DNA of 36,802 nucleotides, taken from positions 1 to 36,802 of the forward strand of contig JADZEM010000124.1 of the NCBI GenBank assembly GCA_020850535.1. Reading direction: 5' to 3'. The position numbers were made by a program, and so were the translations under genes. This document shows, one piece after another, positions 1 through 36,802 of the stretch. A model generated the notes under the pieces. That model made no database searches and was not told the DNA's origin. It was given only the letters and a program-made list of their open reading frames with translations. Source of the stretch: Chloroflexota bacterium (GTDB lineage Bacteria > Chloroflexota > UBA6077 > JACCZL01). How positions within the stretch are numbered: the first letter of the stretch is position 1; every line of letters begins with the position of its first letter.

Positions 1-13
1 CAAGCTCGCTCGT

Positions 14-123
14 TCAGGATGACAGACGCTTTGCTGACCGCTGACGCAAACGTCGAGGGGCAGCAGATAGCGCGAACGTTGACGGTCAGCGGGTGAGGTC
101 CTTCGCTGCGCTCAGGATGACAA
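14..123. repeat. partial TCATCCTGAG-family interspersed repeat
   Basis: The segment ends with CTCAGGATGACAA (111-123), identical to the right terminus of the full element at 8439-8598. The preceding part, with GTTGACGGTCAGCGGGTGAG and TCCTTCG, also matches that copy closely. A second, shorter TTCAGGATGACA box lies at 14-25. It looks like the right end of an element, or two nested ends, whose left part lies outside the window or has been lost. I see no gene between 1 and 279. Confidence 0.7.
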
Positions 124-153
124 CTGCGAGTTGCACGCTTTCACCAAAACCCC

Positions 154-223
154 CGACCCACGACCCACGACCCATGACCCATGACCCATGACCCATGACC
201 CATGACCCATGACCCATGACCCA
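154..223. repeat. heptamer tandem array, 10 units
   Basis: Ten consecutive 7-bp units run without interruption: three CGACCCA (154-174) followed by seven TGACCCA (175-223). The array ends 56 bp before the glycogen synthase start codon. The homogeneous block of seven identical units suggests recent slippage expansion. A shorter array of the same CGACCCA unit lies at 34710-34730. Confidence 0.95.
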
Positions 224-279
224 GTATGCTACCGTCTACCCGACTGTGGCAGCGCCCGATCCGCCGAGGAGTCTCACCG

Positions 280-1491
280 ATGAAGTCACTCCTGCTCACC
301 AACGAGTACCCGCCCTATATCTATGGCGGGGCCGGCGTCCACGTCGAGTTTCTCAGCCGCGAGCTGGCGAAGCTGATCGACGTCGAGGTGCGCTCGTTTG
401 GGGACCAGGACGAGCAGGATGGCAGCCTGCGGGTGCGCGGCTACGGCCTGGACGACAGCGCGTTTACCGCCCCGAAGAACCTGACGCCGGTGTTCGGTGC
501 GTTCTCGCGGAACATCGCGATGGCCGCCACGACTGTGGATGCCGACGTCGTCCACACCCACACCTGGTACGCCAGCCTCGGCGGGATCGTCGTCAAGCAG
601 GCGTATGGCATCCCGCTGGTCTGCACCACCCACTCGCTGGAGCCGCTCCGCCCCTGGAAGCGCGAGCAACTGGGGGGAGGCTACGACGCCTCGGCTTGGG
701 TCGAGCGGACCTCGCTGGAGATGGCCGACGCCATCGTGGCCGTCTCGCGGGGGACGCGCGAGGACGTGCTGGCCAACTTCAACGTCAAGCCGGAGCGCGT
801 CCACGTCATCCACAACGGCATCGACCTGGACCTCTACCGCCCCAAGTCTACGACGGCCACCCTGGAGCGGCTCGGCATCGACCCGGCCCGCCCGTTCGTC
901 CTGTTCGTCGGGCGGATCACCCGCCAGAAGGGCATCGTCCACCTCGCGCGGGCGATCCCGCAGATCGATCCGGACGCCCAGATCGTCCTGTGCGCCGGGG
1001 CGCCGGACACCCCGGAGATCGCCGCCGAGATGGGGCAGGCCGTCGCCACCGCCCGCGCGGCGCGGCCGGGCGTGATCTGGGTGCAGGAGATGCTGCCACG
1101 CGATCAGGTCATCGAGCTGTACTCGCAGGCCGCCGTCTTCGCCTGCCCGTCCGTCTACGAGCCGTTCGGGATCATCAACCTGGAGGCGATGGCCTGCGCG
1201 ACGCCCGTCGTGGCGACGGCGACGGGCGGCATTCTCGAAGTGGTGATCGAGGGTGAGACGGGACTGCTGGTGCCCATCGAGCAGGCGGGCGGCGCGTCGT
1301 TCGAGCCGGCCGACCCGGCCCGCTTCAGCCGCGACCTTGCCGCTGCGATCAACAAACTGCTCGCCGATCCGCCCCTGCGCGAGCGGATGGGCGCGGCCGG
1401 GCGTACGCGGGTCGAGGAGCACTTCTCGTGGGGGGCCATCGCGCGGCGCACGGTGGACCTGTACGAGTCGCTGGGGTCGGGCCGGGCCTAA
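280..1491 (+). CDS. glgA: GT4 glycogen synthase (Corynebacterium-type GlgA), 403 aa
   Basis: This cytoplasmic glycosyltransferase is predicted to extend alpha-1,4-glucan or make maltose-1-phosphate from ADP-glucose. The N-terminus LLTNEYPPYIYGGAGVHV is the nucleotide-sugar-binding glycine loop typical of the actinobacterial-type GlgA family, and TTHSLEPLRPWKREQLGGGY is the family's central signature. The C-terminal GT-B domain has the R-x4-K phosphate contact (GRITRQKG) and the E-x7-E region (YEPFGIINLEAMA). About 400 aa is normal for this subgroup. The ATG at 280 is preferred because GAGGAG lies 11 nt upstream and the conserved sequence begins there; the in-frame ATG at 226 lies in the heptamer-array flank with no ribosome site. 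No other glycogen gene is nearby. A different GT4 substrate is possible, but the family signature is strong. Confidence 0.87.
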   Translation: MKSLLLTNEYPPYIYGGAGVHVEFLSRELAKLIDVEVRSFGDQDEQDGSLRVRGYGLDDSAFTAPKNLTPVFGAFSRNIAMAATTVDADVVHTHTWYASLGGIVVKQAYGIPLVCTTHSLEPLRPWKREQLGGGYDASAWVERTSLEMADAIVAVSRGTREDVLANFNVKPERVHVIHNGIDLDLYRPKSTTATLERLGIDPARPFVLFVGRITRQKGIVHLARAIPQIDPDAQIVLCAGAPDTPEIAAEMGQAVATARAARPGVIWVQEMLPRDQVIELYSQAAVFACPSVYEPFGIINLEAMACATPVVATATGGILEVVIEGETGLLVPIEQAGGASFEPADPARFSRDLAAAINKLLADPPLRERMGAAGRTRVEEHFSWGAIARRTVDLYESLGSGRA

Positions 1492-1502
1492 CGGGGCCGG
1501 GC

Positions 1503-2186
1503 CTAGCGGGGCCGGGCCGCCCAGTAGCCTTCGCCGGCGCAGCTGCGACAGAGCACCCGGCCGCCCTGGTGGACTTCCCGCTCGTTCATGATCTCCTCGC
1601 CGCATTGCCCACACGGCACATGCAGCCCCGGCCGGCTGATGATCGCCTCCAGGCTCACCGAGAGGGTCACCTCGGCCGAGCGCAGCAGCAGCTCGGCCGG
1701 CATCACTTTGTAGCTTTCGAGCATCGTGTGCCAGGAGTCCTCGGCGCCGCCGTGCCACTCACGCGCACGCTGCCGCGCGGCCGGGTGCGGCCAGATCCGC
1801 ACGGCTCGGCCGGTCTCGACGTCCACGAACGTCGCGGCGACTTTCCCGTAGTCCTCGATCCGGAGCGTCCGGCGTCCCGCCCGGCAGCCCGTCGCCGCTG
1901 AGATCCCGTCGGCCGCGCAGCCGTCCGTCTCGACAAACGTGAACAGCCGCCGGTCCTGGCGCGGCAGCTCCAGCCCCAACAGCTCGCCCGCGTACCGGCC
2001 CATCCGGACGGCCAGCACCTGTCGGGGGCACAGGCGGGAGTGGCCTTCCGCCGCGCGCGCGAGGCAGGCGTCCAGCGAGTCTGCGCTCGGGCGCGGCGGC
2101 TCGGCCACCAGCGCGTTGGACGCCCCGGCGGTCTGGGAATAGGCCTGCCGGACCTGTTCGAGGATCTCGGGCACGTACTCGGGCAT
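1503..2186 (-). CDS. FmdE-family protein with C-terminal zinc finger, 227 aa
   Basis: The N-terminal half contains HSRLCPRQVLAVRMGRYAGE, matching the FmdE signature (formylmethanofuran dehydrogenase subunit E family), followed by a conserved Cys-rich section (TDGCAADGISAATGC). The C-terminus has a four-cysteine finger, CGQC-x18-CRSC. FmdE homologues outside methanogens usually sit near molybdenum enzymes; their biochemical role is unsettled and is often suggested to be Mo/W cofactor or metal handling. This gene is divergent from a DMSO-reductase operon, which fits. The ATG at 2186 is preceded by CTGGAG on the minus strand. The CRP/FNR-like site at 2288-2303 lies about 42 nt upstream of the start point implied by a possible -10. 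Family assignment is good; function is open. Confidence 0.8.
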   Translation of the reverse strand: MPEYVPEILEQVRQAYSQTAGASNALVAEPPRPSADSLDACLARAAEGHSRLCPRQVLAVRMGRYAGELLGLELPRQDRRLFTFVETDGCAADGISAATGCRAGRRTLRIEDYGKVAATFVDVETGRAVRIWPHPAARQRAREWHGGAEDSWHTMLESYKVMPAELLLRSAEVTLSVSLEAIISRPGLHVPCGQCGEEIMNEREVHQGGRVLCRSCAGEGYWAARPR

Positions 2187-2684
2187 GCTGGACTCCAGGT
2201 GCGTCCGACTCGGAGGTTGGGGCAGCGAGCGGACTCACCGGCCTGACCGCTCCTCTGTCATCGTAGGCGTCCAGCAAGCAGCCTGGATGTGACACCTGTC
2301 ACTGCTTCAGCAGGATGCCACCCGCCCGTTCGGGTGGGACGGGATCGCGCGGCCAGCCGACCGTTCGGCGTGCGCATCCGCACGCCGCGCCACGGCCGAT
2401 GGCTGCTCGTCAGACGGCCTTCCGCCGCCCGGTCCCTTCGAGTGGCGCTCGACAGCCGCGCACGGCAGGCTACATTCCCGCTGCAACCCCGCACAGAGAT
2501 GAGAGCGCTCATCTTCGGGAAGATGTGGAACGCAGGCCGGGACATTTGTCCTGCCCATCCCACCCCTGGCCGGGCGTACCGTGTAGCTAAGGGTCTTGCG
2601 AGGCGACGAGTGACGCGGATGACCCGACTCCACACGACCCGCCGCCCCGTGCTGTTCTTGACCCGGAAGGTTGGGACGCACGCT
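2187..2684. other. divergent intergenic region fmdE-like / dmsA, 498 bp
   Basis: No convincing gene lies here. Open frames in this stretch are in-frame extensions of dmsA or antisense shadows. The notable content is the CRP/FNR-type inverted repeat described separately. The dmsA leader would be long if transcription starts near that operator (about 385 nt to the dmsA ATG), so dmsA probably has a nearer promoter that I could not identify. Confidence 0.6.
2253..2303 (-). promoter_or_regulatory. candidate CRP/FNR-type operator and promoter
   Basis: TGTGA-N6-TCACT at 2288-2303 matches the CRP-family consensus TGTGA-N6-TCACA at 9 of 10 positions. It contains the perfect inverted repeat GTGAC-ACCT-GTCAC. 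On the minus strand, TACGAT (2265-2260) is a fair -10 hexamer; a start near 2253 would place the operator centre at about -42, the class II activator position, with no good -35 hexamer. This would drive the FmdE-like gene with a 67-nt leader and could also act on dmsA. Candidate only; no regulator gene of this family is in the window. Confidence 0.5.
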
Positions 2685-5087
2685 ATGTCACCACATTGGA
2701 CACTCGATCGGAGAACATTCCTCAAGTGGTCTGGTGCGCTTGCGGGTGTGACCGCCGCGGAGGCCCTCGCCTCCGAGGGGCACATCCCGTTCTCGGTCCT
2801 GCCGGCTGCCGCCGACGGACGCGCATCGCTGCCACTCCCGCTGCTCGCCGCGACCGCTCCCGCGGCTGAGCGCGTGGTCGCCACCGGCTGTGGCAACAAC
2901 TGCGGCGGACGCTGCGTACTGCTCGCCCATATCAAAGACGGCGTCATCACCCGCATCGAGTCCGACCCCGATCCGGACCTGCCGGACCAGCCGCAGCTAC
3001 GCGCCTGCCTGCGTGGGCGGTCCTACCGGCAGATCGTCTACCACCCGGACCGCCTGAAGTACCCCATGAAGCGCGTCGGCGCGCGCGGCGAGGGCAAGTT
3101 CGAGCGCATCTCCTGGGACGAGGCGACCACGACGATCGCCGAGCAGGTCAAGCGCGTCACCGCGCAGTACGGCCCGCTCGCCATCTACGTCAACTACGGT
3201 TCTGGCATCTCGGGCATCAATCGCGGCGACGCCTGGGCGCGTCGGCTGCTCGGCCTCTACTCTGGCGATTTCCTCAGCTACTACGGAACCTACTCCTCAG
3301 GCCAGACCAGCTACGCCACGCCCTTCACCTACGGTGTCGGCAGCACCGGCAACATGTGGTCCGACCTGGTCAACTCCAAGCTGATCATCCTGCTGGGCCA
3401 CAACCCTGGCGAGACCGTCTTCGGCACGAACAGCATGTACTGGCTGCGGAAGGCCCGGGAGGCCGGCGCACGCATCATCAGTATCGATCCACGCTACACC
3501 GACACCGCCGTCGCCATCGCCGACGAGTGGATCCCGATCCGCCCCAGCACCGACAGCGCCCTGATGGACGCGATGGCCTTCGTCATCATCACCGAGGGCA
3601 TGGCCGACCAGCAGTTCCTGGAGACCTATACCCTCGGCTTCGACGAGGCCCACATGCCGGAGGGCATCCCGGCCGGCAACTCCTACAAGAACTACATTCT
3701 GGGCGAGGCTGACGGGCAGCCGAAGACGCCCGAGTGGGCCGAGCCGATCACCGGCATCCCGGCCAGCACGATCCGCCAGCTTGGCCGCGAGTACGGCTCG
3801 ATCAAGCCGGCCGCCTTCGTGGCCGGCTACGGGCCGCAGCGCCACGCCAACGGCGAGCAGAGCGTCCGCTCCAACTCGGTCCTGCCGGCGCTGACGGGCA
3901 ACGTCGGCGTGCACGGCGGCTGGGCCGGTGGGGCGGGCGGCACCCCGGCCGGCGCGAAGCTCGGCGCGATCCCGTTCGAGGGTGGCAAGGTCAAGATCTC
4001 CTGCTTCATGTGGACCGACGCGGTCATCCGTGGCAAGGAGATGACGGCCAAGACTGACCTGATCCAGGGCGCTGACAAGCTCCCGACCAACGTCAAGTTC
4101 ATCTTCAACCTGGCCGGCAACACCCTGGTCAACCAGCACTCGGACATCCTGCGGACCCAGAAGATCCTCAAGGATGAGTCGATGGCCGAGTTCATCGTCA
4201 GCTCGGACATCTTCCAGACGCCGAGCACGCTGTACTCGGACCTGGTTCTGCCCGGCCCCAGCATCTTCGAGCGCCCGAACATCGTCACGCCGTGGGGCTA
4301 CGGCGAGTACATCATCTACCTGCACCAGCTCCTCGAGCCGATGTACGAGACGCGCAACGAGTACGACTGGATGAGCGACGTCGCCCAGAAGCTGGGGGTC
4401 GGCGAGAGGTTCACCGAGGGCAAGACGGCGGATGACTGGCTGCGCTTCGTCACCGAGGCGACGGCCAAGGGCCATCCCGAGTGGCCCGGCTTCGAGGCCT
4501 TCAAGGAGAAGGGCTCGTTCAAGCTCTGGTTCAAGACGCCGGTCGTCGCCTTCGAGAAGCAGATCAAGGATCCTGCCAACGCCCCGTTCACGACGCCCAG
4601 CGGCAAGATCGAGATCTTCTCGGAGCGGCTCTGGAAGCGCGGCCAGCTTGACACGGTGCCGGCCATCCCCAAGTACGTGCCGGCCTTCGAAGGCCCGGCC
4701 GATCCGCTGATCGCGAAGTTCCCGCTCCAGCTCGTCAGCTTCCACTTCAAGCGGCGCGTCCACTCCACCCACGACAACAACCCCTGGATGATCGAGATGG
4801 CCCCCCAGGTGTTGTGGGTCAACCCGATGGACGCCCAGGCGCGCGGCATCGAGGACGGCGATCAGGTAAAGGTCTTCAACGACCGTGGTGCGACGCTCGT
4901 GCCGGCCAAGGTGACCCCGCGCATCATGCCGGGCGTGCTGGGCCTGCCACAGGGCGCCTGGTTCACCCCCAACGCCCAGGGGATCGACGCCAACGGCTCG
5001 GCCAACGTCCTCTCGACGCAGCGTGGCAGCTACATGAGCAACTCGAACCCGCAGCACGACAACCTCGTGCAGCTCGTCAAGGCGTAG
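2685..5087 (+). CDS. dmsA: DMSO reductase-type molybdopterin catalytic subunit DmsA, 800 aa
   Basis: This is a bis-MGD oxidoreductase of the DmsA/YnfE branch, predicted to reduce an S- or N-oxide using electrons from DmsB. The N-terminus carries a twin-arginine export signal (DRRTFLKWSGALAGV, residues 8-22), so the enzyme is expected outside the cytoplasmic membrane. The FS0 [4Fe-4S] cysteines are C69, C73, C77 and C108. The GTYSSGQ segment (about residues 201-207) fits the Ser Mo-ligand position of this branch, and the C-terminal cofactor-binding domain ends in NSNPQHDNLVQLVKA. The ATG at 2685 places the Tat motif correctly; the frame is open upstream to 2289, but that part is non-conserved. 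It is first in dmsABC plus chaperone. Substrate cannot be read from sequence: DMSO, TMAO, selenate or another oxyanion are all possible. Confidence 0.88.
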   Translation: MSPHWTLDRRTFLKWSGALAGVTAAEALASEGHIPFSVLPAAADGRASLPLPLLAATAPAAERVVATGCGNNCGGRCVLLAHIKDGVITRIESDPDPDLPDQPQLRACLRGRSYRQIVYHPDRLKYPMKRVGARGEGKFERISWDEATTTIAEQVKRVTAQYGPLAIYVNYGSGISGINRGDAWARRLLGLYSGDFLSYYGTYSSGQTSYATPFTYGVGSTGNMWSDLVNSKLIILLGHNPGETVFGTNSMYWLRKAREAGARIISIDPRYTDTAVAIADEWIPIRPSTDSALMDAMAFVIITEGMADQQFLETYTLGFDEAHMPEGIPAGNSYKNYILGEADGQPKTPEWAEPITGIPASTIRQLGREYGSIKPAAFVAGYGPQRHANGEQSVRSNSVLPALTGNVGVHGGWAGGAGGTPAGAKLGAIPFEGGKVKISCFMWTDAVIRGKEMTAKTDLIQGADKLPTNVKFIFNLAGNTLVNQHSDILRTQKILKDESMAEFIVSSDIFQTPSTLYSDLVLPGPSIFERPNIVTPWGYGEYIIYLHQLLEPMYETRNEYDWMSDVAQKLGVGERFTEGKTADDWLRFVTEATAKGHPEWPGFEAFKEKGSFKLWFKTPVVAFEKQIKDPANAPFTTPSGKIEIFSERLWKRGQLDTVPAIPKYVPAFEGPADPLIAKFPLQLVSFHFKRRVHSTHDNNPWMIEMAPQVLWVNPMDAQARGIEDGDQVKVFNDRGATLVPAKVTPRIMPGVLGLPQGAWFTPNAQGIDANGSANVLSTQRGSYMSNSNPQHDNLVQLVKA

Positions 5088-5112
5088 CCTGACAGAAAGG
5101 AGGCGCCCGGCA

Positions 5113-5730
5113 ATGGCAACCCAACTGGGGTTCTACGTGAACCAGCAATACTGCATGGGGTGCATGACCTGTCAGGTCGCCTGCAAGGACAAGAACAACC
5201 TCAGCCTCGGCGTCAACTTCCGCCGCGTGCAGGAGGTCTCCGGCGGCAGCTTCGCGAAGCAGGGTGAGGCCTACATCCCGAACGTCTTCGCGTACTGGAT
5301 CAGCGTCGCCTGCAACCACTGCACCGAGCCGAAGTGCGTGGAGAACTGCCCGACGGGGGCCATGCACAAGAACGCTGAGGACGGCATCGTCTCCGTCACC
5401 AGGGAGGAGTGCATCGGCTGCCAGTACTGCACCTGGAGCTGCCCGTACGGCGCGCCGCAGTACGACGAGAAGCAGGGCAAGACCTTCAAGTGCGATATGT
5501 GCGCTGACCTGCGCTCCGAGGGCAAGAACCCGGCCTGCGTGGACGCCTGCCCGATGCGCGCTATCGAGTACGGCCCCATTGAGGAGCTGAAGGCGCGGCA
5601 TCCGGATGCGGTGGTCGCGTTCCAGGGCCTGCCCGATCCGAAGCTCACGAAGCCCAACACGATCTATTCCCCGCACCGGTCGGCGGTCATGCTGGCCGCC
5701 ACGCCGGGAATGAAGGCGGAGGTGCGGTAG
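5113..5730 (+). CDS. dmsB: DMSO reductase iron-sulfur subunit DmsB, 205 aa
   Basis: This is an electron-transfer subunit with four cysteine groups for four [4Fe-4S] clusters: CMGCMTCQVAC, CNHCTEPKCVENC, CIGCQYCTWSC and CDMC...CVDAC. Length and order match DmsB/NrfC-type proteins. It has no signal peptide of its own, so it is probably carried across the membrane with Tat-exported DmsA. A strong ribosome site, AGAAAGGAGG (5094-5103), precedes the ATG. It lies 25 bp after dmsA and 2 bp before dmsC, consistent with one transcript passing electrons from the membrane anchor to the Mo subunit. Confidence 0.9.
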   Translation: MATQLGFYVNQQYCMGCMTCQVACKDKNNLSLGVNFRRVQEVSGGSFAKQGEAYIPNVFAYWISVACNHCTEPKCVENCPTGAMHKNAEDGIVSVTREECIGCQYCTWSCPYGAPQYDEKQGKTFKCDMCADLRSEGKNPACVDACPMRAIEYGPIEELKARHPDAVVAFQGLPDPKLTKPNTIYSPHRSAVMLAATPGMKAEVR

Positions 5731-5732
5731 CC

Positions 5733-6578
5733 ATGTTGGAGAAGGAGTTGCCACTCGTCTTCTTCACGCTGCTCGGACAGGCGGCAGGCGGCCTCTTCCT
5801 GGCTGGCCTGCTGGCGCGGGAGTACCTGACTCGGCGGCTGCCCGCCAGCGAGGCGCTTGCCGAAACACGCCGGGCGATGCACTGGTCGCTGGGGCTGCTG
5901 ATCGTGGCGGCGCTCGTCTCGTTCGTCCACCTCGGCTCGCCGCTGGGGGCGTTCCGGGCCGCCAACAACGTCATGCACTCGGCGCTGGCCCAGGAGATCG
6001 TGGCGCTCGGCGCGTTCGGGGCGCTGCTGGTGGCCAGCGTAGCGCTCGACTACCGTGGCTGGCCGCAGCCGCTGAGCAGGATCGTCGGCTGGCTGACGGC
6101 GGCGGCGGGGCTGGTGCTGGTGCTGGCGATGAGCCGCATCTACCAGAGCACCATCATCCCGGCCTGGACCTCGTCGTTCACGCCCGTCTCGTTCGTGGCA
6201 GCCTACCTGGTGCTGGGCGGCGGCCTGCTGCTGCTGACCCTGCCGCGCGCCGCGACGAGTGTGGTGGGCATCGCGGCGGCGGCCGGACTGCTCGGGGTGG
6301 TCAGCCAGGTGGTGGCGCTGCCGTTCTACCTTGCCGAACTGGGAGGAGGCTCGGCGTTCGCGCGGCAGGCGCTGACCGTCCTGACCGGCGACATGGTCCT
6401 GACGCTCGGGGCCAGCGTGGTGCTGCTGCTGCTGGCGGCGGCGGTGATGGCCCTGCTGTGGGTGCGTCACACGCTCGCGCCGAGACTGGTGTACCTCGCC
6501 GTCTTCCTGGCTATCGCCGGGGAGCTTGCCGCGCGGGCTGCCTTCTACGGGTCAGCCGTGCCGATTCGGGTCGGGTGA
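5733..6578 (+). CDS. dmsC: DMSO reductase membrane anchor DmsC, 281 aa
   Basis: This integral membrane protein has about eight hydrophobic segments and matches the DmsC family (N-terminal ELPLVFFTLLGQAAGGLFLA). It anchors DmsAB and oxidises menaquinol. HLGSPLGAFRAANNVMHSAL (about residues 68-87) is the typical DmsC loop holding a conserved His near the quinol site. The start codon lies 2 bp after the dmsB stop, with a GGAGGT ribosome site inside the end of dmsB, so the two are probably translationally coupled. Confidence 0.87.
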   Translation: MLEKELPLVFFTLLGQAAGGLFLAGLLAREYLTRRLPASEALAETRRAMHWSLGLLIVAALVSFVHLGSPLGAFRAANNVMHSALAQEIVALGAFGALLVASVALDYRGWPQPLSRIVGWLTAAAGLVLVLAMSRIYQSTIIPAWTSSFTPVSFVAAYLVLGGGLLLLTLPRAATSVVGIAAAAGLLGVVSQVVALPFYLAELGGGSAFARQALTVLTGDMVLTLGASVVLLLLAAAVMALLWVRHTLAPRLVYLAVFLAIAGELAARAAFYGSAVPIRVG

Positions 6579-6581
6579 GTC

Positions 6582-7220
6582 ATGCTCGAACAGCTGGCGC
6601 CGGCTGATACCCGGCTCGTCCGGGCGCTTGTGTACCGCTTCCTGGCGACGATGTACCTTGCCGAGCCGGACGCCGGCTGGCTGACCGGCCTCGCGCGGGA
6701 CGGCCTGCTGGACGAGTTCCCCGTCCAGGACGAGGCCGGCGTCATCGACCGCGGCCTCGGGCTGCTGCGGCCATCGTTGCAGCGGTTGGCGGCTGAGGGC
6801 CGCCCGGCCGAGGCCGAGGCGGCGGCGATCCGCCGGGACTTCTACACCCTCTTCGCGGGGCCGGGCCACGTGCCCGCCCCACCGTGGGAGTCGGTCTACC
6901 GCACTGAGGAGCGGCTGCTCTTCGACTGGCCGACGCACGCCGTACGGCAGGCCTACCGCACGATGGCGATCCGTACGGCCCGCCCCGACGAGGCCGACGA
7001 CCACATCGGGCTGGAGTTGCTGTTCCTGGCCCTGCTGGACGAACGGGCGGCCGGCGGCGATGCGTCGGCGGCAACGGCGCACCGTCAGTTCCTGCGGGAG
7101 CACGTGCTCCAGTGGGCGCATCGCTTCTGCGAGGACGTGCGGGCCGCCGCCGAGACGGACTTCTGGCGCGGGGTGGCCCTGGTGACCAGCGGGGTGCTGG
7201 CGCTGGAGCATGGCGTGTAG
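6582..7220 (+). CDS. TorD/DmsD-family molybdoenzyme chaperone, 212 aa
   Basis: This is an all-helical cytoplasmic chaperone of the TorD/DmsD/NarJ superfamily, which binds the Tat signal and apo-form of the partner Mo enzyme until the cofactor is inserted. Recognisable parts are DFYTLFAGPG (about residues 86-95), the PPWESVYRTEERLLFD segment, the DEADDHIGLELLFLALL motif that corresponds to the family E-x-x-DH signature, and HVLQWAHRF near the C-terminus. It starts 3 bp after dmsC and is followed by a terminator, so it closes the dms operon. DmsA is the obvious client. Confidence 0.87.
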   Translation: MLEQLAPADTRLVRALVYRFLATMYLAEPDAGWLTGLARDGLLDEFPVQDEAGVIDRGLGLLRPSLQRLAAEGRPAEAEAAAIRRDFYTLFAGPGHVPAPPWESVYRTEERLLFDWPTHAVRQAYRTMAIRTARPDEADDHIGLELLFLALLDERAAGGDASAATAHRQFLREHVLQWAHRFCEDVRAAAETDFWRGVALVTSGVLALEHGV

Positions 7221-7253
7221 CCTCCACGAGGCCATCATGCAATCGCCCTGCAG

Positions 7254-7284
7254 AACACCCCCGCTCAGTGGGCGGGGGTGTTTT
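7254..7284 (+). terminator. rho-independent terminator of the dms operon
   Basis: The 11-bp stem AACACCCCCGC (7254-7264) pairs with GCGGGGGTGTT (7272-7282) across a 7-nt loop. The last two bases of the 3' arm begin a TTTT run (7281-7284). It lies 34 bp after the chaperone stop codon. The T tract is short but the stem is perfect. Confidence 0.85.
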
Positions 7285-7381
7285 CGGCTGGTACGCTGCA
7301 GAGCCTGTCTCAGGGTCTCGGGCCTGTCGCGCGGGGCTACTTAAAGTGGTCCCCGCGCTGACTGGTGCAGGGCGTGGAGCG

Positions 7382-7975
7382 TTACCGTCCCAGCACCACG
7401 GGGGCGCACACGATCAGGTCGTTGCCGGTCCACACGTCGAGCTGGTAGCTGCCGCCTTCCAGCCCGGGGAACCGGAAGCTGCCGTCGCCGTCCGCGTCCA
7501 TCTCGGCGCGGTGGCTGCCGTTCTCCAGCAGGACGGTCGCCTGTGGGACCGGCTCGCCGTCCCAGGAGACCTGCCCCGTCAGCAGATGCCGACTCGGGCG
7601 GGAGTCCGGTGCGCCCTGGATCATCACCTCGTACTCGTCGGCGGCGAACAGGAGCGTGTGCCCGAGCGCGGTCGCGCCGCGGACGCCCACCCGAGCCGTG
7701 CGTGGGCCCAGGTTGTAGACCAGCGTCGCCACCAGCCGGCGCAGCGGGCTGTCCGTCTGCTCGACGGCGGCGGCTGGGCGCGGCTGCTGCGCGATCTGGC
7801 AGGCCCGGATCAGTTGCTGCTGCGACACCAGCGGCAGGCCATCTGCTTTCAGCACGGCAGTCAGTGCCTCGACGGCATCGGCTGCGAGCCGTCCCTCCCC
7901 CAGCAGCTGAAAGATCGGCGCGACCTGTCGTGCTCCGTGCAAGACGCCCTCCGCCGTCGGATTCTGCTCGATCAT
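7382..7975 (-). CDS. paralogue of the CHAT-operon beta protein, with helical N-domain, 197 aa
   Basis: I do not recognise a named family. The C-terminal half (about residues 90-197) aligns with nearly all of the 123-aa protein at 13765-14136. Shared features are LLF-x-A-x-EYE, L-x-GQ-x3-DGEPVP-x-A-x3-LE-x-G, a D-x-x-G-x-F turn, and a final GD/GN-x-LI segment. The GQV-x-GEPVP pattern resembles carboxypeptidase-regulatory-like (CNA-B/Ig-like) beta folds. The N-terminal ~90 residues look helical, rich in Ala and Leu, and have no counterpart in the shorter paralogue. The ATG at 7975 follows a purine-rich CAGGGGGCACGAG stretch; upstream in-frame starts lie in less protein-like sequence. It is cytosolic by appearance, with no signal peptide. 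Same strand as the CHAT operon but separated from it by a repeat nest. Confidence 0.7.
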   Translation of the reverse strand: MIEQNPTAEGVLHGARQVAPIFQLLGEGRLAADAVEALTAVLKADGLPLVSQQQLIRACQIAQQPRPAAAVEQTDSPLRRLVATLVYNLGPRTARVGVRGATALGHTLLFAADEYEVMIQGAPDSRPSRHLLTGQVSWDGEPVPQATVLLENGSHRAEMDADGDGSFRFPGLEGGSYQLDVWTGNDLIVCAPVVLGR

Positions 7976-8206
7976 GTTCTCGTGCCCCCTGGAGCCGCCA
8001 CCACGCACGCACCCGCTGGCCGCCCGCTGCGCGGCCTGGACGCCTGCGTTCACTAGAGAGGTCTGCCGCGAGGATGCCATCCGTACAATTTCGGCGGCGC
8101 GCCCATGCAGCCACGCACTCGTTCCAACGGGGTGAGACGCCCGCAAGAGCCGCCCAGATCGGATATCTCTGCCAGGGCCAGCATCCGTGCATGGCACCAG
8201 GCAACA

Positions 8207-8423
8207 CAGGGCGATTGCACGTTGGGCTTGCCGTGCAGCGTCGTCGGGGCTTGAAAGCCCCGCCTACCATCCTGCAGTCGCTTCGCGACGCCCCAGTCTC
8301 ACCCGTCGATGCTCTGCCCGGTGCCCGTCGCGCAGCGACGGAACGACTGTAGGCGGGGGTTTCAACCCCCGCCTGCGCGTTTCGCGACGGTGTGGGAACA
8401 CCGACGAACATGCAATCGCCCTG
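8207..8423. mobile_element. MITE-like element with 13-bp terminal inverted repeats
   Basis: CAGGGCGATTGCA at 8207-8219 is exactly inverted as TGCAATCGCCCTG at 8411-8423. Inside, a second inverted pair marks 8246-8373: the left side has GGGGCTTGAAAGCCCC then GCCTAC, the right side GTAGGCGGGG then GTTTCAACCCCC. An 11-bp direct repeat CCAGGCAACAC lies at 8197-8207 and 8424-8434, at the outer edges, resembling a target duplication. A solo copy of the right end, ATGCAATCGCCCTG, occurs at 7237-7250 just after the chaperone gene. There the similarity continues into AACACCCC, so part of the apparent target duplication may belong to the element. No coding capacity. Confidence 0.65.
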
Positions 8424-8438
8424 CCAGGCAACACCCCA

Positions 8439-8598
8439 TTGTCATCCTGAGTGGAGCGAGCTTGCGAGCGGAACGAAGGATCTCACCCGCTGGCGCGACA
8501 CTCGACGGTCGGCGGGCGAGGTGCACGTTGACGGCCAACAGGTAGCACAAGCGTTGACGGTCGGCGGGTGAGGTCCTTCGCCCCGCTCAGGATGACAA
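8439..8598. repeat. TCATCCTGAG-family element with 13-bp terminal inverted repeats
   Basis: TTGTCATCCTGAG (8439-8451) is exactly inverted as CTCAGGATGACAA (8586-8598), bounding a 160-bp element. The interior contains diverged direct copies of a GTTGACGGTCGGCGGG-like box (one near 8495-8520, one near 8553-8571) followed by GTGAGGTCCTTCG. A related partial copy lies at 14-123 and a minimal hairpin version at 32346-32374. No open frame suggests a protein. Confidence 0.75.
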
Positions 8599-8645
8599 AT
8601 GGGGGTCGCGACCTCTCCTCAGCGCTTCTCTGACCGTCTGCCGAC

Positions 8646-10592
8646 CTACACCACTGTCGGGCTGGTTACCGGTGCAGCAGTGGACAGGGTGAGCGAGGAC
8701 GGTGGCACAGCCGGGCCGCTCGCCTCGACGTCGGCCGGCGTCAGTGCGAGGTGGCGCTCCAGGAAGTCCGCCACCTGAGGGTAGGCTGTCAGCCGATTCT
8801 TCAGCTTCGCCAGCCCGTGCCCCTCGTCCTCGTAGCGCAGGTACTCCACCGTCCGCCCGCGCGACTTGAGCGTCTGGACGATCTGCTCGGCCTCGTGGAT
8901 CGGGACGCGCGGATCGTTCGCCCCGTGGATCACCATCAGCGGCGCGACGATCCTGTCTGCCTTGTGGATCGGGGAGATCGCTTCCAGCACGGCGCGGTCG
9001 TGGGCCAGCGAGCCGTACTCGACCTCCCGATGATGCCGCCGCCACGGGCCGGTGTTCTCCAGGAACGTCACGAAGTTGGCGATGCCGACGATGTCCACGC
9101 CAGCCGCCCACAACTCCGGGTTCTCGGTGAGAGCCGCCAGCACCATGTAGCCGCCGTAGCTCGCGCCCATCACCGCGAGCCGCCGCGGATGGGCCAGCCC
9201 GGCCCGGGCCGCCCAGCGCGCCGCCTCTGCGAGATCGCGGACGGAGTCTGGGCGTAGCGCGACGTCGTCCAGGTGGACGTACGGCGTCCCGTAGCCGAGA
9301 CTGCCGCGCACGTTCGGCGCAACCACCACAAAGCCCCGGTGGACGAAGTACTGGATGACGCCGTTATACATCGTCCGAATCTGCGACTCCGGGCCGCCGT
9401 GCATGTAGAAGAGGGCCGGGGCCGTGCCGTCCGCCGTGTGTTCGTGCGGCCGGTAGACGAAGGCCGGGATCTCGCGGCCGTCGAACGTCGGGTAGTGGAC
9501 CAACTCGGCCGGGGCCAGGCGGTCCAGGTCGAGGCCGCCGGCCCAGGTGTCCGTCACCCGGCGCGGCGCACCGTCGGTCTGCACCGTCTCGGGCGTGGCA
9601 ACGTAGAGGCTGGCCGGCCGGTCCGCCGCCGAGAAGGTGAATGCCAGCTGCCGGCCGTCCGGCGACCAGGAGAACGTTGGCAGCCACTTGTACGGCTCGT
9701 AGGCCTGCCCAGTCGGGATCGGGATGGCCGTCTCCTGGCCGGTCGCCATCTCGTGGACCCAGACCTCGGAGTAGCCGTCCACGTTGATCTGATAGGCGAT
9801 CTTGCTCCCGTCCGGAGCGACGGCGACGTCGTCGATGTCCCAGTCCGGGCAGGCCAGCCAGCGGAGGCTGCCCGTGTCCGTGTCGAGGGCGGCCAGCCCC
9901 AGGAAGTCGCGCCCCTGGTCCGTGACGCAGTAGGCGGTCCGGCTGTCCGCGCCCCAGGCAAGCTGGCGGTAACGGGCCGGGGTGGGTGCGGCCGGGGTGT
10001 GGCCGGCCGTCAGGCGGCGGGCCACGCCGCTCGCCAGTTCAAGGACGTACACCGCGTGCTCCCAGGCCGAGCCGGCCTCCTGGAGCAGCAGCCGCGCGCC
10101 ATCTGGCGAGACGCCGCAGGCGTAGTAGGCGCCCTCTTCCTGGCCCTCGCCGGGGAAGACGTGGCGGCGCTCGCCCGTTTCAACGTCCAGCAGGTAGGCG
10201 TCGAAGAAGCGGGCGTTGCGCTCGTTGGAGGCGTAGGCGATCTGCCGCCCGTTCGGGTGCCACCCGCCGAACTGGTGGATCGCGTCGGGCATGTGGGTGA
10301 GCAGGCGCGGCGTCACGCCGGGCCGCTCGATCAGTGAGAGCTGGGTGCGCTCGTTGCCGCCCACGTCGGCGGCCACGACCAGTCGCTCGGAGCCGGGGCC
10401 GGGCCAGGCGCCCGTCACCCGGTCGAACGAGACGCCGACCGGCTCCGGCCAGCGCCCTTCAGCGTCGAGTCGGACGGACCACAGGCCAGGCGCACCAGTC
10501 AGGTCGGACAGGAAGAACAGCCGTGTGCCGTCCTGGCTGAAGCGCGGCCCGAAGGCCGAGCGCGCGCTGAGAAACTGATCAAGTCGATACAT
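8646..10592 (-). CDS. S9 family peptidase (acylaminoacyl-peptidase/prolyl oligopeptidase type), 648 aa
   Basis: This is a serine peptidase with an N-terminal beta-propeller (about residues 1-370, with TolB/WD-like strands such as FSQDGTRLFFLS and VSPDGARLLLQEAG) and a C-terminal alpha/beta-hydrolase. The triad is readable: S478 in GASYGGYM, D560 in HGANDPRVP and H592 in DEGHGLAKL. Such enzymes cleave short peptides or N-acylated residues in the cytoplasm; no signal peptide is present. The ATG at 10592 is chosen because MYRLDQFLSARSAFGPRFS opens the propeller; 15 upstream in-frame residues are low-complexity. It lies 68 bp after the TPR-CHAT stop on the same strand, so it may be the fourth gene of the sigma/CHAT operon. 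No terminator is visible between them. Confidence 0.88.
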   Translation of the reverse strand: MYRLDQFLSARSAFGPRFSQDGTRLFFLSDLTGAPGLWSVRLDAEGRWPEPVGVSFDRVTGAWPGPGSERLVVAADVGGNERTQLSLIERPGVTPRLLTHMPDAIHQFGGWHPNGRQIAYASNERNARFFDAYLLDVETGERRHVFPGEGQEEGAYYACGVSPDGARLLLQEAGSAWEHAVYVLELASGVARRLTAGHTPAAPTPARYRQLAWGADSRTAYCVTDQGRDFLGLAALDTDTGSLRWLACPDWDIDDVAVAPDGSKIAYQINVDGYSEVWVHEMATGQETAIPIPTGQAYEPYKWLPTFSWSPDGRQLAFTFSAADRPASLYVATPETVQTDGAPRRVTDTWAGGLDLDRLAPAELVHYPTFDGREIPAFVYRPHEHTADGTAPALFYMHGGPESQIRTMYNGVIQYFVHRGFVVVAPNVRGSLGYGTPYVHLDDVALRPDSVRDLAEAARWAARAGLAHPRRLAVMGASYGGYMVLAALTENPELWAAGVDIVGIANFVTFLENTGPWRRHHREVEYGSLAHDRAVLEAISPIHKADRIVAPLMVIHGANDPRVPIHEAEQIVQTLKSRGRTVEYLRYEDEGHGLAKLKNRLTAYPQVADFLERHLALTPADVEASGPAVPPSSLTLSTAAPVTSPTVV

Positions 10593-10660
10593 CAGCTCGA
10601 TCCCACTCCCCCAACGTGCTCCCCAGCACCCGCTCATGCGGCAGCCCCCACTGCCACCCG

Positions 10661-13600
10661 CTATCGTCCGCTGGTCAGGCCGTCGCCCACCACCACGAAC
10701 GGCGCCCAGAAGTACGGATGGTTGTACTGCTCGCGGATCGCCAGCATCGCCGTCCGCAATGCCTCGGCTGGCGGCGCGCCGTCGCGCAGGCTGCCGTAGA
10801 ACCGCCCCATCAGGCGGGCCGTGCTCTCGTCGCTCACCGTCCAGAGGCTGGCGACCACCGAGGCGCAGCCGGCGCTCAGCAATCCTCTCGTCAGGCCCAT
10901 CACCTCGTCACCGGCCGTGATGCCGCTCACGCCCGTCTCGCAGGCCGAGAGCGTCACCAGTTGCGCGCCCCGCGCCACCTCGGCCAGATCCTTGACCGTC
11001 AGCCAGGCGTCCGCCAGCTTGATCGAGGAGAAGCCGGGGTTGTCGGCGCGGAAGACGCCGTGCGTCGCCAGGTGGAGCACGTCGAAGGTTCCGGCGTGCC
11101 GCTTGAGTACCCTGGATGTCGCGCGCGGCCCCTGGGCCACCTTCGCCGAATCCCAGGTTGCACTGACGGCCGCAACCTCTTCGGGGACGGACGGCAGGCT
11201 CGGATCGTCGATCCCGACGACCATCGCCCGGTCGCCGATGGGGCGTGCCACGCCCCGGCAGACGTGCAGCACGGCGGCGCTCGGCGCGACGGTGATGGCG
11301 TACCGGTCGATCAGGTAGCCCGCGCCGTCGTGGAAGGCGTGGAACGGCAGGCCGTGCAGCGCCCCGTGCGGCACCACGATCAGCGAGTCGCCCTCGCGCA
11401 GGAGGTCTTCGACCGGGCCGACGATCAGGGTGTAAAGCTGATTGAGGCAGCGGTCGATGCCCTTTCGCAGCATCTCGAGCTTGCTCATCACGTACCCGGT
11501 GCCGAGCGCGCACTTGCCGATCTGGAAGCTGAGCTTGTCCACCAGCGCTTCGGCCTCGTCGAGTGGCGCGACCGGCCGCAGCTCGACCTCCGCGCCGCGC
11601 CGCACGAACGCCACCAGCTCCTGCCCGACGCTGTAGTACTCGATCAGGACATGGTTCTCTGGGAGGGGCGTCTCGGCCAGCGCCACCTGATCGACGTGCC
11701 CCCCGTTGCCGGCCGCCGGCCGCTCGCTGCCGCCGGCCAGCTCGAGCTGCCGAGCCGCCCGCGCCAGGGCCGCCTCGAGGTCGGCAATCGAGTCGCCGGT
11801 GCCGGACCTGGGCGACTGCGCCAGGGCGTCGCCGGTCGGGGCCACGTTCCCTTCGTAGGCCGCGAGGTAGGCCGCGCTCAACTGGGTGCGGAGGTCGCGG
11901 ACCCGCTGGGCCAGCCGCGACGCTTTCGTGCGCCGCGACCTGGCCGGTCCGCTTGCGCCGGCCAGCACGTCGTCCAGCAGCGCCCGCGACTTCGACCGCT
12001 CGACGTACCGGTACGCCTCGGCCACGGACTCCGGCGACGGCTCGCGCACCAGCAGCCCGACCAGCCGCTCGTAGACGTCAGCCTTGTCGGTCAGGAAGGC
12101 GACTTTCAGCTCGGCGGCCACGGCCCGCGAGCGGACGGCTTCCAGGTGCTCGACGGCCTTGCGGTAGCTTTCGGCGGCCTCGGCCGGCGAGGCGGACTCG
12201 AGCAGCGCCCCGAGCGCCTCGTGCGCCTGGAACAGCAGGTGATCGGCGTTGAGGGTGCTGGCGGCGTCGCGGGCGCGCTCGTAGCAGGCGGTGGCCTGCT
12301 CCAGATCCCCGAGCAGCGCCAGCACTGCCCCCTCGACCAGCAGGCCGAAGGCCGCACGGTCGAGCGCGCCGGCCCCTTCGAGCGAGCCGGTCGCGGCGCG
12401 GCACCCGTCGAGGTGCTGCAACAATTCGTCGGCGTTCACGGATTCCGGGGCCAGCGTGGCTGTCCGCGTCAGCAGGCCGGCCTCCTGGAGCCGCGCCGAG
12501 TCTTCCCAGAGACGGTTGCCCATCTCGCCGAAGATGGCGCGGGCCTCAGCGGTGTGCGCCCGGGCGAGATCCACGTCGCCGGCCGCCTCGGCCAGCCGCC
12601 CAGCCCAGAGCAGCGCCTGCCCCAGCTCGAACGGCATGCTCAGCCGCCGCAGCCCCTCGATGGCCCGCTCGGCCGCCGCGCTGGACTCCTCGCGGAGGTT
12701 CAGCGCGATGCAGGCCGGCAGCATCTCAAGGTCGACCAGCCGGGCGCCCCGGTCGACGCCCAGGCTCTCGTAGATCTGGCCGGACTCGGTCAGCGCCTGG
12801 AGCGCCCGGCCGTAGTCGCCACGCCGATACGAGAGGATGCCGATGTTCATCAGCGTCAGCGCGACCTCGGTCTGGAGACCGAGCTGCCGGCGGATGCGCT
12901 CGGCGGCCCGCAGGTGGCTCAGCGCCTCCTCATACTGCCCGAGATCGACCAGCACATTGCCGAGGTTCTGCTCGACGTCCGCCAGGAACGAGCGCTCGCC
13001 CAGGCGGCGGAACTCGTTGCGGGCGTCGCGGTAGGCGCGGGCGGCGTCGCGCAGGCGGCCCATCGGGCGGTAGAGCGTCCCGAGGTTCAGCGACTGCTTG
13101 GCCGCCGAGAGGTCGTCGCCGCGCTCCAGGAAGAAGGCGCGGCTGTCCTGGGCCAGCGTGACGGCGTCGTCGTACCGGCCCTTGTAGCGCAGGGCCGTGA
13201 CGTGCCCGACCTGGGTCCGCGCGGTCTCGGCGGGCAGCCCGAGCGCGTCGAAGCGTGACTCGGCCTCTTCGTACTGCTGGATGGCGTCGTCGTACTGGCC
13301 CAGAAAGCGCAGGGCGTGCGCGTGCGAGCGCATCGCCCGGGCGATGCCTTCGGCGCAGTCGGCGGCCCGCTCCTGGGTCAGCCAGGATGAGGCCGTCTCC
13401 AGCCCGAGGCACGGGTTGCTGCGGTTGAGCTTGTCGATCGAGGCGGCCGTCGCGGTCCACTGCTGGTAGCGCTGGGCGTGCAGCGCTTCGGCGTCCTGTA
13501 CGGACTGCCCGGGCGCCACGCAGGCCGGCGTCGGGATGGCCGGCTGCGGCAGCGGGCTGCTCGGAAAATCGACAAAGGTGTGCGGCCGAGGCAGTGGACT

Positions 13601-13762
13601 GAGGATGCCGCGCCGGCTGCCCGAGCGCGTCCGGATCGGGCGGTCCGCCGGGCCATCTCCCCCTCTCCGCGTCGGAGAGGGGGTCGGGGGGTGAGGTCCG
13701 CCCGCGGGGCTGGGGGCGTGAGGTCCGCCCGCCCGGCCGGCAGCCTGAGGTCTCTTTGCCAT
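10661..13762 (-). CDS. TPR-CHAT protein (caspase-like peptidase), 1033 aa
   Basis: The protein has three parts. Residues 1-80 are Pro/Gly/Arg-rich and disordered-looking. Residues about 105-560 are tandem tetratricopeptide repeats (e.g. ALRFLGQYDDAIQQYEEAES, NLGNVLVDLGQYEEALSHLR). The C-terminal ~270 residues are a CHAT domain (caspase HetF associated with TPRs). The peptidase dyad is intact: H901 in LHLATHGVF and C941 in TLSACETG; the domain closes with WTVSDEST and NHPYFWAPFVVVG. CHAT domains are clan CD cysteine peptidases that cut partner proteins; the TPRs are usually the sensor or docking part. The start is 2 bp after the stop of the 123-aa gene, with AGGAG about 13 nt upstream. A palindromic repeat is read in frame as residues 23-35. 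Partner genes are an ECF sigma factor and the 123-aa protein, suggesting proteolytic signalling to transcription. Confidence 0.92.
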   Translation of the reverse strand: MAKRPQAAGRAGGPHAPSPAGGPHPPTPSPTRRGGDGPADRPIRTRSGSRRGILSPLPRPHTFVDFPSSPLPQPAIPTPACVAPGQSVQDAEALHAQRYQQWTATAASIDKLNRSNPCLGLETASSWLTQERAADCAEGIARAMRSHAHALRFLGQYDDAIQQYEEAESRFDALGLPAETARTQVGHVTALRYKGRYDDAVTLAQDSRAFFLERGDDLSAAKQSLNLGTLYRPMGRLRDAARAYRDARNEFRRLGERSFLADVEQNLGNVLVDLGQYEEALSHLRAAERIRRQLGLQTEVALTLMNIGILSYRRGDYGRALQALTESGQIYESLGVDRGARLVDLEMLPACIALNLREESSAAAERAIEGLRRLSMPFELGQALLWAGRLAEAAGDVDLARAHTAEARAIFGEMGNRLWEDSARLQEAGLLTRTATLAPESVNADELLQHLDGCRAATGSLEGAGALDRAAFGLLVEGAVLALLGDLEQATACYERARDAASTLNADHLLFQAHEALGALLESASPAEAAESYRKAVEHLEAVRSRAVAAELKVAFLTDKADVYERLVGLLVREPSPESVAEAYRYVERSKSRALLDDVLAGASGPARSRRTKASRLAQRVRDLRTQLSAAYLAAYEGNVAPTGDALAQSPRSGTGDSIADLEAALARAARQLELAGGSERPAAGNGGHVDQVALAETPLPENHVLIEYYSVGQELVAFVRRGAEVELRPVAPLDEAEALVDKLSFQIGKCALGTGYVMSKLEMLRKGIDRCLNQLYTLIVGPVEDLLREGDSLIVVPHGALHGLPFHAFHDGAGYLIDRYAITVAPSAAVLHVCRGVARPIGDRAMVVGIDDPSLPSVPEEVAAVSATWDSAKVAQGPRATSRVLKRHAGTFDVLHLATHGVFRADNPGFSSIKLADAWLTVKDLAEVARGAQLVTLSACETGVSGITAGDEVMGLTRGLLSAGCASVVASLWTVSDESTARLMGRFYGSLRDGAPPAEALRTAMLAIREQYNHPYFWAPFVVVGDGLTSGR
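13659..13696. repeat. palindromic CCCCCTCTCC repeat inside the TPR-CHAT reading frame
   Basis: CCCCCTCTCC (13659-13668) and GGAGAGGGGG (13674-13683) form a 10-bp stem with a 5-nt loop, followed by TCGGGGGGTGAGG to 13696. This is the same sequence family as the arms of the big hairpin at 20556-20732. Here it is translated as part of the Pro/Arg-rich N-terminus of the CHAT protein (residues 23-35). Confidence 0.8.
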
Positions 13763-13764
13763 GC

Positions 13765-14136
13765 CTATGCGGCTCCTGCCAGCGCCGTGCCGATGTCGAA
13801 CGGCGGCACGATGATCAGCATGTCGCCGGCCTGTGCCCAGAAGCCGCAGCGCACAGCCAGCCCCTGCACCAGCTTGAAGCGGCCCTCGAGGTCCGTCTCG
13901 GTTGAGACGCCGTCCTCCAGGGAGATGATGGCGGCCGGGACCGGCTCGCCATCGGCCAGCAGCTGCCCGGCCAGCCGCAGCCAGCCGGCCGCTTCGCCGG
14001 CCACGACTTCCAGCACGATCTCGTACTCGGCTGCCGTGAACAGCAGACGGCGCTCATGGCCGCGCACCGTACGGACGCCGTACGGCAGCGAGACGGTCTG
14101 GGTGTCGTACAGCACTTCAGCGGTCAGCGAGGGCAT
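13765..14136 (-). CDS. small beta-rich protein between ECF sigma and CHAT genes, 123 aa
   Basis: I do not recognise a named family. The sequence looks like one compact beta domain: GVRTVRGHERRLLFTAAEYE, then LRLAGQLLADGEPVPAA, a LEDGVSTETDLEGRFKLVQG hairpin, and a final GDMLIIVPP strand. The G-x-x-x-DGEPVP and D-x-x-G-x-F pattern is that of carboxypeptidase-regulatory-like/Ig-like domains. There is no signal peptide or transmembrane segment. The ATG at 14136 overlaps the sigma gene by 20 nt and has GGGAG 7-8 nt upstream; its stop is 2 bp from the CHAT start. This tight coupling puts it where an anti-sigma factor is often encoded. It may bind or inhibit the sigma factor, or be a CHAT substrate; neither is shown. 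A paralogue lies at 7382-7975. Confidence 0.8.
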   Translation of the reverse strand: MPSLTAEVLYDTQTVSLPYGVRTVRGHERRLLFTAAEYEIVLEVVAGEAAGWLRLAGQLLADGEPVPAAIISLEDGVSTETDLEGRFKLVQGLAVRCGFWAQAGDMLIIVPPFDIGTALAGAA

Positions 14137-14722
14137 CGCGCAACTCCCGAAAACACCTTCCTCGGATCGGTCCGATGCTGTTGGCCGAGCAGCCCAGCTC
14201 CTGGGCGATCTCGGCGTAGGAGACGGTCTCGTCAAAGAAGAGGGCCTTGAGCAGCTTCCGGCAGCGCGGCGAGAGCGTGGCGAAGGCCGCCCGCACCCGC
14301 AGGCTGGTCTCCCGCTCGATGGCGTCGTGCTCGGGGTCCGCGGCCGGGTCCACCATGATGTCGAGCGCGCCATCCGGCTGCTGGCTCTCGTGGCGGCGCG
14401 CCAGCCGCTTGCGGGCGTCCCAGGCGGTTCGGCCGGCCGTCGTGACGAGCCATGGCCCGAGGCGTTCTTGCGAACGGACGCTCGCAAGACTGCGCCAGAG
14501 TGCGACCCAGACATCCTGGAAGGCGTCGGCGGCCTCTTCGGCCGGCAGGTGGTAGCGGCGGATCACCGCTTCGACCAGCCGCGCGTACCGCCCGATCAGC
14601 TCGTGCCAGGCGGCGTCGTCGCCGTCGAGGCAGCGTCCGACCAGCTCGCCGTCGTCTGCGGCGTGGGCGGCAGCGCCGGGGACGGGCAGGCTGGATGGCG
14701 GCTGCACGGACTCTGCACGCAT
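14117..14722 (-). CDS. ECF-type sigma-70 factor, 201 aa
   Basis: This is a short sigma factor with region 2 (about residues 25-95: DGDDAAWHELIGRYARLVEA, AADAFQDVWVALWRSL) and region 4 (about residues 145-200: FATLSPRCRKLLKALFF, YAEIAQELGCSANSIGPIRG). It recruits RNA polymerase to a small regulon. The ATG at 14722 is chosen because GGGGAGGAGGAG lies just upstream; the GTG at 14773 has no ribosome site. No transmembrane anti-sigma gene follows. Instead the next genes, overlapping or nearly touching, are the 123-aa beta protein and the TPR-CHAT peptidase. Control by proteolysis or by the beta protein is the natural guess. No clear autoregulated promoter could be picked out upstream. Confidence 0.88.
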   Translation of the reverse strand: MRAESVQPPSSLPVPGAAAHAADDGELVGRCLDGDDAAWHELIGRYARLVEAVIRRYHLPAEEAADAFQDVWVALWRSLASVRSQERLGPWLVTTAGRTAWDARKRLARRHESQQPDGALDIMVDPAADPEHDAIERETSLRVRAAFATLSPRCRKLLKALFFDETVSYAEIAQELGCSANSIGPIRGRCFRELRDALADR

Positions 14723-15152
14723 GCGCTGCTCCTCCTCCCCCACAGGACGCTCTTCCAGGTGCGCGGCGGACACTGGCGGACTGAGTGGTGTGTGCGACGA
14801 CGTCGAGCCTGCGCCACCCCTGCGCTACGACCCGCACTCCCACAGGTGGAAGCCGACTCGGCATCTTGACGGAAGCCCCAGATGATAGGGACCCATCGAG
14901 CGCCGGCCGCCCTGGCCTCGCGTCACTCCTCCGCATGTCTCAACGCACAGAAGGAGGCCGAAGGGACAGCCACGCCCGATCCATCCTGGCTGCTCCGGCG
15001 AGACTGGCCCAGGATCCCCCCTGTTGAACAGGCACAGGTGCGCCGATACTCAAGAAGGGACTGCGAAAGAGCGATGTCCATCTGGTCACCTTCTGGCGAC
15101 CGGCTCCGTTGGTCTCAAGCAGGGGGCATGGGGACATGGGGAGTGCCGTCTG
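14723..15152. other. divergent intergenic region sigma / GGDEF-EAL, 430 bp
   Basis: I see no credible gene, repeat or clear promoter. The GGDEF-EAL frame is open leftward to a TTG at 15024, so part of this stretch could be coding if that start is used. A TTGACG hexamer at 14866-14871 has no -10 at the proper distance. Confidence 0.5.
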
Positions 15153-17183
15153 GTGATACAGACCGTGCGCGACATTGGCGTCGGTGGTGGTAGCGCAAGC
15201 GTGGCCATCGAGCCGCCGCGTGCCCTGGCCGACACGCTGACCACGGGCGCACAGGTGGGCTGGCAGACATTCGACGTGCTGCACGACCTGGCTGGCCTCG
15301 TCATGCTGGCGCTCGTCGTGCTGGCGACCCTGATGGCGTTGCGGTCCGTGCGCGCGCGCCGCGCCGCGACAACCGCTGCATCCAAGCTGACGGCCCTCGA
15401 AGAGTACAGCAAGGCCCGCCGCCAGCATGAGGAGCGCTTCCGCTCGCTGGTGCTCAACACCTCGGACGTCATCACCATCCTGAGCGTGCACGGCGGCATC
15501 GCCTTCCACAGCCCGTCTGCCAGCCGCATCTGGGGCTACTCGGCGGACGCGCTGAAGAACGCCAGCCTCTACACGCTGGTGCACGCCGAGGATGTGGAGA
15601 TCGCGCGGGACCTGCTGGCCCAGGCGCTGACCCGTCCGCGCCTGAGCATGGCCGCCGAGATGCGGCTGCGCCTTGCGGACGAGTCGTGGTGCTACTTCGA
15701 GGTCGTGGCGACGAACCTGTTGCGCGATCCGCGTGTGAACGGCATCGTCACCACTTTCCGCGACATCACCGAGCGCAAGGAGTTCGAGCAGGCCCTGCGC
15801 TACCAGGCGTTCCACGACTCGCTGACGGACCTGCCGAACCGAACCCTGTTTGTGGACCGTGTCGAGCGGGCGATGGCGCGGGCCCAGGCGGCCGGCCAGG
15901 AGGGCGGCGTCGCCGTGATGTTCCTGGATCTGGACAACTTCAAGGTCATCAACGACAGCCTGGGGCACGCCGTTGGCGACCAATTGTTGAACACCCTGGC
16001 CGAGCGCATCAAGGAGTGCCTGCGCCACGAGGATACGCTGGCTCGCCTGAGCGGCGACGAGTTCGCGATCCTGATCGAGGACGTGTGGACGGAGGACGGC
16101 GCGCGCCGCCTCGCCGAGCGGATCCAGGAGCAGATGGTCTCGCCGTTCATCTTGAACCGGCGGGAGGTCTTCGCCAGCCTGAGCATCGGCATCGTCGTGA
16201 GCGGCCCCTCGCACAGCCGCCCGGACGATCTGCTGCGCGACGCCGACCTGGCGATGTACCGCGCGAAGGCGAACGGCAAGGCCCGCTCGGAGGTCTTCGA
16301 CCACACGATGAACGCTCAGGCCTCGGAGCGGCTGGCGCTGGAGACGGCGTTGCGGCGGGCCATCGAGCGGCAGGAGTTGCGGGTCTACTACCAGCCGCTG
16401 GTCCGCATCGACACGGCGGCGGTGGTGGGCTTCGAGGCGCTGGTGCGCTGGCAGCATCCGGATCGGGGGTTGATCTCCCCGGCCGAGTTCATCCCGCTGG
16501 CGGAAGAGACGGGGATGATCGTGCCGATTGGCGCGTGGGTGCTGGAGGAGGCCTGCCGGCAGGTCCAGGTGTGGCAGGAGGAGCGCTGCAACGGGCGCGG
16601 CCTGCTGCTGAGCGTGAACGTCTCGGCGCGACAGTTCCAGAGCCCGGACCTGGTGGAGACGGTGGCGTGGGTGCTGGAGGAGACGGGCTTCAACCCGACG
16701 CACCTGAAGCTGGAGCTGACCGAGAGCATGATGATGCACGACGTGGAGCGGACCATTCAGCGGCTGGACGAGCTGAAGGGCCTCTCGATCCAGCTGGTGG
16801 TGGACGACTTCGGGACGGGGTACTCGTCGCTGGCGTACCTGCGGCGCTTCCCGATCTCGGTGCTGAAGGTGGACAAGTCGTTCATCTGGCGGCTCGGGAC
16901 GGACCCCGGCGACGACGCGATTGTGCGGTCCATCGTGACGCTGGCCGGCGACCTCGGCATGCAGGTGGTGGCGGAGGGGATCGAGACGGCGGAGCAGTTG
17001 GAAGCGTTGCGGGCGCTCCAGTGCGACTACGGGCAAGGCTACTATTTCAGCCCGCCGGTCCCGAGCCACCTGGCGGAGACGTTCGTCACGCCGAGCGCGG
17101 GCATCCTGCTGCCGGTGCCGCTGGCGCCCCGCACCGCCACCGCGGCTTCTGAGAACGCCGCCGCCGAGGATCTGGCGTCGTAG
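15153..17183 (+). CDS. membrane-anchored PAS-GGDEF-EAL cyclic-di-GMP protein, 676 aa
   Basis: This dual-domain c-di-GMP protein has one transmembrane helix (about residues 44-63), a PAS domain (about 90-205, ending in VTTFRDITERKEFE), a GGDEF domain and an EAL domain. The active-site motif of the first is SGDEF (codons 16050-16064) instead of GGDEF, with LDLDNFKVINDSLGH intact; SGDEF is a common variant and some are active. The EAL domain looks catalytic: EAL (16434-16442), the second-strand N in LLLSVNVSARQ, ELTES, VVDDFGTGYSS, KVDKSF and VAEGIET. The GTG at 15153 has GGGGAG 9 nt upstream; a TTG at 15024 would add 43 residues with no protein-like character. It probably tunes c-di-GMP in response to a PAS ligand. 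It stands alone, divergent from the sigma operon. Confidence 0.87.
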   Translation: MIQTVRDIGVGGGSASVAIEPPRALADTLTTGAQVGWQTFDVLHDLAGLVMLALVVLATLMALRSVRARRAATTAASKLTALEEYSKARRQHEERFRSLVLNTSDVITILSVHGGIAFHSPSASRIWGYSADALKNASLYTLVHAEDVEIARDLLAQALTRPRLSMAAEMRLRLADESWCYFEVVATNLLRDPRVNGIVTTFRDITERKEFEQALRYQAFHDSLTDLPNRTLFVDRVERAMARAQAAGQEGGVAVMFLDLDNFKVINDSLGHAVGDQLLNTLAERIKECLRHEDTLARLSGDEFAILIEDVWTEDGARRLAERIQEQMVSPFILNRREVFASLSIGIVVSGPSHSRPDDLLRDADLAMYRAKANGKARSEVFDHTMNAQASERLALETALRRAIERQELRVYYQPLVRIDTAAVVGFEALVRWQHPDRGLISPAEFIPLAEETGMIVPIGAWVLEEACRQVQVWQEERCNGRGLLLSVNVSARQFQSPDLVETVAWVLEETGFNPTHLKLELTESMMMHDVERTIQRLDELKGLSIQLVVDDFGTGYSSLAYLRRFPISVLKVDKSFIWRLGTDPGDDAIVRSIVTLAGDLGMQVVAEGIETAEQLEALRALQCDYGQGYYFSPPVPSHLAETFVTPSAGILLPVPLAPRTATAASENAAAEDLAS

Positions 17184-17285
17184 GTCCTACCGAACGAACG
17201 CCGACGCATCATCGCAAGCCAGTCCTCTGACGTCTGACGTCGAGGCTTCGTGTCTGTCGTCAAGGACTTGTGGTCGGGGACGGCG

Positions 17286-17894
17286 TCAGCGCAATTGGGC
17301 GCCCAGCGGGAGGCCCAGCCCGCCCAGGTTCAGCGCAAACGTCAGCGCCTCTTTCAGCAGGGACGGATCGTTGAACTCCCCGGCCGTCAGATAGGCGCCG
17401 AGCGCTGTCGCCTCGCACGACGGCGTGGATCCCACAGGTGGGTTGCAGTAGATCTCTTCAGCCTGGGTCCGTAGGCGGACCGGATACCCGACGAAGACCT
17501 CGGCGATGCGTTGGTCCGAGAGGACGTTGACCCACACACGGTAGGGACTCGGCACCGAGACTCGGGGACGTGGCACGCCGACGAACGAGCTGCCGTCGCG
17601 CCAGACGCTCGGGGCGGTCATGACTGGCCGGCCGGGGCATCCGACATCGACGATGGGCTCGCGCTGACCGTATCCACCACGGTCCCAGGCCGGGTGCCCG
17701 GAGACGCTGTTCAGCGCCTGTCGTACCGCTATGTCCGGTGCATTGACCGCCTCACGTGGGACGCCGTCAACCTGCACGCAGACCGCCAGCCCATCTCGTG
17801 AGTCCACAATCAACCCGTCATGCGTGAACGCAGGCCGACGCGCATTCACGGCGGACGCTTCCGACAAGAAGACAATCCCCGCTGTCAGAAGCAC
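17286..17894 (-). CDS. hypothetical secreted protein, about 202 aa
   Basis: I recognise no family. From a GTG at 17894 the protein opens with a hydrophobic stretch (VLLTAGIVFLSEASAVNA) that resembles a short secretion signal. The mature part has Cys pairs (DGLAVCVQV, VDVGCPGRP, EEIYCNPPVGSTPSCEA) and ends NLGGLGLPLGAQLR. The composition is protein-like rather than the Arg/Pro-rich pattern of antisense frames. GAGAAGG lies upstream of the GTG, but the start is uncertain and the frame is open further, to 18032. It is divergent from the iron-type dehydrogenase and convergent with the GGDEF-EAL gene, so it is likely a single-gene unit. Confidence 0.5.
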   Translation of the reverse strand: MLLTAGIVFLSEASAVNARRPAFTHDGLIVDSRDGLAVCVQVDGVPREAVNAPDIAVRQALNSVSGHPAWDRGGYGQREPIVDVGCPGRPVMTAPSVWRDGSSFVGVPRPRVSVPSPYRVWVNVLSDQRIAEVFVGYPVRLRTQAEEIYCNPPVGSTPSCEATALGAYLTAGEFNDPSLLKEALTFALNLGGLGLPLGAQLR

Positions 17895-18118
17895 CGCCCT
17901 TCTCGCGGGCTGTGGCCCTGTTGCTGGCGACCGCCGGGCCGCACGATCTGCCTGCCGTGCGCTACCCTGTCCGTGCGCCGGCGACGGCGCGGGCGCGACC
18001 GCCCAGGCGGCCCGCGGCCCACTCACTCTCACGTCAGGCGCACCCGCACCCAGCGCGTGCGCCGCCAGTCTGCCACAGCGTTGTGGAGCGTCCCGCTGAC
18101 GGGACGACAGGAGGTCAC

Positions 18119-19315
18119 GTGAGCTGGCTCAACGATTTCAGCTTCGGTCCGATGTCGCGCGTGGTGTTCGGGCAGGGCAAGGCGAAGGAGGCCGGCTCCA
18201 TCGCCAAAGGGCTGGGCGGCACGGCAGCCCTGGTCATGACGGACGGCATGCTGCACCGCCTCGGGCTGACCGAGACTATCGAAGCCTCGTTGCGCGAGGC
18301 CGGCGTCCGCGTCGAGCTGTTCAACGGCGTCGTCACCGAGCCGACCCTCGCATCGGTCGAGGCCGCCGAGGCGATGTACCGCGAGCGCACCTGCGACATC
18401 ATCGTCGCGGTCGGCGGCGGCAGCTCGATGGACAGCGCCAAAGCCGTCTCACTGCTGATCGGCAACGGCGGCACGTTCCAGGAGTACACCCAGCGGCGGA
18501 CCGGAGCGGACTGGTCGCCGGCGAAGGTCGCCTCGCAGAAGGGGCCGGACGTCATCACCGTGCCGACCACGGCCGGCACCGGCGCGGAGGCCACCTCCGG
18601 CTGCGGCGTCTTCGATCCAGAGTCCGGTATCAAGCTCTGGGCCGGCGGGCCGCACGTCCGCCCGACGGTCGCCCTGTGCGATCCGCTCCTGACCACCTCG
18701 ATGCCCCCGCGCGTGACGGCAGATACCGGTTTCGACGCGCTCTCGCAGGGCATCGAGGGATACTTGACGCGCTCGGTCAACCCGTACGCCGACACGCTGC
18801 TGCTGACGGCCATCGAGATGATCGGCCAGAACCTCCCGAAGGCGTTCGCCAACGGGGCGAACATCGAGGCGCGGGCAGGAATGCTCTGCGCCGCGACGAT
18901 GGTCGGCACGGCCTTCCCCTACGCCGGGCTGATCCACGTCCACACCTACGCCGAGGTGCTGGGCGACCTGACCCACCTGCCGCACGGCCGGCTGATCGGG
19001 CTGATGCTGCCGCACGTGCTGGAGTGGGTGGCGCCCGGCTGCCCAGAGAAGCTGACCCGCGTGGCGCAGGCGCTCGGGGAGAACGTGGCCGGACTCTCAC
19101 CGACCGAGGGGGCCGAGCGGGCGCTGGCCGCCGTCCGACGCCTCCGCGGCCAGTGCGAGATCGAGGAGCCGCTCAGCTCGCACAACATGACCGAGGAGAT
19201 GGTGCAGACCTGCGCCGAGCGGGTGTTCGCGCAGCACGCGCCGCGCTCGATTGGCGGGCCGCGCGCGTTCCGGACGCTCGAAGAGGTGACGGCGGTGCTA
19301 CGCGCGGCGTACTAG
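18119..19315 (+). CDS. iron-type (group III) alcohol dehydrogenase, altered metal site, 398 aa
   Basis: This belongs to the Fe-ADH family: NAD-binding GGGSSMDSAKA (residues 100-110), VPTTAGTGAEAT and the C-terminal helical domain. Such enzymes interconvert alcohols and aldehydes or ketones. Of the usual D-H-H-H metal set, D206, H273 and H289 are present, but the second ligand, normally the His of D-A-L-T/S-H-A-I-E, is Gln (Q210 in FDALSQGIEGY). The usual H-x-M-A-H segment reads HVHTYAEV. The protein may use a different metal arrangement or substrate. The GTG start at 18119 has a strong AGGAGG 6 nt upstream and the homology begins right after it; the open frame extends to 17912. It could share a transcript with the following cytochrome gene, though a stable hairpin lies between them. 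Confidence 0.85.
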   Translation: MSWLNDFSFGPMSRVVFGQGKAKEAGSIAKGLGGTAALVMTDGMLHRLGLTETIEASLREAGVRVELFNGVVTEPTLASVEAAEAMYRERTCDIIVAVGGGSSMDSAKAVSLLIGNGGTFQEYTQRRTGADWSPAKVASQKGPDVITVPTTAGTGAEATSGCGVFDPESGIKLWAGGPHVRPTVALCDPLLTTSMPPRVTADTGFDALSQGIEGYLTRSVNPYADTLLLTAIEMIGQNLPKAFANGANIEARAGMLCAATMVGTAFPYAGLIHVHTYAEVLGDLTHLPHGRLIGLMLPHVLEWVAPGCPEKLTRVAQALGENVAGLSPTEGAERALAAVRRLRGQCEIEEPLSSHNMTEEMVQTCAERVFAQHAPRSIGGPRAFRTLEEVTAVLRAAY

Positions 19316-19328
19316 TGGCCCGAAGCAA

Positions 19329-19375
19329 CCTCGCCCTCCAGCCCGCTGCGCCGCGCAGCGGGCTGGAGGGCGAGG
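19329..19375. repeat. perfect 22-bp inverted repeat after the dehydrogenase
   Basis: The arm at 19329-19350 (CCTCGCCCTCCAGCCCGCTG, then CG) is perfectly inverted at 19354-19375 with a 3-nt loop. It starts 13 bp after the dehydrogenase stop. No T tract follows, so it is more likely a REP-like palindrome or mRNA-stabilising hairpin than a classical terminator. Confidence 0.8.
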
Positions 19376-19401
19376 TCTCCCGCGGTGAGCGTCCCCGCCC
19401 C

Positions 19402-19417
19402 TGGCACGATTCTTGTA
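19402..19417 (+). promoter_or_regulatory. possible sigma-54-like -24/-12 element
   Basis: TGGCAC-N5-TTGTA matches the TGGCAC-N5-TTGCA consensus with one mismatch and correct spacing, 65 nt before the cytochrome b start. No enhancer-binding protein or rpoN is visible in the window, and sigma-54 is uncommon in the likely phylum, so chance is a real possibility. Confidence 0.25.
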
Positions 19418-19481
19418 CCGGTCGTTCGCGTCCAATGCCGGACATGCACTCCAGGATCCCGGTGGAGGGGAGACGACGTGC

Positions 19482-20534
19482 GTGCGACGTGAGCTGCCGG
19501 CTGCCACACTGGGGGTAGCGGCCGGCCTGGTGCTGGTGCTGCTCATCTATCTCGGCTCGCGGGGCCTCAAGGACTTCGACTCGGCCCTCGTCGGGTACGC
19601 CGTGGGCACGGTCTTCGCCGCCGCGGCCATCACCCACCGCTACACCCGCTGGATCTCCCGTCCGCCCACCTGGCGCTACTTCCGCGCCGGCTGGGTCAAT
19701 TTTCTGTCCTGGCGCAACTTCTTGCGCTACACCACGCTGATCCCGCGCGCGTGGTGGACGGACATCTTCGCGCAGACGTTCATCCTCAAGCGCAGCACGT
19801 CGCGCTGGTTCGCGCACATGGCGATCTTCTGGGGTGTCGTGCTCTCCTGCGCCATCACCTTCCCGCTGACCTTCGGCTGGCTGCGCTTCACCTACATCGA
19901 TCCCGGCGTCTATCAGCTATGGTTCTTCGGGCTGCCGATGATGACGTTTCCCATCGAGGAGACGTTTGGCTGGGTGCTCTACCACGCCCTCGACTTCACA
20001 TCGGTGCTGCTGATCGCCGGGCTGGTCGTCGCGATGTGGCGGCGGATCACAGACGCCGGGCTGCTGGTCACCCAGCGGTTCGGGTTCGATCTGCTGCCGC
20101 TGGTGCTGCTGTTCGCCATCGCGCTGACGGGGCTGATGCTGACGGCATCCTCGCTGTGGTGGGAGGGCCGCTACTACTGGTTTATCTCGCTCACCCATCA
20201 GGTGGTGGTGGTCGCGTGGCTGCTCTCGCTGCCGTTCGGCAAGTTCTTCCACATCGTGCAGCGACCGGCCTCGATTGGCGTCACCCTGTATCAGGTCGTC
20301 AACCAGGATGTTGCCCACTACGGCCCGGAGCGCTCGACCGGCGCCTGCGCCCGCTGCGGCGGCGAGCTGCCCTCCGAGCAGTTCGTTGCCGATCTCAAGG
20401 CGACGCTCGCCGATCTCGGGCAGCGCTACGAGCTTGGCGACGGGCAGGGCGCGATGCAGGATTACTGCCCGACCTGCAAGCGCGTGCTGCGCGGGCAGGC
20501 GTACTACCGGCTGATGGGCAATCGTTTCGTCTAA
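19482..20534 (+). CDS. NarI-like cytochrome b with C-terminal four-Cys ribbon, 350 aa
   Basis: This membrane protein resembles NarI/DsrM/HdrE-type diheme cytochrome b subunits. It has about six hydrophobic segments and histidines placed as heme ligands: H112 (WFAHMAIF), H168 (VLYHALD), H239 (SLTHQVV) and H257 (KFFHIVQRP). It should exchange electrons with menaquinol. The C-terminal cytosolic tail (about residues 265-350) holds C289-x2-C292 and C329-x2-C332, a rubredoxin- or zinc-ribbon-like site not normal for NarI. The GTG at 19482 follows GGAGGGG; no good ATG exists nearby. It heads a row with a Mo oxidoreductase, ferredoxin, Rieske protein and NNP transporter, and is probably the quinol-side anchor of that complex. 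The tail may dock or wire the Mo or Fe-S subunit. Confidence 0.8.
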   Translation: MRRELPAATLGVAAGLVLVLLIYLGSRGLKDFDSALVGYAVGTVFAAAAITHRYTRWISRPPTWRYFRAGWVNFLSWRNFLRYTTLIPRAWWTDIFAQTFILKRSTSRWFAHMAIFWGVVLSCAITFPLTFGWLRFTYIDPGVYQLWFFGLPMMTFPIEETFGWVLYHALDFTSVLLIAGLVVAMWRRITDAGLLVTQRFGFDLLPLVLLFAIALTGLMLTASSLWWEGRYYWFISLTHQVVVVAWLLSLPFGKFFHIVQRPASIGVTLYQVVNQDVAHYGPERSTGACARCGGELPSEQFVADLKATLADLGQRYELGDGQGAMQDYCPTCKRVLRGQAYYRLMGNRFV

Positions 20535-20555
20535 TCTCAGGCCACCTTCGGAACA

Positions 20556-20732
20556 CCGGAAGGGCCCTCACCCCCCGGCCCCGGAAGGGCCCTCACCCCC
20601 CGACCCCCTCTCCCTGTGCGCGGGAGAGGGGGAGACGCACGAGGCCGTCGTTGCTCCCCCTCTCCCGCGCACAGGGAGAGGGGGCCGGGGGGTGAGGGCC
20701 CTTCCGGAGCCGGGGGGTGAGGGCCCTTCCGG
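20556..20732. repeat. giant inverted repeat, 79-bp arms, inside the nitrate-type cluster
   Basis: Arm 20556-20634 pairs with arm 20654-20732 at 77 of 79 positions by eye, with a 19-nt loop. Each arm contains two copies of a GGAAGGGCCCTCACCCCCC unit followed by a CCCCCTCTCCC segment. It lies between the cytochrome b stop (20534) and the Mo-subunit start (20779). The transcript would fold into an extremely stable rod. The same sequence family appears at 13659-13696. Confidence 0.92.
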
Positions 20733-20778
20733 GGCCGGGGTGAGGGTCTGGCAAGTTCACCAGGAAACCAGAGGCACG

Positions 20779-23088
20779 ATGAGCGTCAATCGCGGCACCT
20801 TTGTCGAGCGGCGTGACGTCAACGAGGATTTCCAGCAGGTCGGCCGCGCGCCCTCAGAGTGGGCCGGCGCCGACCGCGTTCCCGAGCGGCTGGTCCCCAC
20901 CCACTGCTCGTTTTGCGGCGTCCAGTGCGCGATGCACCTGCGCGTGGCCGACGGGCAGGTCATCGGCGTCGAGCCGCGTGACTATCCCCACAATCGCGGC
21001 TCGCTGTGCCCGAAGGGAATCGTGGCGTACCAGCAGGCGAGTCACCCGGACCGCCTCACCCATCCGCTGATCCGGCGGGGCGGGAAGGGCGGCCGGCTCG
21101 AACGGGCCACCTGGGACGAGGCTCTGGACTACATCGTCGGGCGCTGGCAGGCGATCCAGGCCGAGCACGGCCGGGACGCCGTTGCCGTCTACAGCGGCTC
21201 CTCGATGACCAACGAGAAGTGCTACCTGACCGGCAAGTTTGCGCGGGTCGGGCTGGGCACCCGCCACATCGACTACAACGGGCGGCTCTGCATGTCCTCG
21301 GCGGCCACGGCCTACGCCAGGGCGTTCGGGATCGACCGCTCGCCGCTGCCGATGACCGACATCCCGCTGGCGGACTGCATCTTCGTGGCCGGCTCCAACG
21401 TGGCCGAGTGCTTCCCCATCGTGATGCAGTGGATCTGGCAGGCCCGCGACCGTGGCGCCAGCCTGATCGTGGCCGACCCGCGCGAGACGCCCATCGCCCG
21501 CACCGCCGATCTCTGGCTGCCGGTCCGCCCGGGCACGGACGTGGCCCTGCTCAACGTGATGTTGCGGCAGGTGATCCGCGACGGGCTGGTGGACGAGGCG
21601 TATCTGGCCGCCCGCACGACCGGCTGGGCGGACGTCCGCGCGGCCGTCGAGGAGTACACCCCCGAGCTGGCCGAGCGCATCACCGGCGTCCCGGCCGAGC
21701 GGATCGTGGCGGCGGCCCGCCTCTACGGCCGCGCCCCGACCTCGCTGATCATGCATGCGCGCGGCATCGAGCACAGCACCCACGGCATCAACAACTGCCT
21801 CGCCTGCATCAACCTGGCCCTGGCACGGGGGCAGGTCGGCAAGCCCGGCGGCGGCACGATGATGATCACCGGCCAGGGCAACGGCCAGGGCGGGCGGGAA
21901 GTCGGGCAGAAGGCGAACCAGCTGCCCGGCTACCGGCACATCGACGTGCTGGAGGAGCGACAGTACATCGCGGACGTCTGGGGCATCCCGGAGCCGGAGC
22001 TGCCACAGGAGGGCGCCGCCGCTACCGAGATGGTCAAGCTGATGGCCGACGGGACCATCAAGAGCTGCTTGATCCTCTGCTCCAACTTGATGGTCTCGCT
22101 GCCGGACAACCAGACGGTGGCGCGGGCGCTCGACGCGCTCGATCCGCTGGTGGTGATCGACTTCTTCCTCTCGGAGACGGCTGAGCGGGCGGACGTGGTG
22201 CTGCCCGGCACGGTCTGGTGCGAGGACGAGGGGACGACGACCAATCTCGAAGGGCGCATCGTCAAGATCAACCGGGCCGCCGAGCCGCCCGGCGAGGCCC
22301 GCCGTGACTGGCAGATCCTTTCGGAGCTGGCGCGGCGGATGGGTCGCGGGCAGTTCTTCCAGTACGCAGGCACCCGCCAGATCTTCGACGAGCTGCGGCT
22401 GGCCTCGAAGGGCGGCGTCTCGGACTACTACGGCGTCACCTGGGAGAAGATCGATGCCCAGGACGGCGTCTTCTGGCCCTGCCCGACCGAGGATCACCCC
22501 GGCACGCCGCGCCTCTTCGAGGAGCGGTTCGGGCACCCGGACGGCCGGGCGCGGATGTCCCCGCTCCGCTACGAGCCGCCGGCCGAGGAGCCGAGCGAGG
22601 CGTACCCGTTCCGCCTGACGACCGGCCGGGTGGTCTACCACTACCTGAGCGGCACCCAGACGCGGCGGCTCGGCTTCCTCAACGCCCAGGCGCCCGAGCC
22701 GTGGGTCGAGATCCACCCGATGATGGCCGAGCGGCTGGGCATCCGGGACCACGAGATCGTGCGGGTGCGGACGCCGCGCGGCGCGATGGACCTGAAGGCC
22801 GTCGTCGTCCCGACGATCCGCCCGGACACCCTCTTCATCCCGTTCCACTACGGCCACCTGGGGGCCGCCAACCAGTTGACCAACCCGGCCGTGGACCCCG
22901 CCTGCAAGATCCCCGAGTACAAGGCCTGCGCCGCCGCCGTCGAGCGGCTGGACGGCCGGCCGCTCGACCTCGGGGAGGGGGATCGGGCTGCGCGCGTCAA
23001 CTACACGCCGCAGACCGATCCGAAGATGTTCCCGTACGCCGTCGGCGAGACCAAGACGCCGGCCAGCCAGGAAGCGAAGCGTTTCTAG
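20779..23088 (+). CDS. Mo-bisMGD oxidoreductase, nitrate reductase (NasA/NarB/Nap)-like, 769 aa
   Basis: This is a molybdopterin oxidoreductase with an N-terminal [4Fe-4S] site C43, C46, C50, C77 (C-x2-C-x3-C-x26-C) and a probable Cys ligand to Mo, C171 in NGRLCMSSA. The R-L-C-M motif is typical of assimilatory and periplasmic nitrate reductases and formate dehydrogenases. There is no Tat signal, so it should be cytoplasmic. An NNP transporter downstream favours nitrate over formate. Neighbours (cytochrome b, four-cluster ferredoxin, Rieske) suggest electrons come from quinol rather than soluble NADH or ferredoxin. The ATG at 20779 has an AGAGG site; the upstream open frame runs into the hairpin repeat and is rejected. 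The C-terminus is short after the MGD-binding domain, with no Nas-type [2Fe-2S] extension. Formate dehydrogenase or another oxyanion reductase remain alternatives. Confidence 0.82.
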   Translation: MSVNRGTFVERRDVNEDFQQVGRAPSEWAGADRVPERLVPTHCSFCGVQCAMHLRVADGQVIGVEPRDYPHNRGSLCPKGIVAYQQASHPDRLTHPLIRRGGKGGRLERATWDEALDYIVGRWQAIQAEHGRDAVAVYSGSSMTNEKCYLTGKFARVGLGTRHIDYNGRLCMSSAATAYARAFGIDRSPLPMTDIPLADCIFVAGSNVAECFPIVMQWIWQARDRGASLIVADPRETPIARTADLWLPVRPGTDVALLNVMLRQVIRDGLVDEAYLAARTTGWADVRAAVEEYTPELAERITGVPAERIVAAARLYGRAPTSLIMHARGIEHSTHGINNCLACINLALARGQVGKPGGGTMMITGQGNGQGGREVGQKANQLPGYRHIDVLEERQYIADVWGIPEPELPQEGAAATEMVKLMADGTIKSCLILCSNLMVSLPDNQTVARALDALDPLVVIDFFLSETAERADVVLPGTVWCEDEGTTTNLEGRIVKINRAAEPPGEARRDWQILSELARRMGRGQFFQYAGTRQIFDELRLASKGGVSDYYGVTWEKIDAQDGVFWPCPTEDHPGTPRLFEERFGHPDGRARMSPLRYEPPAEEPSEAYPFRLTTGRVVYHYLSGTQTRRLGFLNAQAPEPWVEIHPMMAERLGIRDHEIVRVRTPRGAMDLKAVVVPTIRPDTLFIPFHYGHLGAANQLTNPAVDPACKIPEYKACAAAVERLDGRPLDLGEGDRAARVNYTPQTDPKMFPYAVGETKTPASQEAKRF

Positions 23089-23113
23089 ACGGTTCTGGGA
23101 GGAGCGTGCGCTG

Positions 23114-23737
23114 GTGGCGATCAAGACGCTGTTTGTCGATCCGTCGCGCTGCATCGGCTGCCGGGCCTGCGAAGCCGCCTGCCGGGAGTGCGACTCCCAC
23201 AAGGGCGAGAGCATGGTCATGGTCGATTTCGTGGACCGTGGCTGGAGCGTTGCGACTCAACCCACGGTCTGCATGCACTGCGTGGACCCGGTCGCGCCGT
23301 GCGCCCAGGTCTGCCCGGTCCTGGCGATTCAGATCACGCCGGAGGGCGTGGTGCAGCAGGCCGAGCCGTCGCGGTGCATCGGCTGCCGGAACTGCGTGTT
23401 CGCCTGCCCGTTTGGCGTGCCCAAGTTTGATGTGGAAGCGCGGCTGATGAAGAAGTGCAACCTCTGCTACGACCGTACCGCTCAGGACTTGAAGCCGTGG
23501 TGCGCCCAGGCCTGCCCGACGCAGGCGCTCTGGTACGGCGACTACGAGGAGTTCGCCAACCAGCGGCAGGGACGGGCGATCAACCTCACGGACTTCGGGA
23601 CGCAGACGGTCAGGACGAGGGTCTACCAGGTCGTGGCGGCTGAGACGCCGGCCCTGGACCTGGCCGGGCTGCTCCGCGAGGCCCGCGCCGAGGCCGGCCA
23701 GCCCGAGCGGTCGCGCCAGGAGGCCTGGGTCTTATGA
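23114..23737 (+). CDS. four-cluster 4Fe-4S electron-transfer protein (NrfC/NarH-like), 207 aa
   Basis: Four cysteine groups are visible: CIGCRACEAACREC, CMHCVDPVAPCAQVC, CIGCRNCVFAC and CNLC...CAQAC. The order and length match NrfC/DmsB-like subunits of Mo enzymes. There is no signal peptide, so the location is cytoplasmic with the Mo subunit. The GTG start at 23114 follows GGGAGGAG at 23097-23104, 25 bp after the Mo gene; its stop overlaps the Rieske ATG by 4 nt. It is expected to carry electrons between the membrane subunit and the Mo enzyme. Confidence 0.87.
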   Translation: MAIKTLFVDPSRCIGCRACEAACRECDSHKGESMVMVDFVDRGWSVATQPTVCMHCVDPVAPCAQVCPVLAIQITPEGVVQQAEPSRCIGCRNCVFACPFGVPKFDVEARLMKKCNLCYDRTAQDLKPWCAQACPTQALWYGDYEEFANQRQGRAINLTDFGTQTVRTRVYQVVAAETPALDLAGLLREARAEAGQPERSRQEAWVL

Positions 23738-24279
23738 GCGAGCGTGCGAGCAACATCGCCCGGATGGCGGCCCAGGGGCTGCCGATCCCGGCCACCGTGC
23801 GCCCCGGCCGCTGGCGGGCGGCCTTCCCCTACCACTGGGACGCCGACGACCTCGTCTCGCGGCGCGAGATGTTGCGGTTCGCGGTGTTGGCGTCAGGGTC
23901 ACTGTTTGCCGGCACGGCGCTGCTGGCCGTGCTGGGCTGGATCGACAATCGGCGGCGCGGCTCGCCGAAGCCCATCGTGCGGGCGACAGACGTGCCCGAG
24001 GGGGCGGCCCACTACTTCAACTACCCCGAGCCAGACGACCAGGCCGTGCTGCTGCATCTGCCGGGCGACCGCTTCGTGGCGTTCAGCCAGAAGTGTACGC
24101 ACCTGTCGTGCGCCGTCTACTTTCAGCCCGAGCAGCGGCGGCTCTACTGCCCGTGCCACGAGGGCGTCTTCGACATGGAGACCGGCGAGGCCGTGGCCGG
24201 GCCGCCACAGCGGCGGCTGCCGCAGATCGCGCTGCGCCGCGACGGCGACATGCTCGTCGCCCTGGAGGAGATGCCATGA
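23734..24279 (+). CDS. Tat-type Rieske [2Fe-2S] protein, 181 aa
   Basis: The Rieske centre is complete: C121-T-H123 and C139-P-C141-H142 hold the cluster pattern, and C126/C141 are placed for the stabilising disulfide found in high-potential bc1-type Rieske proteins. One transmembrane helix (about residues 48-69) follows SRREMLRF, a twin-arginine-like motif, so the cluster domain probably sits outside the membrane. Its gene overlaps both neighbours by 4 nt (ATGA). A membrane Rieske next to a NarI-like cytochrome b and a cytoplasmic Mo enzyme is unusual; it hints at quinol oxidation on the outer face, but no bc1-type cytochrome b is encoded here. Confidence 0.88.
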   Translation: MSERASNIARMAAQGLPIPATVRPGRWRAAFPYHWDADDLVSRREMLRFAVLASGSLFAGTALLAVLGWIDNRRRGSPKPIVRATDVPEGAAHYFNYPEPDDQAVLLHLPGDRFVAFSQKCTHLSCAVYFQPEQRRLYCPCHEGVFDMETGEAVAGPPQRRLPQIALRRDGDMLVALEEMP

Positions 24280-24599
24280 CGCCCGAGCGCGGCCCGCTGA
24301 ATGGCCCGGGGGCGGACGGGGTCCCCACATGGGGAGCGCCCTCGGTCTACCGCTCGCCAGTGGACGGCGCGGAAGGCCACTCGCCACCGCCCGGGCAGAT
24401 TGCCGTGGTGATGGCGGCGCTGATGCTCGGCCTCCTGCTGATGACCATTCAACTCTGGCTGCTGACGGTGGCGCTGGAGTTGTACCTGGGCGGGCAGGGC
24501 CGGCAGGTCTGGCTGCTGGCCGTCGTCTCGGGGCTGATCTTCCTCGGCGGCATCCTCGTGCTGAAGGTGCTGGGGCGGCGGCCACGGCTGGCCCGCTGA
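24276..24599 (+). CDS. small two-helix membrane protein, 107 aa
   Basis: I recognise no family. The N-terminal 40 residues are Pro/Gly-rich and probably cytosolic. Two hydrophobic helices follow (about residues 41-70 and 78-99, AVVMAALMLGLLLMTIQLWL and a LLAVVSGLIFLGGILVL segment), with a basic tail GRRPRLAR. The ATG overlaps the Rieske stop by 4 nt, so it is translationally coupled. Small helices of this kind in respiratory operons are often assembly or anchoring subunits; that is inference only. Confidence 0.75.
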   Translation: MTPERGPLNGPGADGVPTWGAPSVYRSPVDGAEGHSPPPGQIAVVMAALMLGLLLMTIQLWLLTVALELYLGGQGRQVWLLAVVSGLIFLGGILVLKVLGRRPRLAR

Positions 24600-24618
24600 C
24601 CCGGTCTGGAGGGGAACG

Positions 24619-25926
24619 GTGGCAAGAAGGCGCACCGGAGGCGGCGCTCCCACGAGCGCGCCCAGCCACGCATCGAACACGCAGGGTGCGGGCAGGCGTG
24701 GTGCGGGCCAGCCGCGCGCAAGCGGCGGCCGGCCGGTGTCCATGACGCCTGCGCCGGCCGGGCGGACTGCCTGGATCGCCCTGGCGCTGGCGACGCTGTC
24801 GATGACCGTCGGGTTTGCCGTGTGGGGGCTGCTCGCGCCGCTCGCGCCGCTGTTTCGGCAGCAGTGGGGACTGACCGCCACCGAGGCCGGCATCCTGGTG
24901 GCGGTCCCGGTCGTGCTGGGGTCGGTGGCGCGCATCCCGCTCGGCATCGTGACGGACCGCTACGGCGGCCGGCTCGTCTTTACCGTCTTCCTGTTCTTCC
25001 TGACCGTGCCGCTGGTGCTGGCCGGCCTGACCGGCGGCTTCTCGTCGCTGCTGGCGGTGGCGTTCATCCTGGGCGTGGCCGGGGCGGTCTTCGCCATCGG
25101 GGTGCCGTTCGTGGTGCGCTGGTTCCCGCCGGCGCGGCAGGGGCTGGCGCTTGGCATCTACGGCATGGGGAACATCGGGACGGCCATCGCCGCGCTGAGC
25201 GCGCCGCCCGTGGCGACGGCCTGGGGCTGGCCGTTCGCCTTCTGGGTGTTCGTGCCGGTCGTGCTGGTCATGGGGGTGCTGGTCTTCCTGTTCGGGCGGG
25301 ACGCGCCCGGACCGCGACCGACGGCCTCGCTGGCGGCGCGGCTCTCGCCGCTCAAGCGCCCGACCGCCTGGGTGCTGAGCCTCTTCTACTTCCTGACCTT
25401 CGGTGGGTTCGTCGCCATCTCGGTGTACCTGCCGACCTTCCTGGTGGACGCCTTCGGGCTGGAGCGGGCCGACGCTGCGAGCCGGGCGGCCGGCTTCGTC
25501 GTGCTGGCGACGCTCCTGCGGCCGGTCGGCGGGATGCTGGCCGACCGCTGGGGGGGCGCGCCGGTCCTGAACCTGACGTTCCTGATGGTGGCGCTGTTGC
25601 CGATTGTGCTGGCGTTCCAGCCAAATATCCCCGTGCTGACCGTGGCGTTCCTGGGGATGGCGGCGGCGCTCGGGCTGGGGAACGGCGCGGTCTTCAAGCT
25701 GGTGGCCGAGACGTTTCCCCAGGAGACGGGCGCGGTGACGGGCCTGGTGGGCGCGGCGGGGGGGCTGGGCGGCTTCTTCCCGCCGATCCTGATGGGCCTC
25801 GTCCGAGATGCAACGGGGGCCTACTCCATCGGCTTCATGCTGCTCTCAGAGATTGCGCTCGGGTGCCTGGTGGTCAACCTGCTGGTGATGCAGCGGCGCG
25901 CGTCGGCGCTGATGCCGAGCCGGTAG
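24619..25926 (+). CDS. NNP-family nitrate/nitrite MFS transporter, 435 aa
   Basis: This is a twelve-helix major facilitator of the nitrate/nitrite porter (NarK/NasA) family. Diagnostic parts are RIPLGIVTDRYGGR after helix 2, the substrate-arginine region LRPVGGMLADRWGG, and the long Gly-rich segment GLGNGAVFKLVAETFPQETG followed by VTGLVGAAGGLGGF. It imports nitrate or exchanges nitrate for nitrite. Its place right behind the Mo oxidoreductase genes is the main support for nitrate as the substrate of that complex. The GTG at 24619 has GGAGGGG upstream, giving a 40-residue basic leader; the ATG at 24742 just before the first helix is an alternative. A stem-loop follows. Confidence 0.88.
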   Translation: MARRRTGGGAPTSAPSHASNTQGAGRRGAGQPRASGGRPVSMTPAPAGRTAWIALALATLSMTVGFAVWGLLAPLAPLFRQQWGLTATEAGILVAVPVVLGSVARIPLGIVTDRYGGRLVFTVFLFFLTVPLVLAGLTGGFSSLLAVAFILGVAGAVFAIGVPFVVRWFPPARQGLALGIYGMGNIGTAIAALSAPPVATAWGWPFAFWVFVPVVLVMGVLVFLFGRDAPGPRPTASLAARLSPLKRPTAWVLSLFYFLTFGGFVAISVYLPTFLVDAFGLERADAASRAAGFVVLATLLRPVGGMLADRWGGAPVLNLTFLMVALLPIVLAFQPNIPVLTVAFLGMAAALGLGNGAVFKLVAETFPQETGAVTGLVGAAGGLGGFFPPILMGLVRDATGAYSIGFMLLSEIALGCLVVNLLVMQRRASALMPSR

Positions 25927-25961
25927 CGATCGCGCGGCTGAGCGCCGAGCCAGCGGGAAGG

Positions 25962-25996
25962 GCCCACACCCTCCGACTGGGTCAGGGGGTGTGGGC
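25962..25996. terminator. stem-loop between convergent genes
   Basis: GCCCACACCC (25962-25971) is perfectly inverted as GGGTGTGGGC (25987-25996) across a 15-nt loop. It lies between the transporter stop and the convergent Asp-box gene, as expected for a shared terminator. There is no T tract on either side, so it is tentative. Confidence 0.5.
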
Positions 25997-26015
25997 AGCC
26001 CGGCCTGATGACCCG

Positions 26016-27974
26016 TCAGCGTACGCCCGCGCCGGCCCCCACGAAGGTGGTGTGCGTGCCACAACTGTCCTCGATCTCCAGGTGCGCCGTCATCGGCCCG
26101 GGCTGCTCCCGCGTGACCAGCAGCCGGGCCTCGCGCTGCCCGGGCGGCGGCGTGTAGGCGCTGCCGCCCGTGATGGCCGCCCCGCCGACGACCTGAACCG
26201 TCGCGTTGCTCAGCCCGGTGACGCGAACGGCTTTGAGGGCGTTGTCTGGCCGGGCGGAGGTAGCCTCGGTGGTGACCGTCGCGATGAGCTGGCCGGCGCC
26301 GTCCTGCGCGGTCCGCACCTCGATCTTCGGGCGGGGAGAGCACGCGGCGGGCTTCGGCGGCTGCGGGCCGGGCGTCGGGACGGTGGGCGTTGGCAGCGGC
26401 GAGGGCTGCTCGTCGAGCGTCGGGGTGAACTCGGCGCTCGCCTCCAGGATGGCTGTGCTCGACTGGCGGGACGACCGCTCCGAGGCCGCCTGGGCGCCGA
26501 TCTGGACCGGCACGCCGATGCCCGTGAACTTGATCTGGAACGCCTCTCGACGCTGCAACCCTACGTCGACGACCTGGGAGAACGTCTCATTCGGCGACAG
26601 CATCCCGTCTGACCCGAGCGTCCCGCCTTGTATGGAGAGGATCGCCCCCACCCCGGCCGGCGTGCTGGTCGGCGCGCCATCGCGGTTGGCCAGGATGTGG
26701 CCGACGGTCAGCGCGGTGATGCGCGCCTGCAGGTCGGCAAACGTCCGCTGACTCGCGTTCCGGAACGTGAAGAGGATCCGGTAGACGCCGGCCGGCGCGC
26801 GCGGATCGGCTGGCAGGTACGTCCCGGTGGCGCCGATCTGCTGCACGACGCCGTCGATGGGGGTCGGCCCCGATTCGAGGTCGAGCCGGAGCAGATCGCC
26901 GCCGCTCGCCGCGAAGAGCACGGGCGGCGTGCCGAGGGCGCTCCCGAGCAGGGTGATCCAGTTGCCGCCGGGCGTGTCAACCAGTGGCTCCCAGTCCTGG
27001 CCGCCGTTGGTCGTGACGTAGACAGGGTCGCCCATGGTCGTCGTCGAGGCGTACATGATCGAGGGGTACAGCGGGTTGAACACGAGGGCGTTCACCCATT
27101 CGTCTCCGAGGCCCGTGCTTCTCCGTGTCCAGTTCGTGCCATTGTTGACGGACCAGTGGATGCCCCGGTAGCCGCCGGTGAACAGCGTGCTCGGCGCGGT
27201 CGGGTGCATCACGAGGGAAAAGATGGCCGGCGGCGAGGTCGCGCCTCCGCCGCCGCAGCAGTCGGTGGGCAGTCCGCTGCCGATCATCTGGAACGTGGCG
27301 CCGCCATCGGTGCTTCGGTACATGAACGAGCCGTCCTGCCCGACAACGATCTTGTTCGCATCGGTCGGATCGACCAGCAGGCCGACGACCCTCGACGCGC
27401 CGATGTAGTTCGTACCGATGGCGGTCCAGCTCGCGCCGGCGTTGGTGCTCTTGTACAGGCCGGGGTTGCCAGAACTGTTGATGCCGGCGTAGACCACGTT
27501 CGAGTTGCTCGGGGCAACGGTGATGGCGTAGATGTCCGGGGCGATGAGGCCCGTGTTGCTGGCGTGCCAGGTCGCCCCGCCGTCGGTGCTCTTGAAGATG
27601 CCGTCGTTCGCCGTGCCGGCATAGAGGATCGACGAGTTGTTTGGGTCGATCTCGACCGTGAACACCCAGGCAAGCGTCGTGCCCTGCCCGCCGCGCCAGG
27701 TGCGCCCGCCATCGGTGGACTTGAAGACGCCGGAGACGGTCGCCGCGTACATCGTGGTCGGCGTCCGAGGGTCGACGGCGAGTCCCTGCGGAGACGTGCC
27801 GTTCAGGCCGCTCGAAACCCAGGTGGCAGCAGCGAGCGGCGCCTGGGCCGCGCGCCTGGCGGTCGCCACCTGCCCGGCGGGATCGTCGCCCCTCGCGAGC
27901 GCCGCGCCAGACGAGAGGTCGAAGAGCACCGCCAACGTCAGAAAGAGCGCCATCGTCAGCCGTCGTACTGCCAT
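26016..27974 (-). CDS. secreted Asp-box (Ycf48/sortilin-like) beta-propeller protein, 652 aa
   Basis: A signal peptide (RRLTMALFLTLAVLFDLSSGAALARG) leads into a propeller built of about six Asp-box repeats: GVFKSTDGGRTW, GIFKSTDGGATW, GLYKSTNAGASW, MYRSTDGGATF, IHWSVNNGTNW and VYVTTNGGQDW. The rest is a C-terminal region (about residues 370-652) with a Pro-rich linker (LPTPTVPTPGPQPPKPAAC) and two further Cys. Such proteins are extracytoplasmic; some bind glycans or assist assembly, but most are uncharacterised. No catalytic residues can be assigned. The ATG at 27974 follows GGGGGTG, 10 nt upstream. It lies downstream of the BTAD regulator on the same strand, 233 bp away. Confidence 0.85.
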   Translation of the reverse strand: MAVRRLTMALFLTLAVLFDLSSGAALARGDDPAGQVATARRAAQAPLAAATWVSSGLNGTSPQGLAVDPRTPTTMYAATVSGVFKSTDGGRTWRGGQGTTLAWVFTVEIDPNNSSILYAGTANDGIFKSTDGGATWHASNTGLIAPDIYAITVAPSNSNVVYAGINSSGNPGLYKSTNAGASWTAIGTNYIGASRVVGLLVDPTDANKIVVGQDGSFMYRSTDGGATFQMIGSGLPTDCCGGGGATSPPAIFSLVMHPTAPSTLFTGGYRGIHWSVNNGTNWTRRSTGLGDEWVNALVFNPLYPSIMYASTTTMGDPVYVTTNGGQDWEPLVDTPGGNWITLLGSALGTPPVLFAASGGDLLRLDLESGPTPIDGVVQQIGATGTYLPADPRAPAGVYRILFTFRNASQRTFADLQARITALTVGHILANRDGAPTSTPAGVGAILSIQGGTLGSDGMLSPNETFSQVVDVGLQRREAFQIKFTGIGVPVQIGAQAASERSSRQSSTAILEASAEFTPTLDEQPSPLPTPTVPTPGPQPPKPAACSPRPKIEVRTAQDGAGQLIATVTTEATSARPDNALKAVRVTGLSNATVQVVGGAAITGGSAYTPPPGQREARLLVTREQPGPMTAHLEIEDSCGTHTTFVGAGAGVR

Positions 27975-28207
27975 GCTGTGCACCCCCAGCACCGAACCGG
28001 CCGGTGGCGCCCGGCTCGGTCAGGCTCCCGCTGAAAAGACGATATCATAGACATCTTGCACCGAGCGCCGCAGGCCAGCAGGGCTGTGCCACGCATCGGG
28101 CGCAACGGGCCGGCCGCTTCGGCGAGACCCCAAGTTGCTGTGATTGCTTGTCAGCGCCCTCCCAGTGCGGGCCACGCGAGCGTTGCGAGGCGACGTCCGC
28201 GTCGAGT

Positions 28208-29245
28208 CTACGTCCGCGCCGACAATGCCCGCTTCGAGGTCAGCAGGGTGCTTCGGGCGGCCGGCCGCGTGAGCTGCCGGTACAGGTGGATCGTCTCAGG
28301 GGCTGGATCGACCTGGAGATCCTGCCAGATCTGCTCGCGACAGGCCCGGTAGGTCCGTTCCACCTCGGCCAGCCGACCGCCAGCCGCCAGGTAGCGCAGC
28401 AGCTTACGGACGGCGTCCTCGCGGTACGGATCGACGGCCAGGATCTCGCGGCAGCGCGCCGCCGCCTGGTCCCACTCCGAGCGGGCGGCGTAGGCGTCGC
28501 TCAGCAGCCCGAGCGCCGCGAGCCGCAGCTCTTCGAGCACCTGCCGTTCTGGCTCGGCCCAGGCGTCGTAGCCGGCGTCGCCCAGGAATGGGCCGCCGTA
28601 GAGGCGCAGCGCCGCTTCGAGCGCCTGACAGGCGGCGTCGTACTGGCCGGCCGTCATCAGCTCGCGCCCACGCCTGCAGGCCGCCCGGAACTGCTCGACA
28701 TCGACGTCGATGCTGAGGGCGGGATTGATGAGGTACTGCCCGTCGCGGTAGAGCACCACGTCGTTCGAGCCGTCCGGGCCATAGCCGCGCAGCGCCCGCC
28801 GCAGGGCGTGAACGGCCATCTGGAGGCTGTGCGCGCCGGCGCCCGGGGCGGCGTCGGGCCAGAAGGCGTCGATCAGCGCATCGCGGGTGGCGGCGTAGCC
28901 CGGGCGGGTCAGCAGGTACTGGAGGACGCCCCAGCCGCGCCGACTCGAGCAGGACGGCGGCTCGCGGTCTGAGCAGGTGATCCGGAACATGCCCAGGCTG
29001 GTGACGCGCCAACGGGTTGCCTGCTGTGCGGCCGGCTGCGCCCCCGGCGTCGCCGGCCGCGACGAGGCCCGCCGCGCGACGGTCAGGGGGGCGTCGCCGG
29101 CCCGGGCGGCGTCCTCACGTGGCGCGCTGACGCCCTGCTCGGCCAGCAGCCGCCGCAGCTCCTGCACCTGGTTTTCCAGCTCCAGCAGCCGTTCCCAGGC
29201 TTCTTCCACCCGCGCCCCCATGTGGGGCGTGTCGAACGCAATCAT
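28208..29245 (-). CDS. BTAD-domain transcriptional regulator (SARP-like), 345 aa
   Basis: An N-terminal coiled coil (about residues 10-42, ERLLELENQVQELRRLLAEQ) and a linker precede a winged-helix DNA-binding domain of the OmpR/SARP type (about 80-175: RVTSLGMFRI, LLTRPGYAATRDALIDAFWP, LRRALRG). A BTAD bacterial transcriptional activator domain of TPR-like helices follows (about 180-325: FRAACRRG, GPFLGD, LLRYLAAGGRLAEVERTYRAC). This architecture is common in Chloroflexota and Actinomycetota. The ATG at 29245 follows GAGGTGAG. The target is unknown; the Asp-box gene downstream is the nearest candidate. The helical start could mediate dimerisation. Confidence 0.87.
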   Translation of the reverse strand: MIAFDTPHMGARVEEAWERLLELENQVQELRRLLAEQGVSAPREDAARAGDAPLTVARRASSRPATPGAQPAAQQATRWRVTSLGMFRITCSDREPPSCSSRRGWGVLQYLLTRPGYAATRDALIDAFWPDAAPGAGAHSLQMAVHALRRALRGYGPDGSNDVVLYRDGQYLINPALSIDVDVEQFRAACRRGRELMTAGQYDAACQALEAALRLYGGPFLGDAGYDAWAEPERQVLEELRLAALGLLSDAYAARSEWDQAAARCREILAVDPYREDAVRKLLRYLAAGGRLAEVERTYRACREQIWQDLQVDPAPETIHLYRQLTRPAARSTLLTSKRALSART

Positions 29246-29518
29246 CCAGCCTCACCTCAGTTGTCCCCGTCAGCTGGGGTGTGCGGCCCGCTGGCGCGCT
29301 CGACCGGCACGCCGCCTGACCTATCCCTTCCCTGTCTCGTACTGGTGAAGTGCATACAATGCCCAGAATCCGTTCACTTCCCCGCGGCAGTCCGGCGCAC
29401 GTCCGTCCGCGATCTGCCCACCAGCAGCCCGTATGGCCCCGGGTTTCCCGCCAGCGCGCCGCGCACTTGCGCGAGGGACGGCCCGGCCAGCCGGTATACT
29501 CCGACCAGGAGTGTGCCG

Positions 29519-30196
29519 ATGGCCACCATGCCCGCCTTCCTGTTCGATCTCGATGGCACCCTGGTTGATTCGGTCTACTCGCACGTCCTGGCGTGGCGGT
29601 CCGCGCTCGAAGGGGCCGGCATCGAGCTGTCGGTGTGGCGAATTCATCGCAGGATCGGGATGAGCGGCGGCTTGCTGGTCAACGCCCTCCTGCGCGAGAC
29701 CGGCACGGCGATCACCGCCGAGCAGGTGGCCCGCATCCAGCAGCTGCACGCCGAGGCCTACGCCCGGCAGGTGCCGAACCTCCGGCCGCTGCCCGGCGCG
29801 CGTGAGCTGCTCCAGTACCTGACCGAGCGCGGCGTCCCGTGGACCATCGCCACGAGCGGCCGGATCGAGAGCGCGCAGCCGGCGCTCGACGTGCTGGGCG
29901 TCGATCCACGGGTGCCGGTCGTCACGCGGGATCAGGTGGCCCACGCCAAGCCGGACCCGGACCTGTTCCTGGCCGCCGCCGAGCGGCTGGGCGTGGACAT
30001 CGGCGACTCCATCGTGGTGGGAGACAGCGTCTGGGACTTGCTGGCGGCGAGGAGGGCGCGGGCGCTCGGCGTCGGGCTGCTCTCCGGCGGGTACGGCCAG
30101 GATGAGCTGCAATCGGCCGGGGCGTACCGCGTCTACGAAGATCCGTTCGACCTGCTGCGCCACCTGGACGAGGTCGGCGTGCGGCCGGTGGACTGA
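29519..30196 (+). CDS. HAD-family phosphatase (beta-phosphoglucomutase/phosphoglycolate phosphatase-like), 225 aa
   Basis: The HAD nucleophile motif FDLDGTLVDS gives D10 and D12. The cap domain follows (about residues 18-90), then motif II TIATSGR, motif III lysine in AHAKPDPDLF and motif IV VVGDSVWDL. The hydrolysed phosphate ester cannot be inferred. The ATG at 29519 has AGGAG 8 nt upstream; the second ATG (29528) is also possible. The racemase gene follows after 6 bp, so they are probably co-transcribed. Confidence 0.87.
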   Translation: MATMPAFLFDLDGTLVDSVYSHVLAWRSALEGAGIELSVWRIHRRIGMSGGLLVNALLRETGTAITAEQVARIQQLHAEAYARQVPNLRPLPGARELLQYLTERGVPWTIATSGRIESAQPALDVLGVDPRVPVVTRDQVAHAKPDPDLFLAAAERLGVDIGDSIVVGDSVWDLLAARRARALGVGLLSGGYGQDELQSAGAYRVYEDPFDLLRHLDEVGVRPVD

Positions 30197-30202
30197 CCGT
30201 CG

Positions 30203-30994
30203 ATGCCCCTCGACGCAGCCCCAGCACCCGAGGAGGGTGCGCCGCATCGCGTGCTGGTCGTCAACCCGAACACCAGCGACGAGATGACGGCGGCGATCCA
30301 CCGCGCCGCCTGCGGAGCCGCGCCGCCGGGCGTGCTGGTCGAGACGGTCCGCGCCGAGTCGGGGCCGCGCAGCATCGAAGGGCACTTTGACGAGGCCGTC
30401 AGCGCCCTCGCAACCCTCGAGCCGGTGCTGCGCCGCCAGCACGAGGCCGATGCGTTCGTGCTGGCCTGCTTCAGCGCGCACATCGGCATCGACGCCGCCC
30501 GCGAGGTGACCCGCAAGCCCGTGGTCGGGATCGCCGAGGCCGGGATGGCGCTGGCGACCTTCCTGGGACGCCGATTCAGCATCGTCACGACCTCGCCGCG
30601 CTGGCGTCCAATCCTCGAAGACGCCGTGCGGCTGTACGGGTACGAGTCGCGCTGCGCGTCCGTGCGGTCGAGCGGGCTGGCCGTGCTGGAGCTGGAGCGG
30701 CTGCCGCACGCCGAGGTGGTGGAGCGGCTGACGACGGAGGCCGAGCGGGCGGTCTGCGAGGACGGGGCCGAGGCGATTGTGCTCGGGTGCGCGGGCATGG
30801 CCGATCTGGAGACCCGCCTGCGCGCGGCCCTGGACGTGCCGATTGTCGAGAGCGTGGCGGCGGGCGTCGGGCTGGCCTGCACGCTGGCACGGCTCGGGCT
30901 GGGGACCAGCGCACGCGGCACCTACGCGCCGGTGCAGCCGCGCGAAGTGGCCGGCGAGCTGCCAGCAGCGGTCCGGCGCGTGTACGAGGGCTGA
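30203..30994 (+). CDS. Asp/Glu/hydantoin racemase-family protein, 263 aa
   Basis: Two catalytic-type cysteines sit in the expected contexts: C89 in FVLACFSAHIG and C196 in IVLGCAGM. The N-terminus VLVVNPNTSDEMT is the hallmark of the hydantoin racemase subfamily. These cofactor-free enzymes invert a chiral carbon in hydantoins or amino acids; some relatives are maleate isomerases. The 6-bp spacing after the HAD gene suggests an operon, but the pair does not define a known pathway. Confidence 0.85.
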   Translation: MPLDAAPAPEEGAPHRVLVVNPNTSDEMTAAIHRAACGAAPPGVLVETVRAESGPRSIEGHFDEAVSALATLEPVLRRQHEADAFVLACFSAHIGIDAAREVTRKPVVGIAEAGMALATFLGRRFSIVTTSPRWRPILEDAVRLYGYESRCASVRSSGLAVLELERLPHAEVVERLTTEAERAVCEDGAEAIVLGCAGMADLETRLRAALDVPIVESVAAGVGLACTLARLGLGTSARGTYAPVQPREVAGELPAAVRRVYEG

Positions 30995-31184
30995 CCCGAC
31001 GGGAAGCATGTGCGGCCTGCCCCGACGGCGTCTGGCGCTTCTGCTACCCTGTGCCGCGCGGGGTTGCTCGTTTCCAGTATGATCCCTGAGTAATTCAGGC
31101 GATTGACTGGACAATCTCGCGGTCAGCTCGGCGTTGCGTTGACCGGAGGCCGTTCCCCTTCACGCCGCGGAGGTGACCGCTCCT

Positions 31185-32261
31185 ATGGTCGTCGTAACGC
31201 ACCCTGACACCGATCGACTCAGCCCCACTGCCGAGACCCAGGTGGCCGAGCGCACCGCCCAGCGGGCCGGCTTGAAGCTCGGATTCCTGACCCGGCTCGA
31301 AGTGGGCGCGGACCCGGCTGACTCCTACAAGTTCGGCCTGGAGATGTTCGATCTGGCGGAGGAACTCGGCTACGACACCGGCTGGATCGCGCAGCACCAC
31401 TTCCTGAACGGCGCTGGCCGCCTGCCCTCGGTGTTCCCGTTCCTGGCCGCCGCCGCGCAGCGTACGAAGCGCATCAACCTCGGGACGGCCGTCGTGACGC
31501 TGCCGCTGGAGGATCCGCTGCGCGTCGCCGAGGACGCGGCGTTCGTGGACGTCATCAGCGGCGGCCGGCTCCAGCTTGGCGTGGGCACCGGCGGCGATCC
31601 GCTCTCCTTCAACGCCTTCGGCAAGGACGTGAACGCGCGCCGCGAAGCCTACGCCGATGGCCTGCGGCTGATCAAGACGGCGCTGACGGGCCAGCCGGTC
31701 AACGGCACCACGGCGGTGATGTACCCGACCGCCCCGAGTCTGGTGGATCGGATCTGGGAAGCGACGTTCAGCGTGGACGGCGGCGGGCGCATCGGCAAGA
31801 ACGGCAGCGGCCTGCTGCTGGCTCGGACCTCGGCCCACTCCGGCGATCCGGCGGACGTGGTGCAGGCGCCCATCGCCGAACTGTACCAGCAGGAGCTGGA
31901 GCCGCTGGGCATCGCGCCGAGGGTGGGCATGTCGCGGACGGTCTACGTCGCGGCGGACCGGGCCACGGCTATGGAGCACTTGCGCTCGGGCGTCGAGCAC
32001 TGGATCGAGGTGCTGAGCGGCCGAGGCCAGTTCCCGACGGGCCTGACACTGGAGCAGGCGTTCAAGCGGATTCACATCCACTACGGACACCCGGAAGAGG
32101 TCATCGAGAGCATCCGCGACGACAAGCTGTTCGCGATGTCCACGGAGCTGATCTGCCAGGTGCAGCCCGGCGACCCGACCCAGAAGCAGATTCTGAAGTC
32201 GATGGAGCTGCTGGCAACGCAGGTTGCGCCGGCGCTCGGGTGGAAGCCGAACCGGGGCTAA
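31185..32261 (+). CDS. luciferase-like (LLM-class) flavin-dependent oxidoreductase, 358 aa
   Basis: This is a TIM-barrel flavin enzyme of the bacterial luciferase/F420-dependent superfamily: DLAEELGYDTGWIAQHHF near the N-terminus, INLGTAVVTLPLEDPLRVAE, and SGGRLQLGVGTGGD. The substrate is unknown; FMN or F420 use cannot be told apart reliably here. The ATG at 31185 is chosen because GGAGGTGA ends 8 nt upstream; a GTG at 31173 lies inside that ribosome site. It stands alone, followed by repeats and convergent msrQ. A fragment resembling the C-terminal part of another such enzyme lies at 35780-35971. Confidence 0.87.
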   Translation: MVVVTHPDTDRLSPTAETQVAERTAQRAGLKLGFLTRLEVGADPADSYKFGLEMFDLAEELGYDTGWIAQHHFLNGAGRLPSVFPFLAAAAQRTKRINLGTAVVTLPLEDPLRVAEDAAFVDVISGGRLQLGVGTGGDPLSFNAFGKDVNARREAYADGLRLIKTALTGQPVNGTTAVMYPTAPSLVDRIWEATFSVDGGGRIGKNGSGLLLARTSAHSGDPADVVQAPIAELYQQELEPLGIAPRVGMSRTVYVAADRATAMEHLRSGVEHWIEVLSGRGQFPTGLTLEQAFKRIHIHYGHPEEVIESIRDDKLFAMSTELICQVQPGDPTQKQILKSMELLATQVAPALGWKPNRG

Positions 32262-32345
32262 GAAGCGCGGGAGACCCTCCCCCTCGGCGCGGACAGTTCC
32301 AGACCGTGGCATGTTGCTGAGTTGGCATGCTCCCTACAGGTATCA

Positions 32346-32374
32346 GGTCATCCTGAGCGTAGCAAAGGATGACC
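32346..32374. repeat. minimal TCATCCTGAG hairpin
   Basis: GGTCATCCT (32346-32354) is perfectly inverted as AGGATGACC (32366-32374). The sequence, and the downstream TTGCACGCTTT also seen near 132-142, link it to the elements at 14-123 and 8439-8598. It seems a reduced or differently bounded member of that family. Confidence 0.65.
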
Positions 32375-32424
32375 TTGCCGCTTGCACGCTTTGCACAGAG
32401 CGACGGCCTGTCTCTGCCTGGCAC

Positions 32425-32442
32425 TGTGCACGCCCGTGCACA
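32425..32442. repeat. 18-bp palindrome between convergent genes
   Basis: TGTGCACG-CC-CGTGCACA is a perfect inverted repeat with a 2-nt centre, placed between the LLM gene and msrQ, which converge. It could be part of a terminator or a protein-binding site; no T tract follows. Confidence 0.5.
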
Positions 32443-32462
32443 CGAGCAGGCCCGGTAGCCCG

Positions 32463-32505
32463 ACCGGCCTGGGGGGCCGTGGGGACCGGCCTGGGGGCCG
32501 TGGGG
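32463..32505. repeat. two-copy tandem repeat, 22 and 21 bp
   Basis: Units 32463-32484 and 32485-32505 both read ACCGGCCTGGGGG, then CCGTGGGG; they differ by one G in the homopolymer run. It lies 37 bp from the msrQ stop codon. Confidence 0.8.
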
Positions 32506-32541
32506 ACAAAGGGGCCCCGTGGTAGGGTGTGGAGGGCCTTC

Positions 32542-33210
32542 CTACGCCTTCCTCATCTGCCGGCCCCGCAGCCAGAACGCCACCCGCGCCAGCAGCAGCG
32601 CCCCGAGGATCGTGGCGTAGAGCATCGGCTGGCTGATGTCGATCTTGACGCGCCACAGGAAGTGGATCACCGCCAGGATGCCCGCCACGTAGACCAGCTG
32701 GTGCAGGCGCGTCCAGGTCTGGTACCCGAGCCGCCGCACCCACCCGGAGGTGGATGTCCAGGCCAGCGGCACCATCAGCAGCAGCGCCAGGAACCCGACC
32801 GTGATGAACGGCCGCTGCACCACGTCCTCGACGATGATCCCCAGGTCGACGCCCTGATCCAGCACCACGTAGACCAGGAAGTGCAGCAGCGCGTAGAAGA
32901 ACGCCAGCAGGCCGAGATCGCGCCGAAGGCGGATCGGCCAGGTCCAGCCGAACGCCCACCGCAGCGGTGAGCAGGCCAGCCCCGCGATCAGGAACACCAG
33001 CGCGATCAGCCCGAGCTCGTTGATGACCTCGGCAATCGGGTTCGCGCCGAGCGTCCCGCGCACCGTCCCGACGATCATCGCCGCCAGCGGGACCAGCGCC
33101 CCGAGGATCAGGCCCGGCCGCAGCCAGGGCATCGGTGTGCCGCGCCGGGGGGCCGGCCGCGCCGCGCGTGGCCGCGCGCCAGCCGCCAGCAAGGGTGGTG
33201 TCGTCGCCAT
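32542..33210 (-). CDS. msrQ: heme membrane subunit MsrQ (YedZ), 222 aa
   Basis: This is a ferric-reductase-like transmembrane protein with about six helices and histidines typical of MsrQ: H in LLAFFYALLHFLVYVV and two in TRLHQLVYVAGILAVIHFLW. It passes electrons from the quinone pool or a flavin reductase to MsrP for repair of methionine sulfoxide in exported proteins. It directly follows msrP on the minus strand, with a 105-bp gap holding a duplicated segment. The N-terminal ~26 residues are basic and Pro/Ala-rich; an internal ATG (MPWLRPG) is a possible alternative start. Confidence 0.88.
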   Translation of the reverse strand: MATTPPLLAAGARPRAARPAPRRGTPMPWLRPGLILGALVPLAAMIVGTVRGTLGANPIAEVINELGLIALVFLIAGLACSPLRWAFGWTWPIRLRRDLGLLAFFYALLHFLVYVVLDQGVDLGIIVEDVVQRPFITVGFLALLLMVPLAWTSTSGWVRRLGYQTWTRLHQLVYVAGILAVIHFLWRVKIDISQPMLYATILGALLLARVAFWLRGRQMRKA

Positions 33211-33219
33211 CTGTCGCCC

Positions 33220-33329
33220 CGTCTCAGGCTTCCGGAGCCTGCATCAGTACAGCTTGCTGCCACCCTGCCCAGCAGAGCAGCGCCTCCAGCACGTCTCAGG
33301 CTTCCGGAGCCTGCATCAGTACAGCTTGC
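33220..33329. repeat. 38-bp direct repeat duplicating the msrP 3' end
   Basis: The 38 bases at 33292-33329 (CGTCTCAGGCTTCCGGAGCC, then TGCATCAGTACAGCTTGC) recur identically at 33220-33257, offset by 72 bp. The right copy contains the last codons and stop of msrP; the left copy lies in the msrP-msrQ gap, 9 bp before the msrQ start codon in transcription order. An extra copy of the last msrP codons and stop is therefore carried just upstream of msrQ. Confidence 0.95.
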
Positions 33330-34404
33330 GCGGGTCCATGCCGGCGTACAGCTCGGCCACCGATTCGGCGTACCCATTGAACGGGAGCGTCTTGCGCCGG
33401 CCGACCTCGCCGATGCGCCGCTCGCTGGCCTGGCTCCAGCGCGGATGATCGACCTCCGGGTTCACGTTCGCGTAGAAGCCGTACTCGTTCGAGGCCGCCA
33501 GCGCCCAGGAGGTCTTCGGCTGCTCCTGCGTGAAGCGGATCGTGACGATGGACTTGGCGTTCTTGAAGCCGTACTTCCACGGCACGACGAGCCGCAGCGG
33601 CGCGCCCATCTGGTTCGGCAGCTGCCGGCCGTAGACCCCGACCGTCATCAGGGTCAGCGGGTGCATCGCCTCGTCCATGCGGAGGCCCTCGACGTACGGC
33701 CATTTGAGGACCGGCCGCCGCACGCCCGGCATCTGCTTCGGATCGTTCAACGTCAGGAACTCGACATACTTCGCGTTGCTCGTCGGCTCCAGCCGCTTGA
33801 TCAGGTCGGCCAGCGGGAACCCGAGCCAGGGGATCACCATCGACCACGCCTCGACGCAGCGCATCCGGTAGACCCGGTCCTCCGGCGTGAACCAGCCGAG
33901 CAGGGTGTCGATGTCGATGGTCTGGGGCTTCGCCACCTCGCCCTCGACGGCGATCGTCCAGGGACGGGTCACGAGGGTGTGGGCGTTCTGGGCCGGATCG
34001 CCCTTGTCCAGGCCAAACTCATAGAAGTTGTTGTAGGTCGTGACGGACTGGTACGAGGTCAACGCCTCGTCCGTATCGTAGGGGCCGCGCGTGCTGGGGG
34101 CAGTCGGTGGGCCGGCCGCGACAGCGGAAGGCGGCCCACCAGTCGCAGGCTGGCCCCCGGCCGCGGGCTGCTGCCCGGCCGCGGGAGCCGCCCCGGTCCC
34201 CGTCCCCTGGGCCACGGGCGGCGGCTCTGGCGCGTCTGGCGGCGGCTTCATGCCGGCCAGCCAGAGCAGGCTGCTTCCGACCAGGGCAGCCGTCCCGGCC
34301 GTGAGCAACCCGTTCTTCAGGAAGTCTCGGCGGCCCATGAAGGCCGATTCTGGCGTGATCTCGCTGCTGGGCGGCTCTGGTGGCAGGTCTCGCTGGCTCT
34401 GCAT
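33316..34404 (-). CDS. msrP: methionine-sulfoxide reductase Mo subunit MsrP (YedY), 362 aa
   Basis: This is an exported Mo-molybdopterin enzyme of the sulfite-oxidase fold that reduces methionine sulfoxide in extracytoplasmic proteins. A Tat signal ([20 protein letters not shown], residues 24-43) precedes a Pro/Ala/Gly-rich linker (about 53-106) longer than in typical MsrP. The catalytic domain holds C183 ([11 protein letters not shown]), the Mo ligand, and the characteristic [13 protein letters not shown] segment. The ATG at 34404 follows GGAAG; a GTG at 34437 has no support. It is upstream of msrQ, its usual membrane partner. The linker may place the enzyme away from the membrane or cell wall. 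Confidence 0.9.
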
Positions 34405-34740
34405 GGCTTGTCTTCCGGGCAACGGCGAGCGCCCCACCCCACCCTACCAGGGGGCCTCACCATCCCCGCGACCCCCGATCCCGCGTGCGTCTCCACACCG
34501 CGCACGGGGAGGTAGGAAGAGGCCGCCAGGGCTCGTCCTCGTTTCGCGCCGCCGTCAGGGCCGAGGGCAGCCTGCGCGCGGCGAACCGCGCCGCCACACC
34601 CCCGACAGCGTCACGTACTCGAAGCCTACCACAGCCCGCGCGGCCGTCATCGAAACGTAAGAAGTCGGGTGGGAATGCTCCCCATCAACCCCTCACAACC
34701 TGTGCCCCACGACCCACGACCCACGACCCACGCCCCAGTC
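34405..34740. other. intergenic region upstream of msrP, 336 bp
   Basis: I find no gene. The part nearest msrP (about 34420-34515) is C/G-rich with GGGGCCTCACC and CCCGCGTGCG/CGCGCACGG, resembling a decayed member of the CCCTCACCCCCC repeat family. The distal part carries a short heptamer array, listed separately. Any msrP promoter must lie here but I could not identify one. Confidence 0.5.
34710..34737. repeat. short heptamer array, three perfect CGACCCA units plus a variant
   Basis: CGACCCA repeats three times at 34710-34730, followed by CGCCCCA. It is the same unit as the first three repeats of the 154-223 array and ends 3 bp from the stop codon of the dehydrogenase at 34741. Confidence 0.85.
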
Positions 34741-35679
34741 CTAGCACCAGGGGTCGATCAGGATCTTCCCGCGCTGGCCGGACCGCGCCAGGTCGTACGC
34801 CGTGTCGATCTCCCCCAGCCCGAAGCGGTGCGAGATCATGCGCGTGAGCTGGAGCCGCGGCAACAGTTGTGCCGCCTCCCGAAACGTGGCGACGCCCCCC
34901 GAGCCGTACACCCCTTCGAGCTTCAGTTGCCAGCGGTGGAAGCGCCAGAGCGGAAACGGCATGGTGGCCGTGTCCGAGTTGACGCCCACCATGATGGCCG
35001 TGCCACCCGGCTTGAGCGCCCAGAGGCAATCCACCAGCGGCTCACCGCGCCCGGCCGTCTCCAGCGCGATGTCCACGCCGTCCGGCCCGGCGAACGCCTT
35101 CACCGCGTCCGCGACCGACTCCCGCAGCGGGTCAACCACCGCTGCTGCGCCCAGCTCCAGGGCCAGCGCCCGGCAGCGCTCATCAGGATCGGAGACCAGC
35201 ACGCGGGCGCCACCGAGCCGGGTGAGCTGGGCCGTCATCTGGCCCATCGGGCCGGCCCCGGTCACCAGGGCGGTCATGCCGGGCCGCGGGGCCGCCGCCC
35301 GCACCGAGGCGTAGCAGCAGGCCAGCGGCTCGATGAAGATGACGGTGTCCAGCAGCACGCCCGGCGGCAGCACGACCACCTGCTCGGCCGCGACCACCAC
35401 CTGTTCCGCGAACCCGCCCCGGCTTGAGACCGCCACGACCGTGCCAACTGGCAGATCGGTCACGCCCGGCCCGACGGCCTCGACCGTGCCGCCCCACTCG
35501 TGCCCCCAGACGAACGGGGCCGGCTCGGGCGTCGGGAACAGGCCTTCAGCGTAGTGGACTTCGGTCATACAGACGCCGCACGCATGGACGCGCACGCGCA
35601 CCTGCCCCGGTCCTGGCTCTGGTGTGGGCACGTCCTGGATCTGCTGGGTGGCGCCGCCCAGCCACATCAACTGCCGCAT
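34741..35679 (-). CDS. zinc-type medium-chain alcohol dehydrogenase, short form, 312 aa
   Basis: This is an MDR-family dehydrogenase. Catalytic zinc ligands are visible in ACGVCMTEVH and WGHEWGG, with the usual IEPLACCYASV segment; the Rossmann fold follows (ALVTGAGPMGQMTAQLTRLG, then VLVSDPD). The four-cysteine structural zinc lobe that normally follows GHE is absent: the sequence passes directly from PVGTVVAV to SSRGGFAEQVVV. This makes the protein about 30-40 residues shorter than classical members. The substrate is unknown; sugar alcohol or threonine-type dehydrogenases are relatives. The ATG at 35679 has GAGG about 9 nt upstream. It is a single gene on its strand. Confidence 0.85.
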   Translation of the reverse strand: MRQLMWLGGATQQIQDVPTPEPGPGQVRVRVHACGVCMTEVHYAEGLFPTPEPAPFVWGHEWGGTVEAVGPGVTDLPVGTVVAVSSRGGFAEQVVVAAEQVVVLPPGVLLDTVIFIEPLACCYASVRAAAPRPGMTALVTGAGPMGQMTAQLTRLGGARVLVSDPDERCRALALELGAAAVVDPLRESVADAVKAFAGPDGVDIALETAGRGEPLVDCLWALKPGGTAIMVGVNSDTATMPFPLWRFHRWQLKLEGVYGSGGVATFREAAQLLPRLQLTRMISHRFGLGEIDTAYDLARSGQRGKILIDPWC

Positions 35680-35779
35680 GGTTGCCTCGTCGCTCCCCTG
35701 CTGGATGGCAGCGGTGAGCGAACGTCAAAAGGCCCGGCCACCGCGCGGAGAGGGTAGGCCACCGAAGACCGCCGACGCC

Positions 35780-35971
35780 ATCCCCGACGAGTTCGTGCGA
35801 CCGATTGCGCTCGGCGGCAGCCCGGTCGATGTGCGCGTCCGGATGGATGCACTGATCGCGGCCGGCGCCGACGAGATCGTGGCGTTCCCGCTGGTGGCCG
35901 AGGGCGAGACGGTCCAGAGCACCATCGACCTGTTCGCGGAGGCGTGCGGCCTTCACACGCCCACCGGATGA
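35780..35971 (+). pseudogene. remnant resembling the C-terminal part of an LLM-class oxidoreductase
   Basis: The translated tail IPDEFVRPIALGGSPVDVRV, then RMDALIAAGADEIVAFPL, has the pattern seen near the end of luciferase-like F420-dependent enzymes (D-E-x-V, a G-x-P-x-x-V-x-x-R loop, then an Ala/Gly helix and a strand ending in FP). No matching N-terminal or barrel sequence lies upstream: the preceding in-frame codons overlap the divergent dehydrogenase start and read as low-complexity. It is therefore best seen as a decayed 3' fragment. The rest of 35680-36061 shows nothing else I can support. Confidence 0.5.
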
Positions 35972-36061
35972 CGACTGAGGCTGTCCCGAGGCGCGGGGCG
36001 TTGCCCAGCTTCCGGCCCCCGCGCGACAATGAATGAGGGCGGGCGGCATCAGGAGGGAGCT

Positions 36062-36340
36062 ATGGCAGACGGCGAGGTCAGGGCATTCGGGCAGTACATC
36101 GTGGCCGACCCGGAGGTCTGCCACGGGCAGCTCACATTCCGGGGGACGCGTATCCTCGTGGAAGTGGTCATCCGTCAGATCGCGCGGGGCATGGACTGGG
36201 ACGAGATCGTACGGGAATGGCGCGGGAGTATATCGAAGGCCGCGATCGCCGAAGCCGTGCTGCTTGCAGGATCCGCCCTGCGCGCCAGCGTTGATGAGTC
36301 GCGGCTGGATACGCTGACGCTCGAACGTCGCGCTGGATGA
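36062..36340 (+). CDS. DUF433-family antitoxin, 92 aa
   Basis: The protein has the DUF433 core: YIVADPEVCHGQLTFRGTRI (a beta-hairpin), V-x3-IRQIARGMDWDEIVREW, and a second helix-turn-helix-like segment ISKAAIAEAVLLAGSAL. DUF433 proteins are small DNA-binding antitoxins paired with PIN-like toxins. AGGAGG (36051-36056) lies upstream of the ATG at 36062; an in-frame ATG at 36029 is less well placed. The stop overlaps the next ATG by 4 nt, the tight coupling typical of toxin-antitoxin pairs. Confidence 0.87.
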   Translation: MADGEVRAFGQYIVADPEVCHGQLTFRGTRILVEVVIRQIARGMDWDEIVREWRGSISKAAIAEAVLLAGSALRASVDESRLDTLTLERRAG

Positions 36341-36723
36341 ACATTCTCGACGAGAACGTACCGGCGTCACAACGTGCACTCCTGCTGGCGTGGCGTATCC
36401 GAATCCGTCAGATCGGATTCGAGGTCGCGAGCAAGGGCATCAAGGATGAGCAGATCATCCCGCTGCTGCGATCGCTCGGCCGGGCAACGTTCTTCACTCT
36501 GGATCGGGACTTCGCGGACCCGCGCCTCTGCCATCAGGCCTATTGTCTGGTCTATCTTGATGTCGAGGACTACGACGCGGCCGCAACGGTCCGTCGAATA
36601 CTCAAGCACCCGATGCTGAATACCCAGGCAAAACGGTTCGGCGCGGTCGTCCGGGCAAGCCATACTGGCATACTCATCTGGCGGCGGAACGCCGACGAGC
36701 AAACGCTCTCCTGGCCGTCATAG
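36337..36723 (+). CDS. DUF5615-type PIN-like toxin, 128 aa
   Basis: The N-terminus MNILDENVP carries the first acidic pair (D5, E6), and FFTLDRDF holds the second acidic motif of DUF5615/Mut7-C-like PIN nucleases. Such toxins cleave RNA and are neutralised by the partner encoded just upstream. The order DUF433 then DUF5615 with a 4-nt overlap is the standard arrangement. It is slightly longer than many members (about 110-120 aa), with a C-terminal strand ILIWRRNADEQTLSWPS. Confidence 0.85.
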   Translation: MNILDENVPASQRALLLAWRIRIRQIGFEVASKGIKDEQIIPLLRSLGRATFFTLDRDFADPRLCHQAYCLVYLDVEDYDAAATVRRILKHPMLNTQAKRFGAVVRASHTGILIWRRNADEQTLSWPS

Positions 36724-36733
36724 GCGCAGGTCG

Positions 36734-36802
36734 TCAGCGATCCAGACGGTACTGCACGATGCCGCCGTCCTCGACGCGCTTCACCTCGGGGTGGTCTTCG
36801 GC
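36734..36802 (-). CDS. 3' end of a minus-strand gene running off the window
   Basis: The minus-strand frame ending at TGA 36736-36734 reads AEDHPEVKRVEDGGIVQYRL, then DR and stop, and stays open to the window edge. The charged, low-Pro composition is protein-like. Only 22 residues are visible, so no family can be named. Confidence 0.4.
   Translation of the reverse strand, partial: AEDHPEVKRVEDGGIVQYRLDR

Follow-up and report, generated by a model that had tools for sequence, protein, structure and literature searches.

The window, that is, the whole 36,802-nucleotide stretch of Chloroflexota DNA analysed here, carries on its minus strand a tandem of genes for an ECF sigma factor, a 123-aa beta protein (beta1), a TPR-CHAT protease and an S9 peptidase (Table 1), and it raises the question of whether a caspase-like protease controls a sigma factor at this locus and, if so, through which protein. 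The window copy is a divergent member of a sigma/beta/TPR-CHAT module that occurs in several bacterial phyla; the combination of a sigma factor, a soluble inhibitor and a caspase-like protease, usually with a subtilisin-type peptidase, is apparently an undescribed gene module, and it suggests a CRISPR-free, protease-released genetic switch. No description of the module was found in the open-access literature, which was the scope of the search.

Table 1. Features of the module in the window, with strand and basis of assignment
Feature	Coordinates	Strand	Basis
ECF-type sigma factor, 201 aa, gene 1 of the module	14117..14722	-	Sigma70_r2 + Sigma70_r4
beta1, 123 aa, beta-sandwich half only	13765..14136	-	aligns to C-terminal half of the anti-sigma/beta family
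TPR-CHAT protease (predicted), 1033 aa as ORF	10661..13762	-	CHAT + TPR_12 matches
Palindrome CCCCCTCTCCGACGCGGAGAGGGGG, dispersed repeat within the uncertain N-terminal part of the CHAT ORF	13659..13683	.	genome repeat count
S9 prolyl-oligopeptidase-type peptidase	8646..10592	-	Peptidase_S9 + PD40 repeats
beta2, 197 aa, candidate soluble anti-sigma	7382..7975	-	beta1 paralogue; CarboxypepD_reg

Regarding the layout, the array given in the preliminary description of this DNA was recovered in the same order and on one strand, together with the 20-nt overlap of the sigma and beta1 genes (14136 versus 14117) and the 68-bp spacing between TPR-CHAT and S9. The 2-bp gap between beta1 and TPR-CHAT holds if the latter starts at ATG 13762; this start codon is doubtful, and GTG 13519 is the sole in-frame alternative ahead of the first TPR helix, so that the gap may be ~245 bp, and the true length of the protein from GTG 13519 is likely about 952 aa. 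Residues 1-78 of the ORF are disordered in its structural model, and this span covers the palindrome CCCCCTCTCCGACGCGGAGAGGGGG, found at 16 sites of the genome at ≤1 mismatch, against none for a reversed control pattern. The preliminary description had overlooked a second, longer paralogue of beta1, beta2. The sigma factor matches Sigma70_r2 (E 4.9e-11), Sigma70_r4 (E 1.5e-5) and TIGR02937 (83 bits, above the cut-off), and it holds only the sigma2 and sigma4 domains, hence its assignment to the ECF group.

As for conservation, sigma, beta protein and TPR-CHAT stand together, usually in that order, in 65 loci from Chloroflexota, Acidobacteriota, Rubrobacter/Modestobacter and a planctomycete; the recurrence of the order in dozens of genomes makes it more than chance, and a second such locus is present in the window's own genome. 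The lack of a conserved neighbourhood in related genomes, which the preliminary description had named as grounds for giving up the idea, is thereby contradicted. A Chloroflexota sample of 60 fetched TPR-CHAT loci had a separate beta gene in 45 and a same-strand sigma gene beside CHAT in 42 (26 sigma-beta-CHAT, 12 sigma-beta-CHAT plus S8, and four sigma-CHAT with beta fused to sigma), and in 11 neither sigma nor beta adjoined CHAT, some owing to contig ends. In a scan of named genomes, both partners were found at 16 of the 18 strongest loci. The distances of sigma, beta and CHAT over the 65 loci correlate with r 0.88-0.91 (permutation maximum 0.20), a correlation that reflects shared vertical descent too.

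The conserved order comprises the first three genes of the array, while S9 as the fourth gene was seen in the window only. The window enzyme matches Peptidase_S9 with E 6.1e-45, has PD40 repeats and shows no obvious signal peptide; it occupies the slot that in the module usually belongs to a subtilase (S8), often with a signal peptide, and no comparable S9 gene was seen beside CHAT in the other surveyed loci. The suggestion that S9 clears cleavage fragments found no support: the slot of the relatives holds an often-secreted subtilase, so that a cytosolic clean-up enzyme is not a conserved feature, and for the S9 gene alone a chance neighbourhood is possible. Downstream of CHAT in the loci without S8, no credible stand-alone repeat peptides were found outside the second locus of the window's own genome.

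The TPR-CHAT ORF matches CHAT with E 1.3e-65 and TPR_12 with E 5e-26, in six TPR_12 stretches. The dyad of H901 (codon 11062-11060) and C941 (codon 10942-10940) is intact, as first described, and invariant in 31 diverse sequences; with its CHAT domain and His/Cys dyad, the protein is a predicted caspase-like protease. The AlphaFold2 model has pLDDT 84.8 and pTM 0.84, with low confidence in the catalytic loop 943-951, and a fold search returned Csx29 as its top match (8eey_B, E 1e-15; substrate-bound Csx29 is the closest), together with the structures of DdvA (E 6e-13 to 3e-12). The nearest solved relatives are thus the Csx29 enzymes and a CHAT-bearing anti-sigma, in line with the likeness to type III-E TPR-CHAT noticed at the outset. 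PADLOC gave a weak CHAT match to BovA (3.6e-6), a subtilase model for one locus only (L088), and no defence assignment for the module; identity with HaaT (cyclophane RiPP) was rejected, its NCBIfam score being far under the cut-off and the match lying in the TPR part.

Regarding the inhibitor, a search for a transmembrane anti-sigma found none, in agreement with the preliminary description; the implied lack of any anti-sigma is not supported, given that the beta family, judged by sequence, most likely consists of soluble anti-sigma factors with a zinc domain. In the relatives, the beta protein has an N-terminal zinc anti-sigma domain followed by a beta sandwich; HxnCxxC is kept in 41 of the 65 family members, with one H and two C invariant in this zinc subset, whose profile matches RslA (3hug, E 7e-7), DdvA (8rlz, E 6e-5), ChrR (E 8e-5) and RsiW (E 0.005), and the beta protein of locus L055 matches zf-HC2 (PF13490, E 5.6e-9). 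A membrane-like segment is absent from 62 of the 65. Sigma and zinc domain form a single ORF beside CHAT in four loci (L238, L239, L242, L243), and in three of them (L238, L239, L243) the beta domain is read in the same ORF. The domain, with H-x3-C-x2-C in most members, is shared with the zinc anti-sigmas RslA, ChrR and RsiW, from which the module differs by the fused carboxypeptidase-regulatory-like beta sandwich and the TPR-CHAT partner; the zinc ligands are gone from the copies in the window.

Neither beta1 nor beta2 contains the H-xn-C-x2-C anti-sigma domain. The two are paralogues with 30% identity: beta1 aligns only to the family's C-terminal half and is devoid of the N-terminal anti-sigma domain, while in beta2 a short, helical N-terminal part, which aligns with the anti-sigma domain and is free of zinc ligands, is followed by a beta sandwich (CarboxypepD_reg, E 1.6e-7). 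The N-terminal helices are a trait of the longer paralogue, not of the 123-aa beta1; hhalign related them to the zinc anti-sigma family with 91% probability, in a match that includes some shared beta strand. In the AlphaFold2 model of beta2, four helices at 8-63 (pLDDT mostly 50-80) precede the sandwich (pLDDT mostly >90), and the fold search with this model returned nothing beyond beta sandwiches of a generic kind (Zcp, DUF4198, FN3), with no anti-sigma among them. Beta2 is a candidate soluble anti-sigma of the window sigma.

The module is probably, with considerable room for doubt, a soluble, protease-linked ECF sigma switch in which TPR-CHAT cuts the anti-sigma. A cytosolic anti-sigma, composed of an anti-sigma domain and a beta sandwich, would keep the sigma factor inactive; in the window this inhibitor would most likely be beta2, and beta1 may be its split-off, beta-only companion. 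The TPR superhelix would sense a partner or ligand, its engagement would make the caspase-like CHAT domain competent, and the latter would cut the anti-sigma/beta protein and release sigma, which would then transcribe its own operon and other targets, the linked peptidase included. In favour of this reading stand the recurrent neighbourhood, the correlated distances, the anti-sigma character of the beta family, the ORFs that join sigma and zinc domain, the invariant dyad and the Csx29/DdvA-like fold; against it stand the zinc-free, weakly modelled N-terminus of beta2 with its fold search, the lack of a convincing promoter motif, and the 11 Chloroflexota loci in which CHAT has neither partner.

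Protease-gated control of ECF sigma factors is a known kind of regulation, of which the module would be a variant. In DdvS/DdvA of Myxococcus xanthus (PDB 8rlz, 8rot, 8rw5), an ECF sigma factor is paired with a transmembrane anti-sigma with CHAT, and DdvS turns active once DdvA is inactivated (PMC4374960). DdvA and the module have in common the zinc anti-sigma domain family, a CHAT with His and Cys, and the fold; however, DdvA is a single membrane-spanning chain that unites the anti-sigma part, a transmembrane helix and CHAT, whereas the module has its anti-sigma and its CHAT in separate, apparently soluble proteins, a beta sandwich on the anti-sigma, and a linked peptidase gene. The Caspase/EACC2 conflict systems likewise combine ECF sigma genes with genes for caspase-clan peptidases and TPR proteins; in the passages of Kaur et al. 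2021 (PMC8195603) that were consulted, these have EACC2-caspase and DUF1822 domains, and neither a zinc anti-sigma/beta protein nor a CHAT partner.

It is conceivable, although rather unlikely, that CHAT and the peptidase are outputs, and that an ordinary ECF sigma/soluble anti-sigma pair senses stress directly, via zinc, a thiol or a ligand of the beta domain, the two proteases hitting other targets. Sigma/beta pairs do occur without CHAT (L056, L063), the frequent signal peptides of the linked S8 give the fourth gene an output-like character, and zinc anti-sigmas, RsrA and ChrR for example, are not known to depend on a protease of their own. On the other hand, in most loci CHAT directly adjoins the gene of the anti-sigma, and the 26 sigma-beta-CHAT loci have kept it with S8 absent; furthermore, anti-sigma and CHAT are one chain in DdvA, and Csx29 cuts a sigma inhibitor.

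A role of TPR-CHAT as a non-proteolytic scaffold or co-anti-sigma, which would bind the beta domain and free sigma by a conformational change, is decidedly less probable: the PDB describes DdvA as a transmembrane anti-sigma, with the CHAT part in the anti-sigma chain, and this part may act in such a way, but a scaffold would not need the dyad and its surroundings that are invariant in the 31 diverse members. Just as doubtful is a broader reading that makes two claims jointly, namely that the module is the ancestral CRISPR-free circuit from which anti-sigmas of the DdvA type and the type III-E sigma arm both derive, and that TPR-CHAT is a peptide sensor; the module would then be a peptide-sensing, caspase-gated sigma switch responding to short peptides, including the repeats of the linked secreted subtilases (NSWQVG, SPWDPTG, SPFGVEG and others), with repeat proteins (GDGGGY) as an alternative source.

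That the module is CRISPR type III-E (Craspase), or its remnant, is very improbable. The parts are alike, since the CASP/Craspase system (Cas7-11, Csx29, Csx30, CASP-sigma) has a TPR-CHAT of matching fold, closest to that of the window, near a sigma factor and a sigma-binding protein; there, Csx30 inhibits CASP-sigma, and the CHAT of Csx29 cuts Csx30 (PMC10028731). However, the window protein scores 49.3 bits against the Csx29 model NF041237, whose cut-off is 300, and no cas genes are linked, the only Cas1 of the genome being on a contig (C23) that carries neither CHAT gene; type III-E membership was rejected on these grounds, and the CRISPR-free nature of the module, proposed earlier, was confirmed. 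Moreover, no Csx30 is recognisable, the beta family profile giving no Csx30 match among PDB sequences at E≤1, a level that leaves room for remote homology, and the presumed inhibitor is a zinc anti-sigma/beta protein; the TPR-CHAT chain of the module is longer, as is its TPR array, and the module is present in many genomes without CRISPR linkage. Adjacency of the four window genes by chance is equally implausible: it would suit the absence of S9 from that position elsewhere, and it is at odds with the joint recurrence of sigma, beta and CHAT, seen across several phyla (65 loci) and again in the second locus of the same genome.

TPR-CHAT proteins are widespread, and, to our knowledge, type III-E CRISPR and a handful of further examples are the only ones with known targets. 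With the protease-released switch as the preferred reading, the module gives each TPR-CHAT a candidate target, the product of the adjacent gene, and a read-out, the sigma activity, which makes the question of the target directly testable, also in the cultured Rubrobacter taiwanensis and a Modestobacter strain. Should the cleavage be confirmed, freeing a sigma factor by a caspase-like enzyme would turn out to be a device common among bacteria and not peculiar to CRISPR, and type III-E would then appear to have recruited it.

As for the promoters, a pairwise comparison of the sequences ahead of the genome's two operons, made to find a common -35/-10 motif, gave only patternless GC-rich matches, and a search upstream of 58 sigma genes put a subset of 37 loci slightly above shuffles, an excess that may come from the start-site sequence of close relatives; a shared promoter motif for the module was dropped, as no convincing one emerged upstream of the sigma genes. 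Finally, the closest sigma paralogue in the genome is 49% identical to the window sigma, and it adjoins another beta protein, on contig C174.

The sigma, beta and TPR-CHAT genes recur together in other genomes. The TPR-CHAT protein profile was searched against named genomes and 400 genomes of the phylum, 73 of which gave matches; sigma, beta, S8 and S9 profiles served to call the neighbour genes. The window is placed in this phylum, Chloroflexota, on the basis of its relatives. From the phylum sample, 60 loci were fetched, comprising sigma-beta-CHAT (26), sigma-beta-CHAT-S8 (12), sigma-CHAT (4), beta-CHAT-S8 (4), beta-CHAT (3), CHAT-S8 (4) and CHAT alone (7); the 18 strongest loci of the named genomes, which include Acidobacteriota MAGs, Rubrobacter taiwanensis, other Rubrobacter and Anaerolineae, had sigma-beta-CHAT-S8 (11), sigma-CHAT-beta-S8 (3), and one each of S8-sigma-beta-CHAT, sigma-beta-CHAT, beta-CHAT and CHAT alone. 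A Modestobacter and a planctomycete likewise have full modules. The module becomes scarcer as the CHAT match weakens, with CHAT alone at 54 of the 79 named loci of all strengths; therefore, the sigma/beta linkage is a property of this TPR-CHAT subfamily and not of CHAT proteins at large. Across 65 loci, sigma, beta and CHAT distances correlate strongly (r 0.88-0.91; permutation maximum 0.20), a value to which common descent contributes.

Features of the window and of related loci
Feature	Location	Strand	Remark
sigma	14722..14117	-	
beta1	14136..13765	-	
TPR-CHAT	13762..10661	-	
Dispersed palindrome, 25 bp	13659-13683		16 genome sites
S9 peptidase	starts 10592	-	
beta2	7975..7382		downstream of S9
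PAS-GGDEF-EAL protein	15024-17183		divergent from sigma
Molybdopterin oxidoreductase operons	2289-7220; 20692-24279		flank the module
Nitrate reductase delta-type chaperone	6582-7220		
DUF433/DUF5615 pair	36029-36723		likely toxin-antitoxin module
Sigma/zinc anti-sigma ORF	L238:9400-10950; L239:4714-6210; L242:9066-10595; L243:9315-10781		adjoins CHAT
GDGGGY-repeat protein	L012:1-484; L013:11732-12152		C32 left end; C174 right end
Tandem beta-family proteins	L011:8018-8954		contig C225
Cas1	G000:C23:79864-80739 (L253)		contig without CHAT genes

As for the four-gene order of the preliminary description, its sigma/beta/TPR-CHAT part holds in relatives, but the profile-based neighbour survey of the loci found no S9 in the fourth-gene slot outside the window, so the window S9 is a replacement or a neighbour, outside the conserved core. 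Relatives carry there a subtilase (E 6e-40 in locus L055 and 1e-19 in L082), often with a signal peptide, and the proposed clearing of fragments by S9 is thus not indicated. The 20-nt sigma/beta1 overlap and the 68-bp spacing ahead of S9 proved correct; the 2-bp spacing of beta1 and CHAT holds if ATG 13762 is used, a doubtful start, because residues 1-78 of the ORF are disordered in the structure model and lie over the dispersed palindrome. GTG 13519 is the sole alternative in-frame start upstream of the first TPR helix.

Sequence comparison argues strongly that the beta protein belongs to an anti-sigma family. Most relatives carry a beta protein with a zinc-finger anti-sigma domain at the N-terminus (zf-HC2, E 5.6e-9 in L055); HxnCxxC is present in 41 of 65 beta proteins, H, C and C are invariant in the zinc subset, and the family profile matches RslA, DdvA, ChrR and RsiW among solved structures. 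A membrane-like segment is absent in 62 of the 65. Sigma and the zinc domain form a single ORF in four loci, and the three read (L238, L239, L243) also contain the beta sandwich; an internal Met ahead of their zinc domain may permit separate translation. Sigma/beta pairs without CHAT exist (L056, L063). The window copy has lost the zinc ligands: beta1 is the beta domain only, and beta2, recognised as its paralogue, retains short helices aligning with the anti-sigma domain (hhalign 91%; model pLDDT 50-80 in that part). With ligands gone and helices kept, beta2 is, with moderate confidence, the putative working inhibitor.

The H901/C941 dyad reported for TPR-CHAT is indeed intact, both residues being invariant in 31 sequences. 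The AlphaFold2 model (pLDDT 84.8, pTM 0.84) has a long TPR superhelix and then CHAT, with loop 943-951, after C941, at low confidence; the fold search placed Csx29 in its substrate-bound complex first, ahead of separases, other Csx29 structures and DdvA. On activation, Csx29 repositions its catalytic residues and then cuts Csx30, which inhibits an ECF sigma factor (PMC10028731). DdvA, a transmembrane anti-sigma factor according to its PDB entry, has the same anti-sigma domain and a CHAT keeping His and Cys, whereas the window module is not a single DdvA-type chain.

It is most likely that a soluble anti-sigma/beta protein would sequester sigma and that activated TPR-CHAT would release it. The main rival takes CHAT and the peptidase as mere outputs of an ordinary sigma/anti-sigma pair; against it, DdvA fuses the anti-sigma domain to CHAT and Csx29 cuts a sigma inhibitor, which argues for CHAT as a regulator. 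Upstream of the two own-genome operons and of 58 sigma genes, the search for a common promoter motif gave nothing convincing. A type III-E CRISPR identity of the module was rejected; Cas1 occurs only once in the genome. In M. xanthus, a CRISPR-Cas system is under the control of DdvS. A search of the open-access literature turned up no description of the sigma/anti-sigma-beta/TPR-CHAT module, and since subscription papers fell outside that search, its novelty is provisional.

Elsewhere in the window's genome (7.65 Mb, 227 contigs) a single CHAT gene is present, at the end of contig C32. A secreted GDGGGY-repeat protein (at least 22 motifs, mostly 33-nt units) also lies at the end of C32, with the same repeats at the end of contig C174 and nowhere else in the genome, so the two contigs are very probably adjacent, the assembly having broken within this protein. 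On C174, after the repeats come a beta protein and the sigma gene closest to that of the window (49%); the second unit would therefore be CHAT - repeat protein - beta - sigma. In the relative G002, the matching unit lies on a single contig, as CHAT, a gap with a short secreted peptide frame, beta and sigma. In 12 kb holding the tandem beta pair on C225, no sigma or CHAT gene was recognised.

Regarding the subtilases, tandem repeats occur in 18 of 41 S8 sequences versus 3 of 41 shuffled ones. Short amino-acid repeats were seen in the CHAT-linked S8 of L088, L092, L094, L095, L097, L102, L115 and L230 (ahead of the catalytic Asp in L088, L092, L094 and L097), with units differing by lineage (NSWQVG x4, SPWDPTG, SPFGVEG, SPWEVGG, GFNSWAG, NEGNPAP). 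Copies vary at synonymous codon positions, so it is apparently the peptide sequence as such that is kept. A second repeat type, in the Acidobacteriota loci L086, L089, L091, L096 and L100, consists of QSTVVILD-like octamers between the catalytic Asp and His.
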